A stretch of DNA of 64,000 bases from Paragorgia papillata. Taxonomy: Eukaryota; Cnidaria; Anthozoa; Scleralcyonacea; Coralliidae. The notes under the pieces are model-generated. The model was not told the origin of the DNA and did not search any database. It saw only the letters and a program-made list of their open reading frames with translations. The translations under genes were made by a program, and so were the position numbers. Location: positions 1,403,501 through 1,467,500 of the forward strand of contig JAWNZC010000285.1 in assembly GCA_035771165.1 (NCBI GenBank). Reading direction: 5' to 3'. This document shows positions 1 through 64,000 of the stretch, one piece after another (within the stretch, counting starts at the first letter, position 1; every line of letters starts with the position of its first letter).

Positions 1-139
1 TATTTTAAAGGTGTGGTAAAGGAACGGATGCATGGAAAAGGAACCTGCTGTGTGATGCACCAAATATCCTATGCATTCAACTCATGCGATTTCTATGGAA
101 AGCCATAGCTGTCTTAAGTGGTCAAACTTCATTTCATTC

Positions 140-650
140 GGTGCTTTTGTCATTATACGCGGTGCTTTCATCATTATACGCGGTGCTTTCAACATTATAC
201 GCGGTGCTTTCAACATTATACGCGGCGCTTTCAACATTATACGCGGTGCTTTCAACATTATACGCGGTGCTTTCAACATTATACGCGGTGCTTTCAACAT
301 TATACGCGGCGCTTTCAACATTATACGCGGTGCTTTCAACATTATACGCGGTGCTTTCAACATTATACGCGGTGCTTTCAACATTATACGCGGTGGTTTC
401 ATCATTATACGCGGTGCTTTCAACATTATACGCGGTGCTTCGAACATTATACGCGGTGCTTCGAACATTATACGCGGTGCTTCGAACATTATACGCGGTG
501 CTTCGAACATTATACGCGGTGCTTTCAAGTTTCAACATTATACGCGGTGCTTCGAACATTATACGCGGTGCTTCGAACATTATACGCGGTGCTTCGAACA
601 TTATACGCGGTGCTTCGAACATTATACGCGGTGCTTCGAACATTATACGC
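140..650 (+). repeat. 21-bp tandem satellite, about 24 copies
   Basis: The consensus unit is GGTGCTTTCAACATTATACGC, with TTTCAAC/TTCGAAC variants grouped in blocks: TTTCAAC mostly in the outer half, TTCGAAC in the inner half. One 9-bp irregular unit near 525-535 breaks the period. Because 21 is divisible by three and the unit has no stop in five frames, long spurious ORFs of heptad repeats appear on both strands. They should not be annotated as proteins. Confidence 0.95.
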
Positions 651-820
651 TTATATTCGGTGAGCCAGTATTTTTGGTCAGCGTTTTGTAAGGACTACCG
701 GATGTACTTCATGTTTTCAAATACATATCAAAGGTGTGAGCTCGTGTCATTTCCTACCTCGAAATTTGCAAGTTTAGCGTTCAGCGTTTTCTGGGCTTTA
801 GGCAGTGTTTTCTTTTTAAA

Positions 821-1138
821 ATGGAGCAAATACTACAATCGTTAGACATGGGAACTTTGCTTGGCCGTTTCCAAGCTCAAAGAATGGAACCGGCGACCGT
901 TGTAGCGACATCAGATCAAGAATTGGTTCGTCTCGGTGTGAGCACAATCGGAGAGCGTATTCGCCTACGTGATGCTTGTAAGAAGAAATTGGAGGAAAAT
1001 ACTCCTTCTACAAGCCAAACCGCTGCTGTTCGTCAGGAGCGTCTTTCCATTTTTAACCCACGAAGGCATAACAGCCGTAATCAAGCACGTGCGACAGCGA
1101 GAACCTCGAGTAGCGCGAGTAAGCAAGCGGTGAAATAA
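821..1138 (+). CDS. Small SAM-domain protein in the left foldback arm
   Basis: This 105-codon ORF starts with MEQILQSLDMGTLLGRFQ. Residues about 5-58 fit a sterile alpha motif: a five-helix pattern with the late LVRLGVSTIGERIRLRDAC segment, where 'LG(V/I)...G.R..L' is the SAM signature. The tail (60-105) is basic and Ser/Arg-rich, ending in a run of SSASKQ type. SAM domains mediate homo- or hetero-oligomerisation; the partner here is unknown. It lies directly downstream of the 21-bp array, so the array may serve as its promoter region. The right arm keeps only the first 71 codons. It could be a captured first exon rather than a complete gene. Confidence 0.6.
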   Translation: MEQILQSLDMGTLLGRFQAQRMEPATVVATSDQELVRLGVSTIGERIRLRDACKKKLEENTPSTSQTAAVRQERLSIFNPRRHNSRNQARATARTSSSASKQAVK

Positions 1139-2802
1139 GTAAATGACCATTGGAAACAGAATGGTGTGGGTCTGGTATTATAGACAGACTATAGACATTA
1201 TACTACTAACATTGTTAAACATGGGACATATATTATGCAGAAAATTCACTGCTTTTGCAAGTTTAGCTGAACATTTATTTACACTGTAAATTAAATGACT
1301 GTTTTGAATTTAACTATATAGTTGCAAGCAGTGGCTGTAATACAAATATAACAACTTACCAACCCAACGACTAGTGCATTTTGTGCTAATTAATGCTTAT
1401 TCATTGATTTTCATGTTTTGCATATTATCCAAGTTCAACAGTACCATAAAGGCTCATTTGGATTGGGGGGGAGGGGGGGGGGCATCATAAGTCAAGATTC
1501 CATAGACTTAGCAAAACTTTTTGTTGTCCAATCTTATTGTGCAAACTTGAGTAAGACTACAGTATGTCCCCCCACTTATGTGGAAATAAGCATAAATTAT
1601 CATAACATGCAGTAGTTGAGGGGTTGGTAAGATGCTCCACACAGCAACATGCATTAAATGAAACAAATTTCCATGTTGGGGGGGGGGGGGGGGGGGGTAA
1701 ATGCTTTCATAGAAAGGTGGTTCCATTAATTTACCACTCGGTTCAAGCTGATTTTCAATAATTCTTTCATTCAAACACTTTTATTCCTTCCCTAATCTAA
1801 ATTGTAAATAGTTTTATATTATTGTAATCATGTTAAGATTATTTGCTAATTTTAATAACATTAAATATTATGCCTTCTGATGATATCTAATGCTTTGATG
1901 TAATCTTCGATACCATGGTTTGATGAGGTCCAGGTTTCAGAATCAGCATTCAGTTCATTTAGGCAAGCTTCAGGCAGTGCAGATAGCAGAGTTTTGTAAA
2001 ATGTAAAATAAAAGTAAAAGTAAACCATAAGGTTCAGGTATTTAGATCCTGGTTGTGACCTACCATCCTTGGTGTATTGTGTTGGTGAGTAGTGGTGAAA
2101 AATGGTTAATAATTTGAGGTCTAAGGTGTTGGGGTGATAAATATGATTGAGATTACGGAGAAGGGTTGGGGTTGGGGTTAAGAGGGTTATGTTTAGGGTT
2201 GAGGTTAGGTTTTTAGGAGGTGGCTTTTAAGTTATGGGGGTGGGGGTTAGTATTATAATTTATTTTTATTTTTAAATTTAATTATAACTTTCATTTAATT
2301 TGTAAAATAAACTTGGGCTGATAAATGTGATTAAGGTCAGGGTTAGGTTTAGGGTTAGTGGGGTTTTATAAGTAGGGTGGGTGGGGTTAGGGTTGAGATT
2401 GTTAGGGTTGGGATTTGAAGGGTTGAGGTAGGGGTGGGTTAGGATTAGGGTTAGGTTTTATGAAGTGGATTTTAAGTTTTGAATTTTATGGGGGTGGGGG
2501 GTAGGGGGTGGGGGGGGGGGGTTAGTAATATAATTTATTTTGATTTTTGATTTTAATTATACTTGATTTTTAATTATAATTTATTTTAATTTGTAGAATA
2601 AATCCTTCTGGAGAAGTCAATTGTATTTTTGTTGTGGTAGGGGGTCCAAATATGGGAATCCACTGACTTGTGCTTCCTTGAGATTGGAGTACGTAGATCG
2701 ACGCTGATGTCTAGTAGAATTTGGCACCGGTGGCGACGAGGCGAGCTCCAATCACATGAGTTTATTGGGTGATTCGTATTAGGATTTGTGAGAGTTTGGG
2801 AA
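1139..2802. other. Non-coding centre of the foldback element
   Basis: No supportable ORF lies in this spacer between the inverted arms. It holds poly-G tracts at about 1465-1482, 1678-1697 and 2496-2521, AT-rich stretches, and the degenerate TTAGGG-like block listed separately. The ORFs that can be drawn through it are short and low-complexity. Confidence 0.6.
2150..2475 (+). repeat. Degenerate telomere-like TTAGGG/GGGTT stretch
   Basis: Words such as GGGTTAGGGTT, GTTAGGTTTAGGGTTAG and GGTTGGGGTTAAGAGGG recur irregularly in two blocks, about 2155-2235 and 2330-2460. They resemble decayed interstitial copies of the metazoan telomere repeat. They could equally be a G-rich minisatellite that converged on the same word. 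Confidence 0.5.
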
Positions 2803-2819
2803 AAAATGGAAAGACGCTC

Positions 2820-3035
2820 TTAACGAACAGCAGCGGTTTGGCTTGTAGAAGGAGTATTTTCCTCCAATTTCTTCTTACAAGCATCACGTAGGCGAATACG
2901 CTCTCCGATTGTGCTCACACCGAGACGAACCAATTCTTGATCTGATGCCGCTACAACGGTCGCCGGTTCCATTCTTTGAGCTTGGAAACGGCCAAGCAAA
3001 GTTCCCATGTCTAACGATTGTAGTATTTGCTCCAT
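2820..3035 (-). pseudogene. Truncated inverted copy of the SAM ORF
   Basis: This 71-codon ORF is near-identical to the first 71 codons of the left-arm SAM ORF (one visible change, VVAAS for VVATS). It hits TAA where the left copy continues with QERLSIF: the left arm reads CGTCAGGAGCG and the right arm CGTTAAGAGCG. The SAM core survives but the basic tail is lost. Confidence 0.7.
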
Positions 3036-3204
3036 TTTAAAAAGAAAACACTGCCTAAAGCCCAGAAAACGCTGAACGCTAAACTTGCAAATTTCGAGGT
3101 AGGAAATGACACGAGCTCACACCTTTGATATGTATTTGAAAACATGAAGTACATCCGGTAGTCCTTACAAAACGCTGACCAAAAATACTGGCTCACTGAA
3201 TATA

Positions 3205-3590
3205 ATCGTATAATGTTCGAAGCACCGCGTATAATGTTCGAAGCACCGCGTATAATGTTCGAAGCACCGCGTATAATGTTGAAAGCACCGCGTATAATGT
3301 TGAAAGCAACGGGTATAATGTTCGAAGCACCGCGTATAATGTTGGAAGCACCGCGTATAATGATGAAAGCACCGCGTATAATGTTGGAAGCACCGCGTAT
3401 AATGTTGAAAGCACCGCGTATAATGTTGAAAGCACCGCGTATAATGATGAAACCACCGCGTATAATGATGAAACCACCGCGTATAATGATGAAAGCACCG
3501 CGTATAATGTTGAAAGCACCGCGTATAATGTTGAAAGCACCGCGTATAATGTTGAAAGCACCGCGTATAATGACAAAAGCACCGAATGAA
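3205..3590 (-). repeat. 21-bp tandem satellite in the right arm
   Basis: About 18 copies of the same 21-bp unit as the left arm, in inverted orientation (plus strand AAAGCACCGCGTATAATGTTG and variants). The blocks are more mixed than in the left arm, with GATGAAA, GTTGGAA and GTTCGAA variants and one ACGGG unit near 3307. The arms have therefore diverged or shuffled units since they were paired. Confidence 0.9.
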
Positions 3591-3616
3591 ATGAAGTTTG
3601 ACCACTTAAGACAGCT

Positions 3617-5470
3617 ATGGCTTTCCATAGATTTGACAGAAAAGGTCAAAAAATCAATCAAAAAATAGATTACCCAACAGAAGTTAGAATTCCTGAATTT
3701 TTCTCAGATACATGTACAGGTAATGACCAGCAAACCACAAGAGCAAATATTGAATATCATCTGTGTTCAGTCATTGTCCACGAAGGAAATCACATTACAT
3801 CTGGGCATTACATTTGCTACATTAAGAGAAATGGGAAATGGTTCTATGCAAGCGATGCTGTTGTCAAAGAGTCATCACCAATGGTAGCCACCAGCCAGAA
3901 TGCATACATGCTTTTCTATGAAAGAAAAGTCGATCAAGAAACCTTGAAAGGAAACCCTCGCTTGAACACCCCGACAACTCCATTAAAAGCAACCAGCAGA
4001 GTTTTTAGCACCTCAACATCGTGTACAGAAGCAGTCCCTAACATCCTTAACAATGCCTCAAAATCTTTGGCTCCTGAAGCAGTAGCCCTTACAAATGATA
4101 CAAGCACCACTGGAACTATTAACAGTATATCAGGTTCTCCAACTTCTATGACAACAAATCCTCCTATAGTTAACCCACAAAGAACTACAACACCTACAGT
4201 TAGTCGCAGTAACTCATCAGGCTCTTTCATTCCTGCAAGACCAACTCCAAGAATTAATACCTCATCTGTCTCATCAGCCTTCTCAACTCCTGCAAAACTA
4301 GCTCCAAAAGTCAATAGCTGTGATGCATCAGGCTTCTCCATTCCTGCAACTGCAAGACCAACTCACAAAATAAATAGTTCTCCCACGCATTCTCACACAC
4401 CACCCTTCTCAAGTTCTAACTCACAGAGCTCGTCAGTTTCGGTACAACCAGCTCCCAAAGTCAATATCTCTTGTAGCTCACCATGCTCACCAGTTCCTGC
4501 AAAACCAGGTTCCAAAATCAATAGCACTACAAAACCAGCTGGTTCCAAAGTCAATAGCACTACAAAACCAGCTGGTTCCAAAGTCAATAGCACTACAAAA
4601 CCAGCTGGTTCCAAAGTCAATAGCACTACAAAACCAGCTGGTTCCAAAATCAATAGCACTACAAAACCAGCTGGTTCCAAAGTCAATAGCACTGCAAAAC
4701 CAAATTTCAAAGTCAATAGCACTGCAAAACCAGCTGGTTCCAAAGTCAATATTCCTACCTCATCAGGCTTTTCAGCTCCTACTAAACCAGCTCCCAGATT
4801 TAAAAACTGTAACACATCCACTTCCTCAATTCCTGTACCAAGTTCTAGTAAATATACTAACCTGTCAAGTTCCTCGACTCCTGTAAGACCACCTTCTAGA
4901 GATGATGCTTGTGATACATCAAGCTCTTTGACACCTGCAACAACAAGTCCTAGTACAGTTACCAGTACCAATACATCAAACTCTTCATTTCCATCAACTA
5001 ATAAAACTCTTTCCTCAGGAAACAGCAGTATACATTTTAAGGCAACTCCTTCTGACTACTATGTATTGCCTAGTTATGAAAGCTTCTCTCCAGGCTTGCA
5101 CAAAACACAAAGAAGTGAGAATAATGCATGTAATTTTCCAACCAGATACATATCCCTAACACAAGAACAAAAACAAGAAGCACAAGACACTGCACTAGCT
5201 GGTGTACAGATTCAGGGAAATGCAAGAGTTTTGGGATGGGACCCAACTGACGTCACACGCCTTCTACCTGCAGCACACAAGATTTCTGATTCTCTACTGT
5301 CCAATTTCTTAATTAACAAACTTTTCCTGATGATTGAAGAACAGGCACAACAAAATGGTAAATCAGTCCACACATGCAACATGGAAGTTCATCAACACAT
5401 GGCTAAACCTTCCGTCGAAACTTTCTTAAAATGCAAGTATGATCAGATCTACCCTGATATTTTAAAGTGA
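3617..5470 (+). CDS. MULE ORF part 1: USP C-terminal half, Ser/Thr/Pro linker, Ulp1 N-terminal part
   Basis: Residues about 1-105 match the C-terminal half of a USP deubiquitinase (peptidase C19): HRFDRKGQKINQKIDYP, then the catalytic His box SGHYICYIKRNGKWFYASD and a closing AYMLFYER. The Cys box half is missing, so the fragment cannot be a complete C19 enzyme. Residues about 110-490 are Ser/Thr/Pro/Asn-rich with an 11-residue repeat. Residues about 520-617 read into an Ulp1/SENP (C48) fold that ends at TGA (5468-5470); the C48 match resumes immediately in the +1 frame. Upstream, the frame runs out of the foldback arm, where the USP match begins abruptly, so the true start may be lost. The product probably belongs to the transposase downstream. 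Confidence 0.75.
   Translation: MAFHRFDRKGQKINQKIDYPTEVRIPEFFSDTCTGNDQQTTRANIEYHLCSVIVHEGNHITSGHYICYIKRNGKWFYASDAVVKESSPMVATSQNAYMLFYERKVDQETLKGNPRLNTPTTPLKATSRVFSTSTSCTEAVPNILNNASKSLAPEAVALTNDTSTTGTINSISGSPTSMTTNPPIVNPQRTTTPTVSRSNSSGSFIPARPTPRINTSSVSSAFSTPAKLAPKVNSCDASGFSIPATARPTHKINSSPTHSHTPPFSSSNSQSSSVSVQPAPKVNISCSSPCSPVPAKPGSKINSTTKPAGSKVNSTTKPAGSKVNSTTKPAGSKVNSTTKPAGSKINSTTKPAGSKVNSTAKPNFKVNSTAKPAGSKVNIPTSSGFSAPTKPAPRFKNCNTSTSSIPVPSSSKYTNLSSSSTPVRPPSRDDACDTSSSLTPATTSPSTVTSTNTSNSSFPSTNKTLSSGNSSIHFKATPSDYYVLPSYESFSPGLHKTQRSENNACNFPTRYISLTQEQKQEAQDTALAGVQIQGNARVLGWDPTDVTRLLPAAHKISDSLLSNFLINKLFLMIEEQAQQNGKSVHTCNMEVHQHMAKPSVETFLKCKYDQIYPDILK
4506..4755 (+). repeat. In-frame 33-bp minisatellite in the linker
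   Basis: About seven copies of a 33-bp unit encode the 11-residue repeat GSKVNSTTKPA, with one shortened NFKVNSTAKP unit. The repeat keeps frame and lies in the low-complexity spacer between the USP and Ulp1 segments. Expansion by slippage or unequal exchange is the simplest origin. Confidence 0.9.
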
Positions 5471-8024
5471 CATTATACTATGTCCTATTCTCCATGGGGA
5501 TCATTGGTGCTTACTGGCAATTTTCCTAAAAGTGAAGAGAATGGTTTACTTGGACTCTCTTTTTCAAGGAGTTGGAGCTGCAAAGTCATTTGAAAGTTTA
5601 GGCAATTTTATTGAATGTGCCACTAAAGTTCAAGGAAAAGCCTACTGCAAAGAGGAATGGGAATTCTATGTCATACCAGCATCTGATATACCACAGCAAT
5701 ATAATTCAGTTGACTGCGGTGTGTTTGTTGTGAAATGGGCACAACATATTTCTGAAGGACGGGCAATTGACTTTGACCAAGACAACATTGACGATTTCTG
5801 TTACTCTTTGATCTTGGACATAGCAAGAAACAAACTTTCACATTTGACTATACCATCCACAGAGGTCAACACTTTGCATGATGATAGACAACAGAGGCAC
5901 TGTAATTCTGAGAATTCTGCACCAACACCAGATGTAACAATGACTCAAAATAAGACATCAAGCTTTGAAGACCACAGCTACACAAGTTTTGGGCAAACAC
6001 ATGTATTTGAGGAGGCAACTGAGAACGTATTACCCCAGACTGTGCAGAATATACTTCCTTCCTCATTCTTATACAAATGCCTAGAATATGAAGAACTTCC
6101 AAATTCAAACACCAATGGTGCCCCTTCAAATACATGTGACTTCAGAGTGAAATTCAATATCAGAGACATATCAACACAGAAAGAATTTGAAAGATGGATT
6201 TCTAACTTTGCAGCTTCTTCAAATGTTAAGTACAATATCCAGGGCGGGTATAAGAGGAAAGGGGTCAAAGTAACATTTGCTCAATGGTACATTTGCCAGT
6301 GTAAACGAAAAAAGTTGAGCAAAAAACAACAAACAGCTAAAGAGGAAGCCATGAAACGTAAACACAAGCGCCATGGTACCCATGCTTCAAATACCGGTAT
6401 AGAAAATTCAGAGAAAATCCATCTGTTATCCAATCTTCGTGACAAGAAAACTGACTGTCCCAGTAAAATGTCAGTAAAAATTCACACAACACAATGGCTG
6501 GATGATCTCTGTGAAGTGGAATTGTGGTGGAATCACAACCATAGTGTTGACTGTCACCATCTTACTACATTTAGCCCAATCTTACCTGCCACAAAGCATA
6601 AATTCCATAATTACTTTGAACAAGGCATGTCTGCTTCAGAGGCATTTCATTACCACGAGACCCTACTTATGAAAGACCCAGTTACCATCTTGCTTTTGGC
6701 TGACCGAAAGTACTGCCCATCTTTGCGCGATGTCAACAATCTCTATGAGAAATGGAGGATAGTAACAAAAGGGCCATCAAATGGAGATGCAATGTTTGAG
6801 CACCTTGAAGAGTTCATAAACAATTACAACAAAGCCAATAAACATCTAGGTGGAAAGTGTTTTCTGCAGCGAAATCATAAGGACAACTCAAAAACAGAGC
6901 CACTAATCATCTCTATATGTACCCCCATGATGGCCCGAGTGCATAAATTAAAGCAAGCTGGAGAAATGTCTTTCATGGATGCATCTGGAAGCCTAGATCG
7001 CCATAATAATCCAGTTTATTTTATGTGCACTCACCATCCTTCTGGTGCACTGCCATTAGCAGTGTGGGTAACTTCCAGCCAGTCAGAATCTGTGTTGAAA
7101 AGTTGTTTAAGGAATGTTATCTCAGTGCTACCCAAACATGCATTTGGAGAAAAAGGAGCAGAAAGAGGTCCATCAATATTCCTTACTGATGATGACATTG
7201 CACAGAGAAATGCTCTAAATGCCATTTGGCCTTCATCTGTTCTTCTTCTATGCATATTTCATTTTCTGCAGGCTACCTGGCGATGGCTTTTGGACAGTAA
7301 TAATTCCATCAATAAAGATGATCGGCAGCACTTAATGTCCATAATGCAAGAATTAGTGTTTGCAGATAATGCAGAAGAATTTGAAGATAAGGAAAGTCAA
7401 CTAAGCTCAGATAGTGTTGTCATGAAGTATAAAAACTTCCATCAATATGTGAAACGGGCATTAGAAAGAAAAGTGGAATGGGCACTGTGTTTCCGAAAGG
7501 GACTTTTAACAAGAGGAAATAACACAGACAACTTTACAGAGTCAATGATTTTTGTGTTTAAGTGTGTTATTCTTAAGCGAGTCAGAGCTTACAATCTAGT
7601 AGAACTCTTGAAATTCATCACAGAAGACCTTGAAATGTATTTCAAAAGAAAATTATTATCCTTGGCATTCGGTAAACCCCAAAATCTGCATGTTACCGCC
7701 CGATGCTTTGGGAGAAGTGCTAGCACAGTGCCTCTTGACCGCATAATAAGGGACAGCACAAATCCTTTTAAATTCAGTGTACCAAGTAGAAAACAAAGCA
7801 ACATCGTATACCAAGTTGACTGCAGTTTAGGGATTTGTAACTGTCCTCATGGACAGAATGGCACTGCATGTGCACATCAAGCTGCTGTTGCTGTTAAGTA
7901 TGGAGGTAACAATCTTAACTTTATCCCCCAATCTCCACAAGAACGATATAACCTTGCTGTTCTAGCAATAGGGAATAATCCTCAACTAAACATTTCAAAG
8001 TTCACCCAGTTGCATGAAAAATAA
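5466..8024 (+). CDS. MULE ORF part 2: Ulp1 catalytic part, MULE transposase core, SWIM zinc finger
   Basis: The open frame begins at 5466, after a TAA. The first supportable residues include the C48 His box GDHWCLLAIF and the strand MVYLDSLFQ, followed by the nucleophile segment YNSVDCGVFVVKW. A MULE-type DDE transposase follows: SFMDASGSLD (first Asp, about 6980), FLTDDDIAQRNAL (second Asp, about 7190) and NNTDNFTESM (likely Glu, about 7535). A SWIM finger near 7830-7875 reads CNCPHGQNGTACAHQ. The transposase would act in the nucleus by cut-and-paste. An ATG-less 5' end and the preceding TGA show that it continues the upstream ORF by a +1 shift. It ends at TAA in frame 0 while homology runs on in the next frame. 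Confidence 0.85.
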   Translation, partial: SDIILCPILHGDHWCLLAIFLKVKRMVYLDSLFQGVGAAKSFESLGNFIECATKVQGKAYCKEEWEFYVIPASDIPQQYNSVDCGVFVVKWAQHISEGRAIDFDQDNIDDFCYSLILDIARNKLSHLTIPSTEVNTLHDDRQQRHCNSENSAPTPDVTMTQNKTSSFEDHSYTSFGQTHVFEEATENVLPQTVQNILPSSFLYKCLEYEELPNSNTNGAPSNTCDFRVKFNIRDISTQKEFERWISNFAASSNVKYNIQGGYKRKGVKVTFAQWYICQCKRKKLSKKQQTAKEEAMKRKHKRHGTHASNTGIENSEKIHLLSNLRDKKTDCPSKMSVKIHTTQWLDDLCEVELWWNHNHSVDCHHLTTFSPILPATKHKFHNYFEQGMSASEAFHYHETLLMKDPVTILLLADRKYCPSLRDVNNLYEKWRIVTKGPSNGDAMFEHLEEFINNYNKANKHLGGKCFLQRNHKDNSKTEPLIISICTPMMARVHKLKQAGEMSFMDASGSLDRHNNPVYFMCTHHPSGALPLAVWVTSSQSESVLKSCLRNVISVLPKHAFGEKGAERGPSIFLTDDDIAQRNALNAIWPSSVLLLCIFHFLQATWRWLLDSNNSINKDDRQHLMSIMQELVFADNAEEFEDKESQLSSDSVVMKYKNFHQYVKRALERKVEWALCFRKGLLTRGNNTDNFTESMIFVFKCVILKRVRAYNLVELLKFITEDLEMYFKRKLLSLAFGKPQNLHVTARCFGRSASTVPLDRIIRDSTNPFKFSVPSRKQSNIVYQVDCSLGICNCPHGQNGTACAHQAAVAVKYGGNNLNFIPQSPQERYNLAVLAIGNNPQLNISKFTQLHEK

Positions 8025-8637
8025 TTCACAGATGAGTCTCCAACAAAATAGTGAATCTACAGATGTGAGTGCAATCCCAATTGAAGAAAATGACCATATC
8101 GACATTAGTGAAGGTGACCAGCTGGAAGATAACTGTTCTGACATGTTGCCAGGACCACATAAGAGTACAGAGGATGTCTCAATCACTGATATCCTCAAAC
8201 TACACCATGAGGTTTCAGCAGACATTGAGTTGAAACTAAGAACTGAAGACAACAACTTTAGGAATTGTTACTACAAGTACCTAAAAACCTACAGAAAGAT
8301 AGTTGCACAATGCCGAGGTCAGTCACCTGTGGCATCACTTGCAAGTGCATATGTGCACTTTGGAAAGCAGCAAAATGGAAACCTCTTGCCAGTTTTACAC
8401 AACGGTTCAAGAATACATGTTCAGCCAACATCAATTTCTCGAAGAAAGTCTGGCATAAAATCATCCTGTGCACAACCATCAGGACCAAAATCAAATTTAA
8501 AAAGTGGAGAAAAAAGAAAGGGGGCCCCAGCTGAGAGAGGAGATATGAAGATCAGGAAGTTAAGCAAAAAGAAAAGACCACATAATTTAAGTACGAACAT
8601 TAAGAATAATTTGGCAAATGCAGGACCAAAGCGATAA
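8014..8637 (+). CDS. MULE ORF part 3: C-terminal tail of the transposase
   Basis: This 207-codon frame overlaps the end of the preceding ORF by 11 bp. It has an acidic start, a helical segment around DIELKLRTEDNNFRNCYYKY, then VQPTSISRRKSGIKSS and a Lys/Arg-rich end with KRKGAPAERG and KKKRPHN, plausible nuclear localisation signals. The VQPT..SRRK segment is what I expect just after the SWIM finger in animal MULE transposases, so I read it as the C-terminus displaced by a second +1 shift. No promoter or independent start is evident. It could be a separate small protein, but that is less likely. Confidence 0.65.
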   Translation: MKNNSQMSLQQNSESTDVSAIPIEENDHIDISEGDQLEDNCSDMLPGPHKSTEDVSITDILKLHHEVSADIELKLRTEDNNFRNCYYKYLKTYRKIVAQCRGQSPVASLASAYVHFGKQQNGNLLPVLHNGSRIHVQPTSISRRKSGIKSSCAQPSGPKSNLKSGEKRKGAPAERGDMKIRKLSKKKRPHNLSTNIKNNLANAGPKR

Positions 8638-9006
8638 TTCATAATTACCATTATTACAGTACAGGAGTGTACATTATACAGTCTACATGTATGTATATAT
8701 ACCGTATTTCCTTGAATAAGCACCCATGCTCTAATAAGTACCCCCCTCGATTAAGTGCCCTCCCTCAAATAAGCGACCACACTTTCAAGCGATCATCAGG
8801 CAACTGTGATGAGTTGTTATATATATATATATTTATACAATACCCTCGTTGCTATGCGTGTTTTCATTGGTTGTTGCCCATGATCTATTAGAGGACAGAC
8901 GCATGGTCACGTCAGATCACGTCAGCTGACTTGTTTTTTTCTTTCTTCATGCCCCAAAACCCGACAGGGTTTTTTAAAAAACCTTTTAAGTTTTTGTATT
9001 GTATAA
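8638..9006. other. Non-coding, with an AATAAG/CCCC-type dispersed repeat
   Basis: The segment 8705-8800 has the rhythm CTTGAATAAGCACCC, CTAATAAGTACCC, GATTAAGTGCCC, CAAATAAGCGACC. I recognise it as a dispersed-element terminus rather than a gene. A short (TA)n tract lies at 8820-8832. No ORF is supported. Confidence 0.4.
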
Positions 9007-9196
9007 AACAAATAGATACCATTTTTTTGTTGTCTGTTCAGTTATAGATGCACAGAAGACGTCACAACGTGGTAAGAACATCAGTGACCCACTCGACTGC
9101 GTCTCGTGGGCCACTTTTTTGTTCTTACCACGTTGTGACGTCATCTGTGCATCTATAACTGAACAGACAACGGCAAAATGGAATCTATTTGTTAAA
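9007..9196. mobile_element. Palindromic (foldback) MITE
   Basis: Two arms of about 75 bp pair almost perfectly: GTTCAGTTATAGATGCACAG at 9038 is inverted at about 9146-9165, and ACGTGGTAAGAAC at 9068 is inverted at 9121-9133. The loop, about 9081-9120, contains CGACTGCGTCTCGTGGGCC. AAACAAATAGATACCATTTT marks the outer arm. The sequence would fold into one long hairpin. Confidence 0.75.
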
Positions 9197-9287
9197 TATA
9201 CTGTATATACATATATACTATAAGTGGGCTTACCTGGATGGTCGCTACTGTCAGTTTCACGCTGGGCGATCTTCAGGCGGCTCTGTT

Positions 9288-9335
<48 letters not shown>
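9288..9335. repeat. (TA)n microsatellite
   Basis: An uninterrupted TA run abuts the first 277-bp satellite unit. Other units of the same satellite are also preceded by TA runs (about 10253-10275 and 10692-10712), so the TA tract seems to be part of the family's structure. Confidence 0.95.
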
Positions 9336-9340
<5 letters not shown>

Positions 9341-9889
9341 CAATCTACAGACACGGTGTTTCGCTGTACAACAGCTCATCAGTGTAGCTTGGAACAATCT
9401 GAATGAATTTCATCAATTACTTATACACATGCGATTGTCGGTGACAACCGCATGTGGGACAGCGTCGGTGAAATACGTTCAGATAGCGTGAAGTGCGCAT
9501 GGGCCCAGAGTGCTCAAACTTCCACAAGGGTAGTGAGCGTTGCATTATCGCTAATAGGTACCCACGGCAACTTCACAGAGTGCTCAACAACACCGAAGTG
9601 AAGGAGCGTACATAGTTCAATCTACAGACACGGTGTTTCACTGTACAACAGCTCATCAGTGTAGCTTGGAACAATCTGAATGAATTTCATCAATTACTTA
9701 TACACATGCGATTGTCGGTGACAACCGCATGTGGGACAGCGTCGGTGAAATACGTTCAGATAGCGTGAAGTGCGCATGGGCCCAGAGTGCTCAAACTTCC
9801 ACAAGGGTAGTGAGCGTTGCATTATCGCTAATAGGTACCCACGGCAACTTCACAGAGTGCTCAACAACACCGAAGTGAAGGAGCGTACA
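9336..9889 (+). repeat. Two tandem copies of a 277-bp satellite
   Basis: Unit 1 starts at 9336 and unit 2 at 9613, both with TAGTTCAATCTACAGACACG, and they run to the same end word GAAGTGAAGGAGCGTACA. They differ at only one or two visible bases (TTTCGCTG versus TTTCACTG). Each unit contains the hairpin CACATGCGATTGTCGGTGACAACCGCATGTG. No ORF is conserved. Confidence 0.9.
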
Positions 9890-10251
9890 TTGTTGTGGAC
9901 TCAAGTTTTATGTTCCAAAATTTAAACCGTATATTCAGATTGAGATTGTACACTATACCACTAATACCAGTATATTGTATACAATAATCTTGATTCTTTA
10001 TACTGTTTGAAAATCGGGGTTTCAAATTTACAGGGGGGTCAAAAAAATGGGGGAAAGCACCCCTTCACTTCACTGATTGAACGCAGAAGATACATGTATA
10101 TCTGGACATGCCTATTTTTAGTAGATTGAAGAGTGCTCAACACCAGAAGTTTTGGTAGAGCGAAATAACAGTTCACACAATGAACTGAGTCAATCACATA
10201 CAGTTGCCTGAAGATCGTCTCAAGACGTGGGCGTGAAACTCAGAGTACGAC

Positions 10252-10278
<27 letters not shown>

Positions 10279-10283
<5 letters not shown>

Positions 10284-10908
10284 CAATCTACAGACACGGT
10301 GTTTCGCTGTACAACAGCTCATCAGTGTAGCTTGGAACAATCTGAATGAATCTCATCAATTACTTATACACATGCGATCGTCGGTGACGACCGCATGTGG
10401 GACAGCATCGGTGAAATACATTCAGATAGCGTGAAGTGCGCATGGGCCCAGAGTGCTCAAACTTCCACAAGGGTAGTGAGCGTTGCATTATCGCTAATAG
10501 GTACCCACGGCAACTTCACAGAGTGCTCAACAACACCGAAGTGAAGGAGCGTACATAGTTCAATCTACAGACACGGTGTTTCGCTGTACAACAGCTCATC
10601 AGTGTAGCTTGGAACAATCTGAATGAATCTCATCAATTAGTTATACACATGCGATCGTCGGTGACGACCGCATGTGGGACAGCATCGGTGAAATATATAT
10701 ATATATTATATATAGTTCAATCTACAGACACGGTGTTTCGCTGTACAACAGCTCATCAGTGTAGCTTGGAACAATCTGAATGAATTTCATCAATTACTTA
10801 TACACATGCGATCGTCGGTGACAACCGCATGTGGGACAGCATCGGTGAAGTACATTCAGATAGCGTGAAGTGCGCATGGGCCCAGACTGCTCAAACTTCC
10901 ACAAGGGT
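10279..10908 (+). repeat. Further copies of the 277-bp satellite
   Basis: A complete unit starts at 10279, a second at 10556 stops near 10694, and a third starts at 10713. The third is cut at 10908 by the 1189-bp insertion and resumes at 12107-12185. Removing the insertion gives about 275 bp, close to the period, which confirms the reading. Compared with the 9.3-kb pair these carry GCGATCG for GCGATTG and AGCATCG for AGCGTCG, so they form a sub-family. Inverted fragments recur at 12286-12325. Confidence 0.85.
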
Positions 10909-12097
10909 CAGAGGAGGCCGGACAGCTGTCACGTGATTGTCACGTGAATTTCTCGACCAATGAATTGGCTTCATTTTCTCATCGTTCTCGAAATGAAAAT
11001 TTTGCATTGGACTTGGAAATGCCGAATATTACGCTATTGTTATTCAATGTTTTCTTTAAAAAAGCAACGATATCGATTGATATATTGTTGGACTATCCAT
11101 ATCTGCAGGATTTTGCAAGGTAAATGTATTTTTCTACTTTATTTTGACCGTTTATGTAAGCCATTTGGTCTAAAGCGACAACTCCACTTCCGGTTTGTCA
11201 ACAATCTTCAAACCAAAAAATCTCGAATTGCAACGGTTCGAATTCTCTAATTTTTGCGTAATAAGTTGGAGAAATGTCTAATCTTTGATTCTATCGGGAC
11301 GACCCCCGGTGACCCACTCACTGTTTTCGAGATATTCGCCGTTGAACTGACCATGGTATTTCGGCTTTTGCTAAGATGGCGCCTAATAATTTAAGAGAGC
11401 CTTTCGCCACTAAAACTTGTTTTTTTCTCAAGAATTTTGGAAGTTTCCTAATATTTCGAGCTTTATTCTTTAAAGTAAGTGTAAAATGAGCGGTGGACAA
11501 TTATTAAAGGGTAAAATTTGCTACACACAACAGTTATAGAAGTTTACAGTAATACTGCAGAATGCAAAACATTAAACCACGGAAAATGCATCATAAGTTT
11601 ATAGAATAGGAAAAATTTGAGAGGGAAATCATTAACCACTAAACAACAAATGTTGATTTCTCACCTCACGCTTTTCTCCAGTTGTAACGAATCACACGTT
11701 GCACAGCACAACCAAATCCTTCTTTGTTGTAAACATCTAATTCGTTTCTGATTTGTTCCATTATTTGTAACATAAAATGCGTCGAATCCGAAGGAACTTG
11801 AGTAGTCCTTGAAAACTATCTTGAATGCCCATCCGCCATTGTCACGAATATACGCCAAATAAAGCACAATCTGATCATATTAATTGTCTATGATAACCAC
11901 GAATTGTTCTCGTATTTTTCTGACCATCAGATTTATCAATTCTGGATCAACTGTGACGAGTTTTCAAAAGTTTTTGCGCATCTAGTCCACTGGGCAGAGT
12001 TCATTCCTCGTCGGCGGTCAGATGCAAATGAATCAATAATTTATCAATTTTAGCGTTAGGACCATGATGCTTTGCGGCTGCTGTCCAACCTCCTCTG
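10909..12097. mobile_element. 1189-bp non-autonomous DNA transposon with 9-bp target duplication
   Basis: The direct repeat CACAAGGGT lies at 10900-10908 and 12098-12106. The ends are inverted: CAGAGGAGGCCGGACAGC on the left, and the right end reads CAGAGGAGGTTGGACAGC on the opposite strand. The insertion sits inside a satellite unit and its removal restores the unit. A 9-bp duplication with no encoded transposase fits a non-autonomous MULE-type element, though other superfamilies also make 8-10 bp duplications. A minus-strand coding-like segment near 11665-11790 may be a captured or leftover gene piece. Confidence 0.8.
11662..11800 (-). pseudogene. Short coding-like fragment inside the 1.2-kb element
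   Basis: On the minus strand one frame reads IRNELDVYNKEGFGCAVQRV followed by IRYNWRK and a stop. It has the look of a conserved helix plus strand rather than random sequence. I cannot name the family with confidence, although a replication or polymerase-associated N-terminal region is possible. It overlaps another open frame of no clear merit, and no start or upstream exon is evident. Confidence 0.25.
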
Positions 12098-12185
12098 CAC
12101 AAGGGTAGTGAGCGTTGCATTATCGCTAATAGGTACCCACGGCAACTTCACAGAGTGCTCAACAACACCGAAGTGAAGGAGCGTA

Positions 12186-12240
12186 TATATATATATATAT
12201 ATAGTTCAATCTACAGACACGGTGTTTCGCTGTACAACAG

Positions 12241-12288
<48 letters not shown>

Positions 12289-12346
12289 CTGTTGTACAGC
12301 GAAACACCGTGTCTGTAGATTGAACTATATATATATATATATATAA
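12186..12346. repeat. Perfect palindrome of satellite ends and TA runs
   Basis: TAGTTCAATCTACAGACACG...CAACAGCTCA at 12204-12245 is followed by about 40 bp of TA repeats and then its own reverse complement at 12285-12325. Outer TA runs flank both sides. The whole would fold into a cruciform, and it makes mirrored ORFs on both strands that are not genes. Confidence 0.85.
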
Positions 12347-12403
12347 GTGAGTTATGGTTCACGAAATGTTAGAGAGTGCTCAATACCATATAGATAGAGC
12401 AAA

Positions 12404-12473
<70 letters not shown>

Positions 12474-13330
12474 CAATTTAACATATGTCAATTCATACAA
12501 GTAACACGTTTAACATGTATATATGTATAAACAATCTCAACACGCAACATATTATAATTAAACAGACACAACAGAACAGAAGGCACCCTTCCTCACCTGT
12601 CTGTCTTCAGTATTTAAATTGTTCTACTGATCTTGGCATCTTGTTCTGAATCGTATTCTTGTAGTGCATAATACAACAAACGAAATGACAACAAATGTGA
12701 AATCGACAGATTAATTCTATATTATATTTACAAGTGTATAAACTTTGAGCCGTTGAGTCTGGTCTTCAACGACAGTCGACAGCGAGGTTTTGAAACCGGC
12801 GAGGGTTTGATGACGAGTCTTTGACCTTGATAGGCGCGGTTGCTAAGGTTCCCATAAAAAGTGATCCCAATTTTTTTGCCAGCGCGCCACGTTTGAAATT
12901 AATTTGTGATGGTGTTTTGGCTTTTGAGATTCAAGCTATGGAAACTTTTGGTAATAAAAGACTTTTTGTTTGCGAAGAGATCAGGCAGACAGTGTTCACC
13001 GAAGTAACATGTTCTTACGGAAAGATTTAACTAAAAGCCATGAAAATCCAGTTGAACCAAGAAAGTCCTAGAAGCTTCTCTCGCACGAGGCTACGAGCAA
13101 GGTAAGAGATTGAGTATTTATCGTTTGTTTTCTATTGTCCTGCTTATTGGAATGTGAAATTTTCTTTGTCTCTCGTCAAATTTCCTGTTTGATTGTCCAA
13201 TACAAACCATTTTATACTGAAGTTAGTGTAGTTGAAAAACATGTATATCACTTTTCAACGCTCATTTTTTTCAAGAATGTGCAGAACGTGGAATGTCCTA
13301 CCAAATGAGTTGAAATTAAATTACTCGAAC
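12347..13330. other. Non-coding stretch, (TA)n(TG)n and LINE debris
   Basis: A (TA)n run at about 12407-12459 passes into (TG)n to 12470. The rest shows no supportable ORF. A 72-bp segment at about 13250-13321, starting CACTTTTCAACGCTC, duplicates 14370-14441 in the LINE below, so LINE-derived sequence begins by 13250. Confidence 0.5.
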
Positions 13331-13338
13331 GTTGCGTT

Positions 13339-14599
13339 TTGGCAAAAATTAGAGACCACCTGCTTCATTTTTTGAATCCAAATCAACATGGTTTTATTCC
13401 GGGAAAGTCTTGTACCACACAGCTAGTCCAAGTACTGGAATATATTGGTCAGCAACTTGATAACGGCAAGCAAACTGATGTTGTCTACTTAGACATGAGT
13501 AAAGCTTTTGACAGGGTGTCCCACAGTCAGATACTCGAGAAGTTGCGAGAAATTAACATCGGCGGTAGTCTCCACTCATGGTTTGGATCTTATCTACTGG
13601 GACGTAAACAACGTATCACTGCCTGTATCATCAGGTGTACTACAAGGATCGATCCTCGGACCAATTCTTTTCTTATTGTACGTGAAAAAGATTGAATCTC
13701 ATGTTGAGGCTGATCTTCTCCAAGCTGACTTGGATAGTTTAGATGCATGGTCAACGCGTTCTGGTCTTTTCTTCAATGAGGTCAAGACAAAACATCAAAG
13801 TATCACCCGTAAAAAGGCGCCTGTAAAGAGTGTATACTACTTGAAAGGCAAACCAATCGAACAAATCGAAGCAGAACGAGACCTAGGTGTGTGGGTTTCT
13901 AACGACTTGACATGGTCAAAACAAGTGGCGGCCCAGTGTACCAAAGCAAACAAGATGCTAGGAATGGTTCGTCGTTCAACTACAGAAATCAAATACCTTG
14001 GCGTTCGTCGAACCCTCTATTTATCCATCGTTCGACCTCACTTTGGCTACGCAACCCAAGTATGGTCTCCACAATCGGTGGAATTAATCAAGCGTATCGA
14101 AAGAGTCCAACGTCGAGCAACCAAAGTCATTCTTAATCTTCCATTTCGTTCTTCTACAACTTACAAACAACGCTTGCAATCACTAAACCTAATCCCTCTC
14201 TCATACTGGCATGAATATCTTGATTTGATTTTCTTCTTCAAAGCTGTTAACGGTCTAGCAATCATTGATCCTCAACTACTACCTGTTCCATACCAACCAA
14301 AACGAATAACCAGATTCTGCTCATCTCCCGAACTTGTTCAATTCCGGCCACCAAAATGTAAAACTCTCACTTTTCAACGCTCATTTTTTTCAAGAATGTG
14401 CAGAACGTGGAATGTCCTACCAAATGAGTTGAAATTAAATGGAATAACACTCAACAACTTTAAAAATCAACTTATATCTTACTACACTCTCGCGCTGGAC
14501 TGTGCATACCATCCAGATAAACCTCGGTCATGGAGATCAGTTTGTCCCAAGTGCAACTCTGCCCGGAGCTTGCTTGGTGACCTTCGCTGTTGTACTTAA
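13339..14599 (+). pseudogene. Non-LTR retrotransposon reverse transcriptase, frameshifted and deleted
   Basis: 13339-13620 encodes the RT fingers and palm start: NQHGFIPGKSCTTQL, then DVVYLDMSKAFDRVSH. A frameshift near 13600 moves the match to 13640-14599: SSGVLQGSILGPILFLLYV, after which the expected (F/Y)xDD catalytic box is missing. The frame jumps straight to DLLQADLDSLDAW, so an internal deletion removed the polymerase active site. The C-terminal part has the RRTLYLSIVRPHFGYATQVW and PLSYWHEYLDL segments seen in CR1/L2-like and related LINEs. It is inactive. An A-rich tail lies near 14860-14882. Confidence 0.85.
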
Positions 14600-15170
14600 C
14601 AGCTTTTACTATGCTGATTTTCATCGTTCTTTTATTTATTTTTCTTTTGATCTGAATTGAACTTTTTTGGGTTTTTTTGTTTTTCCTCTTAATCTATTTA
14701 TATACGGGACCGCAGTAACTGGCACACGCTGTCGCGGCTACCCTTGCCACTTCTCTTAAATTTTAGTTTGTATATGTGCATGTTTGTCTGTCGTTTAATT
14801 ATGTATATATTTATTTGTGTGTAGGTATAAATATTCTTTATACACTGTTGGCAAAAACATAATAAAAATTTAAAAAAAAAAATGGTATTAAGTCGTCATC
14901 TAGTTTTGAACATGGCGGTTGGAATCTCTTCTCAATTTAGTCAATTGTGGTTCCTAACAAACTCTCAAATCATTCTACCTATTTTTCCATTCTTTAGCCA
15001 CTGTTGCTTTCATGATAAGGATTATCTTATGTAAAACTAAAGCATTCAGATTTTGAGGTAAAAGTTATTTGTGTTGGTGTATTTTCACTGAATCACTGAC
15101 AGTCTGAATTCATCATTATGAAATATTAAATTGTTGGTAACAGACTAACAGTATGTTTTGTGTGTGTATA
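14600..15170. other. LINE 3' UTR then non-coding DNA
   Basis: 14600-14882 is the non-coding 3' end of the LINE, with the phrase GGACCGCAGTAACTGGCACA and a terminal AATAAAAATTTAAAAAAAAA tail. 14883-15170 shows nothing I can assign. Confidence 0.5.
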
Positions 15171-15172
15171 TG

Positions 15173-15283
15173 TGTTTGTTTGTTTGTTTGTTTGTTTGTT
15201 TGTTTGTTTGTTTGTTTGTTTGTTTGTTTGTTTGTTTGTTTGTTTGTTTGTTTGTTTGTTTGTTTGTTTGTTTGTTTGTTTAC
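15173..15283 (+). repeat. (GTTT)n microsatellite, about 28 copies
   Basis: An almost pure tetranucleotide tract follows TGTGTATATGT. It creates a spurious (CLFV)n open frame. Confidence 0.98.
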
Positions 15284-15519
15284 TTATTCATTTCATATAT
15301 TATTTTCGCTTGTTTTCTAGTGCATAGGGTAGAGTTACCTTGTTCAGTTGTGTTCAACCATTTAATTCAACTTGCTGTTTATATTGGTAAGTAAAATCCT
15401 TAAAAAAGCTTAATTCATATACTAGTAGTTTATTTATTGAGTAATGACATAATGATCTATTCCTATGTTGATATCTCAAAGTATTGATTACAGGTCATAT
15501 ATTGGTCTAACTGTATGTC

Positions 15520-15625
15520 TTTTATATATATATATATATTTAACAATTAAATTATGAGCTCGAAATTTCTGAGTGAATAGTTGACGAGAGTGGACAGCAT
15601 TTTCAATAGTACACCAGTAAGTTTC

Positions 15626-15668
<43 letters not shown>
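15520..15668. repeat. Two (TA)n tracts
   Basis: TA runs lie at about 15520-15538 and 15629-15667, separated by 90 bp of unique sequence. Confidence 0.9.
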
Positions 15669-15670
<2 letters not shown>

Positions 15671-15825
15671 TGCTAAAAACACAGATCACACATCTGGATA
15701 TTTTAGAAAGTTAACCAGTTTGATTAATAAGACAAACTGATATAATACTAATAATATTCATTTGGTATAATTTTAGTGATATACATATACTGCATATTCC
15801 TTATACCTTACTGAACATCCCTATC

Positions 15826-16373
15826 AGTGCTCTCACGTTTAAGGAAATTTCCTTAAAACAAGGAATTCTGCAGTATTTTAAGGACCAATCTAAGGAATTC
15901 CATGTTTTGAGGAATTTTTTAAGGAATTTACAATTTCAGTCGAAAATTAATAAACTAATATTTTGATTCGAAATATTAGTTTTAAGTATCGTACGTACAC
16001 CAATTTTAACCCTCTTTTCTGATGGTTCTCCAGATATTTCTTCGCCATTTGTTCGCAATGTCTCCGAATCGGACTCTTCGGAAGTGTTTCAGTCAGAAAA
16101 CGTGGGATTAATTTCGCTCATTTTATTCCATCTTTGTTTTGCCGCCAATTGCCCGCTGTTACTATTTCAGCGGTACACGAACTAATGACGGGTACGGGTA
16201 CAAAATATTGAGTCCGCATATTGATTTAAATAATCTTTCAGGTAGGGGCCCAAGAGGTACTATACATGACCAAATGGGACAAACTAGAAATCTAAGGAAT
16301 TTTGGAGAAAACTAAGGAAATTTGATGGACACGCTAAGGAATTCTTAAATTTGCTTGTGAGAGCACTGATCAT
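15826..16373. mobile_element. MITE-like element with ATCAGTGCTCTCAC ends
   Basis: Inverted ends ATCAGTGCTCTCAC (15824-15837) and GTGAGAGCACTGAT (16358-16371) enclose about 520 bp. TAAGGAAATTT/AAGGAATTC words are repeated near both ends, so the inverted similarity is longer but imperfect. No transposase is present. The target duplication is unclear. Confidence 0.55.
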
Positions 16374-17285
16374 TCCCTATATTCTAATTGTCTTCAAAAT
16401 TACAAGAATTCTGCTAGGAAAGTAGAATTTTCTGTCCAAATTGTTTGTTCGGTAACTGCAATCTTGTACTTAGGAGGAATGTGTGAGTATGTATGTGACC
16501 TTTGGAGGGAACCTTACTCTTGACCCTGTGCAGCTAGTTAGTAGGTCATTATACTGAGAACCCATTTGTGATACAGTATGTGATGGAAGATTAAGTCCTA
16601 AATATACTTTGTATATAATGTTTAATACATGTATTGACATTAATTTACACTCCACATGATTTTACTCTCTAAAGGGGAGGTAGCAATGGTATTGAGTCAA
16701 ATGATTATTACCCATTCCTGCCTGAGCCAGCCAATAATGTCCCCTTTATTGTTTTACTATGTTTATCAGCAGATGATTCCTCAGACACCCAATTGTAGGC
16801 ATCAATGGGTTAAATGGATTGGGTATTTAAACAAAGAAAAATCACAACACAATCAAAATTTTAGCTTATAAATTGAAATTTTGAGTTTTATTGCAAAGTG
16901 GTTAATGTATACCTTTAAATATTTGATTTAATTAAATATTAGTTAACAAATTGTTGAAATAATTTTCTCATTCTACAGGACTGGACTGGTACACATTGAG
17001 TGATGATGCGAAAGCCAACTTCTCAACGAAAGAAAAGGATAGATGATTACACTGATGTTCCCTTGTGTCATTACTGATTGGATTGTTGTTAAGTACACTT
17101 TGAAAATACCAACATTCTAAATATGTAATGTAGTATCCTAAATACTGAGTGATGTATTTTGGATATAGATGCAGAACCACATACATGTAACATGGTTAGT
17201 CTAGGATTTTTAGCTTAGTTAATATTTGGGAATTTGAACTGCCAAAAATGGTTTGCTTGTGACAATCGCCCCATATACCATGTAT
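16374..17285. other. Non-coding interval
   Basis: Unique-looking AT-rich DNA. The short ORFs that can be drawn here have no motif and no consistent splice sites. I see nothing assignable. Confidence 0.4.
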
Positions 17286-17289
17286 AGGC

Positions 17290-17525
17290 CCTTACGAAAA
17301 AATCCAATTCCTATAGGAATTTCTATAAGATTTTGGCCCAATTTCCTATAGAAATTCCTATAGAATCCTATAGGAATTCCTATAGAATCCTGTAGGAATT
17401 CCTATTGAATCCTATAGGAATTCCTATAGAATCCTATAGGAATTTCCATTGAATCCTATAGGATTTCCTATTGAATCCTATAGGAATTGCTATAGGATTT
17501 CCTATTGAGCAAATCCTGTAGAAAT
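17290..17525. repeat. Self-complementary CCTATAGGAATT word array
   Basis: The words TCCTATAGGAATTCCTATAG and TCCTATTGAATCC alternate irregularly for about 230 bp. Each word is near-palindromic, so the array can pair with itself almost anywhere. A related block lies at 18745-18910. Confidence 0.85.
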
Positions 17526-17554
17526 TCATCAGTGAGAAAAACAAAGCAAGTTCC

Positions 17555-17790
17555 CCTTTAGTACTAAAATATCCAATAGAATATTCCATAAAAAAATTAT
17601 ATAGAATATTCTATTAGATTTTGGGACATATTCTATTGGATTCTCTATGGAATATTCTATAGGATATGCTATAAGATGTAATAGAAAATGCTTTAGAATA
17701 TTCTATAAGCTATCTTACAAGATATACAATAGAATATTCTTTGGAATTCTACAAGATACTCTACAAAACATTTTATCAATAGTTACGCAG
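17555..17790. repeat. Self-complementary AGAATATTCTAT word array
   Basis: Imperfect words such as TAGAATATTCTATTGGATTC and ATAGAATATTC recur for about 235 bp directly after the CCTATAGG array. It is built the same way but from a different palindromic word. Confidence 0.75.
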
Positions 17791-17799
17791 TACAATATT

Positions 17800-18145
17800 C
17801 TACATTAACACACCTTTTTTGTCCAAATGTTAACACACCTTACGTTAGGTTTTCTAACACATCTTAAGTGTTGAAAGGTACACCTTATGGTATATTAAAA
17901 AACACATCTACTAAGGTGTTTTTTTGGCTTCTCCAAATTTTTTACACACCCTAAGTTGTGTTTTATGAAAAGGTGTGTTATTTCACACACCTTGGTCGGT
18001 TTTCAAACACACCTTGGTACGTTATATAACACATGTTAAAATGTGTTACATATAGGTGTGTTAATAAAAAGGTGTGTTATGCAACATGCCCTGATGTGTG
18101 TTATCTTACACATGTAGGTGTGCATAATAACACACCGTGAAACAT
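17800..18145. repeat. AACACACCTT/AAGGTGTGTT word array
   Basis: AACACACCTTA and its complement TAAGGTGTGTTA, each with substitutions, appear some 18 times on alternating strands. This is a third array of the same architecture, adjacent to the previous two. Confidence 0.8.
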
Positions 18146-18409
18146 GTCATTCAGCACATCAATGACCGAGAGAAAATAAACATTTTTAAAAGCATTTAGC
18201 ATTAATGTCAACATATTCAATATATTTTAACACATATTAAAAAACTGTGAGGGTTTACATCAGGATGACATTAAAGTATACACTTACTATAATAAATACT
18301 AGTTATATATATATATAGTATATATATATATAAGGGTATATATATATATATATATTAGGGTGAAACCTCTGGTAGCGAAGACTTTAAGGTAAAACTATAC
18401 TTTATACTT

Positions 18410-18470
<61 letters not shown>

Positions 18471-18740
18471 TATATATAAATGTATTTACAACAGTTGTTT
18501 TACCATTAAAAAGTTTTTTTAAAGAATTGAAAGAAGTCCGGAACATGCAAAACCATTTTTTTCAAATACCCTCTCTCGCGACCCCTTCTTTAGTATCTAA
18601 ATTAGGATTCTGAAGAAGGGGCTGCTCCCCGAAACGTAAATAAAGATTTTTAAACTGATCCTGTATTGATATTTCATTTTAATTGTGGAACTTTGAAGAA
18701 AGCTGAAGCTAATAAAATAGAAATGTTACAGTACAATGTA
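18146..18740. other. Non-coding interval with TA tracts
   Basis: TA runs lie at 18305-18354 and 18411-18468. The segment 18598-18660, with GAAGAAGGGGCTGCTCCCCG followed by AAACGTAAATAAAG, looks like a dispersed repeat end. No gene is supported. Confidence 0.5.
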
Positions 18741-18744
18741 ATCC

Positions 18745-18912
18745 ATACGAAAAAATCCTATAGGAGTTTCCTATAGGAATTTGGGCCAAAATATAATAGG
18801 AATAAATTTCCTATAGGAAATCCAATAGGAAATCTCCTATCCTATAGGAATTCCTATAAGATCCTATAGGAATTTGGGCCAAAATCTAATAGGAATTCCT
18901 ACTGAATTTTTT
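18745..18912. repeat. Second CCTATAGGAATT array, next to the zinc-finger gene
   Basis: Same words as at 17290-17525, ending in AATTTTTTCATATGG, which mirrors CATACGAAAAAATCC at the start. The array may therefore have defined ends about 165 bp apart. It lies just beyond the last exon of the minus-strand zinc-finger gene and may have replaced its 3' exons. Confidence 0.75.
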
Positions 18913-19999
18913 CATATGGGAAAAAAGGAAATGTTTCTTACATGTGATTGTATTTCTGTATTATTTGCCATACATTCCCGACATTTTCTATGGGCTTGTG
19001 AACCTTGTTTGAAACCACCAATATACTGTGCTCCAAGATTGTCAGCTGACAAATATGCAATTCTCCCTCGGAAACACCTTGGTTCACCATTAATCATAAT
19101 AACATATCCAGTATCCTAAGTTTTAAACAGAAAAATAGTTTTATAATAAATTATATCAACAGAATTTTAACTTGTCAAGATAACAACAAATATGTATGAG
19201 CAAAATTTAATTTAACAACAAAGCACCTGCTCAAGTTGAAAGAGATCATCCATGAATGCATCAAGTAAAGGTTCAATGCCATATATCTTTAAATGTTGAC
19301 TTGTTATCAAACCAAGAAGTTGGATGGAATTCATATGAGAACGGTTGCGTGGCTTTATGTTGCCAAGTGTGTAGTACCTACAGTGCAGCTAAACAAAAAA
19401 AAAAATAAAAGAACACAATTTACTGACGTGACTGATAGAATTGCCCAATGCAAATTATCAGTACATTTCAATCATCAATATCTACTGAAGTCAATCAAAA
19501 AAGTTGACTCGATCAGTATTTTTTTTACCTTTTAAACACTGGTTCACCACTGTAATGGTTAGTTTCGGTAATTACAACTCACTATACACTGGCATTGAGT
19601 GCCACACTGGCATTCAAAAGGTGTTGGCTCAAATCCCAATGATTTTAATTAAATATGAATTTCCAAAAAAATTCTTACCGAGTTTATGTATGTTCGCTCT
19701 TGATCCTAATGGATTACAAACTTCAATTTCATCAAAATAAAGGAGTAGTCGCAAGGCATAAGGATCAGCTCCAAAGAGGGGATGACTTTTGAAGCTGTCT
19801 GTATCACAGAAATCACTTAACAAATCATCATCTCGAGAATGTGGGTTTTCGATCTGTTAAAACGTAAAATTAGAAAAATAATAACTTTAGTAAAATATAT
19901 TTCCTCAAACTTTCCCGAAGTTTTACACATAAATATTCTTCTTTGTTGATTGGGTAAACCAATTTAATAATGAGTTTAATTTGTGACTTCTAATATTAA

Positions 20000-20308
20000 A
20001 GGTGACGTACAGTCCATTCTGCGCATGACCTCAATGTGGTCCCCAAAACATGACATTCGTAGATAATTACATGAAGTACTCAGCTCACTGTAAACCGTTA
20101 GGGACAACATGGCACAAAACCAAGCGATTTGGCGAGGATATCTCCTTGGATTTCTTCTATTTCTCCTGAAAATGTTTTGTTTTGGGTACAAGTAATGAAT
20201 GGGAACCAAGAAAAGCTTACAATCTTGAATAAGGTATTAGTATTTTTTTTGTAAATTTAGATGTAAACATTACTTTCGTACATGCGCAGAATGGACTGTA
20301 CATCGCCT
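20000..20308. mobile_element. MITE with TTAA target duplication
   Basis: TTAA flanks both sides (19996-19999 and 20309-20312). The ends are inverted: AGGTGACGTACAGTCCATTC on the left, AGGCGATGTACAGTCCATTC on the right strand, extended by TGCGCATG. A TTAA target and AGG ends suit a Kolobok- or piggyBac-type transposase acting in trans. It lies in an intron of the zinc-finger gene. Confidence 0.75.
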
Positions 20309-21046
20309 TTAACCCTTTCACTCCCAACTTTGCGGAGCCTTCCCATTGACGAGTAACTAATCATCTGGTGTTAGACAGAGTAAAATGAATATGTAAAATA
20401 AAGTACAAAGTAAAATGATAAAGTAAATTCTGTATTTGGTTATACAACTGGCTGCCATCTTACAGTATATTTAATTTACAAAAAGGTCTTAACCTGCGAA
20501 GATTTGAAAATACGAACTACTGTTGTTTGGATCCTTTTTGCTTTGCTATAATAGAAACGCTACCGACAGCATGCATGCGCAGCACTCTAAATTTTTATAA
20601 CAAATATTCTCTTACCTCCTCCAAAATAGATTCATCATTAAGAAGCTGTTGTAGACTTTCCAGCAATGGAATATAAAAAGCATCATCTGTTTTTTCAACT
20701 TGTTTGAGCCTGCTTCCCCTTCTGACTTTGACATGGTATCTACCAAGAATTATTTCCCGTGGCTCCTTAAATAAATATTTTAAAAATGAATCCCATTACA
20801 TTGAAAAATATTTTAACACAGACATGTTGCTGCCCAAATGAACAGTTTCGGTTGCTGTCCTACAGTACATCGTAAAATAGTGGACTGTCATTTGATGTTA
20901 ATAGAGGTAGATAAATCGCAGATTATAGGTGAGGGTATGATAAACATTTCTATTTTGGCACACAATAACACAGCATATGATCTATTTTATTATCCTAGTT
21001 TCCGATTTGAGCAGAGTGCTGGATCTAGTCGAAGCATCTGGAAGGA

Positions 21047-21276
21047 TGGTTTGGAAGGACAGCAATGCAAAAGAGTTGTCCTTCCAAACCAGCCATACAT
21101 GTTTTATACAGCAGGCCATTTTCAAAACGAGCAGCACTGGTAGAGAGTTGAGGCCGAGTTCATTAGTCCAATGTAGTCTGGGATGAATTGGGTAGACGGT
21201 TTTTAAGAGAGCATCTACCCAATTAGTCCCAGAAGTCAGTGCACCGACCAGCCTCAGGTCTCTGCATTTTTAGAAT
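21047..21276. repeat. Two nested hairpins, likely foldback MITEs
   Basis: GGTTTGGAAGGACAGC pairs with its complement at 21047-21091. A second imperfect hairpin spans 21115-21276 (GCCATTTTCAAAA ... TTTTTAGAATGGC), with an inner stem of TGGGTAGA/TCTACCCA. They lie in an intron of the minus-strand zinc-finger gene. Confidence 0.55.
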
Positions 21277-21999
21277 GGCCTATACATACAAACTTTATTC
21301 CCCAATTCCCACAGGGGCTTTTCAGAGGGGCTTTGTTTTTAGCAAACTTTATAACATATAAATATACACTTACCACAAGATGAAAATGCTCTTTATAAAA
21401 TTTGTGTTGCTGTTCAATTCCACTGAATGGATTCATGGCCAAACTGTCATCTTGAAAAATTTATTTCAACCCAGGTACTTCTTCAATAGTTAGTCCCACA
21501 GCGATAAGTCTTTTCTTGACCTCGGCTTCAGCAAGCTGCATACTGTTTCATACTAGGTGTGTACTGCTCTCAACAAACCCTTGTCTTTGAAACCGGGGAA
21601 CACAACCCTTGTCTTTGAAACCGAGCAAGCAAAGGGAATTGTCTTTACGAATTTGTTCAGGGTCTCTTTCAATGTGATTCTCTGGAGGGACAAGTTCATC
21701 AAGAATTCCAAAGCCTTCGTCCATTTGTTTGCCACCATTTTCATTGACATTGTTTGCCGCATTAATCTGTCGACCAGGTTCATCGTCCCTTAGCTCGAAG
21801 TTGTGCTTTCGAATGAGATGATTTCGGAATGAAACAAATTTTCTGTAAGTTCTGGCACAACCATCTAGTCCACACAGAATATGGAAGTTCGGATCATTCC
21901 GATGGTTTCGACGCAGATGGTTCAAAAGCAGCCTCAGAGAAACAGCGAGGAAACTAACACACATATTACAGCGATAAACCAGTGTCCTAATGATTTAAT

Positions 22000-22480
22000 A
22001 CGAGCTACAGTTAGATAAAATCATTATGATCAAAGGATTAAGAAAGAAACCATTTTGATCAAAACTCGAGAGAAAGCCTCGTTATGGTGTCTTGAGGCTC
22101 ATATATAAATACATGGTGAATGCGCCAATGATATGCTTCATGTAAGGTCACGTGGGGATGCGGTGAGATCTGATGCAACGCGCGCCATATTTGATCTTTC
22201 TTCTCTCGCTTTCGTCAAAGACTGTTCTTCAGTTGTGCTTCGAACTCGTTGTGGTTTGTGCTTTTTTGCTTCGAAAGTGGTGCTTTGTGGAATTACCGAC
22301 ATTCTCTGAAGGATAAATGGGTTCTATTGTTGAGGTATAATCACAACGTTTTGCTTTTATACTAATATTTGTTTAACGCTTTATAAATTGTCCTGATGGA
22401 CCATAATAGGGCATGATATGATCGACTTTCTTTTATAATTGACCCTATTACTATATACGTAGTTGTAAGATTTTAAGCCA
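22000..22480. other. Promoter-like interval upstream of the zinc-finger gene
   Basis: On the plus strand 22317-22335 reads AAATGGGTTCTATTGTTGAG followed by GTATAATC, which looks like a short first coding exon and donor of an unidentified plus-strand gene. Its continuation would have been separated by the LINE at 22.5-25.8 kb. Otherwise there is no ORF. Confidence 0.3.
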
Positions 22481-22667
22481 AATTCCAGCTTTCGTTTTTG
22501 GATTGGATTTTGGATTGGATGGTTTATTCAAATCACATCGCAGCCCATAGGCTGAATTACGTAATTATTTACATAATAAAAAGTATACACTATATATATT
22601 ACAAATTCTAATATAATAATAATATAAAACCTATCAAAAGTTTGTTCAAACGTTCTGGATACTTAGG

Positions 22668-23243
22668 TTAAGACAAGGCATTTGCTTGTTGGGCCATTGC
22701 TAAAATAAACGAGTTCTTTGCTCTGTTCGTATGGACACGAGGCAGGCTATACGAGCGACAATTCCTAAAATGGTATCTTGGATTATTAAGTGGCGGAAGT
22801 AAACTATTAAGCTTATGATTTGAATCGGACACTATAGCACCAAAAAGCTTATTACACAATAGACTGTGATGATCTACCATAGGCGTTACGCCCAAAACTT
22901 CACATGCATTATTGTAACTTGTACCAGGCATAATTATCGATAGCGCCCTTTTCTCGATACGCACGAGCTCCTTCTTTAGATACTGCGGAAGGGCATTATA
23001 AAAAACCGGTATAGCATAATCAACTGTGGATCTTACGCATGATGTATAGAAAAGAACTAAATCTATGGATGGCAATCTGGCCCGTTCGAGTTGCACTAGA
23101 TAGTATAGTTTCTTACTCGCTTTCTTAACTACATCTTCCACATGGGCATTCCAAGTTAAGTTGTCGCTTATAGTGAGCCCCAGTAACTTGGCACTACTAA
23201 CTATCTCCAGCTCTTTTCCATCAACAATTATCGCATCAAACAC
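22668..23243 (-). CDS. LINE ORF2 C-terminal thumb region
   Basis: 191 codons, including SAKLLGLTISDNLTWNAHVE, the hallmark segment after the RT palm of CR1/Jockey-group LINEs, then SCVRSTVDYAIPVFYNALP. It is out of frame with the RT by one shift near 23240. It ends at TAG/TAA about 170 bp before the 3' tail. Confidence 0.8.
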   Translation of the reverse strand: MFDAIIVDGKELEIVSSAKLLGLTISDNLTWNAHVEDVVKKASKKLYYLVQLERARLPSIDLVLFYTSCVRSTVDYAIPVFYNALPQYLKKELVRIEKRALSIIMPGTSYNNACEVLGVTPMVDHHSLLCNKLFGAIVSDSNHKLNSLLPPLNNPRYHFRNCRSYSLPRVHTNRAKNSFILAMAQQANALS

Positions 23244-23928
23244 CTCGGGTTTCCGAGCGAAGGATATTCTGAGCTCTTTGCATTTGTCGGGGGTTAAGAT
23301 GAACTCTATTTTCCCGGGACAACTGGGTAACCTGATTAGTTATACCCTGAGCATGACTAACATTTCCTTTCGGAACAATCTCGGAGACTGTTGTGTCATC
23401 GACAAATTTCCATAAATATGGCGAACTAATATCTAAGTCGTTTATCATTAAAATGAATAACCATGGGCCCAATTTAGTACCCTGTGGTACCCCAGAGGGA
23501 ACTAAGCCCCACTCGGAAAAACAACCCTTAGCTAACTTAATCCTTTGTGATCTATTCGACAAAAAATCAATTATCCAATTCACAACACTGCGTGGTATAT
23601 CTAACTTACATAACTTGTTAATTAGAATACGATGATCAATAAAATCAAACGCCTTGCGATAATCGAATAACATAGTTCTCGCTGTCGCCCCGTTCCCATC
23701 GGTCCCTTGAGACCACTCATGCAACATGCTTATCAAAGCTATAGTGGTTGACGACTTTGGAATAGCCCCATACTGACTTCCGTTAATCACCTCCAACACG
23801 GCTGGCTTGACAACGTCTTCCACAACGAATCCCTCGGCCACCTTAGAGACACACGGGGTTAGTGAAATGGGTCTCAAGTCCTTCTTCAGGTCAATTACGG
23901 GTTTCTTCTTTGGCAGGGGGGGGGACAT
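23236..23928 (-). CDS. LINE ORF2 reverse transcriptase
   Basis: The RT motifs follow in order: LRPISLTPCVSKVAEGFV, then RTMLFDYRKAFDFIDH (first Asp), PSGVPQGTKLGPWLFILMIN, and KFVDDTTV, whose DD is the catalytic pair. All three catalytic Asp are present. The frame starts inside a run of G (plus strand, 23926-23934), where it overlaps the endonuclease frame, so a one-base difference in that run would fuse them. Confidence 0.85.
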   Translation of the reverse strand: MSPPLPKKKPVIDLKKDLRPISLTPCVSKVAEGFVVEDVVKPAVLEVINGSQYGAIPKSSTTIALISMLHEWSQGTDGNGATARTMLFDYRKAFDFIDHRILINKLCKLDIPRSVVNWIIDFLSNRSQRIKLAKGCFSEWGLVPSGVPQGTKLGPWLFILMINDLDISSPYLWKFVDDTTVSEIVPKGNVSHAQGITNQVTQLSRENRVHLNPRQMQRAQNILRSETRGV

Positions 23929-25384
23929 CAGCTATCTTCCAGATAGTGGGCAAACGCTGCTCCCGATACGAAGCATTGAGAATTTGAGTAACAGGGAAGG
24001 GCAAAATGTCGGAGTATTCCCTCAAAAGCCAATTGGGTATTTTGTCGGGCCCACAAGCTTTGCTTGGGTTGAAATTAAACAGGACCTTCTGCACACGTTC
24101 CGCGGTAACACTCAAAAACTCTGGCGAATCCTCCAACGGAAGGCACACAAGCGGCGTTTGTAACCTGTACTCCTCCAGCGGTTCCAAGAAGGCCGAATTG
24201 ATGGCGTTAGCTTGATCTTGTTCGGATAGATCTGAGAAATGCTCGATGTTTATTAGGCTGACCAGGTCGCCATTTCTCGTCTTAGCACCACTTAGCCGCT
24301 TTACCTCATCCCACCACTTCTTTGGGTTTTCTCCCTTTAGTTGTTGTATCTTAGATTCGTAATATCGCGCTCGACAAGCCTTCCTCTCCCTATTTACCAA
24401 GTTCCTAAAGTGCTTCAATTGAATTGAATCGGGCCCATGTGAGTGGAAGGCCTTTTGCCTCTTTAGGATAAGGGCTTTAACTCTCTGGGTCATCCAAGGG
24501 GCGTCAGCTGTACAAACACTGTACTGCTTCTCTGGCATTAGAATATCGAGACCAGTATGCACTACTTTGGAAAATACATCCCACATCTCCCCGCAACTCT
24601 CCAGAGGAGCGAACAACAGGGACCAGTCAATAAGGTTCAAATATCTCCCCATTGCTGCCTTGGAAGTAGCGCTTAGGTCACGCTTGGTTATCACTTTCTT
24701 AATGTTAGTGTTACGTTTCCCGCCTACAGGGGTCGCCACCACGGTGTTATGATCTGACAGCCCAAAAGGTGGATAGGCCTGCGGAGGGCTGTAATAATCA
24801 TACATGTTCGTTAATACGAGATCAAGAGTGGCGTTCTTCCGTGTTGGCACTTTCACTATTTGCTTGAGACGAAAATGCCTCAACAATCCACTAATATCCA
24901 AACGATTAAAGTCGCCAGACACTAAGATACCACAATTGGGATACTTTGACTCCACCAGGGTAAGGGATTGGAATAGATGGTCGCGAATTGATCTATCATC
25001 TGCCTTTGGTGGGTGATATATCACAGCGGCAATAATACAGGAAAACCCTCGAGGGAGGCGATTGGGCCTTAAATGAAGCCACAAACTCTCATGATCGTCA
25101 CAGCAGTTCAGTTCTTTCAGATGGTTATATTTAAACTCTCCCTCTTTGATGTAGGCGCACACGCCACCATGAGACTCTCCCCTTCTATCTTCGCGCACCA
25201 CGGTGAATTCGGGAATATCAACAACTCCATCAGACACAGATTCCTTAAGCCAAGTTTCAGTTATAAGCGCGAGATTTATTTGTTTACGAAAAATGAATTC
25301 CCTCACTTCATCGATTTTGGGGACAAGGGACATGACGTTAACTACCATCAAATTTGGGACTTTGGCTGATGATTCTCTGCACAT
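23891..25384 (-). CDS. LINE ORF2 endonuclease (APE-like) and linker
   Basis: The 497-codon frame begins with NVMSLVPKIDEVREFI and LALITETWLKE, and continues with SGDFNRLD and FGLSDHNTVVATP. These match the metal-binding Glu, the GDFN segment and the SDHN His box of the EEP family. This nuclease nicks the target for target-primed reverse transcription. The C-terminal third (VNRERKACRARYYESKI, GPDKIPNWLLREYSDILPFP) is the usual CR1-type linker and RT entry. An upstream piece, 25764-25474 (MATIYTRVALNTML), looks like the basic N-terminal part in another frame. Confidence 0.85.
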   Translation of the reverse strand: MCRESSAKVPNLMVVNVMSLVPKIDEVREFIFRKQINLALITETWLKESVSDGVVDIPEFTVVREDRRGESHGGVCAYIKEGEFKYNHLKELNCCDDHESLWLHLRPNRLPRGFSCIIAAVIYHPPKADDRSIRDHLFQSLTLVESKYPNCGILVSGDFNRLDISGLLRHFRLKQIVKVPTRKNATLDLVLTNMYDYYSPPQAYPPFGLSDHNTVVATPVGGKRNTNIKKVITKRDLSATSKAAMGRYLNLIDWSLLFAPLESCGEMWDVFSKVVHTGLDILMPEKQYSVCTADAPWMTQRVKALILKRQKAFHSHGPDSIQLKHFRNLVNRERKACRARYYESKIQQLKGENPKKWWDEVKRLSGAKTRNGDLVSLINIEHFSDLSEQDQANAINSAFLEPLEEYRLQTPLVCLPLEDSPEFLSVTAERVQKVLFNFNPSKACGPDKIPNWLLREYSDILPFPVTQILNASYREQRLPTIWKIADVPPPAKEETRN

Positions 25385-25917
25385 ATTACTAGCAGATCCA
25401 GTTCCATTTGATTTAGAACAATTGATGACAATGTTGTTGGTTTTGCCACTGGAAGGGATCTCAGCTTGAATATTTAATAGTTCTGGAAGGAGTTATGCAA
25501 ATGACGTTCTTCATGAATCCCAAAGTTTCTCGTCGAGGAAAGGCCTATAAAGTTGGAAGGGTCCAATTTCCTTTGGCCTCCGTTACCCATGATGGTAGGA
25601 ACCGATCTTTGCTTGTGTTGTCCAGCACGGTTTCCTCGACGGGTCGGTTTAAAACGTGCAATACGAAGCTTGGTCAAATTACGCCACAGGTCTTGGCTCA
25701 GTGGTTTCGTAGCGAGCGAAGAAAGCATCGTATTTAAAGCAACTCTTGTGTAAATGGTTGCCATTTGTACTCGTTATTTGTCTTCTTAAGGCCAGACTGT
25801 TGATTATGATCGATTTTTGAGCAAAAAACTACTTGAATCTATGTAATTTAAGGCGAGATTTACGGAGCAGTTGAGTGTACGTGCTGCCTGTCAGGCGCTC
25901 TATGGCACTTTTAGACA

Positions 25918-28900
25918 ATGAGTGTAGAATTGTGTGATTGTTTGCTAGCAGCTGGAGTTAGGAAAGATGTTGTGGACAAATTGATAGAAGACGAGGTAAG
26001 AGAATATAAGTATTATATAATACGTAGCCATCTTCACTCAGTCACCTTTTCATTTTTAGACTTTTACATGCTTTTGGTTACATATATGTTTATAAATATG
26101 TAACCAAAAGCATGTAATATATATATATATATAAATAAATATATATAAGTTTATTTACATTCTTATTTTATAGGTCTAGAGTAACTTGTAATCGATCACT
26201 TCAGTAAAGGGGCTGTCCTGTTTATAAATCTTCCCAAAAAATTCCCCTAAATTGCCAGAATACCAAAGAGAATAGTCTTAAACACAAGAAAAACCCATAT
26301 GAATTACAAAAAACAAGAGCAGAAATCCGGATGGTTAATATAGAGTGGGGATTGAACAGGATTGTAAATGGCATTTTGATTTTTGGATTGCTATCCCAAA
26401 ATCAAGTTAATAGGTCAATTTGTATGAAAATATGGTCTTGAATGTTCTGCAATCCTCCATAGTTTTTAGATAAATCATATTTCATTGTAAAATCATTTTA
26501 CAATGCTTATTTTAAAGTTTGCAGTTCAGAATTTGACACTCTGGGCTGAAAATACCATGACACAGCCCCTTTAGGATGCTCACAAGAAAAGATTTAGACC
26601 ACCTTGATTACCATGTTGCTTGTCAATGCCTCATACAAAGTTAATGATTTCTTTGATAAATATTTTACAGCAAAGAATCACATGCAGATAAAAAAATTGT
26701 TAATTCCACATAGGTTTTTCATATTTTCTGATGGGTATGTTTTCCTCTTGTAGCTTTGTACTGTTGAGCTGCTCGACTCCACCAGCGATGTCCTCTTAAA
26801 GCAGTGTGGTGTAAAGGCAGGGCAGATTATCCATCTTCGTAATGGCCTCCAAGCATTCAAAGACAATCACCAGGACCAGGTACTTATAAATATATTAAGC
26901 TGCATAAAAAATCTTCCTTGATTCTCATCATTACATTTTGAAAATTCTAATTAGTTGTGGTTAGTTTGAAATGATCAAAATGGCTTAAAATGATGCATTA
27001 TTTAACATCTAACAGGAAGATGCTACCCAAACATTAAACTAAAATTAATTTATTTTCTATTTTCTAGATAAATCCATCATCTCCCTTTTTACCTCTAGCC
27101 TGATTATCAGACGGTACGGTGTTCGCTCTCACCACCTCCCCGTCTGATGGACTTCACGGGGTTTCATGTTCTGTGACGTATTATCCTTTGTATTGCAGCA
27201 GCCAATAGCAATGCTTGTCATAAATAGCCCGTGAACGACATGAAAACGTAAACATGTCTGCCCCACTGGTCTGCCCTTTCGAACTTCTACACACGTGTAT
27301 TTACTATGAGTTTAATTTCTACCCCGAAGAAAGCCGTAATTTCAACGTCCCAATGTTTAATATGTGCGACTGAAATTAATTCTAGAGAACGAATAAAAGT
27401 ATTTGGGCGTTCTCAGTGCAATTTACATGGCATTATTTATAGTATTGTTGGAGGAGATTTGCAACAATCGGTTACGGATGAAAACAATGCACAAGGTCAT
27501 TTTATTTGCAAAAAGAAATGTTATCCAAGACTAACGAAACTGGAGAAAATGTCCTCTGCCGTGAAGACCCTCGAGGGAAAATTACGGGAAGAAATGTTGA
27601 AGAATAATGTTGCGCGTGTGCGTATCAAACGCGGTTTAAGTCAAGAATATGAGGAACAAAAAGTTGGAAAGTCAAGGAAGAGTTTGTTCCCTGAAGTTCC
27701 ACCTTCTCAACAACAAGACACAAACGCTACCCAATATGCTACTTCTGAAGTTCCGCTTCGAGCACCTGATGTTCTACCGGTATTTATGCAGCCATCGCCA
27801 CAGCGATTTACAAGTACTGAGCTTATATTTCCTATGGTTCTGCAAGAGAGCAGCATCATTTCAGGAAAGTCAAATAAACGACCAGAAAATGCCATTCAAA
27901 ATTTAAATGTTTATTGGAAGGGCAACGCTACGCAAAATAATGAACAAACTATTTCTCAAGACGATGTTATTAAACGGCCAACTGTACAGGTGCGTGGTTT
28001 GATATATTTACTAGTAATAGAAGGCATGATGATCAATTAAAATGAACTCTGAGTTTCTGAAATACCTTGGCTTTCTTTGTCTCATAATCTAACTTATTTT
28101 ATACTAACCTATGAATTGGTATTTAGCTTCTGTCCCCATTTCAAATGTAAGACTTCACATGAACCGCATTAAATGTAAATTTAATAGCCTAATTCCCCAA
28201 CCGGTCAAATGCATATTATCTCAAAAGTCAATTAGGTTTAAAAAATGTAAAACAATTAGTTTCTAAACGACATGTCGTATTTTTAATATTACTTGCACAG
28301 GTGACTCTCAACTATCCAGCTAGTGATAAGACTTACAAATCTGTACTTGTCAAAGAGCTCGAGCCTTTGGGTAAGGCACTGGCAAGAAGGGGTTCATACA
28401 AACAGATCGCTGTTGCTGCATTTTCCTGTCAACCTTTAAAGAACTGTTTGATTAATAAGACATTAGATACATTGCAGAGAGAATGTGATGACCTGTGTTC
28501 CAAGAAGAAACCATCTTTACTTAGGAAGAGTGAGGCAGATGATATGAAGAATTTTTCTTTGTTCCAGTTGTGTCACGAGTGGAAAGAAAGAGCTCCACTT
28601 TTTTATTCATTTCTTATGACATGTTCTTCTGGTTATGATTACAACAATGATGATAAAAGACTTGATTGGTCTCCAGCAATTGCTGTTGCTGGCTCTGCAC
28701 TCCTAAAGAAACGAAACGTGCATATGAATGCAACAGCATCTTTAATATCTATTATGGTCAGACAAAGTGGAATACAGGTAAATACACTCTCAATCATTAT
28801 GGAAGTAGTAATTTACTAAACAGTGCTTCACGAAACATGTCTTTTATAGTTGGTTTGACAGTCAACAATTATGGCAGAAGATTGTTAGTATATAATTACA

Positions 28901-31900
28901 GACATGGGGATATTTAATTTTTGCAATACAACCCATACACTGTAACCTAAATCTATTCTTGCCTGAGCCAACCAAAAACAGCTCCGAGCTTTTATTTATT
29001 TTAATTTTACTTTGTCAGGTAATTTTACTCACCTCAAATTAATAGGCAGCAAAATAGGTTAATAAGTCATTATTAACAGATAAAATAGACCCACTCACAG
29101 CTGGAACAAAATTTAATTCAATAGACATGCCTAAATTCAAATGACCAATACAAATGCTTCTAATACCAACATTTTGTTAAAAAAAACCAACCCACTGTAA
29201 TTTTGAGGTATTAATCATCCAGAAAATTTTACTTGTAATTTATTTTAAAATTGCTTAAGCCAATATTCTATTTTGATATACTGAGGGCCAGAGGGGTTGT
29301 ATGTGATCTATATAAACATTTTTGTCGTTACTACTTTTTAACTAAAGAAGAATCTTGTCTACCTTGATCTACCTCACTTCTCACATGGAGATGGAAAGTA
29401 CCATGTACATTAATACAACATTATGTAAGATGTCAACTGGGGAAAATGCATTGCTGACATAGAAGTCTCTACCTAATTTTGAAAATTAAAAAGTATTGGA
29501 TCTTTTAATTAAAGTAATATTGTGAGGTCCTATCAGGTGGCGGGGCCATGTAGGAAACATCTCTTTCTCCTTTTGATATACTCATATTAAGAAATACATA
29601 TTTAATGTAGCTTTTGTTTATTTTTTTACCATATTTAATTTTATCACCAAAAAAGACATCAACTAGCCAAATGTTAGTTAGTTTCAGAAATTGCAGCTTG
29701 ATATTAGTAATAATTGTCAGTTGTTTGCTGTACAAGCTGTGTTAGTTGCAGGTTTGAGTCCCACTTAGAGCTCAGAGTTTTTCTGAGTATTACCAACTAA
29801 CACAGCTTGTACAGCAAACAACTGACAATTACAGCCAAATGTTATTTTAAAAATGAATTTAAATTACATGTACCAACTGATAACTTCTCATTTTTTCTTT
29901 GTCTCAAGAAACTGATGCAATGCTTAAATGTCATGAAACTGTCTATATCAAGCAAGACTTATTTAAAGAAACTTGATGGTTATGGTATGAATTTTGATGA
30001 GGATCTTAAAGATATGAAATCAAGTCAGCAAAAAAGAATGACCAATCCTCATCAAGATCCTGTTGGTTCTGGTAATGAAAATGGAAATTGTGATAGCTTT
30101 AAGATTATTCTTGACAATATAGACTTGCATATTTTAACAAGGGATATGACATGTGATAGACAGAACAGAGATATTCATAGGGTAAATCATTCTGCAGTGA
30201 AGAACAGGGTCACCATTGGAGATGGTGCAAAGGAACAAACAAACATTTTAGAACTCAACAACTACCAACTTCTCCCAAGTGCCACTGATGATGATAAATT
30301 AAGAAAAGACTTTATTCACCTTGTTAGCTGTATAATAGTGAAACATATTCCATGTATGCAGTTTCTACAGGAAATTTGTCCTTTACACATCCCCCACAAA
30401 TACAGTGTGGAAATGTCTCGTAAATCTGAAAAGGTGTGTTAGTGTGACTACAGTATAATTATTATAACCTTTGAACAGAACAGAACCACAGAAAAGCAAA
30501 ACATAGTGAATTGCCGAGATTTTTTAAGAACATCGAAACACTGAGGTTTTCAGTAAAATGACCTTTATCAGGGTAAAAAAAATGTTTATTTATCAGAGCG
30601 TATTATATAGTTACTAAAAATCTCAGTAATTCACCACTTTTATGCATTGCTACATGAATATAATTATTCAGAACACTGCTTAATATACCTTTTTATGTCC
30701 ATTGAGCACTACAGTAGTGTCAACCCAAGTTAGCCCAAAATATACTGTACTCTGCCTTAATGCCAGATTATTAATTTTTACTCAGTCTGTGTAATGCCAG
30801 ACCATTGTACTCATAGCAGATTTAAGGCAGCAATAAACATTTGATAATACAGTTCTGGTACCCCCTAAATATAATCCCATGCATGTGAAATGTAAAAATC
30901 CCTCAAAAAATAATTTCCCCCAAATAACCCAAACCATAACCAGTCAACAATTTAAGAAAATAAAGAATAAAACATAATCCGAAAATCATCTTGTGACTTG
31001 AATTACATGTATCAAGTCACAAGATGACAATTTTCAGATTATGTTTAATGCTTTATAACCCCACAAAGCTTATATATTCCATACAATATTAAGCCTTTCC
31101 AAAAATAAACCAACAATCAAGTACAGTGTAAAGTCCTTTTAAAAAAATGGAATAATTACAAGTTTAAACTAACTTAATTTTACAGGTACCTTTGGGTGTT
31201 ATACTAAAGAATGAAAACAAATCAGAAGAAATGCTGGATATTCTTAAACAAATCCAAGGATATTCTCAAGTACTGAAGATGAAGAAGAGAAACAATTTAA
31301 AAGCGTACCTATAATTGGTGATGAACTTACAATTGAGCGTGGTGTAAATGTGATTGAAGCTGTGCAAAATTCATACACACCAGACGAAAAATTAGATGGA
31401 GTTCACATGGAAATTGCAGATTGGCATACAGCTGTCACCTTTTTAGATGTATGATGCAAGTAAATCATTTAATATTTACATGTAGATAATTAACCCTATC
31501 TAGACTGGGTCATTTTTGGTCTTCTGGAGTTCTGGGTTGGGTTGGGGAGGTGGGTGTGGAAAGTGCCAATGGCTAATATCTTCAAAAGTATTTACGTTAT
31601 TGAAGTAAAACGTTTTAGTGTTACCTCACATGTTACATCATAGGTGACATCTTACCTAAACATGCCAAAGAGTAAAGCACAGCAAAATAATAGACAACAA
31701 ATTTCTAAATTAAAATTTCCTTGATTTTTAGCCAGTATCAAGAAGAATAAACTATAAAACTTAAAAATTTCGGACAGATTCGATTTATTCTTTTATTTAT
31801 AGTCATCAATGTAGTTCGCGTTGATATGCAAAACTGTTCCCAACTTAATTTTTAAGAATTCACGAAATTTCGTGCATGTTTATTGAATACTCAATAGTTA

Positions 31901-34900
31901 TGAGTGTTTAAATTCGCTGTGGGTCCTCCCCTCCCCCCCCCCCCCAAAGTCTAGATATTGGTTGCACAGCATGTATTAGTCTACATTTGTCTTATATTTA
32001 ACATAACCTTTAATTAATACTTTCTTTATATAGGTAATCTTCAAAAGACACTACTCTTCAAAATCAGATGGTGACAAAGGGACTCTCTTTGCAGATCGGA
32101 ATCTAATCAATAGGAGAAATGTTTCAGCTGATGTTCATAGCAACTGGGCTCCATGCAAGGCATTTACAGTAATGGAGATTCAAGCTCGAATCATATCAGC
32201 TGCTATGGTTATTCTGGGCATGACTTCACTAGATGAAGAACCAACAAACTTTCTAATTTCAGAGAGACTAATAGTCCTCCTCTACCTAAAAAATTATACT
32301 TGCTCAAAATTGCAAGTCTGATTGTTGACAAGTTTGTCATAGATGAGATTCTTACTCAGGATCTCATGAACGGCATTCTTACTACTCAGGAACAAGAGGA
32401 CATGCTGAAAAGACAAGAGCTCACAGCTGATGGACGATTCCCCTGCAGAAGTCAAGGTTGTGACAAGTCATTCAAGTATGATGGCAAGAGAAGACGAGAT
32501 CACGAGTTAACCCATGACCCACCACCACTGTTTCCTGAGAACCACTCACGGTTATCATCAGAATTTCCTACAAAGAAAACACCAACCAAACGCATGAATG
32601 ACGATGTTTTTAATTACAACTGTTCTCTATTAAATGAAGGGTTACTGTTGATGAACTTTTTGGATTCCACTGCAGAAGGAGATGGAGAAAGATCTATTAG
32701 ATGTTGGAAATTCCTTCTGCTGCATTTCAAACAAGAAAAGTCTACTCCAAAGTATGCATTAGAAGCTCTTTATCTGCTCCTCCAAGTTAATGCGCTTTTA
32801 CCTACAGACCAATCTCACAATCTGATATGGAACCGAACCATTAATAACAAAGGTGGGTTTGGGAAAAATGTTGCCCTTGACCTTGATATGGAAGATGATA
32901 ACAATTATCTAAAACAAGCTATCAAAAATTTGGGGCCAAATGTCACATCCAAAGCATTGATGAGAATCTCCAATAGTCAACGGGTTACAAAGCAGATTAT
33001 TAACAGTTTTGACAATGAGTGTCTTGTCAAAACAAAATCCAGCAAACATGTGTCAGCTGATTACAGTAAAGATCTAAAAACCATTGTAAATTCGCTAATG
33101 GAAGAGGCAGTATTCACCCATACACCAGGAAGAAGCTACAGATGCTTTCCTAACTTTGAAAGGGATCAACTGTCGACACTGGATATTTCAAGCATGTTCC
33201 ACTGGACAAACAAACATAAAAAGAACATTAATACTGGAAGGAAAGCAAGATGACTTGTATACACTGTACTCTGTTACAGTAAAACACACTGCATCGTGGC
33301 CACCTATCAAAGTTTAATTAAAAGTTAAAAGCTAATCAGCAAACTCATATTTTACTGAAAAATTGGCAACGTCATGTACGTAAACAAAATATTTTTTACC
33401 ATCATACAAAGTGTAAAGTAAGTTTTCCTTTTCAATTGTTAACTTTAAAATTATGTTAAAACAATTAGTCACTTTAGTCTTTGTGATTATTGTGCTGTGT
33501 CTCCACGAGAATGCCATGCAGTCAACTAAAACATGACACAAGTTTCTTTGTCAGTTAGTTGACCACTGTTGTATATTTTCAAATGGGTCATTCCGAAAGA
33601 TATCCATACTCCCCCATGAAAGAAATGGCAAATGGACCCTCCCCTCCTTTTCAGATATCCTACAATAATTTAAGTAAATCTGTAGTTAATTTTACCCCTA
33701 TCCCTCTTCAGATGGCACAAATTTCCTCCATGGGGGGAGCATGCATCTTATCTGGGATGACCCAATAAAGATTTGTTTTTTTGTTTCATCTTGACAGTCT
33801 GATTTTACTGCACTATATTTACTTTGGTTTGATGACAGGAGCTATTGCAAGAACTGCACGAGGCAAGGGGGTTATATTCTAACAAAAACTAATTGGAATT
33901 GAATGCTTATTTTTAAAGGGGGTGTTACAAAAATTGTGTAAATTAAAACAGGTGAGGGGTTATTTCATTCATGTATTTCTAGTACAGTACATTACTGTAT
34001 ATGGATATTATCAATAAGATCACTTACAAATTCAGGAAGAGTGCACAGACTACTATCATCCAAATGCATACTGTCATCCAGTAAACTAGTGTCTTCTGCA
34101 AAAATATTGCTACATGACAAATCATCCCAGTTTATATAATATAATTCCTCATCACTTATAAGGTGATTCCACTCCAAATCATGCTCATCAATAACAGTAT
34201 CATCAATACTGTTAAAAGTTTTCAAATCGTCCTTATCAATATCACCAAAAACTTCTGCTAGAATGCCTAGAATAGCATAGGCATGTACTTCTTTCCAGAT
34301 CTCCACATAGTTCTTAACATCGGGTATTTTAAACATCTTGTCACAGTTCTCTAATACTTGAGTAATTTGTGTATCTTGGAATCCAAACAAAGTATCTGGT
34401 CGTGAGATAACTGGAAGATTCCCTTTAGGGGCTTGTTTGAACATACTCAAAAAAACACTTTTTTTTAGCTTAGCATCACAAGCTTGGCTTGTAAAACTTC
34501 CTTGTTTGCAGCTGAGACTAAGCGGGTTTTTACTTGATCAACTTCTGCACCATAAATTGCTGCATTTGGCAATAAATCAACATCCTTGCAACAAAGGTCA
34601 CAGCAAATACAATCACTTCCACTGTTGGTAGACATTACTGGTGACTCTTGAAAATGACCCATAAGGAATTGACGCCTACAATTATAATACCCTCTCACAT
34701 ATTCTTTCATCTCTTGATCAACATTGATTAGCATCAATGACTGATAAAGTAGAATTGCCCAGCTTGGTTTACCATCCCTGCCAGCCCTTCCACTCTCTTG
34801 GATATATGCCTCAATTGATTTAGACGGTCCAAAATGGATAACCTTGTTGACTCCTTTGCAATTCACTCCCATGCCAAATGCTATTGTGCATATAAGTACT

Positions 34901-37900
34901 TTGATGCAGCCCTCTTCTTTGCCCATTTCTTCAAGTACTACTTGTTTGATAGAATTTGATGAGAATGAATGGAGCATTTCAACTACTCTTTTTTTAGATT
35001 TCTTTATTTACATGCCCAATTCTCTTACAAAAAGAGAATACAATTGTGAGCACTGCTTGATTGTCTGGCAGTATATAATTGTTCTCCCCATAGAAGCTTT
35101 TTCATTCTTTAATTCTAACAGCAACCATCTATGGTCTATCAATGGAATCTGCTTGTTGATATATTGTACAGCAAATGTTATATTGGCCTTATTTGGGCTC
35201 TGGAAAATATCAACAAAATCTTGAAGTCGAAGAACATTACAAATAATGTACCTAGTCTTTTGAGTAGCTGTTGCTGTTACAGCCATGAACACAGTATTCT
35301 TTGTTACTAAGGATCGTAGTTCACTTAGTTTGAAAAACCATCGACGGAAAGCCACAGCAGTTTGACTTTTTGAGGTCCCCCTATAAAAGTGCAATGTTCA
35401 TTTCAAACTCCAATAAATACATACCTGTAAATATACATTATGATAAACCTACTTAAATCAAATGTCAACAAGTCGTGGGCTTTGGCAGTGAGTTACCGGA
35501 TCAATGCAATAGTTCTTATAGTGTAACAGGTATTTTAATATATTTAATTATTTATATTATATATGTTTAATATTACATATTATTTCGATATAAAATTAAA
35601 ATGAGAATGTCACAAACACTTAATAGCTTTTGTTTCAATATAATATTCCAACGTTAGAATACTTACCAATGGCTAATACAATGAGCTTCATCAACAACGA
35701 TTCCTACCAGATTATTCTTATAGATGTCAGAGGACAACATGTTTCTCCACCTGCTATTTGCCAACAATGATTCGGGTGATGTGTAGACGAGACTGCATTC
35801 TCCCCTTTCAACTCTCAAGTTCTCGACCTCATCTACTCCTATAGATGCAGCTGCTATCCCCAATTTCTTCAAGTATTGCTTCTGGTCCTCCATTAGGTTG
35901 AGTAAAGGACAAATAACAATCACGATGGGATTTTGCGAAAACCCTCCCTTCGGATAGAATTTAGCGAGTTCAGCGTGGACAAACGGAGCCATTTGAACGA
36001 TCAAAGATTTGCCAAATCCTGTAGGTAAATTGACAAATACATCTTTTCCTGAAACAAAAGCTGATAAGGCTTTTTTCTGCTCAGCAAAAAAAATTTCAAT
36101 ACCATATGTACGGCACGCTTTTTTCAGGACTTCCTCAAGGACTTCAAGCCTTACATCCGCCATATTTGTTTCACATTTCGGGCATACCTTGCATACATAA
36201 TTAGTTCTCAAAAACTAAAACCTTTGCTCTGATTGGTTAAAGGATAATACGTCACAGAACATGAAACCCCGTGAAGTCCATCAGACGGGGAGGTGGAGAG
36301 AGCGAACACCATACCGTCTGATAATCAGGCTACTTTACCTCCGACTTCAAGACCTTCACGCCCTTTATTCACTGCTTCTAGAGGGTCTTCACCTCAGCTG
36401 TCAAGAGCATCAAGCCCTTTGTCTACGTCTTCATCATCATCTTGCTCGAGACCGTCAACACCTTTGCTAAATGCTGCCTCTTCACTTAAGCCTACAAGAC
36501 CATCAAGTCCTTTATCTATTTGCAGTCCCCCTCTGTGTCAGATTGATGGTTGCAGAGAATCTGATAAAGAGAAGTTGGAAACCATTTCTTCATTTGCTGG
36601 GAGTCAAATTTCCAACCAAAATGGAAACAAATAGCTTCATCATTTTGAGTTGCCTAGTAAGGTAGGTGTTTACTGTTATTGCATGTTATTGTTAAAAACA
36701 ACTTGGCTTATTCTAGATAGCTATATTATAAATATTGGGTGGCGTGTGCTGTTAGGGCACTGCCTCTCACCGCTGTAGTTAAGCCCAGTTGGACAGGGTT
36801 AGTATTTGGATGGGTGACCATCTGGGAATAACCCCGTTCTCGAACTTGAATTTCATGTGAGTAGAGTTTAGTTGGTCTCTCCTGTGCTTCGAGGGTTTTT
36901 CGCAGGGTTCTGCGGTTTTCCCCACTCCGTAAAATCAACACTTAGGTCTTAGCTTCTGGCTCGGATGATTGGGTGACCACATCCTGTGTTTAACGACGTT
37001 AAATAAATCATTACTCATATTGGTGTAAAAGCCTTATACAGTGGGTTAACACACTTGTGCTTTTCTTTTTGTTTGCTCCTGGTGTGAATTTACCAGGGAT
37101 GTGTGTTCTTCAATCAGAGCCAATACATTATATCCGACGAAAACAGAAAGAGAGCATGTCACATTCATGATAATCAAGAAATATCCATTCCTGGATGACA
37201 AGTTGGGAACTGGCATTGTATGTAATAGTTATTGTATTTCTATTTTACTAGTACATTCAACTTTGTTGTGTAAAGGTATATATTATACTCAGATATAATT
37301 GAGAGTTTCAGACAGGGTTAATTATTTGCAACTTCATGAGAGCTGGTGAGTCAATTGTGAGCTACTGAGAATCCTACAGCGGATTCAGGTTGACCGTTTA
37401 ACGGCAACATTTGTCGCATTCGTTGCAACAGTTGATTAAGACGTTTCCAGGCAAAATGTCAGTCATTGCTGGGTGAGACTTACAACGTTTTGTCAAAAAA
37501 TATCAGCATTGCGTGTGAATTTACTAAGAACTTGAAAGCCCCACCCAGCAACGTCTGACATTTTGCCTGTAAACGTCGTATAATTAATCAGTTGCAACTA
37601 ACGCCTCGAATGTTGCCGTTAAACAGTCAACCTGAATCCGCTGTAACTGTTCTGCCCGATGCCGAATGGGTTGAACATGGTCCATGAGTGATGACCGAAT
37701 ATCTTTATTGCTGAAGTAGTTCCCCTGAAGTTATGTTTAATTGCGATCCAGGATTAACATTTTTTCTTATTCTTTTTTTATCAACAGGGATCGTGGGAGC
37801 AAGCCATTAAAAAAAGATTTAAAAATTTACGGAAAGCAAAACCCCAGGTCGTAAAGCGATGCATACCTCAGCTTAAAACCGATGCCATAAAGCCGAAAAA

Positions 37901-39801
37901 AGTGAAAAAAACAGATGTTGGGAAAATTCCTGAAAAGCCAGAAGGTGAAACAGCAGAAACATGCAAAGAGCATATAACATTGATGAAAAAGGAGATGCTG
38001 AAGCCAACCAACAGAAAAATGGCAACAATAAAGGAATTAATGGAATTACATTTCCATTCCGAAGAGAAAAAGTTTTATTGGAGCCATCGGCAGTGGAAGC
38101 GGTGCTTAAAGAATACCCTGCCTTAAAAATGGTGTCGGAAGTAAGTCATGTTTCCTAATTTTCCTTAGGTTTTTTTAGTATTTTACTCTGTCTAACACCA
38201 GACGATTCTACTCGTCAATGGGACAGCTACCAGAAAGTCAGGAGTGAAAGGGTTAATAAATATAAAACAGCAGCAATGTTATGTTGCATTGAGATTTGTA
38301 TATTTTAATTTAACCCTTTATAGCCCAAGACCTTCCCCTATGCTGAATAAAATCATCTGGTGTTAGCTAGAATAAAATTCTTATAGTGGCCAATGGACTA
38401 TAAAGGGTTAATGAGGTTTACAGAAATGTGTTTCTTTTTATATTTTAATATTTTATTTTTTCCCATTTTTTTTCAGTTAAAAGCAGAAGTCGGACGGGTT
38501 ATGGATGAACCAAATATTGTAAGAAAAATGGTGGACTCATTTAAAGATGGCTGGAAAACCAAGCTGTTAAAGTTAGCCAGCAAGAAAGATTCAGTTAAAA
38601 CACAATATGCAGACATGGAAGAGATTATTGCTGACAGTCCTGAGAGAAAATCAGGTACAGTATCAAGCTTTTGTTCAGTCTTCTAGTTTGTATTTATCCT
38701 AACATTGGAATGTTGATTTGCAACAGTTCACAACAAATCCTCAGCAAATTGTTTAAAAATGTCATTTCAAAAAGCAAGGTTTACATAATGTGAAGTTTTA
38801 CTGAAATTTAGGTGCTCTTACCTTCAGTAGAACTACAAATTTTGTGAAGTTTGAAATTATTGAAGTATCAGAACTTGCAGCGTGCTTGATGTTAATAATA
38901 ATTGTTGTTTGTTTGCTGTACAAGCTGGAAAAACTCTGAGCAGCAACGCAAATAACAATTATAAGTTTGAACATGTTGTGAACTGTTTAAAATATGCAAT
39001 GTTCCTGTCAACATCACATGGTAACGAGCATCCACTGTGATTATAACTATGAATACCAGACAATTATACCCAGGCACGAAGCCTGAATAGTAACTTCCAT
39101 ATGGTGCTCAGTTTTGGTAAGGTTGTTTGGGCAAAAAAAACATATTGGTGGCTGGGTTACCTAGTTTATTGGGTGCATGCAAAAACTTAAACAATAATCA
39201 AAATTTTGTTTAATTGGATCAAAGTTTCGTTTATGTATCAATTTATCTTTATTTCTTTATATTCATGCAGAAATTGAGGACACTGCGGCAGTATTTCTAC
39301 TTCCACTGCTAATGAAGGAATGTGGCACATCAGATGCAGTTTTACTTAAAATTTGCTCTGTAAGTATCGCTGTCAATACTTTATTTATTAACAGAAGACA
39401 GGAATACTATACTGTAATTCAACAAGCAGGGTATTTTTTTGGATTTGTGGTATTACTTTTTTATTTACATTGATTTATACATGTTTTTATATTTTTAGGA
39501 TGATGAATCAATTGACAAGGAAATCGTGAAGTCTTTGGCTCCGAAGCTGGTCGGGGCAGGAACAATGGAATATTTATCTCCCCTCTACATTGTTGGGGAG
39601 GGGAAAGTAATTTCTAAGCTGAACAGCATTTCGACCGTGCAAGCGTTAGCTATCCTTTTGGGTTGCTACTATATTTTTAATATTGCTTATTCTTCATCAT
39701 CAAGGAATGCATTCCTATTTTTAGAAGTCACTTTAATGGACCGGCCTCATGAAGCCAAAAAACGTGTGGCTGTTAATAAATTTATACAAGAATTAAATTA
39801 A
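25918..39801 (+). CDS. Eight-exon gene with SAM-like N-terminus, exon 3 split by a transposon
   Basis: Exons: 25918-25995, 26754-26879, 27068-27095 plus 36342-36661 (one exon interrupted by the 9.2-kb element), 37097-37217, 37788-38140, 38477-38654, 39271-39359 and 39499-39801; borders are GT-AG. Exons 1-2 encode a SAM-like fold (LCDCLLAAGVRKDVVDKLIE ... LKQCGVKAGQIIHLRNGL). Exon 3 is Ser/Pro/Arg-rich. Exon 4 has LYPTKTEREHVTFMIIKKYP and exon 5 begins WEQAIKKRFKNLRK. The last exon ends in a conserved-looking domain with LLGCYYIFNIAYSSSSRNAF. I recall this order from an uncharacterised multicopy family in anthozoans, whose function I do not know. Beyond the insertion there is a TAG near the end of exon 3 and a frame change near 37970, so the copy is likely a pseudogene. 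Confidence 0.65.
26066..26118. repeat. Hairpin in intron 1
   Basis: TACATGCTTTTGGTTACATA pairs with TATGTAACCAAAAGCATGTA around a short AT loop, followed by a TA run. It may be a minimal foldback element. The pairing is perfect over 20 bp. Confidence 0.8.
26207..26572. mobile_element. MITE with TA-flanked AAAGGGGCTGT ends
   Basis: TAAAGGGGCTGTCCTG at the left and CACAGCCCCTTTA at the right form inverted ends flanked by TA, about 365 bp apart, inside intron 1. A TA duplication suggests mobilisation by a Tc1/mariner-type transposase. No coding capacity. Confidence 0.55.
27306..33253 (+). CDS. Multi-exon transposase gene, DUF6589-like
   Basis: Exons about 27306-27989, 28300-28777, 29911-30434, 31187-31449 and 32035-33253, with CAG/GT and AG borders. 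Exon 1 opens with a Cys cluster (SQCLICATEINS ... HFICKKKCYPRL), probably a zinc-binding THAP/ZAD-like module, followed by a coiled coil. Exon 4 has VPIIGDELTIERG and MEIADWHTAVTFL, and exon 5 starts KRHYSSKSDGDKGTLFADRN and later has GGFGKNVALDLDMEDDNNYL. These GD.LT, D.H and G.N..LD segments are what I associate with the DUF6589 family, and I read the acidic residues as the likely catalytic centre. Exon 5 also holds a C2H2-like finger (FPCRSQGCDKSF...HELTH). Single-base frameshifts near 31262 and 32265 break this copy. Confidence 0.65.
28778..29910. other. Intron of the transposase gene, with a hairpin
   Basis: No coding exon is evident. AATTGTCAGTTGTTTGCTGT at about 29715 pairs with its complement near 29815, a 40-bp inverted repeat around a 35-bp loop. 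A related word occurs at 38895. Another hairpin (TCAAGTCACAAGATGA) lies in the next intron at 30968-31048. Confidence 0.5.
33254..33990. other. Intergenic space between convergent transposon genes
   Basis: Between the transposase stop and the helicase stop I see no gene. The strand-specific ORFs here are short, without motifs, and absent from the logic of the element. Confidence 0.5.
33992..36163 (-). pseudogene. RecQ-type SF2 DNA helicase of the transposon, damaged
   Basis: Start ATG at 36163 (MADVRLEVLEEV). Exon 1 (to about 35663) holds motif I LPTGFGKSL, motif Ia-type VICPLLNLMEDQ and motif II VDEAHCISHW, as in RecQ ATPases. An intron of about 260 bp follows. Exon 2 (35394 down) has VTATAT, TIIYCQTIKQCSQLY and, after an in-frame TAA at 35010, FGMGVNCKGVNKVIHFG, AYIQESGRAGRDG (motif VI) and a Cys cluster CICCDLCCKD fitting the RecQ zinc region. 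A frameshift near 34460 leads to an acidic C-terminal frame (34450-33992). It would unwind DNA with 3'-5' polarity, perhaps during transposition. TAA plus frameshift make this copy inactive if the sequence is right. Confidence 0.85.
36730..37012 (+). mobile_element. 5S rRNA-derived SINE
   Basis: The head resembles 5S rRNA: GTTAAGCCCAGTTGGACAGG followed by GTTAGTATTTGGATGGGTGA and CCATCTGGGAATAACC, which covers the internal promoter boxes A, IE and C. The body (GGTTTTTCGCAGGGTTCTGC) is unrelated to 5S, and the end reads CGACGTTAAATAAATCATT. It lies in intron 3 of the split SAM-like gene. SINEs of the SINE3 type are mobilised by LINEs in trans. Confidence 0.85.
37373..37646. mobile_element. Foldback MITE in intron 4
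   Basis: TACAGCGGATTCAGGTTGAC at the left is inverted at the right end, and AGACGTTT..CAGGCAAAATGTCAG, GCTGGGTG and others pair further in. The whole 270-bp segment is one imperfect palindrome around about 37500. Confidence 0.75.
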
Positions 39802-39974
39802 AGAACAGTATTTTATAACGTTTTATATTACATAATTATAATAGTTTGTCATATGTTTAATATATTTCTGTATATTTTAAAGTTTTATATCTTGTAACTT
39901 AGATGCGATGTAATTATATTTATATAATTGATGTTTTGTTTGTATGAAATTGTGCTTTATCTTTGTCGTTAAAC

Positions 39975-40312
39975 CTACTCCACAGTCATAATTGGTGGAG
40001 TACAAAACAACTCCAAAAGAGGAGTAATTCTTTCATATTTCTACTCCAGTTTTGGAGTTAAATTTAACTCCAATTTTGGAGTTAAATCAATATTTTTTAC
40101 TCCAATTGTGGAGTCATTTTGACTCCCAAAGGAATCATTTTAACTCCCAAAGGAATCATTTTTACTCCAGTTTTGGAGTTATGCTTACTTACTCCGAAAA
40201 AGGAGTTAAAATTGTGGAGTAAAAAACAACTCCAAAAAAAGAGTTATTCTGTACCGGGTTTTTTTATTCCACTTTTGGAGTCAAATTAACTCCTTGAAAT
40301 TAACAGTGTACA
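39975..40312. repeat. ACTCCA/TGGAGT self-complementary word array
   Basis: Words such as ACTCCAATTTTGGAGTTAAA and CAACTCCAAAAGAGGAGTAA repeat on alternating strands for about 340 bp. It lies between the 3' end of the SAM-like gene and the last visible exon of the minus-strand gene below, where it may have replaced missing exons. Confidence 0.85.
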
Positions 40313-40315
40313 AGA

Positions 40316-42266
40316 AAAAGTTACCAGTCTTCACACAGTCATCACTCACGAATTCCTCTCCACAACCACTACACTTTTTTCTCGTCTTCTCTTTACCCAA
40401 AAAGGCATCACATGAAGGGCAATAAAAGTGCACCTGAAATATATTTTAAAATTTAGATGCCGCATTGGTACAGTAGGTTTCTTCTAAGTGGTACTGTGTA
40501 GAGGTAATGAACCAAGAACTTATTGGCTGTAGTCATAGCCATAATAGAAATATTATGCTATGGCTGAATATTCTGATACTGACAGAATTTCCACGTAAAT
40601 AAATAGGATGAAAAACATATTTTGCAGTTTACATTCTTATAAAGGTAACACAGTTAATTATTATGGGATACATATCCGGTGCACCCCTAAAAATAGCCCT
40701 TACTGTAATTTGGGTTAAAGGCATGATTACAAACTACTTGTTAACAGCTTTATACATACCTCAGATTCGGCTGAGTCGAATGTCTTGTAAAACTTATACT
40801 TGGAAGTTGGGAAGATATTTGGAAAATGCAAATTTAGTATGCTCAGTAAATCTGTCAGAGCTTCATCTGTCAAGCTATGTCGCAAGAGAAACGACAATAG
40901 AATTAATATACTTTGTGCCCTTGTAATAATTGCTCCTGGATAAACAGGTTCATTCCCATCTTCAATATTCAGGCCCTATAAAATCACAAACATGAAGCAG
41001 ATTCAGGAATTGAACATCTTGAACAATGCATGGTCAATAGTTTTGATAGAATATTATTCCTCATAAGACTGCACACATATTAGTTTGAAAACACAAAAGA
41101 AATGGCAAATATGCAATGCCAAGTCAATTACATTTGACTTTCTCGGCTAATTAGCCCATATCACCAAAATCACTGCTATTACTTACAGGTACAGTGTAGT
41201 ATCACAGCTATACTGTACCAACCTTACCATCAGAAATACATGTAATATTTTACCATTCCTGCTACTAATATCCATGAGGCCCCATCGGTGACATATATCC
41301 CAACTAAAAGTATCAGTATATTTTATTTTGCTCACAGGGTTTGGATAACACATTACAGTTGAATGAGTTTGTTGAACTCATAATATAACAGACAGCATTT
41401 CACGCCTCGTCTTCTTGGAGTGAAATTAGTTAATATAAGTCTGTCATTGGCTGCTAAATCTTGGAAACCAGAAAATAAGCATTGCTATGCAGAAGCTGCT
41501 ATCATATTTGATTTTTCCCCTAAACATTTCTTCATATATGCAAAAACATTTTTAACAACCAAGGAAAAATATTTTTCCATGTGTAAAAAAACATTTTTTA
41601 CACATGGGAAAATAGAAATGTGTAAATACTTTACTATAAATTATAGACTGTAAATATATATTACATCATGATTTCCATCTGGTGGGTCTCCTTCTGAATT
41701 ACATTCTGTGACATCTTCATTCTCAACATGGATTCTGTCCTAAAGAAAACAATTTGATAATCCTTATAGTTTATAATGCAGTATTGATATAGTATTATAG
41801 TAAGAATGTTTGCACATTTTCCATTTGCAGTTTATCTCAGTGACAAATATGAAAACTATCAAATTAATACCTGCAGGTCTGGATCTTCTGGGAGTTCTGA
41901 GTCCATTCTATGTGAGTCAGTAGTGCTATCTGAGTCACTGTCTCCTCCGTTGGCATTATTATCAAGATGGTTTATACTTCCCTAAAATTAACGTTTGTAG
42001 AGAATTATCATGAACAATTGTTTCAACGATTATGTCTTCTATATCTCACGCTCAGTATCATATTCATCTATAAAAGAGGAAAGGAAACACGAACTAAATC
42101 ATAAATAAAAATATACATACCTCGCCATCGTCAAGATCTCTTGACGTACTTGTATCTGCTCATCAACTTCTAAGAGCAATCGCTTACGTTTTCTGTAAAT
42201 AGTTCTTCTTGGAATACTACCGCTTCTGTTGACTGTATACTGTTTGTAAGATCCTCTTGTATTCAT
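40316..42266 (-). pseudogene. 5' part of a transposase-like gene, truncated
   Basis: Minus-strand exons: 42266-42121 (MNTRGSYKQYTVNRSG ... IYRKRKRLLLEVDE), 41981-41871 (acidic, SDSDSTTDSHRMDSELP), 41739-41666, 40975-40760 (EPVYPGAIITRAQSILILLS ... LTDLLSILNLHFP) and 40433-about 40316 (VHFYCPSCDAFLGKEKTRKK followed by CSGCGEEF). The 'lYpGA' plus helical domain followed by a CxxC...CxxC zinc ribbon is the usual N-terminal architecture of a CACTA-like transposase family in animals, as I remember it. The catalytic exons are not found before the ACTCCA array. It shares a 360-bp interval with the BEN gene, in divergent orientation. Confidence 0.55.
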
Positions 42267-42630
42267 CCTTTTTTTGGAGACAATTTTCGGAACATTTCAA
42301 GCCAATATGAAACCCTTCACTGTGCCTTGGTTCGAAGTTGTTGTGATATTGATATGCGTTTTACGTTCTCATTGATCAGCGGTTAAAAAGGCACATTGTT
42401 TTTCTTAATCTTATGTGATTGGATGGTTTTTTCATAGTATAAAATGATTGCCCAATTGTATTCCGCGGAGAATACCGCGGAAAATAAGATTGGACGATGG
42501 ACGTGGTGAAGGTCCCGTGATGCATTTCACCTGATACTTGTTGATCATTTGCGAACTGTGTTGGATTGGAGAAGGTGTTTTTGTCAACATCTCTTGGAAA
42601 AAAAAAGCTTCTTAGCGTATTCTTATTGAA
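42267..42630. promoter_or_regulatory. Divergent promoter interval
   Basis: The 364 bp between the two divergent first exons contains ATTGGATGG, GATTGCCCAATTG (CCAAT-type words), CATAGTATAAAATG, the palindrome CCGCGGAGAATACCGCGG and CGATGGACGTGG. It is more GC-rich than its surroundings. A shared bidirectional promoter is inference. Confidence 0.4.
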
Positions 42631-45263
42631 ATGAAGTGGGCCATTTTGGGGTTTCAGGACAATACATGCGAAGTTGGAGAGTCCTCGTGGATTGTAAATG
42701 AAGACGAGGGGAAGTTTACGAACGATCTTTGGTTGTCCTCAACAGAAATAGTCGTCAAATGGCCCAAATACTTCGGCAAGATTTCAAGAAAATTTGGGAA
42801 GACACCAGTCAACATAAATATGGTTGCTTCAATACTATGCACTGCTACCATCGTCAGATTTAGCGGTAAGGATATAAAGTAAAAGTTTCATATGTAAACA
42901 TGCATGAATATGCTACCTTAAATCAGTGATATTTGTGTGGACTTGATCAAACACGTGGCAATTTGTTGTCCGACTTTTGTCTGTGACAATCGCCAAAATC
43001 GTTTATCAAAATGGTATAAAATGTGAATGCAAGGATGGAAAATAGTTATTGTAAGAGGCTGGCTTAGTTTACGTTGCATAATATTGTGCAGTGTTTGGTT
43101 TAAAGACACCACTTAATTTTCAATTCAGATAACTATGAAGCAATGAAAAGACATCTGGAAAATTATTTGAAGACTGGTGATACCAAAACACCTAACAGAG
43201 GAAGAGGACAACGAGTTCCCAAAAAGAATTCACGTTATGAACTTGCAAGCGATCCAGAAGATGATGACACCCTTGCTAAAAAGGTTTGTTATTTTATATT
43301 ATTATGTGAATGTATTGCAACTAGATGGTCCGAGGAAAACTATGATTAACTATATACAGTATATATCGACATTATCAGACATAATACGATGCAACTCCCA
43401 AGGGCATGTATGTTTAAGGGGGGGGGGGGTCTGGTACCCTAGACTGAAAAAATTAAATATTGCAAGATCCAGTTTCCACGATTTCTACTGTAGGAAATGT
43501 TGATAAAAGCCTGATTAGTAAAAAAAACTTTAAAAAACCTTCCTTAGTAATTTGGAGTGCCAGTCACTCAAGGTGGTTTGAGTACATGTAAAAACTTATT
43601 AATTAATTTTATTTTTAACCTTATGTCTAGGATCTTTACTTGACGCTCCTCAAGTAGAGAGCTTAGGTTACAAGGTTGTACCCTATGTTCTGTCTGAGCC
43701 TCAAACTTGGCCAAAAACGTATAATGTTATAACTATATAAATTATTTTAGCCTCAACCCAAGAAGCTTAAATATATGAAACCTGGCAAGGACAAAATGTT
43801 GAACATGGTGAAAGATAAATACAGACTGGGTGATGGATCTGTAAGTACCGTAAATATTTTTAAAATAATGTGATACTTTATATGGAATTGCAATCATGAT
43901 TGAAGGCGGTTCATTTCTGACAGTGTATAAGTTGATTTTTAATGAGATGATGTTAAATACGTAGAAATTTATTCTCAAACATACATCATTGTAGGATAGT
44001 GAAGAGTCAGGTGAAGAAGAAGTTGATGTTGGCAATCAACAGGAGTTGTTGGAGCTCCGACGCGAAAACCAAGCATTGCAGCAGGAAGTCAAGGATATGC
44101 GACAGGAAGTTAAAGATATGCGCCAGATTAATTAAAGAGCATCATGTTTGTGGAATTCAATCTGTGGATTCTACGCAGAAATATAATTTGAAATGTCATA
44201 TTCATGTGTTTTTTTTGCTATCAAAGATTCGTCGGTACCGTAACCATTTTACAAGTTAACATCATCAGGTTGCTAAGCCTACAGTATATGCCATATATGA
44301 TGCTGAACAAATATGTTTGTATTAATTTATTGTATTAGTTATTTTGTGCTTTTTTTAATACAGATTTGACAAATGTAAATCAGGCCCTAAGTGAGTTAAC
44401 CAAGACAATCAATTCCATGAAACCAATAAAAACCTGCTGTACACCATCTTCCTCCTCCTCTTCCTCCTCAGAGCATCATCACCATCAAGAACACCTTCAG
44501 GTACAAAACCAAAGATGGAACTGATTTCCAGACAACGTTTTGATGAAGATAACACCAGTGATGAAGTGACAGAAAGCAATAATATGGTAGGTCTCATGTA
44601 AAATATTCATTTAGACAGTTTACTGCTGTTTGTGACTGACAATTTAGACATAGAAAATGCTAAGTAAATTTGTGGCATTCTTTCCCCATTATACGAGCAG
44701 CAATGCGTTTAACTGATGGTAACAAATATTCTATCAATCAGGTGTTGCTCTGTCCTGGAATTGAAGTCCTGAAGGCCCAGAAAAAAATGTTGGACACATG
44801 TGGGGATGCAAAAGTATATACATACACCCTTATGGAGATGCTATGGTCAAGAGAAGTGTTGGCCACTCATTCACTGACTGGAAAATCATCCAATGCCCAC
44901 AACGACAAGGAGCCGAAGCCATGCTTGGATCAAGTAAAAGTCAAAGCATTATATGGTAAGTTGTTTACTAAAAACTTGGGTAGCATTGTGAAGTTCATAT
45001 TTTAATTGATATATGTAGCTGTTTATATGTGGCATTTCACAGAGTAGAGTAGTTAGACAGATTGGTGACAGACTGGTGTTAGACAGATTACATCATTCTT
45101 TTTAAATGAAATATTTTAAAATTATTATGCTATTTCCGATTTGGTAGTGAGAAAGTATAAGTTGCCAGACGAACAAAGGGTAAAGAACCTAATAAAGGCA
45201 AAACTACAGAATGTAGAAAAATGTGAAAAACTTAAAAAAGCGATGGCTATTGGACAATCATGA
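42631..45263 (+). CDS. BEN-domain gene
   Basis: Exons 42631-42865, 43129-43283, 43751-43840, 43995-44135, about 44364-44586, 44742-44955 and 45148-45263. The N-terminal exon (MKWAILGFQDNTCEVGESSW, IVVKWPKYFGKI) is a beta-rich module often seen ahead of BEN domains. Exon 4 encodes a coiled coil (ELLELRRENQALQQEVKDMR). Exon 6 and the last exon hold a BEN-like domain: VLKAQKKMLDTCG, LMEMLWSREVLATHSLTGK, LDQVKVKALY, RKYKLPDEQRVKNLIKAKL. BEN domains bind DNA in chromatin and viral proteins. Exon 4 runs into TAA without a donor, and the Ser-rich exon 5 has competing frames, so the chain may be broken or an exon border misplaced. Confidence 0.6.
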
Positions 45264-45411
45264 GATTATATTTTTGTTAATTTTAATTTTAGAACTTGTA
45301 TAATGTGTATTTAAATTATTTTATGTGTATTTAAATTTGTTACCATGCTCCATAGAAATTGTATTAGCTGTATCTGTAACTTTACTACTAATGTAAGCTA
45401 TATAGCATTGC

Positions 45412-45466
45412 CCTGCAAGCAGAGCCTTCTTTTCCTGGGAAAAAGAAGGCTCTGCTCACAGGGTAG
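45412..45466. repeat. Hairpin AGCAGAGCCTTCTTTT
   Basis: AGCAGAGCCTTCTTTT pairs with AAAAGAAGGCTCTGCT around CCTGGGA, giving a 17-bp perfect stem. It lies downstream of the BEN gene stop and could be a foldback MITE core. Confidence 0.8.
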
Positions 45467-45526
45467 ACTGCATTTTGTGCTACAACAAAAGTGGACCTAG
45501 CTGTGCTAGCAGTGCTACACATTTTT

Positions 45527-45706
45527 TGCCTAAGTTACACGATACTGGATAGCTTTTCACAGTGGATACCCTAGCAATTCTGTAGGAGTAATCTCATTGG
45601 GATAACATGTATCAGTTTGCTAGGGTTTTGTGCAACCAGAGCACCTATCCACTCTGAAAAGTAAACCATTATGCAAACAATCCGGTATCGTGTAACTCAG
45701 GCCTTA
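45527..45706. mobile_element. Foldback MITE, GCCTAAGTTACACGATAC ends
   Basis: GCCTAAGTTACACGATACTGG at the left matches the reverse complement of CCGGTATCGTGTAACTCAGGC at the right. Inner words (TTTTCACAGTGGATA / TATCCACTCTGAAAAG, CTAGCAA / TTGCTAG) pair too. No TSD was confirmed. Confidence 0.7.
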
Positions 45707-45872
45707 ATCTCATTTTGATGTGAAACAGTGCAAATCTGATGATGTAGGGAGGTAAAATATTAATGTAATATTGTATTAATAGTGAAAATCTGTGAACATT
45801 GTCTATTGTATATGTATATGTTATAATTGTATTAAAATTCTATTGATACCACTTATCCAAGATTATACTGGT

Positions 45873-46322
45873 TGGTTCGCGGAATCAATATACACAGGAT
45901 TGGAATATTGCTAATCGTATAATAATGGTTTATCTTACTTTATCACGTGTACTATTCGATCTGAAATTAAATAATACAGGATTCTTACTAATGCGCTAAT
46001 ATTTTCTAATCCAAATAACATTCATAAACTTTCACTTACTTCTGTGGCAATATCCAATGTTTCAATACAATAATACGTATACAGGTGAGCAACTTTTCTC
46101 TGGTTAGCTTTACAGGTTAGCGTTCAGTGTTTATACAAAACAGGTTAGCGTTCAACAAACAGTGCGGTTCTTCTCAGTTCTTTTAACAACAATAAAGCCT
46201 TATTTTCAGTCATGCGGTCTATAGTAATCTGATACTAATAATTATTAAATGTCAATCAAAGTTAAATCAATGTAATAAACTAAATTAAAGAATAATAGTA
46301 ATCTCGTTCGTCTATCGAAACA
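45873..46322 (-). repeat. 3' LTR, full length
   Basis: 450 bp, bounded TG...CA in both orientations. It contains TA-rich stretches and the repeated word CAGGTTAGCGTTCA near 46111 and 46142. It would carry promoter and polyadenylation signals; I cannot mark exact sites. Confidence 0.85.
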
Positions 46323-46348
46323 TCCTCCCCGCCATGAGGACACAGTCC

Positions 46349-49300
46349 TTATACATCTGTCTTGTATCCTTCTGCTGGGTAGATGACAGCGATCTTCGTG
46401 ATCGGTCTTTTATATTCTCCAACAGACGTTTTTATTTTCACGTTTCTGACTCTTCCGTCGGGCCCGGGATATACTTCAGTGACCCTGCCTAGGGTCCACT
46501 TTCCTCGGATTGCGTTGTTATCTGCGTACGTCACCACGTCGTTTACCTGGACGTTCCGTTGATCTACTTGCCATTTTTTTCGCGGTACAAGGTACGGGAA
46601 TACATCTCGACTCCACCGTTTCCAAAAGGAGTCGACCAACTTTTGGACGAATTCCACTCTGTGCTGCGGGTTTCTTGTCTGCTTGAATGGCCCTTGTGGG
46701 ACTTCGGACGTTGCTCGCCCTAGAAGCATGTCGTTCGGGCATAGATAGGACCCGTCGTCTGGATCGTTCGGCACTCTGCCGATGGGGCGTTGGTTGACTA
46801 AGTTTCCAGCTTCTAGTAGATACGTATACAGCTCGAACGGTGTCAGTACTTGGTCACCTACGGCTTTCTTTAATGCGTTCTTGCAGCTTTTGACTAGTGC
46901 CTCTGCACATCCATTGTGATGCGGCGCCGCAGGAGTTGTAAATTTCCATTCCATGCCCTTCTCTGCACAGAACTCACGTAGCTCTTCCTTATCCCAACCG
47001 GTCACCATTTCGCGCAGCTCTCTTTCTGCCCCGACAAACTGAGTCCCGTTGTCGCTCATCATTACAGCGGGTTGACCTCGGATCGAGAAGAATCTACGGA
47101 GCACTTGCAAGAATTCCATAGTAGAACAGTCCACAGCTAATTCTAGATGAACTGCTCTTGTGTTCAAGCATGTGAATAGTACTCCATAGTGCTTTGTCGT
47201 CTTGTTGCGCCCTACTTTGACGGTATAGGGTCCGAAGTAGTCGCATGCTGTATAATGAAATGGTGGCGTGTACGGTGCTAGACGAAGCTGAGGTAGATCC
47301 GCCATACGTTGCGACTCGACTTTGTGTGTCATTTCTCGACAGAATGCACACCGGAACTTGACAGACTTGGCGAGGTCGTTGGCCTTCAGAATCCAGTATT
47401 TCCTCTTTGTCTTGGCTGCCGTCGTCGCTACTCCATTGTGGCCAAACTGGTGCATGTGACGTGTTACTAACAGCGAGATCCAGTGCTCACGAGGGAGTAA
47501 TGCGGGGTGCTTGGTCTCGTAGGACACCACAGCTTCGGATACTCGTCCTCCAACTCTCAATACTCCATTTTCATCTATGAACGGACTGAGCGCTGTGAAT
47601 TCACCTTTGGCTAGGCGGCCATGGAGACTTTTCTGGACTTCTTTAATCCAAAAGATCTCGGCTTCTTGCAGTTCACGTGGCGAGGGCGGACCTTGTGTGG
47701 CAGTACTTTGTTCATCTTCTCTGCTTTCTACTTGTCGTTTTGCACGTGCCTTTCGACTCAATCTTCTTATGCGGGCGGTAACCCTAATCTGTTTCCTCCA
47801 AGTAGAAAACTTCTTAAGGTTAATTGCTTCTTCAGCCTTCGACATCGTCACCTGGCAAACAGTCTTGACTTTACGACGCTCTTTGTTGTCATGCTGTAAA
47901 TCTTCTACGGGCGATACTGGTTCCTGTGGCCAGTCTTCCTCTGGTAACTTAAGGAATTCTGGACCGTGCTTCCACCTGTCATTCAGCTCTTGAACTGTGA
48001 TACCACGAGAGACATCGTCTGCCACGTTTTGTTCTCCTGCGATATGTTTCCATTGGGACGGGTTAGAGTTGTTTTGAATCTCACCAACCCTAGCTGATAC
48101 GAAGGGCTTGTATCCTCTGGCTTGACTGCAGATCCATGCTAACACAATCCTGCTATCTGTGAAATAAATGATCTTCTCAAATTGAATCCGTGATTCTTCG
48201 CGAATGTTTTTTCCTATCCGTGTAGCCAAAACCGCGATTTGTAGCTCGAGTCGTGGAATTGTCAGCTCTTTCAGCGGTGCGACCCTTGATTTCGCAGCTA
48301 CAAATCTAGCTTCATATTTCCCGTTACTGCTGGTTAGCCATCTCACGTAAGCGCACGCTCCAAAGGCCTCCCGTGAAGCATCTGAGAAAATACACAGTAT
48401 TGGCAATCCCACTGCATCTGCTGGGGTTAGGCACCGAGGGAATGTCACTCCGTTTAACTCTTCTAGTCCTTGGAACAGTTCGATCCATTTTCGGTGAATT
48501 TCTGTTGGCAGTGCCTGGTCCCAGTCGTACCCCATCTGCCATAACTGTTGCATTCCTATTTTCGCACGGATAAGAAAGGCGGCGGCAAATCCGATAGGGT
48601 CATATATACGGGCAATTCGACTTAATACCATTCTCTTCGTTAGGTGTGGCTTCGTTTGGCTGGGACCTTCGGTACTTGTGATCTTGAGTAGATCAGCTTT
48701 GACTTTGAATGTAAACTTGTCGGTGTCGTTTTGCCATACTATTCCAAGTACCTTTTCTTCCACATCTCCTTGGAATATCTTCATCTCTTCTGTTTTCTCG
48801 TGTGGACTTTGTTTCTTCAGGACTTTATTTGAGGTCCAGCCTTTGACCTTGAAACCTCCTTTCTCTAAAACGTCGTCGAGATCATCCGTTTGCTTGCGTG
48901 CGTCCACTGTATCAACTGAGTCGCAAATATCGTCCATGTAGACGTTCTCCGTAAGTGCTTTAGCTGCTTGTGGGTGGGAAGTTTGACTTTCTTTTGCTGT
49001 TTGCTGCAGGGCTATCTGGGCCATTGCTGGGGCTGGTTTGTCTACGAAAGTAAGAACTGTTTTCACGTAGACATCTGGCTCTCGGCTTGTGTCAAAATTC
49101 CTCCAAACGAATCGATGGACGTGCTGATCTTGCTTTGGTATGAGGACACGATGGTACATTTTGGAGATGTCTCCGCTGATGGCCACTTCTTTCTCTCTAA
49201 AGCGTAGAACGACCCCGAACAGGTTATTTAGCAGATCTGGCCCTTTTCTCCAGTAGTCGTTCAGTCTGTGTCCTTGATAAACAGACGATGAGTTGAACAC

Positions 49301-51565
49301 AATGCGAACTGGGGTACTCTTCTTCTCTGGTCTTAACACAGCGTGATGCGAAATATAGTGAACAGGGCCTTTGTAATTTTCCATCTCTTCCTTGGACAGC
49401 TTTCGAGCGAAATTCATTTCTTCCATTTCCACCATTTGTTTCTCGTATGCTGCGGCTTGTTCTGGGTTTTTCGCGAGCCGGCATTCGGTTGATTCCAGCC
49501 GTTTTACCGCTTTTTTGTAACTTTGGATCTTTTTCCCATGGATATGGAATTGGAATTGGCTTCCAAACTTTACAGCAGACTGCTCAATCATTCTTTTCTC
49601 CTCCCTTTCGATTTGGCTTAGCTTGTCAGCTTCACAAATACAAGGCTTCACTTCAACGCCCATAGCCTCCATCGACCAGAAATCGGACAAATCGATCGGT
49701 GTGGCGCATTTCTGCACATGCAGTACCCGGGTTGTGCTACAAACAGTTTCTCCTGGTGTGGCACCAAATACCACCCATCCTAATGGGGATTTCCTTGCTA
49801 CAAGTTGATTCACCTGCTTCGTTGGACCTGTATGCATGTGGGCATGGTCGATCCCAATTAGGAGATCGATCGGTCCTTTCCCCCGTCGAAGCTTCTCGTT
49901 GGACAGACCAAGGAGTTCGGTAATTCGTGCTGTGTGAATGCTTGTGTTTTCATCGCTGATGTATGGAATACCAATTGCTTTCACTGAATACTTTCTCCTT
50001 TCGTCTAGTGCGGTAACTGGGACCCTGTAAACCTTTGTCTTGATTTCTTCTTCTTCGCCTCCAACTTTCGTTATGGTAACAGATATCTCCTTGCCTTTCA
50101 GTCCCAGACTGTCTGCTGTTTCACTACGGATCAGACCTATTTGTGCTCCAGAATCGAGAAGCACGTTCCCGCGTTTGTACAGACCATTTGGACCACAGAT
50201 GTTGGCATAAATTACCGGGAGCATGGAATATTGCTTGTCGTTCACCGATGCAATGCCTACGTTCACAGAATTGTTCTTGTGTAAAAGAGGGTGATGAGTG
50301 AAGGTGCATGGTGTTCCATTCTCCAATTTCGTACACCGTTTGCGTCTGCTGCAGTTTGCCTGTCTGTGTTCTCTTCCTGCTCTTTTCAAACAGCTGAAGC
50401 AGACATGGTTGTCTTTAGCGGCTTTCACACGATCGTCGACACTCATGGCATCAAATTTCTGGCACTGGTCTGGCCAATGAGTAGAATCAAGACACAACCA
50501 ACACTTGTGTCGGTTTTGGTTGCTGCTGTCGGTTCCGGAGCGCACGAGATTAATTGGGCGGCGTGTTATTGAACCGGTTCTCACTGGTGCAGTTGCTCTC
50601 ATGCGAGATTTCATCTCCACGGTCATCCAATTCATCAGTCCATGTAGCGTTGCTGGTTTACCTTCTCGTTCCAGGTCTCGGGACCATACTTTCCTATCAT
50701 CAGCACACATTTTCTGCTCAATGATGGATAGCATGTGGCTGTTATCCATATCGCTCGGAATGCCCACTTCTTTTACGGTGTTGTAGCATCGCTTGACGAG
50801 ATGAACAAGGTCGCAAAAGCGAACGTCCTCTCCTTGCTGTAGCGCTTTAAATTTCACGATGTCCTGAGTAATTGTGTCGGAAACAAATCGTGCGTCACCA
50901 TAAATTGAGTCTAAATACTCCCAGGCAGCATCGTAGTCAGATCCGATTCCTTTTATTAACTCGAGCGGTTTTTCTCTTAAACACGTTCGCAGTAGGGTAA
51001 TTGAGTCTCTTTTAGTGTATCTCGTCTCAATTGCGTGTTTAAAATCAGCGCGGAAAATGGCGTATTCTCGCAGGTCACCTGAAAATTGAGGTAGCTTCGG
51101 TTTTTCCATTTGGAAGCCGCAAGATTTCATATCCTGAACAGTTCCTGTCTCGTTCTTGTTTACGTTATTCGCATTATTCTGGGTTACTTCGCTGGCACCT
51201 TGGCAATCGGAAGAGGTATTGACAATAACTTCCTCTTGGTTAACACTATTACTCGAATCACTAGTCTTTTCCTGGCTTATGTCATCGGTTAATTCTGCCC
51301 CCTTTGAGCTCTGCATTCCGATCATTCCTGCGCTACTTGACAAGCCCGACTTATCTTTAACTGCGGCTTTACTGTGAGATTGTTTAATAGCTGTATCTCT
51401 ACTTTCGATATAGTTTTTGGCGTCAATGTCTAGTTTCAAAAACGAATTTTGACAACCTTCTATCCATAATTCTTCCTGTTCAAACTCTTCGTCGTTTTCT
51501 AACAAATTAGTATATTCTTCATGCTTCGAGACTAGGTTCTCAAAGGCACTCTTTACCTTCTCCAA
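46349..51565 (-). CDS. BEL/Pao Gag-Pol polyprotein, intact
   Basis: The 1738-codon ORF shows BEL/Pao order. A Gag-like region with KLPQFSGDLREYAIFRADF (DUF1759 type, about residues 150-300). Two zinc knuckles (CWLCLDSTHWPDQC; CFSCLKRAGREHRQANC). An aspartic protease LLDSGAQIGLI (about 470). RT with NVYMDDICDS (about 877). RNase H with FSDASREAFGA (about 1060) and FTDSRIVLAW (about 1135). Then an HxxxH..CxxC-type region (HQFGHNGVATTAAKTKRKY) and integrase DYFGPY (about 1441), SDNGTQF (about 1505), HHNGCAEALVKS (about 1551). A DUF5641-type end follows, with NVQVNDVVTYADNNAIRGKW. No stop or frameshift interrupts it. Confidence 0.95.
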   Translation of the reverse strand: MEKVKSAFENLVSKHEEYTNLLENDEEFEQEELWIEGCQNSFLKLDIDAKNYIESRDTAIKQSHSKAAVKDKSGLSSSAGMIGMQSSKGAELTDDISQEKTSDSSNSVNQEEVIVNTSSDCQGASEVTQNNANNVNKNETGTVQDMKSCGFQMEKPKLPQFSGDLREYAIFRADFKHAIETRYTKRDSITLLRTCLREKPLELIKGIGSDYDAAWEYLDSIYGDARFVSDTITQDIVKFKALQQGEDVRFCDLVHLVKRCYNTVKEVGIPSDMDNSHMLSIIEQKMCADDRKVWSRDLEREGKPATLHGLMNWMTVEMKSRMRATAPVRTGSITRRPINLVRSGTDSSNQNRHKCWLCLDSTHWPDQCQKFDAMSVDDRVKAAKDNHVCFSCLKRAGREHRQANCSRRKRCTKLENGTPCTFTHHPLLHKNNSVNVGIASVNDKQYSMLPVIYANICGPNGLYKRGNVLLDSGAQIGLIRSETADSLGLKGKEISVTITKVGGEEEEIKTKVYRVPVTALDERRKYSVKAIGIPYISDENTSIHTARITELLGLSNEKLRRGKGPIDLLIGIDHAHMHTGPTKQVNQLVARKSPLGWVVFGATPGETVCSTTRVLHVQKCATPIDLSDFWSMEAMGVEVKPCICEADKLSQIEREEKRMIEQSAVKFGSQFQFHIHGKKIQSYKKAVKRLESTECRLAKNPEQAAAYEKQMVEMEEMNFARKLSKEEMENYKGPVHYISHHAVLRPEKKSTPVRIVFNSSSVYQGHRLNDYWRKGPDLLNNLFGVVLRFREKEVAISGDISKMYHRVLIPKQDQHVHRFVWRNFDTSREPDVYVKTVLTFVDKPAPAMAQIALQQTAKESQTSHPQAAKALTENVYMDDICDSVDTVDARKQTDDLDDVLEKGGFKVKGWTSNKVLKKQSPHEKTEEMKIFQGDVEEKVLGIVWQNDTDKFTFKVKADLLKITSTEGPSQTKPHLTKRMVLSRIARIYDPIGFAAAFLIRAKIGMQQLWQMGYDWDQALPTEIHRKWIELFQGLEELNGVTFPRCLTPADAVGLPILCIFSDASREAFGACAYVRWLTSSNGKYEARFVAAKSRVAPLKELTIPRLELQIAVLATRIGKNIREESRIQFEKIIYFTDSRIVLAWICSQARGYKPFVSARVGEIQNNSNPSQWKHIAGEQNVADDVSRGITVQELNDRWKHGPEFLKLPEEDWPQEPVSPVEDLQHDNKERRKVKTVCQVTMSKAEEAINLKKFSTWRKQIRVTARIRRLSRKARAKRQVESREDEQSTATQGPPSPRELQEAEIFWIKEVQKSLHGRLAKGEFTALSPFIDENGVLRVGGRVSEAVVSYETKHPALLPREHWISLLVTRHMHQFGHNGVATTAAKTKRKYWILKANDLAKSVKFRCAFCREMTHKVESQRMADLPQLRLAPYTPPFHYTACDYFGPYTVKVGRNKTTKHYGVLFTCLNTRAVHLELAVDCSTMEFLQVLRRFFSIRGQPAVMMSDNGTQFVGAERELREMVTGWDKEELREFCAEKGMEWKFTTPAAPHHNGCAEALVKSCKNALKKAVGDQVLTPFELYTYLLEAGNLVNQRPIGRVPNDPDDGSYLCPNDMLLGRATSEVPQGPFKQTRNPQHRVEFVQKLVDSFWKRWSRDVFPYLVPRKKWQVDQRNVQVNDVVTYADNNAIRGKWTLGRVTEVYPGPDGRVRNVKIKTSVGEYKRPITKIAVIYPAEGYKTDV

Positions 51566-51767
51566 GCAATCTCTTACCTCGTCTGAGGCCGTTCATGTTC
51601 AACTAGATGAACCAATGCCTTGCCAAGTCGTGTGAGTGCGGCCTTTGCTGCGCGGCGGCTGTTCTTTATCGCTTTCAATTGCCCGGAACTTTCTCCCCCA
51701 TCGTCAGTCATGCTTTATCACCATTTATGATTCCACGAGGTCCGCGGGTAAGCAAGAAATCGAATGA

Positions 51768-51817
51768 TGGTTCGCGGAATCAATATACACAGGATTGGAA
51801 TATTGCTAATCGAAACA
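51768..51817 (-). repeat. 5' LTR remnant, 50 bp
   Basis: It shares TGGTTCGCGGAATCAATATA and the following 24 bp with the 3' LTR, then skips about 400 bp and ends in ATCGAAACA. The breakpoint shares ATCG with both sides, which points to microhomology-mediated deletion after insertion. Confidence 0.9.
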
Positions 51818-51822
51818 CTGGT

Positions 51823-52175
51823 TAATTGACAATGCAATGGGAATTCCAATAGGATTCAATTGGAATTGCAATAGGATTAATTGGAATTGCAATAGGATTC
51901 AATTGGAATTCCAATACGATTCGATTGGAATTCCAATAGGATCCAATTGGAATTCCATTACGATTCCATGGGAATTCCAATAGGATTCAATTGGAATTCC
52001 AATAGGATCCAATTGGAATCCAATACGATTCAATGGGAATTCCAATAGGATTCAATTGGAATTCCAATAGGATCCAATTGGATTCTACTGGAAATTGGCC
52101 CAATTTCCAATTGGAATTCCAATTGGATCCTATTGGAATTCCAATTGGAATTCCAATTTAATTTTTTTGTAAGAG
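51823..52175. repeat. GGAATTCCAATAGGATTCAA self-complementary array
   Basis: The words TTGGAATTCCAATAGGATTC, TTGGAATCCAATACGATTC and AATTGGATTCTA alternate for about 350 bp, right of the BEL/Pao insertion and up to the GRF gene's 3' end. This is the fifth array of this architecture in the window, and it truncates the C-terminal coding region of the GRF ORF. Confidence 0.85.
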
Positions 52176-52493
52176 TAGAGGTTTTTGACTCTCGAAGATG
52201 TCTCCCCATTGCCAAAATGAACAAGGGCTTTCTCGTTCGGAGCAAACAAAGTAAGGTCTTCCATAACTTGTCTTCATCTTATCTTTAACCATTCGTAACT
52301 TCGCCAATTTCTGATGGTTAGGACACACGGGGTGCACACAACCACTTGCTAGAAAAGAGTCTACAGCTTTCCCGAACATGTAGCAGTCTTCTTCTGGGCA
52401 CAAGAACTCACAACTAGGTTTCTGTCCACAGAACCAAAAGGTACCATTCGTTGTTGTTGAAACAGATGCAGGTTTACCATGTAGACATTCCAT
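52158..52493 (-). CDS. Protein with two GRF-type zinc fingers, 3'-truncated
   Basis: I chose ATG at 52493 (MECLHGKPASVSTTTNGTFW); the open frame extends further upstream without an ATG. The first finger reads CLHGKP...FWFCGQKPSCEFLC. The second has CVHPVCPNHQKLAKLR...YGRPYFVCS followed by CSFWQWGD. Both fit zf-GRF modules, found in single-strand-DNA or RNA-associated repair proteins and helicases. After GDIF the frame runs into the repeat array and stops, so the rest of the protein, perhaps an enzymatic domain, is missing or in an unseen exon. Confidence 0.7.
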   Translation of the reverse strand: MECLHGKPASVSTTTNGTFWFCGQKPSCEFLCPEEDCYMFGKAVDSFLASGCVHPVCPNHQKLAKLRMVKDKMKTSYGRPYFVCSERESPCSFWQWGDIFESQKPLLLQKN

Positions 52494-52582
52494 TGCAGCG
52501 ATGTTGTACTTAACCAGAGAAAGACCAAACGAATGAAATCCTGACACAACAACACTGGGCTTATATCACCAACCACATTACT

Positions 52583-52634
52583 TCCGGGCGTCACACCGGG
52601 CGTCACACAGGGCGTCACATGTGGCGTCACGCTG
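52583..52634 (-). promoter_or_regulatory. Four tandem GGCGTCACAC motifs upstream of the GRF gene
   Basis: GGGCGTCACACCGGGCGTCA, then CACAGGGCGTCACATGTGGC and GTCACGC repeat a 12-bp step; read on minus, each contains GTGACGCC. TGACG is the half-site of CRE/ATF elements. The position 90-140 bp upstream of the chosen ATG suits a promoter. It also opens a spurious VTP-repeat frame. Confidence 0.45.
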
Positions 52635-52639
52635 AATAT

Positions 52640-53365
52640 TTGATGAGGCGGCATCCCTTTGATACACTGGATGGGGGGGGGGGGAGGGGTTACCTAGTCT
52701 GGTTGCTGCGAACGACGATATTTGAATAAACTTGTTCTCAGGACCTTACGGGTTTTGCGCACATTAAATCTCAATAAGCTAACTGAAATTTATGTCGCGT
52801 TCGATTATCGAGTTATAAATCATGCACGAGAGTAGTGTTATTAATAATACTATTTTTTTTTGTGTGTTGGAGATTGGGTACTAGTGATTAACCAATCATA
52901 TTGCTTTATTTTTTTTTTCAACCAATCAGGTGCAAGTAGGAATAAATTAAAGTCGATTTTGGACGGAGGGTGCTAGAGAGTGGGTGTTGGCTGTTTATTT
53001 TTTTAATTAATTCATGGGTGTGGTTTGTGTTCGGGTGGGTTGGGGATTTTTTTTGGTGTGTGTGTGTAAAAAAATTAAAAAAAAGGAGAAAAAAATAAAT
53101 TTTTCTTTGAAGTATAGAAGTAGTGAACGTTGATAGCGTGAAAGTTGTGATTCCCTAAGAAAAAAATTAAATAAAAATAATTGCGATTGAATATATAGTT
53201 GGTTTTTTTTGTATTTTGTTTCTGTTTTTTTGAAATTTTACGTTTCTCCATATATGTCGAAAAATTGGAAAAAAATATTTTTAATTTATTATTAATTTTT
53301 TTTTTTCATTTTAAAAAATATTTTTAACTGTAGAAAAAAATTTTTTTTTTAGTCAGTTGTAAAAA
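52640..53365. other. Junction zone between host-type DNA and the AT-rich island
   Basis: A poly-G tract with one A lies at 52673-52688. After about 52840 the DNA turns into runs of A and T with GTGTGTGT and GGGTGGGTTGGGG phrases. I see no ORF, no clear inverted repeat and no target duplication, so the border of the island is not pinned. 53342-53368 carries TTAGTCAGTTGTAAAAAATGG, similar to the leader of the gene at 61793. Confidence 0.45.
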
Positions 53366-53728
53366 ATGGCTGAAGCGATATGGACGAAGTTTTTCTCAGA
53401 TCAGTCGAAGGAGAAGTTTTTATCAGTTGAAAAATTAAATTATTTTAGGGAATTTTATCCGGATAGTAATTTGATATTACGTAGTGGAGAGGAAGTTATT
53501 ATACGTGGAGGTGAAGATAATGAGGAAGTTATTAAAGATACTAGTGAAGAAGAAATAAATATGGAACTTTTGTTTGAAGTGGTTTCTGCAGTAGAGATTG
53601 AAAAATATTATGGATACCCCTTGGGAAATCTTTATACTTTGGATACTTTGAAGAAACACGATTTTCATAAGTTTTTGGGAAAAGTTGTGTTTTATAAAGA
53701 TTATATTTTAAAATTGAAGGAGAACTGA
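53366..53728 (+). CDS. Unknown acidic 120-residue protein of the island
   Basis: Starts MAEAIWTKFFSDQSKEKFLS at the first ATG after a long T run. Acidic middle (GGEDNEEVIKDTSEEEINME), then YYGYPLGNLYTLDTLKKHDF. No known domain, signal peptide or membrane segment. Its leader AGTTGTAAAAAATGG resembles AGTTGTAAAATG at 61784-61795, which hints at a shared leader or initiator. The codons are strongly A/T-ending like the rest of the island. Confidence 0.7.
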   Translation: MAEAIWTKFFSDQSKEKFLSVEKLNYFREFYPDSNLILRSGEEVIIRGGEDNEEVIKDTSEEEINMELLFEVVSAVEIEKYYGYPLGNLYTLDTLKKHDFHKFLGKVVFYKDYILKLKEN

Positions 53729-53799
53729 GAGATTGAGAAAAGGTAAAAATTTATTTTCCATGGTAGATTACCATGGTTTTTTGTTACAAGTATTATTTT

Positions 53800-53999
53800 T
53801 TAAAGATTATATCTTTTCCACCAGCGTTGTTGTCTTTCTATACAATCACAACGTTTAAAGACTTTAACCTTAACTTTTTTACAATAATTTTCTGTACAAA
53901 ATTTACAAAAAAATGCATTACTTCGCATTGTCGACAAGTAAAGAAACAAAATATATTTTCACAATCCATATTGCTTAAACAATTAGTACAATTTTCCAT
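53800..53999 (-). CDS. Small Cys-rich protein, interrupted at a T7 run
   Basis: ATG at 53999 opens MENCTNCLSNMDCENIFCFF and RQCEVMH. At the seven-base homopolymer near 53910-53916 the Cys spacing continues in another frame (FFCKFCTENYCKK, FKRCDCIERQQRWWKRYNL, stop 53800). The paired CxxC and CxC motifs across the shift look like one zinc-binding protein of about 66 residues with a one-base homopolymer discrepancy. Convergent with the gene to its left. Confidence 0.5.
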
Positions 54000-54026
54000 C
54001 TAAAAGAAAAAAAAATAAAGAGAGAA

Positions 54027-54034
54027 TATAAAAG
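54027..54034 (+). promoter_or_regulatory. TATA box
   Basis: TATAAAAG, 22 bp before the ATG at 54056. The same octamer stands upstream of the gene at 55081. Confidence 0.6.
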
Positions 54035-54055
54035 AGTTTTAATTATACTTTGAAA

Positions 54056-54295
54056 ATGGAGCCATCCGAGCTGGAGATGGCAATGGAGAATAAGAGAAGG
54101 ATTTGCGCGTCGTTTGCTGAATATTTTAATAATAATCCTGAAGCGATGCGTTATTTATTTGAAGAGTGTGAAGAAAAAACAAAAAGAGAACAAGAAGAAA
54201 GGGTAATAATTTTTTTTACATACCTTACGCTTCTTCTATTTGCTCATGGATCGTATTTTCTAGTTCTCTTTTCCTTTTATTTCTTCTTTTGTTGA
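54056..54295 (+). CDS. Unknown small protein, overlaps its convergent neighbour
   Basis: MEPSELEMAMENKRRICASF opens a charged helical protein (YFNNNPEAMRYLFEECEEKT). From codon about 50 the frame becomes very hydrophobic (LLLFAHGSYFLVLFSFYFFF) where it overlaps the 3' 70 bp of the minus-strand gene. Either this is a C-terminal membrane anchor, or the real product ends or is spliced at the AAAGGGTAATAA near 54200. No family is recognised. Confidence 0.5.
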   Translation: MEPSELEMAMENKRRICASFAEYFNNNPEAMRYLFEECEEKTKREQEERVIIFFTYLTLLLFAHGSYFLVLFSFYFFFC

Positions 54296-54812
54296 TAATC
54301 CTTTCATAGTTATGTTTGTTTTCATGTTTACATGAAATTGATAATATATTCTTTAGAATCGCATCACATTTCGATATGACAATCATTTCTAATGAAAGTT
54401 CAATTAAAAAAGCACATTCAGTTTGTATTGATAGTTGGTAGTCCAGTGTTACATTTTCCTTTTGTGAGGCTATCGCGATCCATTGAAGACAGAGTCTTGT
54501 TGGTAGCGTAATAAAGTGTTCAACATAGGGAAATATTGTAAATAGTATAGTTCTATCCGCTTGGTGTACTGCTGCGTAATCAGCTGAAGCTGGTTTCTCT
54601 GTAGCAAACCATTCTTCTAGTTCGTTCTTGTTCGGAAAATATGCAACATATTTGAACAGTGGGTATGCGCTGTTGGTTTCATTTGTCAATCTGGCTAGAT
54701 GATCTTGATATGCGTCACGCCATATGAATAGTTTTCCTGATGGAAGTCCTTTAAATTCATCGCTACAAATTAAACATTTCTCTTTGTTAAATGATGCTTC
54801 GATAGTCTCCAT
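54225..54812 (-). CDS. Unknown 195-residue protein with CxxC start
   Basis: METIEASFNKEKCLICSDEF starts at 54812. Residues 13-16 form a CLIC pair. The middle has IFPYVEHFITLPTRLCLQWI and the end is basic (KRRNKRKRELENTI). No known domain. The basic KRKRE word recurs at the start of the 441-residue protein of this island. It could be a nuclear regulatory protein, but that is only a guess. Confidence 0.65.
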   Translation of the reverse strand: METIEASFNKEKCLICSDEFKGLPSGKLFIWRDAYQDHLARLTNETNSAYPLFKYVAYFPNKNELEEWFATEKPASADYAAVHQADRTILFTIFPYVEHFITLPTRLCLQWIAIASQKENVTLDYQLSIQTECAFLIELSLEMIVISKCDAILKNILSISCKHENKHNYERIINKRRNKRKRELENTIHEQIEEA

Positions 54813-55044
54813 TTTGTAAGTGAGTGGATAATAAAAAAACTGCGTAGCTTCTCTTAATTGTTATTTTTTTATGCTTTTTTTAGCTTTTATTACCTTTTAT
54901 GACCTTATTTGGAATTGATTATGTAATTAACGTTAGCTTTTTTAAGCCGATTTTTAATTTATTAACGTTTATTTTTTATTATCGTTTAGCTTTTTTAAGA
55001 CTATTTTATTTATTTATTAGTGCTTTTTTGGAATGAAGTAAGAA

Positions 55045-55052
55045 TATAAAAG
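55045..55052 (+). promoter_or_regulatory. TATA box
   Basis: TATAAAAG, 29 bp before ATG 55081, with the T-rich leader TTTGTTTTTTGTTTTGCTTC between. Confidence 0.65.
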
Positions 55053-55080
55053 CGCAATTTGTTTTTTGTTTTGCTTCATT

Positions 55081-55383
55081 ATGTTTCTTGTCTTGCTTGC
55101 GTGTTTCTTTGAAATACTTCAAGAGAATATGTGGAAATCTATATATGCTGCAAGTATAATTCTTTGTTTGTTTTTATGTTATGCTCAGTCACATCGTGCT
55201 GATGAACTGATTAAGAAGTTTGAAGATAAAGTAAAGCAGGAAGGAGGAGGAGGAGGAGGATGTTGCTATTGCGATTATGATAAAAAAAACTGTGGTTCAT
55301 TTAAAGGATGGATCAACCGTGACGTTGGACAAGGATGGATCAAGCGTGAGGGTGAACAAGGAAAAGAACCCATGAACGGATGA
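55081..55383 (+). CDS. Small secreted or membrane protein with Gly-Cys patch
   Basis: ATG 55081 gives MFLVLLACFFEILQENMWKS; the second Met (codon 17) starts a textbook signal peptide (MWKSIYAASIILCLFLCYAQ). The mature part is basic-acidic (HRADELIKKFEDKVKQE), then six Gly, CCYCDYDKKNC and the near-repeat GWINRDVGQGWIKREGEQG. The Cys cluster could bind metal or form disulfides. Its own TATA box and a 3' duplicated 21-bp word (GAGTTTAACAAACAATTGA, 55383 on) flank it. Confidence 0.7.
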   Translation: MFLVLLACFFEILQENMWKSIYAASIILCLFLCYAQSHRADELIKKFEDKVKQEGGGGGGCCYCDYDKKNCGSFKGWINRDVGQGWIKREGEQGKEPMNG

Positions 55384-55663
55384 GTTTAACAAACAATTGA
55401 AATGAGTTTAACAAACAATTGATTAAAAAAAAATAACAACAACAATGAACAAATGATTTAGTTATAGAAATGACATTTAATTAGGATAGTAAAAAACATT
55501 TTATGATACCGAGTGTTTTTGAAGTTCTTTTAAGAGATAAAAATATAAGTGATGTAAAAAAAAATATATATAAAACAAATAAAACTATAAACAATTCATT
55601 TGTTGAAATCATGTTCGTTTCTTGATCACCTTTAAAATCTTTCTAATGTTCTTAAATTAAACG
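55384..55663. other. AT-rich spacer
   Basis: It opens with two copies of ATGAGTTTAACAAACAATTGA. The rest is A/T runs with no ORF. It probably holds the 3' ends of the two convergent genes around it. Confidence 0.5.
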
Positions 55664-55915
55664 TTATTGTTCTTGATTTTCTTCGTCGTTTTTTCTTGGT
55701 TTTTCCACCTCCCAAATTTCAGATAGAAGAAAGTAAATCTCCTTGAAGTTTTGAGCGTTCCTGCTCATCCACACCTTTTTAATTGTGTTGTTTTTCGTTA
55801 TTTTCATAACCCACCAGTTATCCGTTGGGGTCTTTACCACCCAGTCTTCTTTTACTGTTGTATTGTTCATCCACAGCTCGTTGTAGTAAACGATATGATT
55901 GATGTAGTCTCCCAT
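55664..55915 (-). CDS. Unknown 83-residue Trp-rich protein
   Basis: MGDYINHIVYYNELWMNNTT continues with five more Trp residues (DWVVKTPTDNWWVMKI, VWMSRNAQNF, EIWEVEKP) and ends acidic. Alternating aromatic strands suggest a small beta-sheet fold. No family is recognised. ATG at 55915. Confidence 0.6.
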   Translation of the reverse strand: MGDYINHIVYYNELWMNNTTVKEDWVVKTPTDNWWVMKITKNNTIKKVWMSRNAQNFKEIYFLLSEIWEVEKPRKNDEENQEQ

Positions 55916-55984
55916 TTTATTGTATGACCAGACGATGTTTTACTCAAAAGCGTTTTAAGTAATCTTTCTAACCCTCTATCCAAG

Positions 55985-56500
55985 TATTTGATTTTTTGAT
56001 CATTGGAATGTTTGTTTACGTTGTTCTTAAGTATCTACTTCAAAGTATTATATTGTTCCAAGTCAAAAGGTTAATGATAGTATGGTTGGAATGTTGTTTA
56101 TTCAAAAATGGTATCAAAAAATAGAACACTTAGAAATCAAATACTTAAAATTATATCATTTTTTTGAGTAAACAACATTCCAACCATAACCACTCATTAA
56201 CCTTTTGACTTGGTAAAAATATAATATTTAGAAATAGATACTTAGAACGGATAAACAACATTCCAATGATCAAAAATAGAACACTTAGAAATTAAATACA
56301 TCTGTTGCTGACCATCTGTGGGGCATGTTTTTCTTCACTTTTTTATTTTTTTGAGTAAACAACATTCCAACCATACCAGATCATTAAGCTTTTGACTCGG
56401 TAAAAATATAATACTTAGAAATAGATACTTAGAACGGATAAACAACATTCCAATGATCAAAAATAGAATACTTATAGAAATTAAATACTTAGAAATACAG
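55985..56500. repeat. Inverted and direct repeat cluster
   Basis: A block including CCAAGTCAAAAGGTTAATGA and TATGGTTGGAATGTTGTTTA (56057-56103) is repeated inverted at about 56167-56215 and again near 56350-56400. The unit AGAAATAGATACTTAGAACG followed by GATAAACAACATTCCAATGA occurs twice directly (about 56229 and 56415). A large hairpin with direct repeats in a gene-free spot is typical of origins or enhancers in large DNA viruses; function here is inference. Confidence 0.75.
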
Positions 56501-56508
56501 TATTTTTT

Positions 56509-56970
56509 CTAAGTAGTAAGAGTATTGATTGAAATAGAAAATGGTTTTAGTTTTTTAAACAATACGTTCAAACGTTCGTAGACAATTGTTTCGTCAATGT
56601 CGGGTATATCTTCGGGTTTATAAAATAGTTGTTGGATTTTTGTTTGTACTATCAACGATCCCTTTTCCACAATAAAAGTTGGTTTATTCTTGACATCTGC
56701 TATATTCTTTAGACATTGATCACATATCGGTACTAAACAAACCTTATCTTCATCACAGTCTTCGAAACTGAAACAGCAAAGTTCAGCATTATGCGTACAT
56801 CTTCGTAAACTGCAAACAGTTGTAAATGGTGAATCTGTTCCGTAACTCCATAATTTTTTTGTAGTATCTTGTATGTAGTTAAGAAGCCAGTAACAACTAT
56901 TTCTTGCTTCGGTTAGTTCTTTCTTGTTGAGGAATTTCTCTGCTTCTTTTAAAATTTTATCCATTTTCAT
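56509..56970 (-). CDS. Unknown 153-residue protein with zinc-finger-like Cys cluster
   Basis: MKMDKILKEAEKFLNKKELT forms an N-terminal helix pair. Residues about 53-85 carry CSLRRCTHNAELCCFSFEDC and CLVPICDQC. The spacing C-x4-C-x2-N ... C-x2-C is mirrored in the 441-residue minus-strand protein (CRFKNCRQN ... YCSDHN), so they may share a metal-binding fold. No known domain otherwise. The 47-bp repeat array is immediately upstream and may regulate it. Confidence 0.65.
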   Translation of the reverse strand: MKMDKILKEAEKFLNKKELTEARNSCYWLLNYIQDTTKKLWSYGTDSPFTTVCSLRRCTHNAELCCFSFEDCDEDKVCLVPICDQCLKNIADVKNKPTFIVEKGSLIVQTKIQQLFYKPEDIPDIDETIVYERLNVLFKKLKPFSISINTLTT

Positions 56971-56980
56971 TTGATTTTTA

Positions 56981-57227
56981 TCACCTAGTAATTAAGAAAG
57001 ATCTAGGGGACGTTTGTTTGTTATTTTATCACCTAGTAATTAAGAAAGATCTAGGAGCGTTTGTTTGTTGTTTCATCACCTAGTAATTAAGAAAGATCTA
57101 GGAGCGTTTGTTTGTTGTTTTATCACCTAGTAATTAAGAAAGATCTAGGGACATTTGTTTGTTATTTTATCACCTAGTAATTAAGAAAGATCTAGAAGCG
57201 TTTGTTTGTTATTTTATTACCTAGTAA
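56981..57227. repeat. 47-48 bp tandem repeat, five copies
   Basis: The unit starts TCACCTAGTAATTAAGAAAG and continues ATCTAGGAGCGTTTGTTTGT; starts at 56981, 57029, 57076, 57123 and 57170, with a decaying sixth at 57217. Each contains CCTAGTAATTAAG and the palindrome AGATCT. It lies between the divergent genes at 56970 (minus) and 57343 (plus), where an enhancer or replication origin would sit. Confidence 0.9.
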
Positions 57228-57342
57228 CGATAATAACATAGAAAGAAGTGCTTTATTACATGACCATATATGGAATATTGTTGTTTAATAAAAGCATAAA
57301 GAAAAGGATTTTTATTTAGTTTTATCGTGAACGTCGTAAGGA

Positions 57343-58149
57343 ATGGAAGAAAAAATGGAACCGAAAAATACTCATGATGAGTTGCTCTTACTTTTGGCGA
57401 ATTATGATTCAAAAGATCTAGAGGAAGGTAAAAAAAAGAGTTTTTAAAAAAAAAAATCGTAAATAGTGAGTGATTGTGTGCTCGATGAAGAGCGGGCGCA
57501 AATGATGTTTATTATTTTTATTCGATTAGCGAGTTTCAACCATGAGCGTTGCGCGATTAGCGAGTTTCAACCATGAGCGTTGTGCGATTATAAAGTTCAT
57601 TATTTTTTTTTTTTAGTAGTTGAAAGGAAAAGAATAGCAGAGAAAGAATTTCAATTGTATGAAGAACAACAACGACCGTTGCAAGAAGAAGACGACGAAG
57701 AAAGAAAAAAGGCTCAACGGGAAAAAGAGGAGCAACAAGAGCAATACGAATACGACTGACTTTGTGAGCAGAATCAACAAGAACAAGTAAATGTATCAAT
57801 TAATACGCTTTTAAAAGATTTAGAGATGAGTTCGTCAGGATCTTCAATTGAAGAAAATTTAATAGAATATTTTCCTCACCCCATACATCCACCACAGTCA
57901 TCATCAACTCCTTCAACTGAGTATACTACTTATATGCCGCATAAAACAATTAAGCCGGTAGGAACCGATGCTATTTTTACGGAATTTCAAATTGATACGG
58001 GAAAAAGAGGAGGAAAAAACATTAATTTATTAAAATCTTTATATAATGCGAGCGGTGAAGAAGATGGAGACGATGAAGAAGAAGAGGAAGAGGTTGAAGG
58101 AAAAGTGAAGGAGGAAAGAAAGAAAGAAAATATTATATTAGAAAATTAG
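57343..58149 (+). CDS. Acidic coiled-coil protein with one intron and an in-frame TGA
   Basis: Exon 1 (57343-57427) starts MEEKMEPKNTHDELLLLLAN. A donor GGTAAAAA and the acceptor TTTTTTTTTTTAG at 57616 bound a 189-bp intron. Exon 2 joins in frame with VERKRIAEKEFQLYEEQQRP, a Glu/Gln/Lys-rich coil. A TGA at 57757-57759 interrupts, after which the same frame continues to 58149 with MSSSGSSIEENLIEYFPHPI and a Glu/Asp-rich end. The intron contains two copies of GCGATTAGCGAGTTTCAACC. The exon structure is inferred from frame and splice signals only. The protein could be an acidic regulator. Confidence 0.5.
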
Positions 58150-58379
58150 TGCTTAAAAAAACCCAAATAATCACACATGAATTTTCTATTTACACAAAAA
58201 CGAACAGTAATATTATTGTAGCAGCCGAGAATAAATTTAAAGAATTGAAACGTATTTTTATAATTAAAAAAAAAATAATAGATAAACAGAGTAGTATAAA
58301 AGAAGCTTTAGATGATTTGGAGTTAATGGAGAGTAGATATAGAAATGATTTGAAAAAAGTAGATAAAAAAAAGAAATGA
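58149..58379 (+). CDS. Short Lys-rich coiled-coil ORF
   Basis: No ATG at its start: the frame opens right after the previous stop with LKKTQIITHEFSIYTKTNSN and continues KFKELKRIFIIKKKIIDKQS and ALDDLELMESRYRNDLKK. Its TGA overlaps the ATGATG of the next ORF. It may be the shifted continuation of the acidic protein upstream or the N-terminal part of the Fic gene. Not independently supported. Confidence 0.35.
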   Translation: MLKKTQIITHEFSIYTKTNSNIIVAAENKFKELKRIFIIKKKIIDKQSSIKEALDDLELMESRYRNDLKKVDKKKK

Positions 58380-59383
58380 TGGATGTTATTATTACCCAAC
58401 TTAAAGACGAAGGAATTGTATATAAAAATGGTTTTTTAGAAGAAGAAATTTCGAAGATGTTATTGATTGAAAAACAAGTGTTAGAGAGGAATTTTACGCC
58501 TGAGGATTTAGAAGAACTTAAGACGTTCGAGGGTTTCCAACAAATTTATACTTCACTGGCACCATATAACGAGGGGAGAATTATATCCTTTTATTCGTTA
58601 ATTTTATTTTGCTCTGGAAAGTTAACAGAAGAACAAATAAAGTTTCTTGTGAAATTGACAGTCGACGATTTAAAGCGTACTGAATATTTGGAGCGTGAAA
58701 TTAAAAGAAGAAGAAATAGAGAAAATATTAAAAAATATTATTTATTTTTAGCGCTTTTGTCGTCCTTTTTAATAATAACACAATTATCATTTTTTGGAAA
58801 AAAAATGAAAAAAGATGAATTATCGTTTCATTTGAAAGTTAAAATATTTACTCATGATGTAGTTAGAATGGAAGAGGAGGAGGAGTGTAATGGCTTTTGG
58901 TATTCTTGTGCAAAATTGAGTAACGCTATCAATAATTTTTATTCTCAAAAAAAAAATTAAAAAAAATTGAAAATTAGTGAAATATGTATTTTTTTACATA
59001 AATATTGTATGAAAAATGGTGGTAAATATTCGAATTTTATGAGAATTGTAGGAAAACATTATGCTCCTCTACCTGAATATATTGAAGAATATATGAAATT
59101 ATTAAATGAATTTTATATTAATAATTCTTCAACCAAATTAATTATAACTCGTGTATATTTTGCATTGGAGTATATTCATCCGTTTTCAGACGGTAATGGA
59201 CGTATAGGAAAAAATTTATTCGCTATATTAAATAATGATTTATTTTGTAAAATAAAAACATTTGAACAACACAAGAATTTATGTACAGAATTAGAATTAT
59301 TACAAAACAATATATTTGTTTTTGAAGATAGAGAAATTTATATAGCTTCATTCAATAAGTTGAATGATATGTTACAAATTTAA
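58376..59383 (+). CDS. Membrane-anchored Fic protein (AMP-transferase family), in-frame TAA
   Basis: The N-terminal part, 58376-58960, has a helical start (MMDVIITQLKDEGIVYKNGF) and a hydrophobic segment near residues 123-143 (YYLFLALLSSFLIITQLSFF). A TAA within A-runs (58958-58960) interrupts, and the same frame resumes to 59383. The second part carries the Fic motif HPFSDGNGRIGKN with the catalytic His, the anion-binding GN and the Arg, preceded by the usual helix (KLIITRVYFALEYI). Fic enzymes transfer AMP or other phosphate-containing groups to target hydroxyls. Membrane anchor plus Fic resembles the layout of animal FICD, but without visible TPRs. No inhibitory (S/T)xxxE(G/N) motif was seen. 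The stop is likely a homopolymer indel or error. Confidence 0.75.
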
Positions 59384-59387
59384 TTAA
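59384..59387. terminator. Shared 3' end of convergent genes
   Basis: The Fic stop and the stop of the 441-residue gene are separated by 4 bp within TTAATTAATTAATTAAAATA, a palindromic AT word that can supply polyadenylation-like signals on both strands. Confidence 0.35.
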
Positions 59388-60713
59388 TTAATTAAAATAA
59401 TTGCCTTTGTGTAACATTGTTTTTACTCGTTGAAGACTTGCATCCGTTAATTTTTGAATGGTTGTATTAACGCAATTGAAAACTTCATTGAATACACCCT
59501 TTTTGATTTTAATAAAACTCTCAATATTAAGAGTTGTAAATTCTATGATGTCATTATCATCACTTTCATTATGATCAGAACAATAATGAGTAGTTCGAGG
59601 TTCTCGAGTGTAAATTATTTTTGATTTTTTTTCCTCTTCTATTGCACTGTCAGATATATTATTAAATTCGAATAATTCATAACTATTATTAAATTTTACA
59701 CCGTTTTGGCGACAATTTTTAAATCTACAACATATAGGAGCGTGTCCTCGAAAAACATTTACATGTTGTATCATATTTTGACAATAGTAAGTATAATTTT
59801 GATTTCGTCGTAATATTCCACTAGGGTTGTGTGCATCGCAGTAACATAAAAAACATAATGTAATATTGTACATTTCTTCAATATTACATTTTTTTTCCAA
59901 ACATGTAACGGTTTGATAAAGAAGATTTGGTGCAATAGAAAATAGAAAAAAACAAACTTTCAATTTATCTTCGGATTCAATAAAATCTGATAATAATGAA
60001 AATATGTTGAATGTTTCTTCTTCAAAACAATTGCCTTTGTATAAACACGCTGTAAAGGGTGTATTCATTAATGGAGGTTTGGATAGTATTTTACACGCTA
60101 TAATATTATACCAATTTCGTGGAATATTTTTGTTGTCAAAATATTCAAAATCACGTGTAAGCATTTGAAAATAATACTCGTTAATAAGTGGATTTTTTGG
60201 AAAAAAAGAATAAAGGATTCTATTATCACGATATAGTATTAATTCATTGAATTTTTTATCGAATTTTACACACCATTTATTATTATTATTATCACTAAAA
60301 AAAGTCATATCTGGTGCTAAAAAGTATTTTAACCCGTTCGATATAGTTATATAAGGAAAAAACTTCTCTTCAAATGTATACACGTTATTTGGAGTATTGT
60401 TGAATAACCAGAACGGATATGGTCCAACATTACGATCATATGATTCTGTATCCTCTTCATTTCTTTGAATTAATTTTATAAATCCACCTTGATATATATG
60501 TAAAAGTCCAAGACACCAATATATATATCCAAAGTAACGGTTAGAATATTCACGAAACGCTGGAATCATTGTGAATATCCATTTCCAAGTAATTATTGTT
60601 TCCTCTTTTTCTGTTTTCTTTATTTTCTTGTTTAGTTTTACTTCTTTATTATCATTATTTTCCCTTTTCCTTTTATTCATGATGAAGGGAAAAAATGGAC
60701 TAGAGAGATACAT
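59388..60713 (-). CDS. Unknown 441-residue protein, basic N-terminus, C-terminal Cys/His cluster
   Basis: The longest gene of the island. The open frame starts at 60713; the second Met at 60680 begins MNKRKRENNDNKEVKLNKKI, a strong nuclear localisation signal. The body is aromatic-rich (NRYFGYIYWCLGLLHIYQGG; YPFWLFNNTPNNVYTFEEKF). The C-terminal third holds CLEKKCNIEEM, CFLCYCDAHN, CCRFKNCRQN and HYCSDHNESDD, probably one or two zinc sites. No known domain. The C-x4-C-x2-N...C-x2-H pattern matches the 153-residue protein. A nuclear DNA- or chromatin-associated role is a guess. Confidence 0.75.
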   Translation of the reverse strand: MYLSSPFFPFIMNKRKRENNDNKEVKLNKKIKKTEKEETIITWKWIFTMIPAFREYSNRYFGYIYWCLGLLHIYQGGFIKLIQRNEEDTESYDRNVGPYPFWLFNNTPNNVYTFEEKFFPYITISNGLKYFLAPDMTFFSDNNNNKWCVKFDKKFNELILYRDNRILYSFFPKNPLINEYYFQMLTRDFEYFDNKNIPRNWYNIIACKILSKPPLMNTPFTACLYKGNCFEEETFNIFSLLSDFIESEDKLKVCFFLFSIAPNLLYQTVTCLEKKCNIEEMYNITLCFLCYCDAHNPSGILRRNQNYTYYCQNMIQHVNVFRGHAPICCRFKNCRQNGVKFNNSYELFEFNNISDSAIEEEKKSKIIYTREPRTTHYCSDHNESDDNDIIEFTTLNIESFIKIKKGVFNEVFNCVNTTIQKLTDASLQRVKTMLHKGNYFN

Positions 60714-60761
60714 GATTACTACATTATATTATAGTAAAAAAAGCTATACCAAATATGGTAA

Positions 60762-61196
60762 AAGAATCTCTTTTTTTTTATAGGTAATCTTAAAAAAAAG
60801 CATGAATTCAGAAAAAAGTTGTTCTTTTCTTGTTTTGGGGAGCATATTGGGGTAGATAATAAAGAAAGTACAGTCCTTTGTATAGAAATATTAAGATCAG
60901 TTTATCTCGAAGTGATTAGTGAAGAAATAAAGAAAATGTGGAAAAAGACGTGTGGATGTCGTATTACTCATAAGGAGAGGATCGATGCGTTTTATCCTAT
61001 TGTATTGAATAATCTAAAGATTAATAATGAAGAAATTTGTAGACGCTTTAATGAAGATATACTTATAAAATACAATCCTCGTATTGTTGACAATGAAAAA
61101 TATAGTGAAATACAACAGAAACTGAACTGTTCTCATCACAAAAGAATAATTTGTGAAGAGAATTACGGTTATTTTAAACAAATATTATTGAATTAA
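60762..61196 (+). CDS. Unknown Cys/His protein, start uncertain
   Basis: The frame is open from 60762 with no early ATG; supported text begins near HEFRKKLFFSCFGEHIGVDN and ends at 61196. It contains CGCRITHKERIDAFYPIV and CSHHKRIICEENYGYF. An upstream exon 60682-60757 (MKGKNGLERYMITTLYYSKK) would join in phase if GTAAAAGAATCTC...ATAG (60758-60783) were a 26-nt intron. That exon overlaps the start of the opposite gene, so the real start is open. It overlaps the convergent gene by 12 bp. Confidence 0.5.
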   Translation, partial: KNLFFFIGNLKKKHEFRKKLFFSCFGEHIGVDNKESTVLCIEILRSVYLEVISEEIKKMWKKTCGCRITHKERIDAFYPIVLNNLKINNEEICRRFNEDILIKYNPRIVDNEKYSEIQQKLNCSHHKRIICEENYGYFKQILLN

Positions 61197-61683
61197 TATG
61201 AGACAATCTTCCCAAGTAATCATGTGTTTGTTCAGTAAATGTACATTTGATTTCAATGATTGACACTGTACGATTTTTTCCAATTTGTGAATCACGTGTT
61301 TTATCATAATTACACATGTTATTATTCTGTTATCTAATGATTTTTCTACAGCGATTTGAAGTCTTTGTTTTCTGAAAATATTAATTGCTTTTGTTAATAC
61401 TTTCAAAATATCGGATATTTCTTCTTTTTCTTCTTTGTCATCATCGGTCATTTGTAAAAGTAATTTCCTAAGACGTCCTTCTATAGTTGCTGTACGATGA
61501 ATGTAACGCATGATGTTGTAATACCACCATTTCAGGTAGGTTGTGTGATACTTTTCTTTGTTATAGTTTTCACCCAATGTTTCGTCAACTAAAATGGAGT
61601 CTCTTAGATTTGTTAAATATCTCCGTAGTAACGTGTAACTATTTTTTTTTTGAATCCATATGAAATCCAACTGTTGTTTCCAT
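61185..61683 (-). CDS. Unknown helical protein, A10-run shift near the start
   Basis: ATG at 61683 begins METTVGFHMDSK and meets TAG right after a ten-A run (plus strand T10, 61642-61651). The main frame, NSYTLLRRYLTNLRDSILVD to the stop at 61185, is one base away. With a run of nine the two would join. The protein is helical and charged (MTDDDKEEKEEISDILKVL, KHVIHKLEKIVQCQSLKSN). A TATA box TTATATAAG lies at 61716-61724 on this strand. No family is recognised. Confidence 0.6.
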
Positions 61684-61792
61684 TTTTTTTTTAAATTTTT
61701 TCTGTTGTGTTTTTTGCTTATATAAGTTTTTTTAGATAAAAAAAAACTCGTATATAAAGTAAAAAAAAAATTTTAATTTTTTTAGTTGTAAA
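61684..61792. promoter_or_regulatory. Divergent promoter with two TATA boxes
   Basis: The 109-bp interval between two divergent starts has CTTATATAAGC (about 61715-61725, minus) and TATATAAAG (61751-61759, plus), each 35-45 bp from its ATG. The plus leader ends in TTTTAGTTGTAAAATG. The spacing suits a eukaryotic core promoter. Confidence 0.65.
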
Positions 61793-62380
61793 ATGTATTC
61801 TGTGTATGATAGTCAATTTAATCAAATCAACGATCATGAGGATTTATTTAAAGAAAAAGGGGAAAAAATTTTGGAAAATGTAACACATATTATGGATTGT
61901 GAATGTTACACAATTAATGGAAAACGTTATTTTCGTGAAGTTTCTATTTTTAATATAGAAACAAAAAGACATGATTTAATTCATTATTTTGCTGGGGATC
62001 TTTTTGGTGAAAACCCGTATCGATATTTGGATGAAAGAAATAAAGCGTGTGTGAGAAAACAATTTTCAATTCATGGATTAAAATTATACAATTATAGAAA
62101 AAACAAATATTATCTTAGTCAATTAGAATTTTTTACATATTTTAAAGAAAAAATGGAAAAAACGAAGAATGTTTTAATAGGCTATAAAGGGGGAGATATT
62201 GAATCTAGTTTATGTAAAGATTTTTGTATTCCAGCTATAAATTTAGAACATTTTAATGTGGAAAAATACGAAAAATTACTAACGTATTTTAATAAGGATA
62301 TAAAGATATGTAGACAACATGTAAAATCAGATTGTCACTGTAGCTTCTACGAGGTACTTCTCTTTGTAGCGCGAGTTTAA
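61793..62380 (+). CDS. Possible DEDD-type 3'-5' exonuclease
   Basis: MYSVYDSQFNQINDHEDLFK leads to an N-terminal strand with HIMDCECYTINGKRYFREVS; the D-x-E pair followed by a strand fits exonuclease motif I of the DEDD fold. GLKLYNYRKNKYYLSQLEFF lies in the middle. NVLIGYKGGDIESSLCKDFC resembles the 'KG...L' motif II region, and the end CRQHVKSDCHCSFYEV has the H/C-rich close I associate with a widespread unnamed family in invertebrate elements and viruses. The final Asp is not certain. I rate the fold as plausible, activity unproven. Confidence 0.5.
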   Translation: MYSVYDSQFNQINDHEDLFKEKGEKILENVTHIMDCECYTINGKRYFREVSIFNIETKRHDLIHYFAGDLFGENPYRYLDERNKACVRKQFSIHGLKLYNYRKNKYYLSQLEFFTYFKEKMEKTKNVLIGYKGGDIESSLCKDFCIPAINLEHFNVEKYEKLLTYFNKDIKICRQHVKSDCHCSFYEVLLFVARV

Positions 62381-62426
62381 GAAAAAATTTGTAAGATTCC
62401 TGAATACGTTAAAATTTTGAATATTT

Positions 62427-63098
62427 ATGGATGAAAAAAAAATTATTTTTAAAAAATATCGTTTTTGGCATTTGGAACTAACTTCTTTTACACCCATTAT
62501 CTCAAAATTAGTAAATGGAGTTTATAATTTTAAGGAATGCCCGTGGAAAAGAGGTGTTATTAGAACAGAGATTGTTGCACAAGATGGAACCCTCACGATA
62601 TATAACCCCTATTTTGCTGATCCGCTACCCAGCTTTTCAGATGCTTCTTTAACACTAGATTTTGATGAAAACGAATGGAAGAAGAAAAAAATTATTCATA
62701 GTATTAAAATTGATATTAAAAAAAATTGTAAACCCGAGTATGAAGATGCTATAACTTTTTCTGTAATGCAAGTAAAAAAAACCATTTTTGAAGACCATTT
62801 ATTGAAAGAACCATCTAACCAAGCACCATTTGCTTTTATGGGTTCATATGTTGCAAAGCCTGGTATAAAGACTAAAGGACAACTAATAAAATTAAATGAA
62901 AAAGAAGGGATGCTTTCAAAATCGGTTGAATTTACCGATTTAAAATATAAATTACAACATGATGAACATTTTGCATTGGTTCAATCTGTTTTATATGAAA
63001 ATAAACATAAAACTATGGGGAATGTAAAATATGGTGAAGCTCTGAAACCCTATGTAGAATATGAAATTTGTGTAGTTTATTCTGATCAATACATGTGA
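62427..63098 (+). CDS. Unknown 223-residue beta-rich protein
   Basis: MDEKKIIFKKYRFWHLELTS opens a protein of alternating strands and turns (GVIRTEIVAQDGTLTIYNPY; HSIKIDIKKNCKPEYEDAI; VEYEICVVYSDQYM). No signal peptide or membrane segment. The pattern could be a jelly-roll or other beta-sandwich, so a minor structural protein is possible, but no motif proves it. It follows the exonuclease-like gene by 46 bp on the same strand. Confidence 0.65.
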   Translation: MDEKKIIFKKYRFWHLELTSFTPIISKLVNGVYNFKECPWKRGVIRTEIVAQDGTLTIYNPYFADPLPSFSDASLTLDFDENEWKKKKIIHSIKIDIKKNCKPEYEDAITFSVMQVKKTIFEDHLLKEPSNQAPFAFMGSYVAKPGIKTKGQLIKLNEKEGMLSKSVEFTDLKYKLQHDEHFALVQSVLYENKHKTMGNVKYGEALKPYVEYEICVVYSDQYM

Positions 63099-63148
63099 AA
63101 AAAGAATAAAATAATTTTTTTAAGTATTCGTTGTTTTTATTTATTTAT

Positions 63149-63409
63149 TTAATATACAAAATATTTTTCAGGATAATTTCTACGGTAATTTACAATTCCT
63201 CCAGCTTGATTTTTTTTAAATACATTATTTTTTGCATTAATTAATGTTTTTTTTCCATTTATTGTTTTGTTTTTAAGTAAATTTTTTGTTTTTACAAAAT
63301 CACGTAGAACTGCTGAATTAATTTATTTTTTTCCTCCTTTTTGACTTCGTCCTCTTTGTCTTTTTTCCCCTTTGAAAGTCCCACCTCTCTGACGTTTTTT
63401 ATTTGTCAT
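63149..63409 (-). CDS. Small basic Gly-Gly-containing protein, in-frame TAA
   Basis: ATG 63409 starts MTNKKRQRGGTFKGEKRQRG and reaches TAA (63325-63323) after 28 codons, just behind an A7 run. The same frame then runs open for 58 codons (NSAVLRDFVKTKNLLKNKTI ... NQAGGIVNYRRNYPEKYFV) to 63149. The very basic, Gly-Gly-dotted sequence resembles core or histone-like peptides of DNA viruses. The word VKTKNL also begins the SET protein upstream. This is inference; it could be two short ORFs. Confidence 0.5.
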
Positions 63410-63424
63410 TTTTTTGGGGTTTTT

Positions 63425-64000
63425 TCATCTAAAGTATCCCTTTGGCCAGTAATCAGAACCGTAAACAGCTAATATTTCCCGATGTGGTTTTATAGTTTTA
63501 GTTGCACGTAATTTAAAATGAGGAACTGCTCGTGTTTTTTCTATAAAATCAGAATTATTTCTAAATTTTGATCCTGTTGCATCACTCGCGTATCGTGCTG
63601 CGTTGTCAGTTGTTTTAAAAGCATCAACACAATCGTTAAACCCGTCACATATTGAGTATTGTGCAATGGTGTGTTTTCCGTATTTTTTATCCAATTCTCT
63701 CATATTTGTTTGATGTCCTGAATATAAACCGATATCTTCATCACGTTTGAAGGATTTTTTCCAACTATATAATCCTTCACCAGCGTTTCTAATTCCTGAT
63801 TTTTTAATACGTAAGTTATCCTCTTTTGCTAAATGTATCCAACATTTACGTGTATGTGCTGTTCTTTTACGACATCTTGCTTTTTTTATTGTTTTACTTT
63901 TACATTGACGAGATTCACGAACGCTTTGTGAAATTGTAGACATTCTTCTACCACCTCGATTATAACCTCTTTTTCCTCTTAAATTTTTTGTTTTTACCAT
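63425..64000 (-). CDS. SET-domain protein with Arg/Gly-rich N-terminus
   Basis: The ATG is the last triplet of the window. MVKTKNLRGKRGYNRGGRRM is followed by a Cys pair region (QCKSKTIKKARCRKRTAHTR, KCWIH) and a SET-like core: LRIKKSGIRNAGEGLYSWKK (the opening strand with the G.G.(F/Y) turn), DIGLYSG, and near the end RATKTIKPHREILAVYGSDY, where the closing Y and the 'I..g.Ei...Yg..Y' motif match SET. The expected NHS-type motif is replaced by SDATGSKFRNNSDF, so methyltransferase activity is uncertain. Viruses of the NCLDV type and virus-like elements encode such proteins to modify chromatin or their own basic proteins. Confidence 0.7.
   Translation of the reverse strand: MVKTKNLRGKRGYNRGGRRMSTISQSVRESRQCKSKTIKKARCRKRTAHTRKCWIHLAKEDNLRIKKSGIRNAGEGLYSWKKSFKRDEDIGLYSGHQTNMRELDKKYGKHTIAQYSICDGFNDCVDAFKTTDNAARYASDATGSKFRNNSDFIEKTRAVPHFKLRATKTIKPHREILAVYGSDYWPKGYFR

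Follow-up and report, generated by a model that had tools for sequence, protein, structure and literature searches.

Polinton/Maverick elements carry ends of the form (AG)3//(CT)3 or (AGT)2//(ACT)2 (PMC8097293, PMC4028283), and vertebrate Mavericks are flanked by a 6-bp target site duplication (PMC8097293). In adintoviruses the replicase and protease genes are adenovirus-like and the integrase is retrovirus-like, and the traits given for them include a hexon recognisable by BLASTp, an OTU-like N-terminal PolB domain and a C-terminal chromodomain of the integrase (PMC11071296). The endogenous adintoviruses of Amoebidium are reported to encode VLTF3, a Dam methyltransferase, capsid proteins and PolB (PMC11244446). 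How does the gene island at the right end of our window (the whole 64,000-nucleotide stretch of DNA analysed) relate to these systems? We take it, with a probability of about 0.93, to be the left third of one degenerate copy, integrated in the genome, of a Maverick/Polinton family with many copies, an adintovirus-like virus or transposon whose capsid gene is a candidate. An anonymous gene island thus becomes one delimited member of a large family resident in this genome, which has about 100 capsid-candidate loci.

Extent, ends and insertion of the element

The first-pass annotation described an abrupt change near 53 kb to AT-rich DNA that codes densely on both strands, and this description holds. 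The GC content is 0.286 over 52831-64000 versus 0.416 over 42001-52800, and 52831-64000 contains 12 ORFs of at least 100 aa on both strands (58% covered), where 200 dinucleotide shuffles average 0.14 and never exceed 2. Three control regions have four such ORFs covering 52%, largely as one 1658-aa ORF (42001-52800; shuffles mean 1.11, maximum 4), five covering 35% (21001-32000; mean 0.52, maximum 3) and four covering 13% (L013; mean 0.52, maximum 3). The island is thus distinguished by how many separate short ORFs it has, and not by coverage alone. Two details of the early description are not borne out: TATAWA, taken as TATA boxes near the starts, occurs within 80 nt upstream in 4 of 14 starts (a fifteenth, at the window edge, was dropped) against a background of 16% of 80-mers, and the gaps, given as 4-50 bp, include one of about 855 bp (56970 to 57826) that lacks any ORF of at least 50 aa.

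The left edge had been placed at 53366; the actual boundary is 52831, where the left terminal inverted repeat (52831..53067, + strand) starts with 5'-AGTAGTG. Nor does the island end at 64000, as it continues, with hallmark genes, to extrapolated position 83075. The element is 30,245 bp long, with its left 11.2 kb at 52831..64000 and its last 19 kb past the window edge, on the same contig of 2.47 Mb. Features there are given on two downstream pieces, L009 and L010, whose coordinates are extrapolated to window positions by adding 64000 and 73500, respectively. The right terminal inverted repeat is at L010:9338-9575; the repeats, 238 bp and 98.7% identical, give ends AGTAGTG...CACTACT that fit the Maverick end motif (AGT)2//(ACT)2. 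The element is bracketed by the 5-bp target site duplication ACGAG, at 52826..52830 and, beyond the window, at L010:9576-9580. An ORF resembling by eye that of a BEL/Pao retroelement lies to the left of the element.

At least 40 element ends are present in the genome (40 scored of 292 candidates, all E <1e-67), among which 11 opposite-strand terminus pairs are visible. CACTACT is found in 19 of 20 ends read and CACTTCT in one. Exact 5-bp duplications flank six of six terminus pairs read, at a chance of about 1 in 1024 each, and the five pairs elsewhere in the genome each have a duplication of their own. The sharp change of base composition at the left edge would suit a contaminant or free viral contig co-assembled with host DNA; however, both ends and the 5-bp duplication lie within one 2.47-Mb contig, the DNA on both sides differs in composition, with the BEL/Pao-like ORF to the left and GC-richer DNA to the right, and other copies have their own flanks, so that co-assembly is very unlikely, to the point of being negligible. 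The island is real and is no separate virus contig, and the same two termini and duplication bear out the other early option, that of an integrated virus or virus-like transposon.

Core genes and the state of the present copy

Rightward continuation had been proposed as the place to look for viral hallmarks, and PolB, an A32-type packaging ATPase and an rve integrase found there speak for a viral element. PolB is spread over three separate ORFs (L009:1614-1964, 1957-2382 and 2586-3593, + strand; DNA_pol_B_2, PF03175, 3e-9), the ATPase is at L009:3631-4269 (+; Pox_A32, PF04665, 4.6e-8) and the integrase at L010:1345-1989 (-; PF00665, 2.2e-10). A collinear sister copy on C359, with long blocks 95.9-99.4% identical, matches DNA_pol_B_2 at 8.8e-37 and Peptidase_C5 (PF00770, adenain-type) at 2.2e-7; the corresponding protease piece of the present copy (L009:5082-5462, -) has no match. 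DDE (in the integrase context), YFDTDS, Walker and protease motifs are present. PolB also matches weakly (0.0076) PDB 1xhx, which we take to be phi29 DNA polymerase, and the 12 matches to DNA_pol_B (PF00136) in the genome are on other contigs, none in the present element.

The capsid candidate (L009:7410-8552, -), a 380/435-aa protein put forward as the putative counterpart of the double jelly-roll major capsid protein of Polinton/Maverick elements, matches nothing in Pfam or among PDB sequences and finds 11 nameless relatives in the protein collection. For the packaging ATPase there are 430 relatives, and the 120 listed include no informative name. In IMG/VR, from which records near the source genome may have been omitted, no relatives came up for the ATPase or its alignment, for the capsid alignment or for the sister polymerase. 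The gene split into two ORFs at L010:284-769 and 738-1097 (-) presumably encodes a penton-like minor capsid protein, although it has no profile match; the 312-aa frame of the sister copy has sub-threshold profile matches only. An 80-aa ORF in another frame follows the integrase (L010:1094-1336, -) without a Pfam match; no Pfam chromodomain was detected in this or the 100-aa frame following the integrase, nor an OTU-like domain in the 402-aa sister frame. Close to the right end, a tRNA-like sequence (L010:9256-9327, +) was obtained with permissive filters. A functional tRNA was considered and rejected: ARAGORN finds none, and gathering mode with fast filters gives 0 across 18 terminal-repeat loci, the present copy included. 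As its flanks are equally conserved and its folding is no better than that of shuffles (z -0.97), we claim no function for this sequence.

Was the island part of an undescribed large DNA virus, as originally suggested? Its genes are those of a Maverick/Polinton, so that label was wrong in kind. The many short ORFs of the island could be read as part of a large (nucleocytoplasmic) DNA virus that became endogenised, and Fic, SET and A32-type ATPases occur in large viruses too, whose nucleocytoplasmic members have genomes much larger than 30 kb. Such an origin is nevertheless highly improbable given a discrete 30.2-kb unit with terminal inverted repeats and target duplication, its rve integrase and DNA_pol_B_2 polymerase, and the adenain of the sister copy. 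The host DNA of the element is probably an animal genome, and that genome contains a FICD-like frame whose TTAMEG motif is also that of animal FICD. This frame, and termini that match published vertebrate Maverick ends (PMC8097293), speak against a virophage or polinton-like virus in a protist genome; we judge that reading improbable, even though polinton-like viruses are 14-40 kb long and protist genomes contain repeated insertions of them (PMC12220804).

As a Maverick/Polinton, the element would be inserted by the rve integrase as linear DNA with AGTAGT inverted repeats at its ends, producing the 5-bp duplication whose traces are seen. The B-family DNA polymerase would copy it, probably by protein priming, and its gene content suggests that virions can be made by capsid proteins together with the packaging ATPase and the adenain-type protease. 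The present copy is defective: part of PolB is missing, the capsid candidate is truncated, the penton-like gene is in two and the Fic gene appears interrupted. Therefore this copy probably cannot go through a full cycle by itself. Between the present and the sister copy, dN/dS is 0.31 over 32 chosen stretches, of which the 12 window genes give 0.39 (p 6e-5) and the remaining 20 give 0.26 (p 4e-10); single-gene values, on few changes, include 1.48 (153-aa ORF), 0.95 (a 123-aa ORF) and 0.84 (441-aa ORF). In the genome, the capsid candidate has 114 matches (108 of 596 candidates scored) that, merged within 8 kb, make 101 loci of several subfamilies.

The accessory part and its Fic gene

Most window ORFs are anonymous. 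Those of 120 aa (53366..53728, +) and 195 aa (54225..54812, -) have no profile match and recur in the sister copy at 98.3% and 96.4%, respectively. From the ORF list come those of 100 aa (55081..55383, +), 83 aa (55664..55915, -), 107 aa with an acidic C-terminal part (57826..58149, +) and 86 aa (60936..61196, +). The 83-aa and 86-aa ORFs were compared with the sister copy, as was a Cys-rich 153-aa ORF (56509..56970, -) that has no profile match. Pfam matches are sub-threshold only for the 108-aa ORF (61185..61511, -), and a single sub-threshold one is found for the 223-aa ORF (62427..63098, +). The 195-aa ORF at 61793..62380 (+), put forward as a possible exonuclease, has no Pfam, PHROGs or NCBIfam match. 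The SET gene (191 aa, 63425..64000, -) survives in part: it does match Pfam SET, weakly and below the cut-off (E 0.031). With 152 matches in the genome, it is common in element copies, and it may encode a SET-like methyltransferase.

The Fic domain had been recognised correctly. Its ORF (59009..59383, +), with motif HPFSDGNGRIGK, matches PF02661 at 3.4e-9 and PDB Fic chains at 1.3e-6. The C-terminal part of the preceding 194-aa ORF (58376..58960, +) resembles, by eye, the N-terminal part of longer Fic frames in other copies. Fic matches form 117 loci in the genome and lie within 30 kb of 72 of the 101 capsid loci, where about 1% is expected; 29 of the 101 have none at that distance. Conversely, a capsid match within 30 kb is missing at 45 of the 117 Fic loci, four of which look like host genes. 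With dN/dS of 0.11-0.29 between subfamilies, mostly about 0.2, the Fic gene is, on these sequence comparisons, common to the element family and under purifying selection. Out of the 117 Fic loci, 15 element frames were read, and every one has HPFSDGNGR[IV]GK, which retains all residues of HxFx(D/E)GNGRxxR except the last arginine, which is lysine; judged by this motif, Fic activity is predicted. The [ST]xxxE[GN] motif is absent from 13 of 13 element frames tested; the host-like frame L049 also lacks it, and its absence from one frame is therefore weak evidence. No membrane segment ahead of the Fic domain was indicated by a run-of-hydrophobics test.

Tail-to-tail with Fic is an orphan gene of 441 aa (59388..60713, -), which has no relative in the protein collection at E 0.01, 97 matches in its own genome and a 365-aa paralogue in the same element (L010:3282-4379, -). 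Fic is found within 4.5 kb of 71 of 80 loci of the 441-aa protein, convergent in 71 of 71. The pair could thus be a selfish module of toxin-antidote style, and not a host-modifying enzyme with an unrelated neighbour, more so as none of the 13 tested element frames has [ST]xxxE[GN] and as there are bacterial Fic toxins whose antitoxin is separate (PMC5033356, PMC5651007). We consider this unlikely, however: a 441-aa match is within 4.5 kb of 70 of 117 Fic loci but not of the other 47, Fic is directly beside SET instead in nine loci, and L049 is likewise without the motif.

In place of a toxin-antidote module, we favour enzymes of the left accessory part that probably act on the host. The Fic enzyme would most likely be an AMP transferase that may lack built-in self-inhibition; its gene often lies beside the orphan partner gene. 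Tentatively, an animal Maverick lineage may carry a brakeless Fic in its usual gene set, often with the fast-evolving orphan, and use it, together with SET, on host proteins or chromatin during infection or for its own persistence. If so, animals would harbour a viral AMPylation system, with dozens of insertions in one genome; should the Fic enzyme be active, virus-driven AMPylation would be testable in an animal with many natural variants in one genome. What is new is a Fic gene widespread in a Maverick/Polinton lineage, which we did not find described for that group: polinton, Maverick or adintovirus did not occur together with Fic among the literature matches listed, most subscription journals being outside the scope, and the term has a count of 0 in the available text of the adintovirus paper (PMC11071296).

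Comparison with known systems

The element shares with Polinton/Maverick the rve integrase, family B polymerase, packaging ATPase and adenain-like protease (PMC8097293, PMC4028283), as well as terminal inverted repeats, (AGT)2//(ACT)2 ends and a capsid gene, here a candidate. A target duplication is present in both, although of 5 bp here and 6 bp in vertebrate Mavericks (PMC8097293). Unlike the Polinton/Maverick elements described, which are 15-20 kb long (PMC8097293, PMC4028283), it measures 30 kb, has an accessory block with Fic and SET, and its capsid candidate is without a Pfam match. Adenovirus-like replicase and protease genes and a retrovirus-like integrase are shared with adintoviruses (PMC11071296). 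Insertions of about 30 kb in many copies, complete and truncated, are reminiscent of the Amoebidium endogenous adintoviruses, which differ in host and in reported gene content (PMC11244446). The Fic protein has the HPFxDGNGR active-site motif of animal FICD and bacterial Fic, and PDB matches to both kinds; unlike either, it has lysine for the last motif arginine, lacks [ST]xxxE[GN] in the frames tested and is borne by a mobile element.

Termini and genomic family of the insertion

The compact gene island that the first-pass annotation had proposed at the right of the window is real. GC drops to 0.29 from about 53 kb, and positions 52831-64000 hold 12 ORFs of at least 100 aa (58% coverage), compared with a mean of 0.14 and a maximum of 2 in 200 dinucleotide shuffles; in the 10 kb that follow (piece L009) there are 10, against a shuffle mean of 0.12 and a maximum of 1. 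Three comparison stretches (42001-52800, 21001-32000 and piece L013) contain 4, 5 and 4 such ORFs, with coverage of 52, 35 and 13%, the 52% being mostly one long retroelement-like ORF. The TATA boxes said to lie near gene starts did not hold up, being found at 4 of 14 starts with a background of 16%. By eye, a BEL/Pao-like retroelement ORF of 1658 aa lies to the left of the element, at 46349-51325 (- strand).

The 57.5 kb that follow the window on the right were examined as overlapping pieces. AT-rich, gene-dense DNA reaches about 9.5 kb of piece L010, beyond which the GC content is higher. BLASTN of 48001-64000 against pieces L009-L012 gave a single strong inverted match, 52831-53067 with L010 9338-9575 (98.7%, 238 bp), which places both termini and therefore sets the element length at 30,245 bp. 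The 5 bp just outside each end are ACGAG. A 17-bp inverted repeat was seen by eye in the DNA flanking both sides (52790-52830 and L010 9576-9670), and the element may therefore have inserted into another repeat. Just inside the right terminal inverted repeat (TIR) is a tRNA-like sequence (L010:9256-9327, extrapolated window 82756-82827; RF00005, 33.4 bits) that 8 aligned copies share. By eye, one loop has 9 or 8 nt rather than the 7 of a tRNA; the sequence may be transcribed by Pol III or may stem from a tRNA or SINE captured long ago.

A nucleotide search of the genome (617.9 Mb, 473 contigs) for the right end scored 40 of 292 candidate places, all of which matched, giving at least 40 ends. 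Counted by eye, 22 of these 40 make 11 opposite-strand pairs 30-65 kb apart, the present element included. The match stops at the identical base in all 20 ends fetched (CACTACT in 19, CACTTCT in one). Sixteen have their own flank; the other four, three on contig C86 and one on C289, share a common flank and therefore represent one ancestral insertion. On C86 (348257-360059) this end and its flank are found three times, 5.8 kb apart, and on C289 (563075) once, a segment copied after insertion; the four places are pieces L021, L023, L024 and L025. Both ends were examined by eye in 6 of the 11 pairs, and every one has an exact 5-bp target duplication, none extending to 6 bp: ACGAG on C285, the contig of this window, CCATT on C344, GAGAT on C359, TATAC on C132, GGGAC on C372 and TATGA on C3. 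TIR pairs within an element are 95.5-99.2% identical.

Replication, packaging and candidate capsid genes

Extension to the right in search of viral hallmarks and terminal repeats, as had been suggested from the window, yielded, besides the TIRs, an rve integrase (PF00665, 2.2e-10; D61, D122 and E156 in DDE-like context), DNA_pol_B_2 in one of three polymerase pieces (3e-9) and a Pox_A32 packaging ATPase (4.6e-8). A sister copy on C359, read as three pieces with the final 1.5 kb absent and its frames taken as they stand, is collinear, with long blocks 95.9-99.4% identical. Its frames match DNA_pol_B_2 at 8.8e-37 and Peptidase_C5 (adenovirus endoprotease) at 2.2e-7, above the curated cut-off; a Pfam search of the C285 protease piece gave no match. 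The C285 polymerase, in three ORFs, is without about 1.1 kb that C359 has, and C359 is without about 1.6 kb found in C285. The penton-like gene is two ORFs in C285 and a single 312-aa frame in C359, and the C359 ATPase frame is 178 aa as against 212 in C285; C359 is likewise incomplete. In both copies an 80-aa frame, maybe the C-terminal part of the integrase, is out of the integrase frame (L010:1094-1345; L037:4387-4689 in C359), by programmed frameshift or independent decay. Near the right end (L010 5818-8595, extrapolated window 79.3-82.1 kb), small related tandem ORFs with pairwise identities of 36.7-42.7% likely arose by repeated duplication of accessory genes.

The capsid candidate is a 380-aa protein (L009:7410-8552, - strand), so designated from sequence features that we take to be capsid-like, its size and its gene context. 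It matches nothing meaningful in Pfam and no PDB sequence. Eleven relatives in the protein collection are 45-54% identical, the complete ones being 434-438 aa long; aligned with its relatives, the candidate is about 60 C-terminal residues short. Its own genome contains at least 114 matches (108 of 596 candidates scored), which merge within 8 kb to at least 101 loci, with identity bands ranging between 96-100% and 40%; many matches elsewhere are stop-free frames of 430-456 aa. This count and those of the Fic, 441-aa and SET loci are lower bounds.

Fic, an orphan neighbour and SET

A profile search found at least 117 Fic matches in the genome, all above cut-off. Fic lies within 30 kb of 72 of the 101 capsid loci (chance expectation 1.1%) and was not found within that distance of 29; conversely, no capsid match was found within 30 kb of 45 of the 117 Fic loci. 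Among these 45 are a FICD-like frame on contig C270, which carries TTAMEG and HPFTDGNGRTAR, and three frames of 339-350 aa lying close together on C71, of which the one examined has HPFADGNGRLCR; these frames look like host genes. The Fic gene of the C285 copy (58376..58960 and 59009..59383, +) appears interrupted between 58960 and 59009. At the 13 best-scoring element loci (mostly one subfamily), in this copy and in C359, Fic has HPFSDGNGR[IV]GK, in which lysine stands in place of the classical motif's final arginine, and [ST]xxxE[GN] is absent from 13 of 13 element frames and both window ORFs. In Fic structures this arginine touches both the inhibitory glutamate and the phosphates of the nucleotide, and loss of both arginine and inhibitory motif would fit a Fic enzyme without a built-in brake. 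The motif is present in the FICD-like host frame and absent from the other host-like frame (L049), so a single frame lacking it is weak evidence. Comparisons of divergent Fic copies give dN/dS values of 0.11-0.29, most of them near 0.2; dS in these comparisons is 0.3 to 2 and saturates towards the top of that range.

Directly after Fic, on the opposite strand, is a 441-aa gene (59388..60713, -) for whose product 2411 candidates out of 5.8 billion proteins included no relative at E 0.01. It has at least 97 matches in its own genome (95 of 322 candidates scored), with identity down to 33%. Fic lies within 4.5 kb of 71 of the 80 merged loci, tail-to-tail in 71 of 71, and was not found within that distance of nine; seen from Fic, a 441-aa match is within 4.5 kb of 70 of the 117 loci and of none of the other 47. 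The same element carries a 365-aa paralogue (25%) further to the right. The orphan may regulate Fic, or be an unrelated fast-evolving protein. The SET-like gene (63425..64000, -) has at least 152 matches (150 of 187 candidates scored), and the 150 listed merge to at least 123 loci. SET is within 40 kb of 94 of the 117 Fic loci, and Fic within 40 kb of 93 of the 123 SET loci. At nine loci (e.g. C342:87491 and C354:7640461) the two are tail-to-tail at most 2.5 kb apart; all nine are without a capsid match inside 30 kb and may belong to another type of element or a reduced one.

Fic and SET would act on host proteins, and Fic would most likely transfer AMP to a host target, favouring the element. 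A more novel and less probable reading, at a probability of about 0.28, is a lineage of animal Mavericks in which a brake-less Fic would be a usual gene, often paired with the orphan, and would serve, together with SET, to modify host proteins or chromatin during infection or to enforce the element's persistence. A toxin-antidote style module of Fic and the 441-aa protein is improbable: the partner is missing from the neighbourhood of 47 of 117 Fic loci, and the inhibitory motif is also absent from one Fic frame that looks like a host gene; the same two observations lower the odds of the brake-less Fic reading. In a literature search with most subscription journals outside its scope, polinton and fic domain occurred together in no paper.

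Selection and relation to known elements

Over 32 stretches chosen by hand, C285 and C359 differ by 78 synonymous changes (3179 sites) and 105 non-synonymous ones (13762 sites), which gives a ratio of 0.31 and departs from neutrality at p 1e-13. For the 12 genes of the window alone the ratio is 0.39 (p 6e-5), for the other 20 stretches 0.26 (p 4e-10). Single genes reach 1.48 (153-aa ORF, the highest), 0.95 (123-aa ORF) and 0.84 (441-aa ORF), and several have zero synonymous changes. For the capsid candidate, compared with two loci at dS of about 0.26-0.27, dN/dS is 0.26 and 0.29. Pooled, the accessory ORFs have evolved as genes.

The insertion is bounded by inverted repeats and a target duplication, carries replication, packaging and integration genes, exists in many copies and is under purifying selection. 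Its replication would be protein-primed, and virions would be formed. Membership of the Polintons/Mavericks, whose features are outlined in PMC4028283 and PMC8097293, is well supported, with the capsid only a candidate and duplications of 5 instead of 6 bp. PMC11071296 defines adintoviruses, and PMC11244446 puts endogenous adintoviruses at about 30 kb. Vertebrate Mavericks, as described in PMC8097293, end in (AG)3//(CT)3 or (AGT)2//(ACT)2 and have 6-bp duplications, unlike the 5-bp duplications here. This kind of element is already known; what is new is the accessory set of Fic, orphan and SET genes and how widespread it is.
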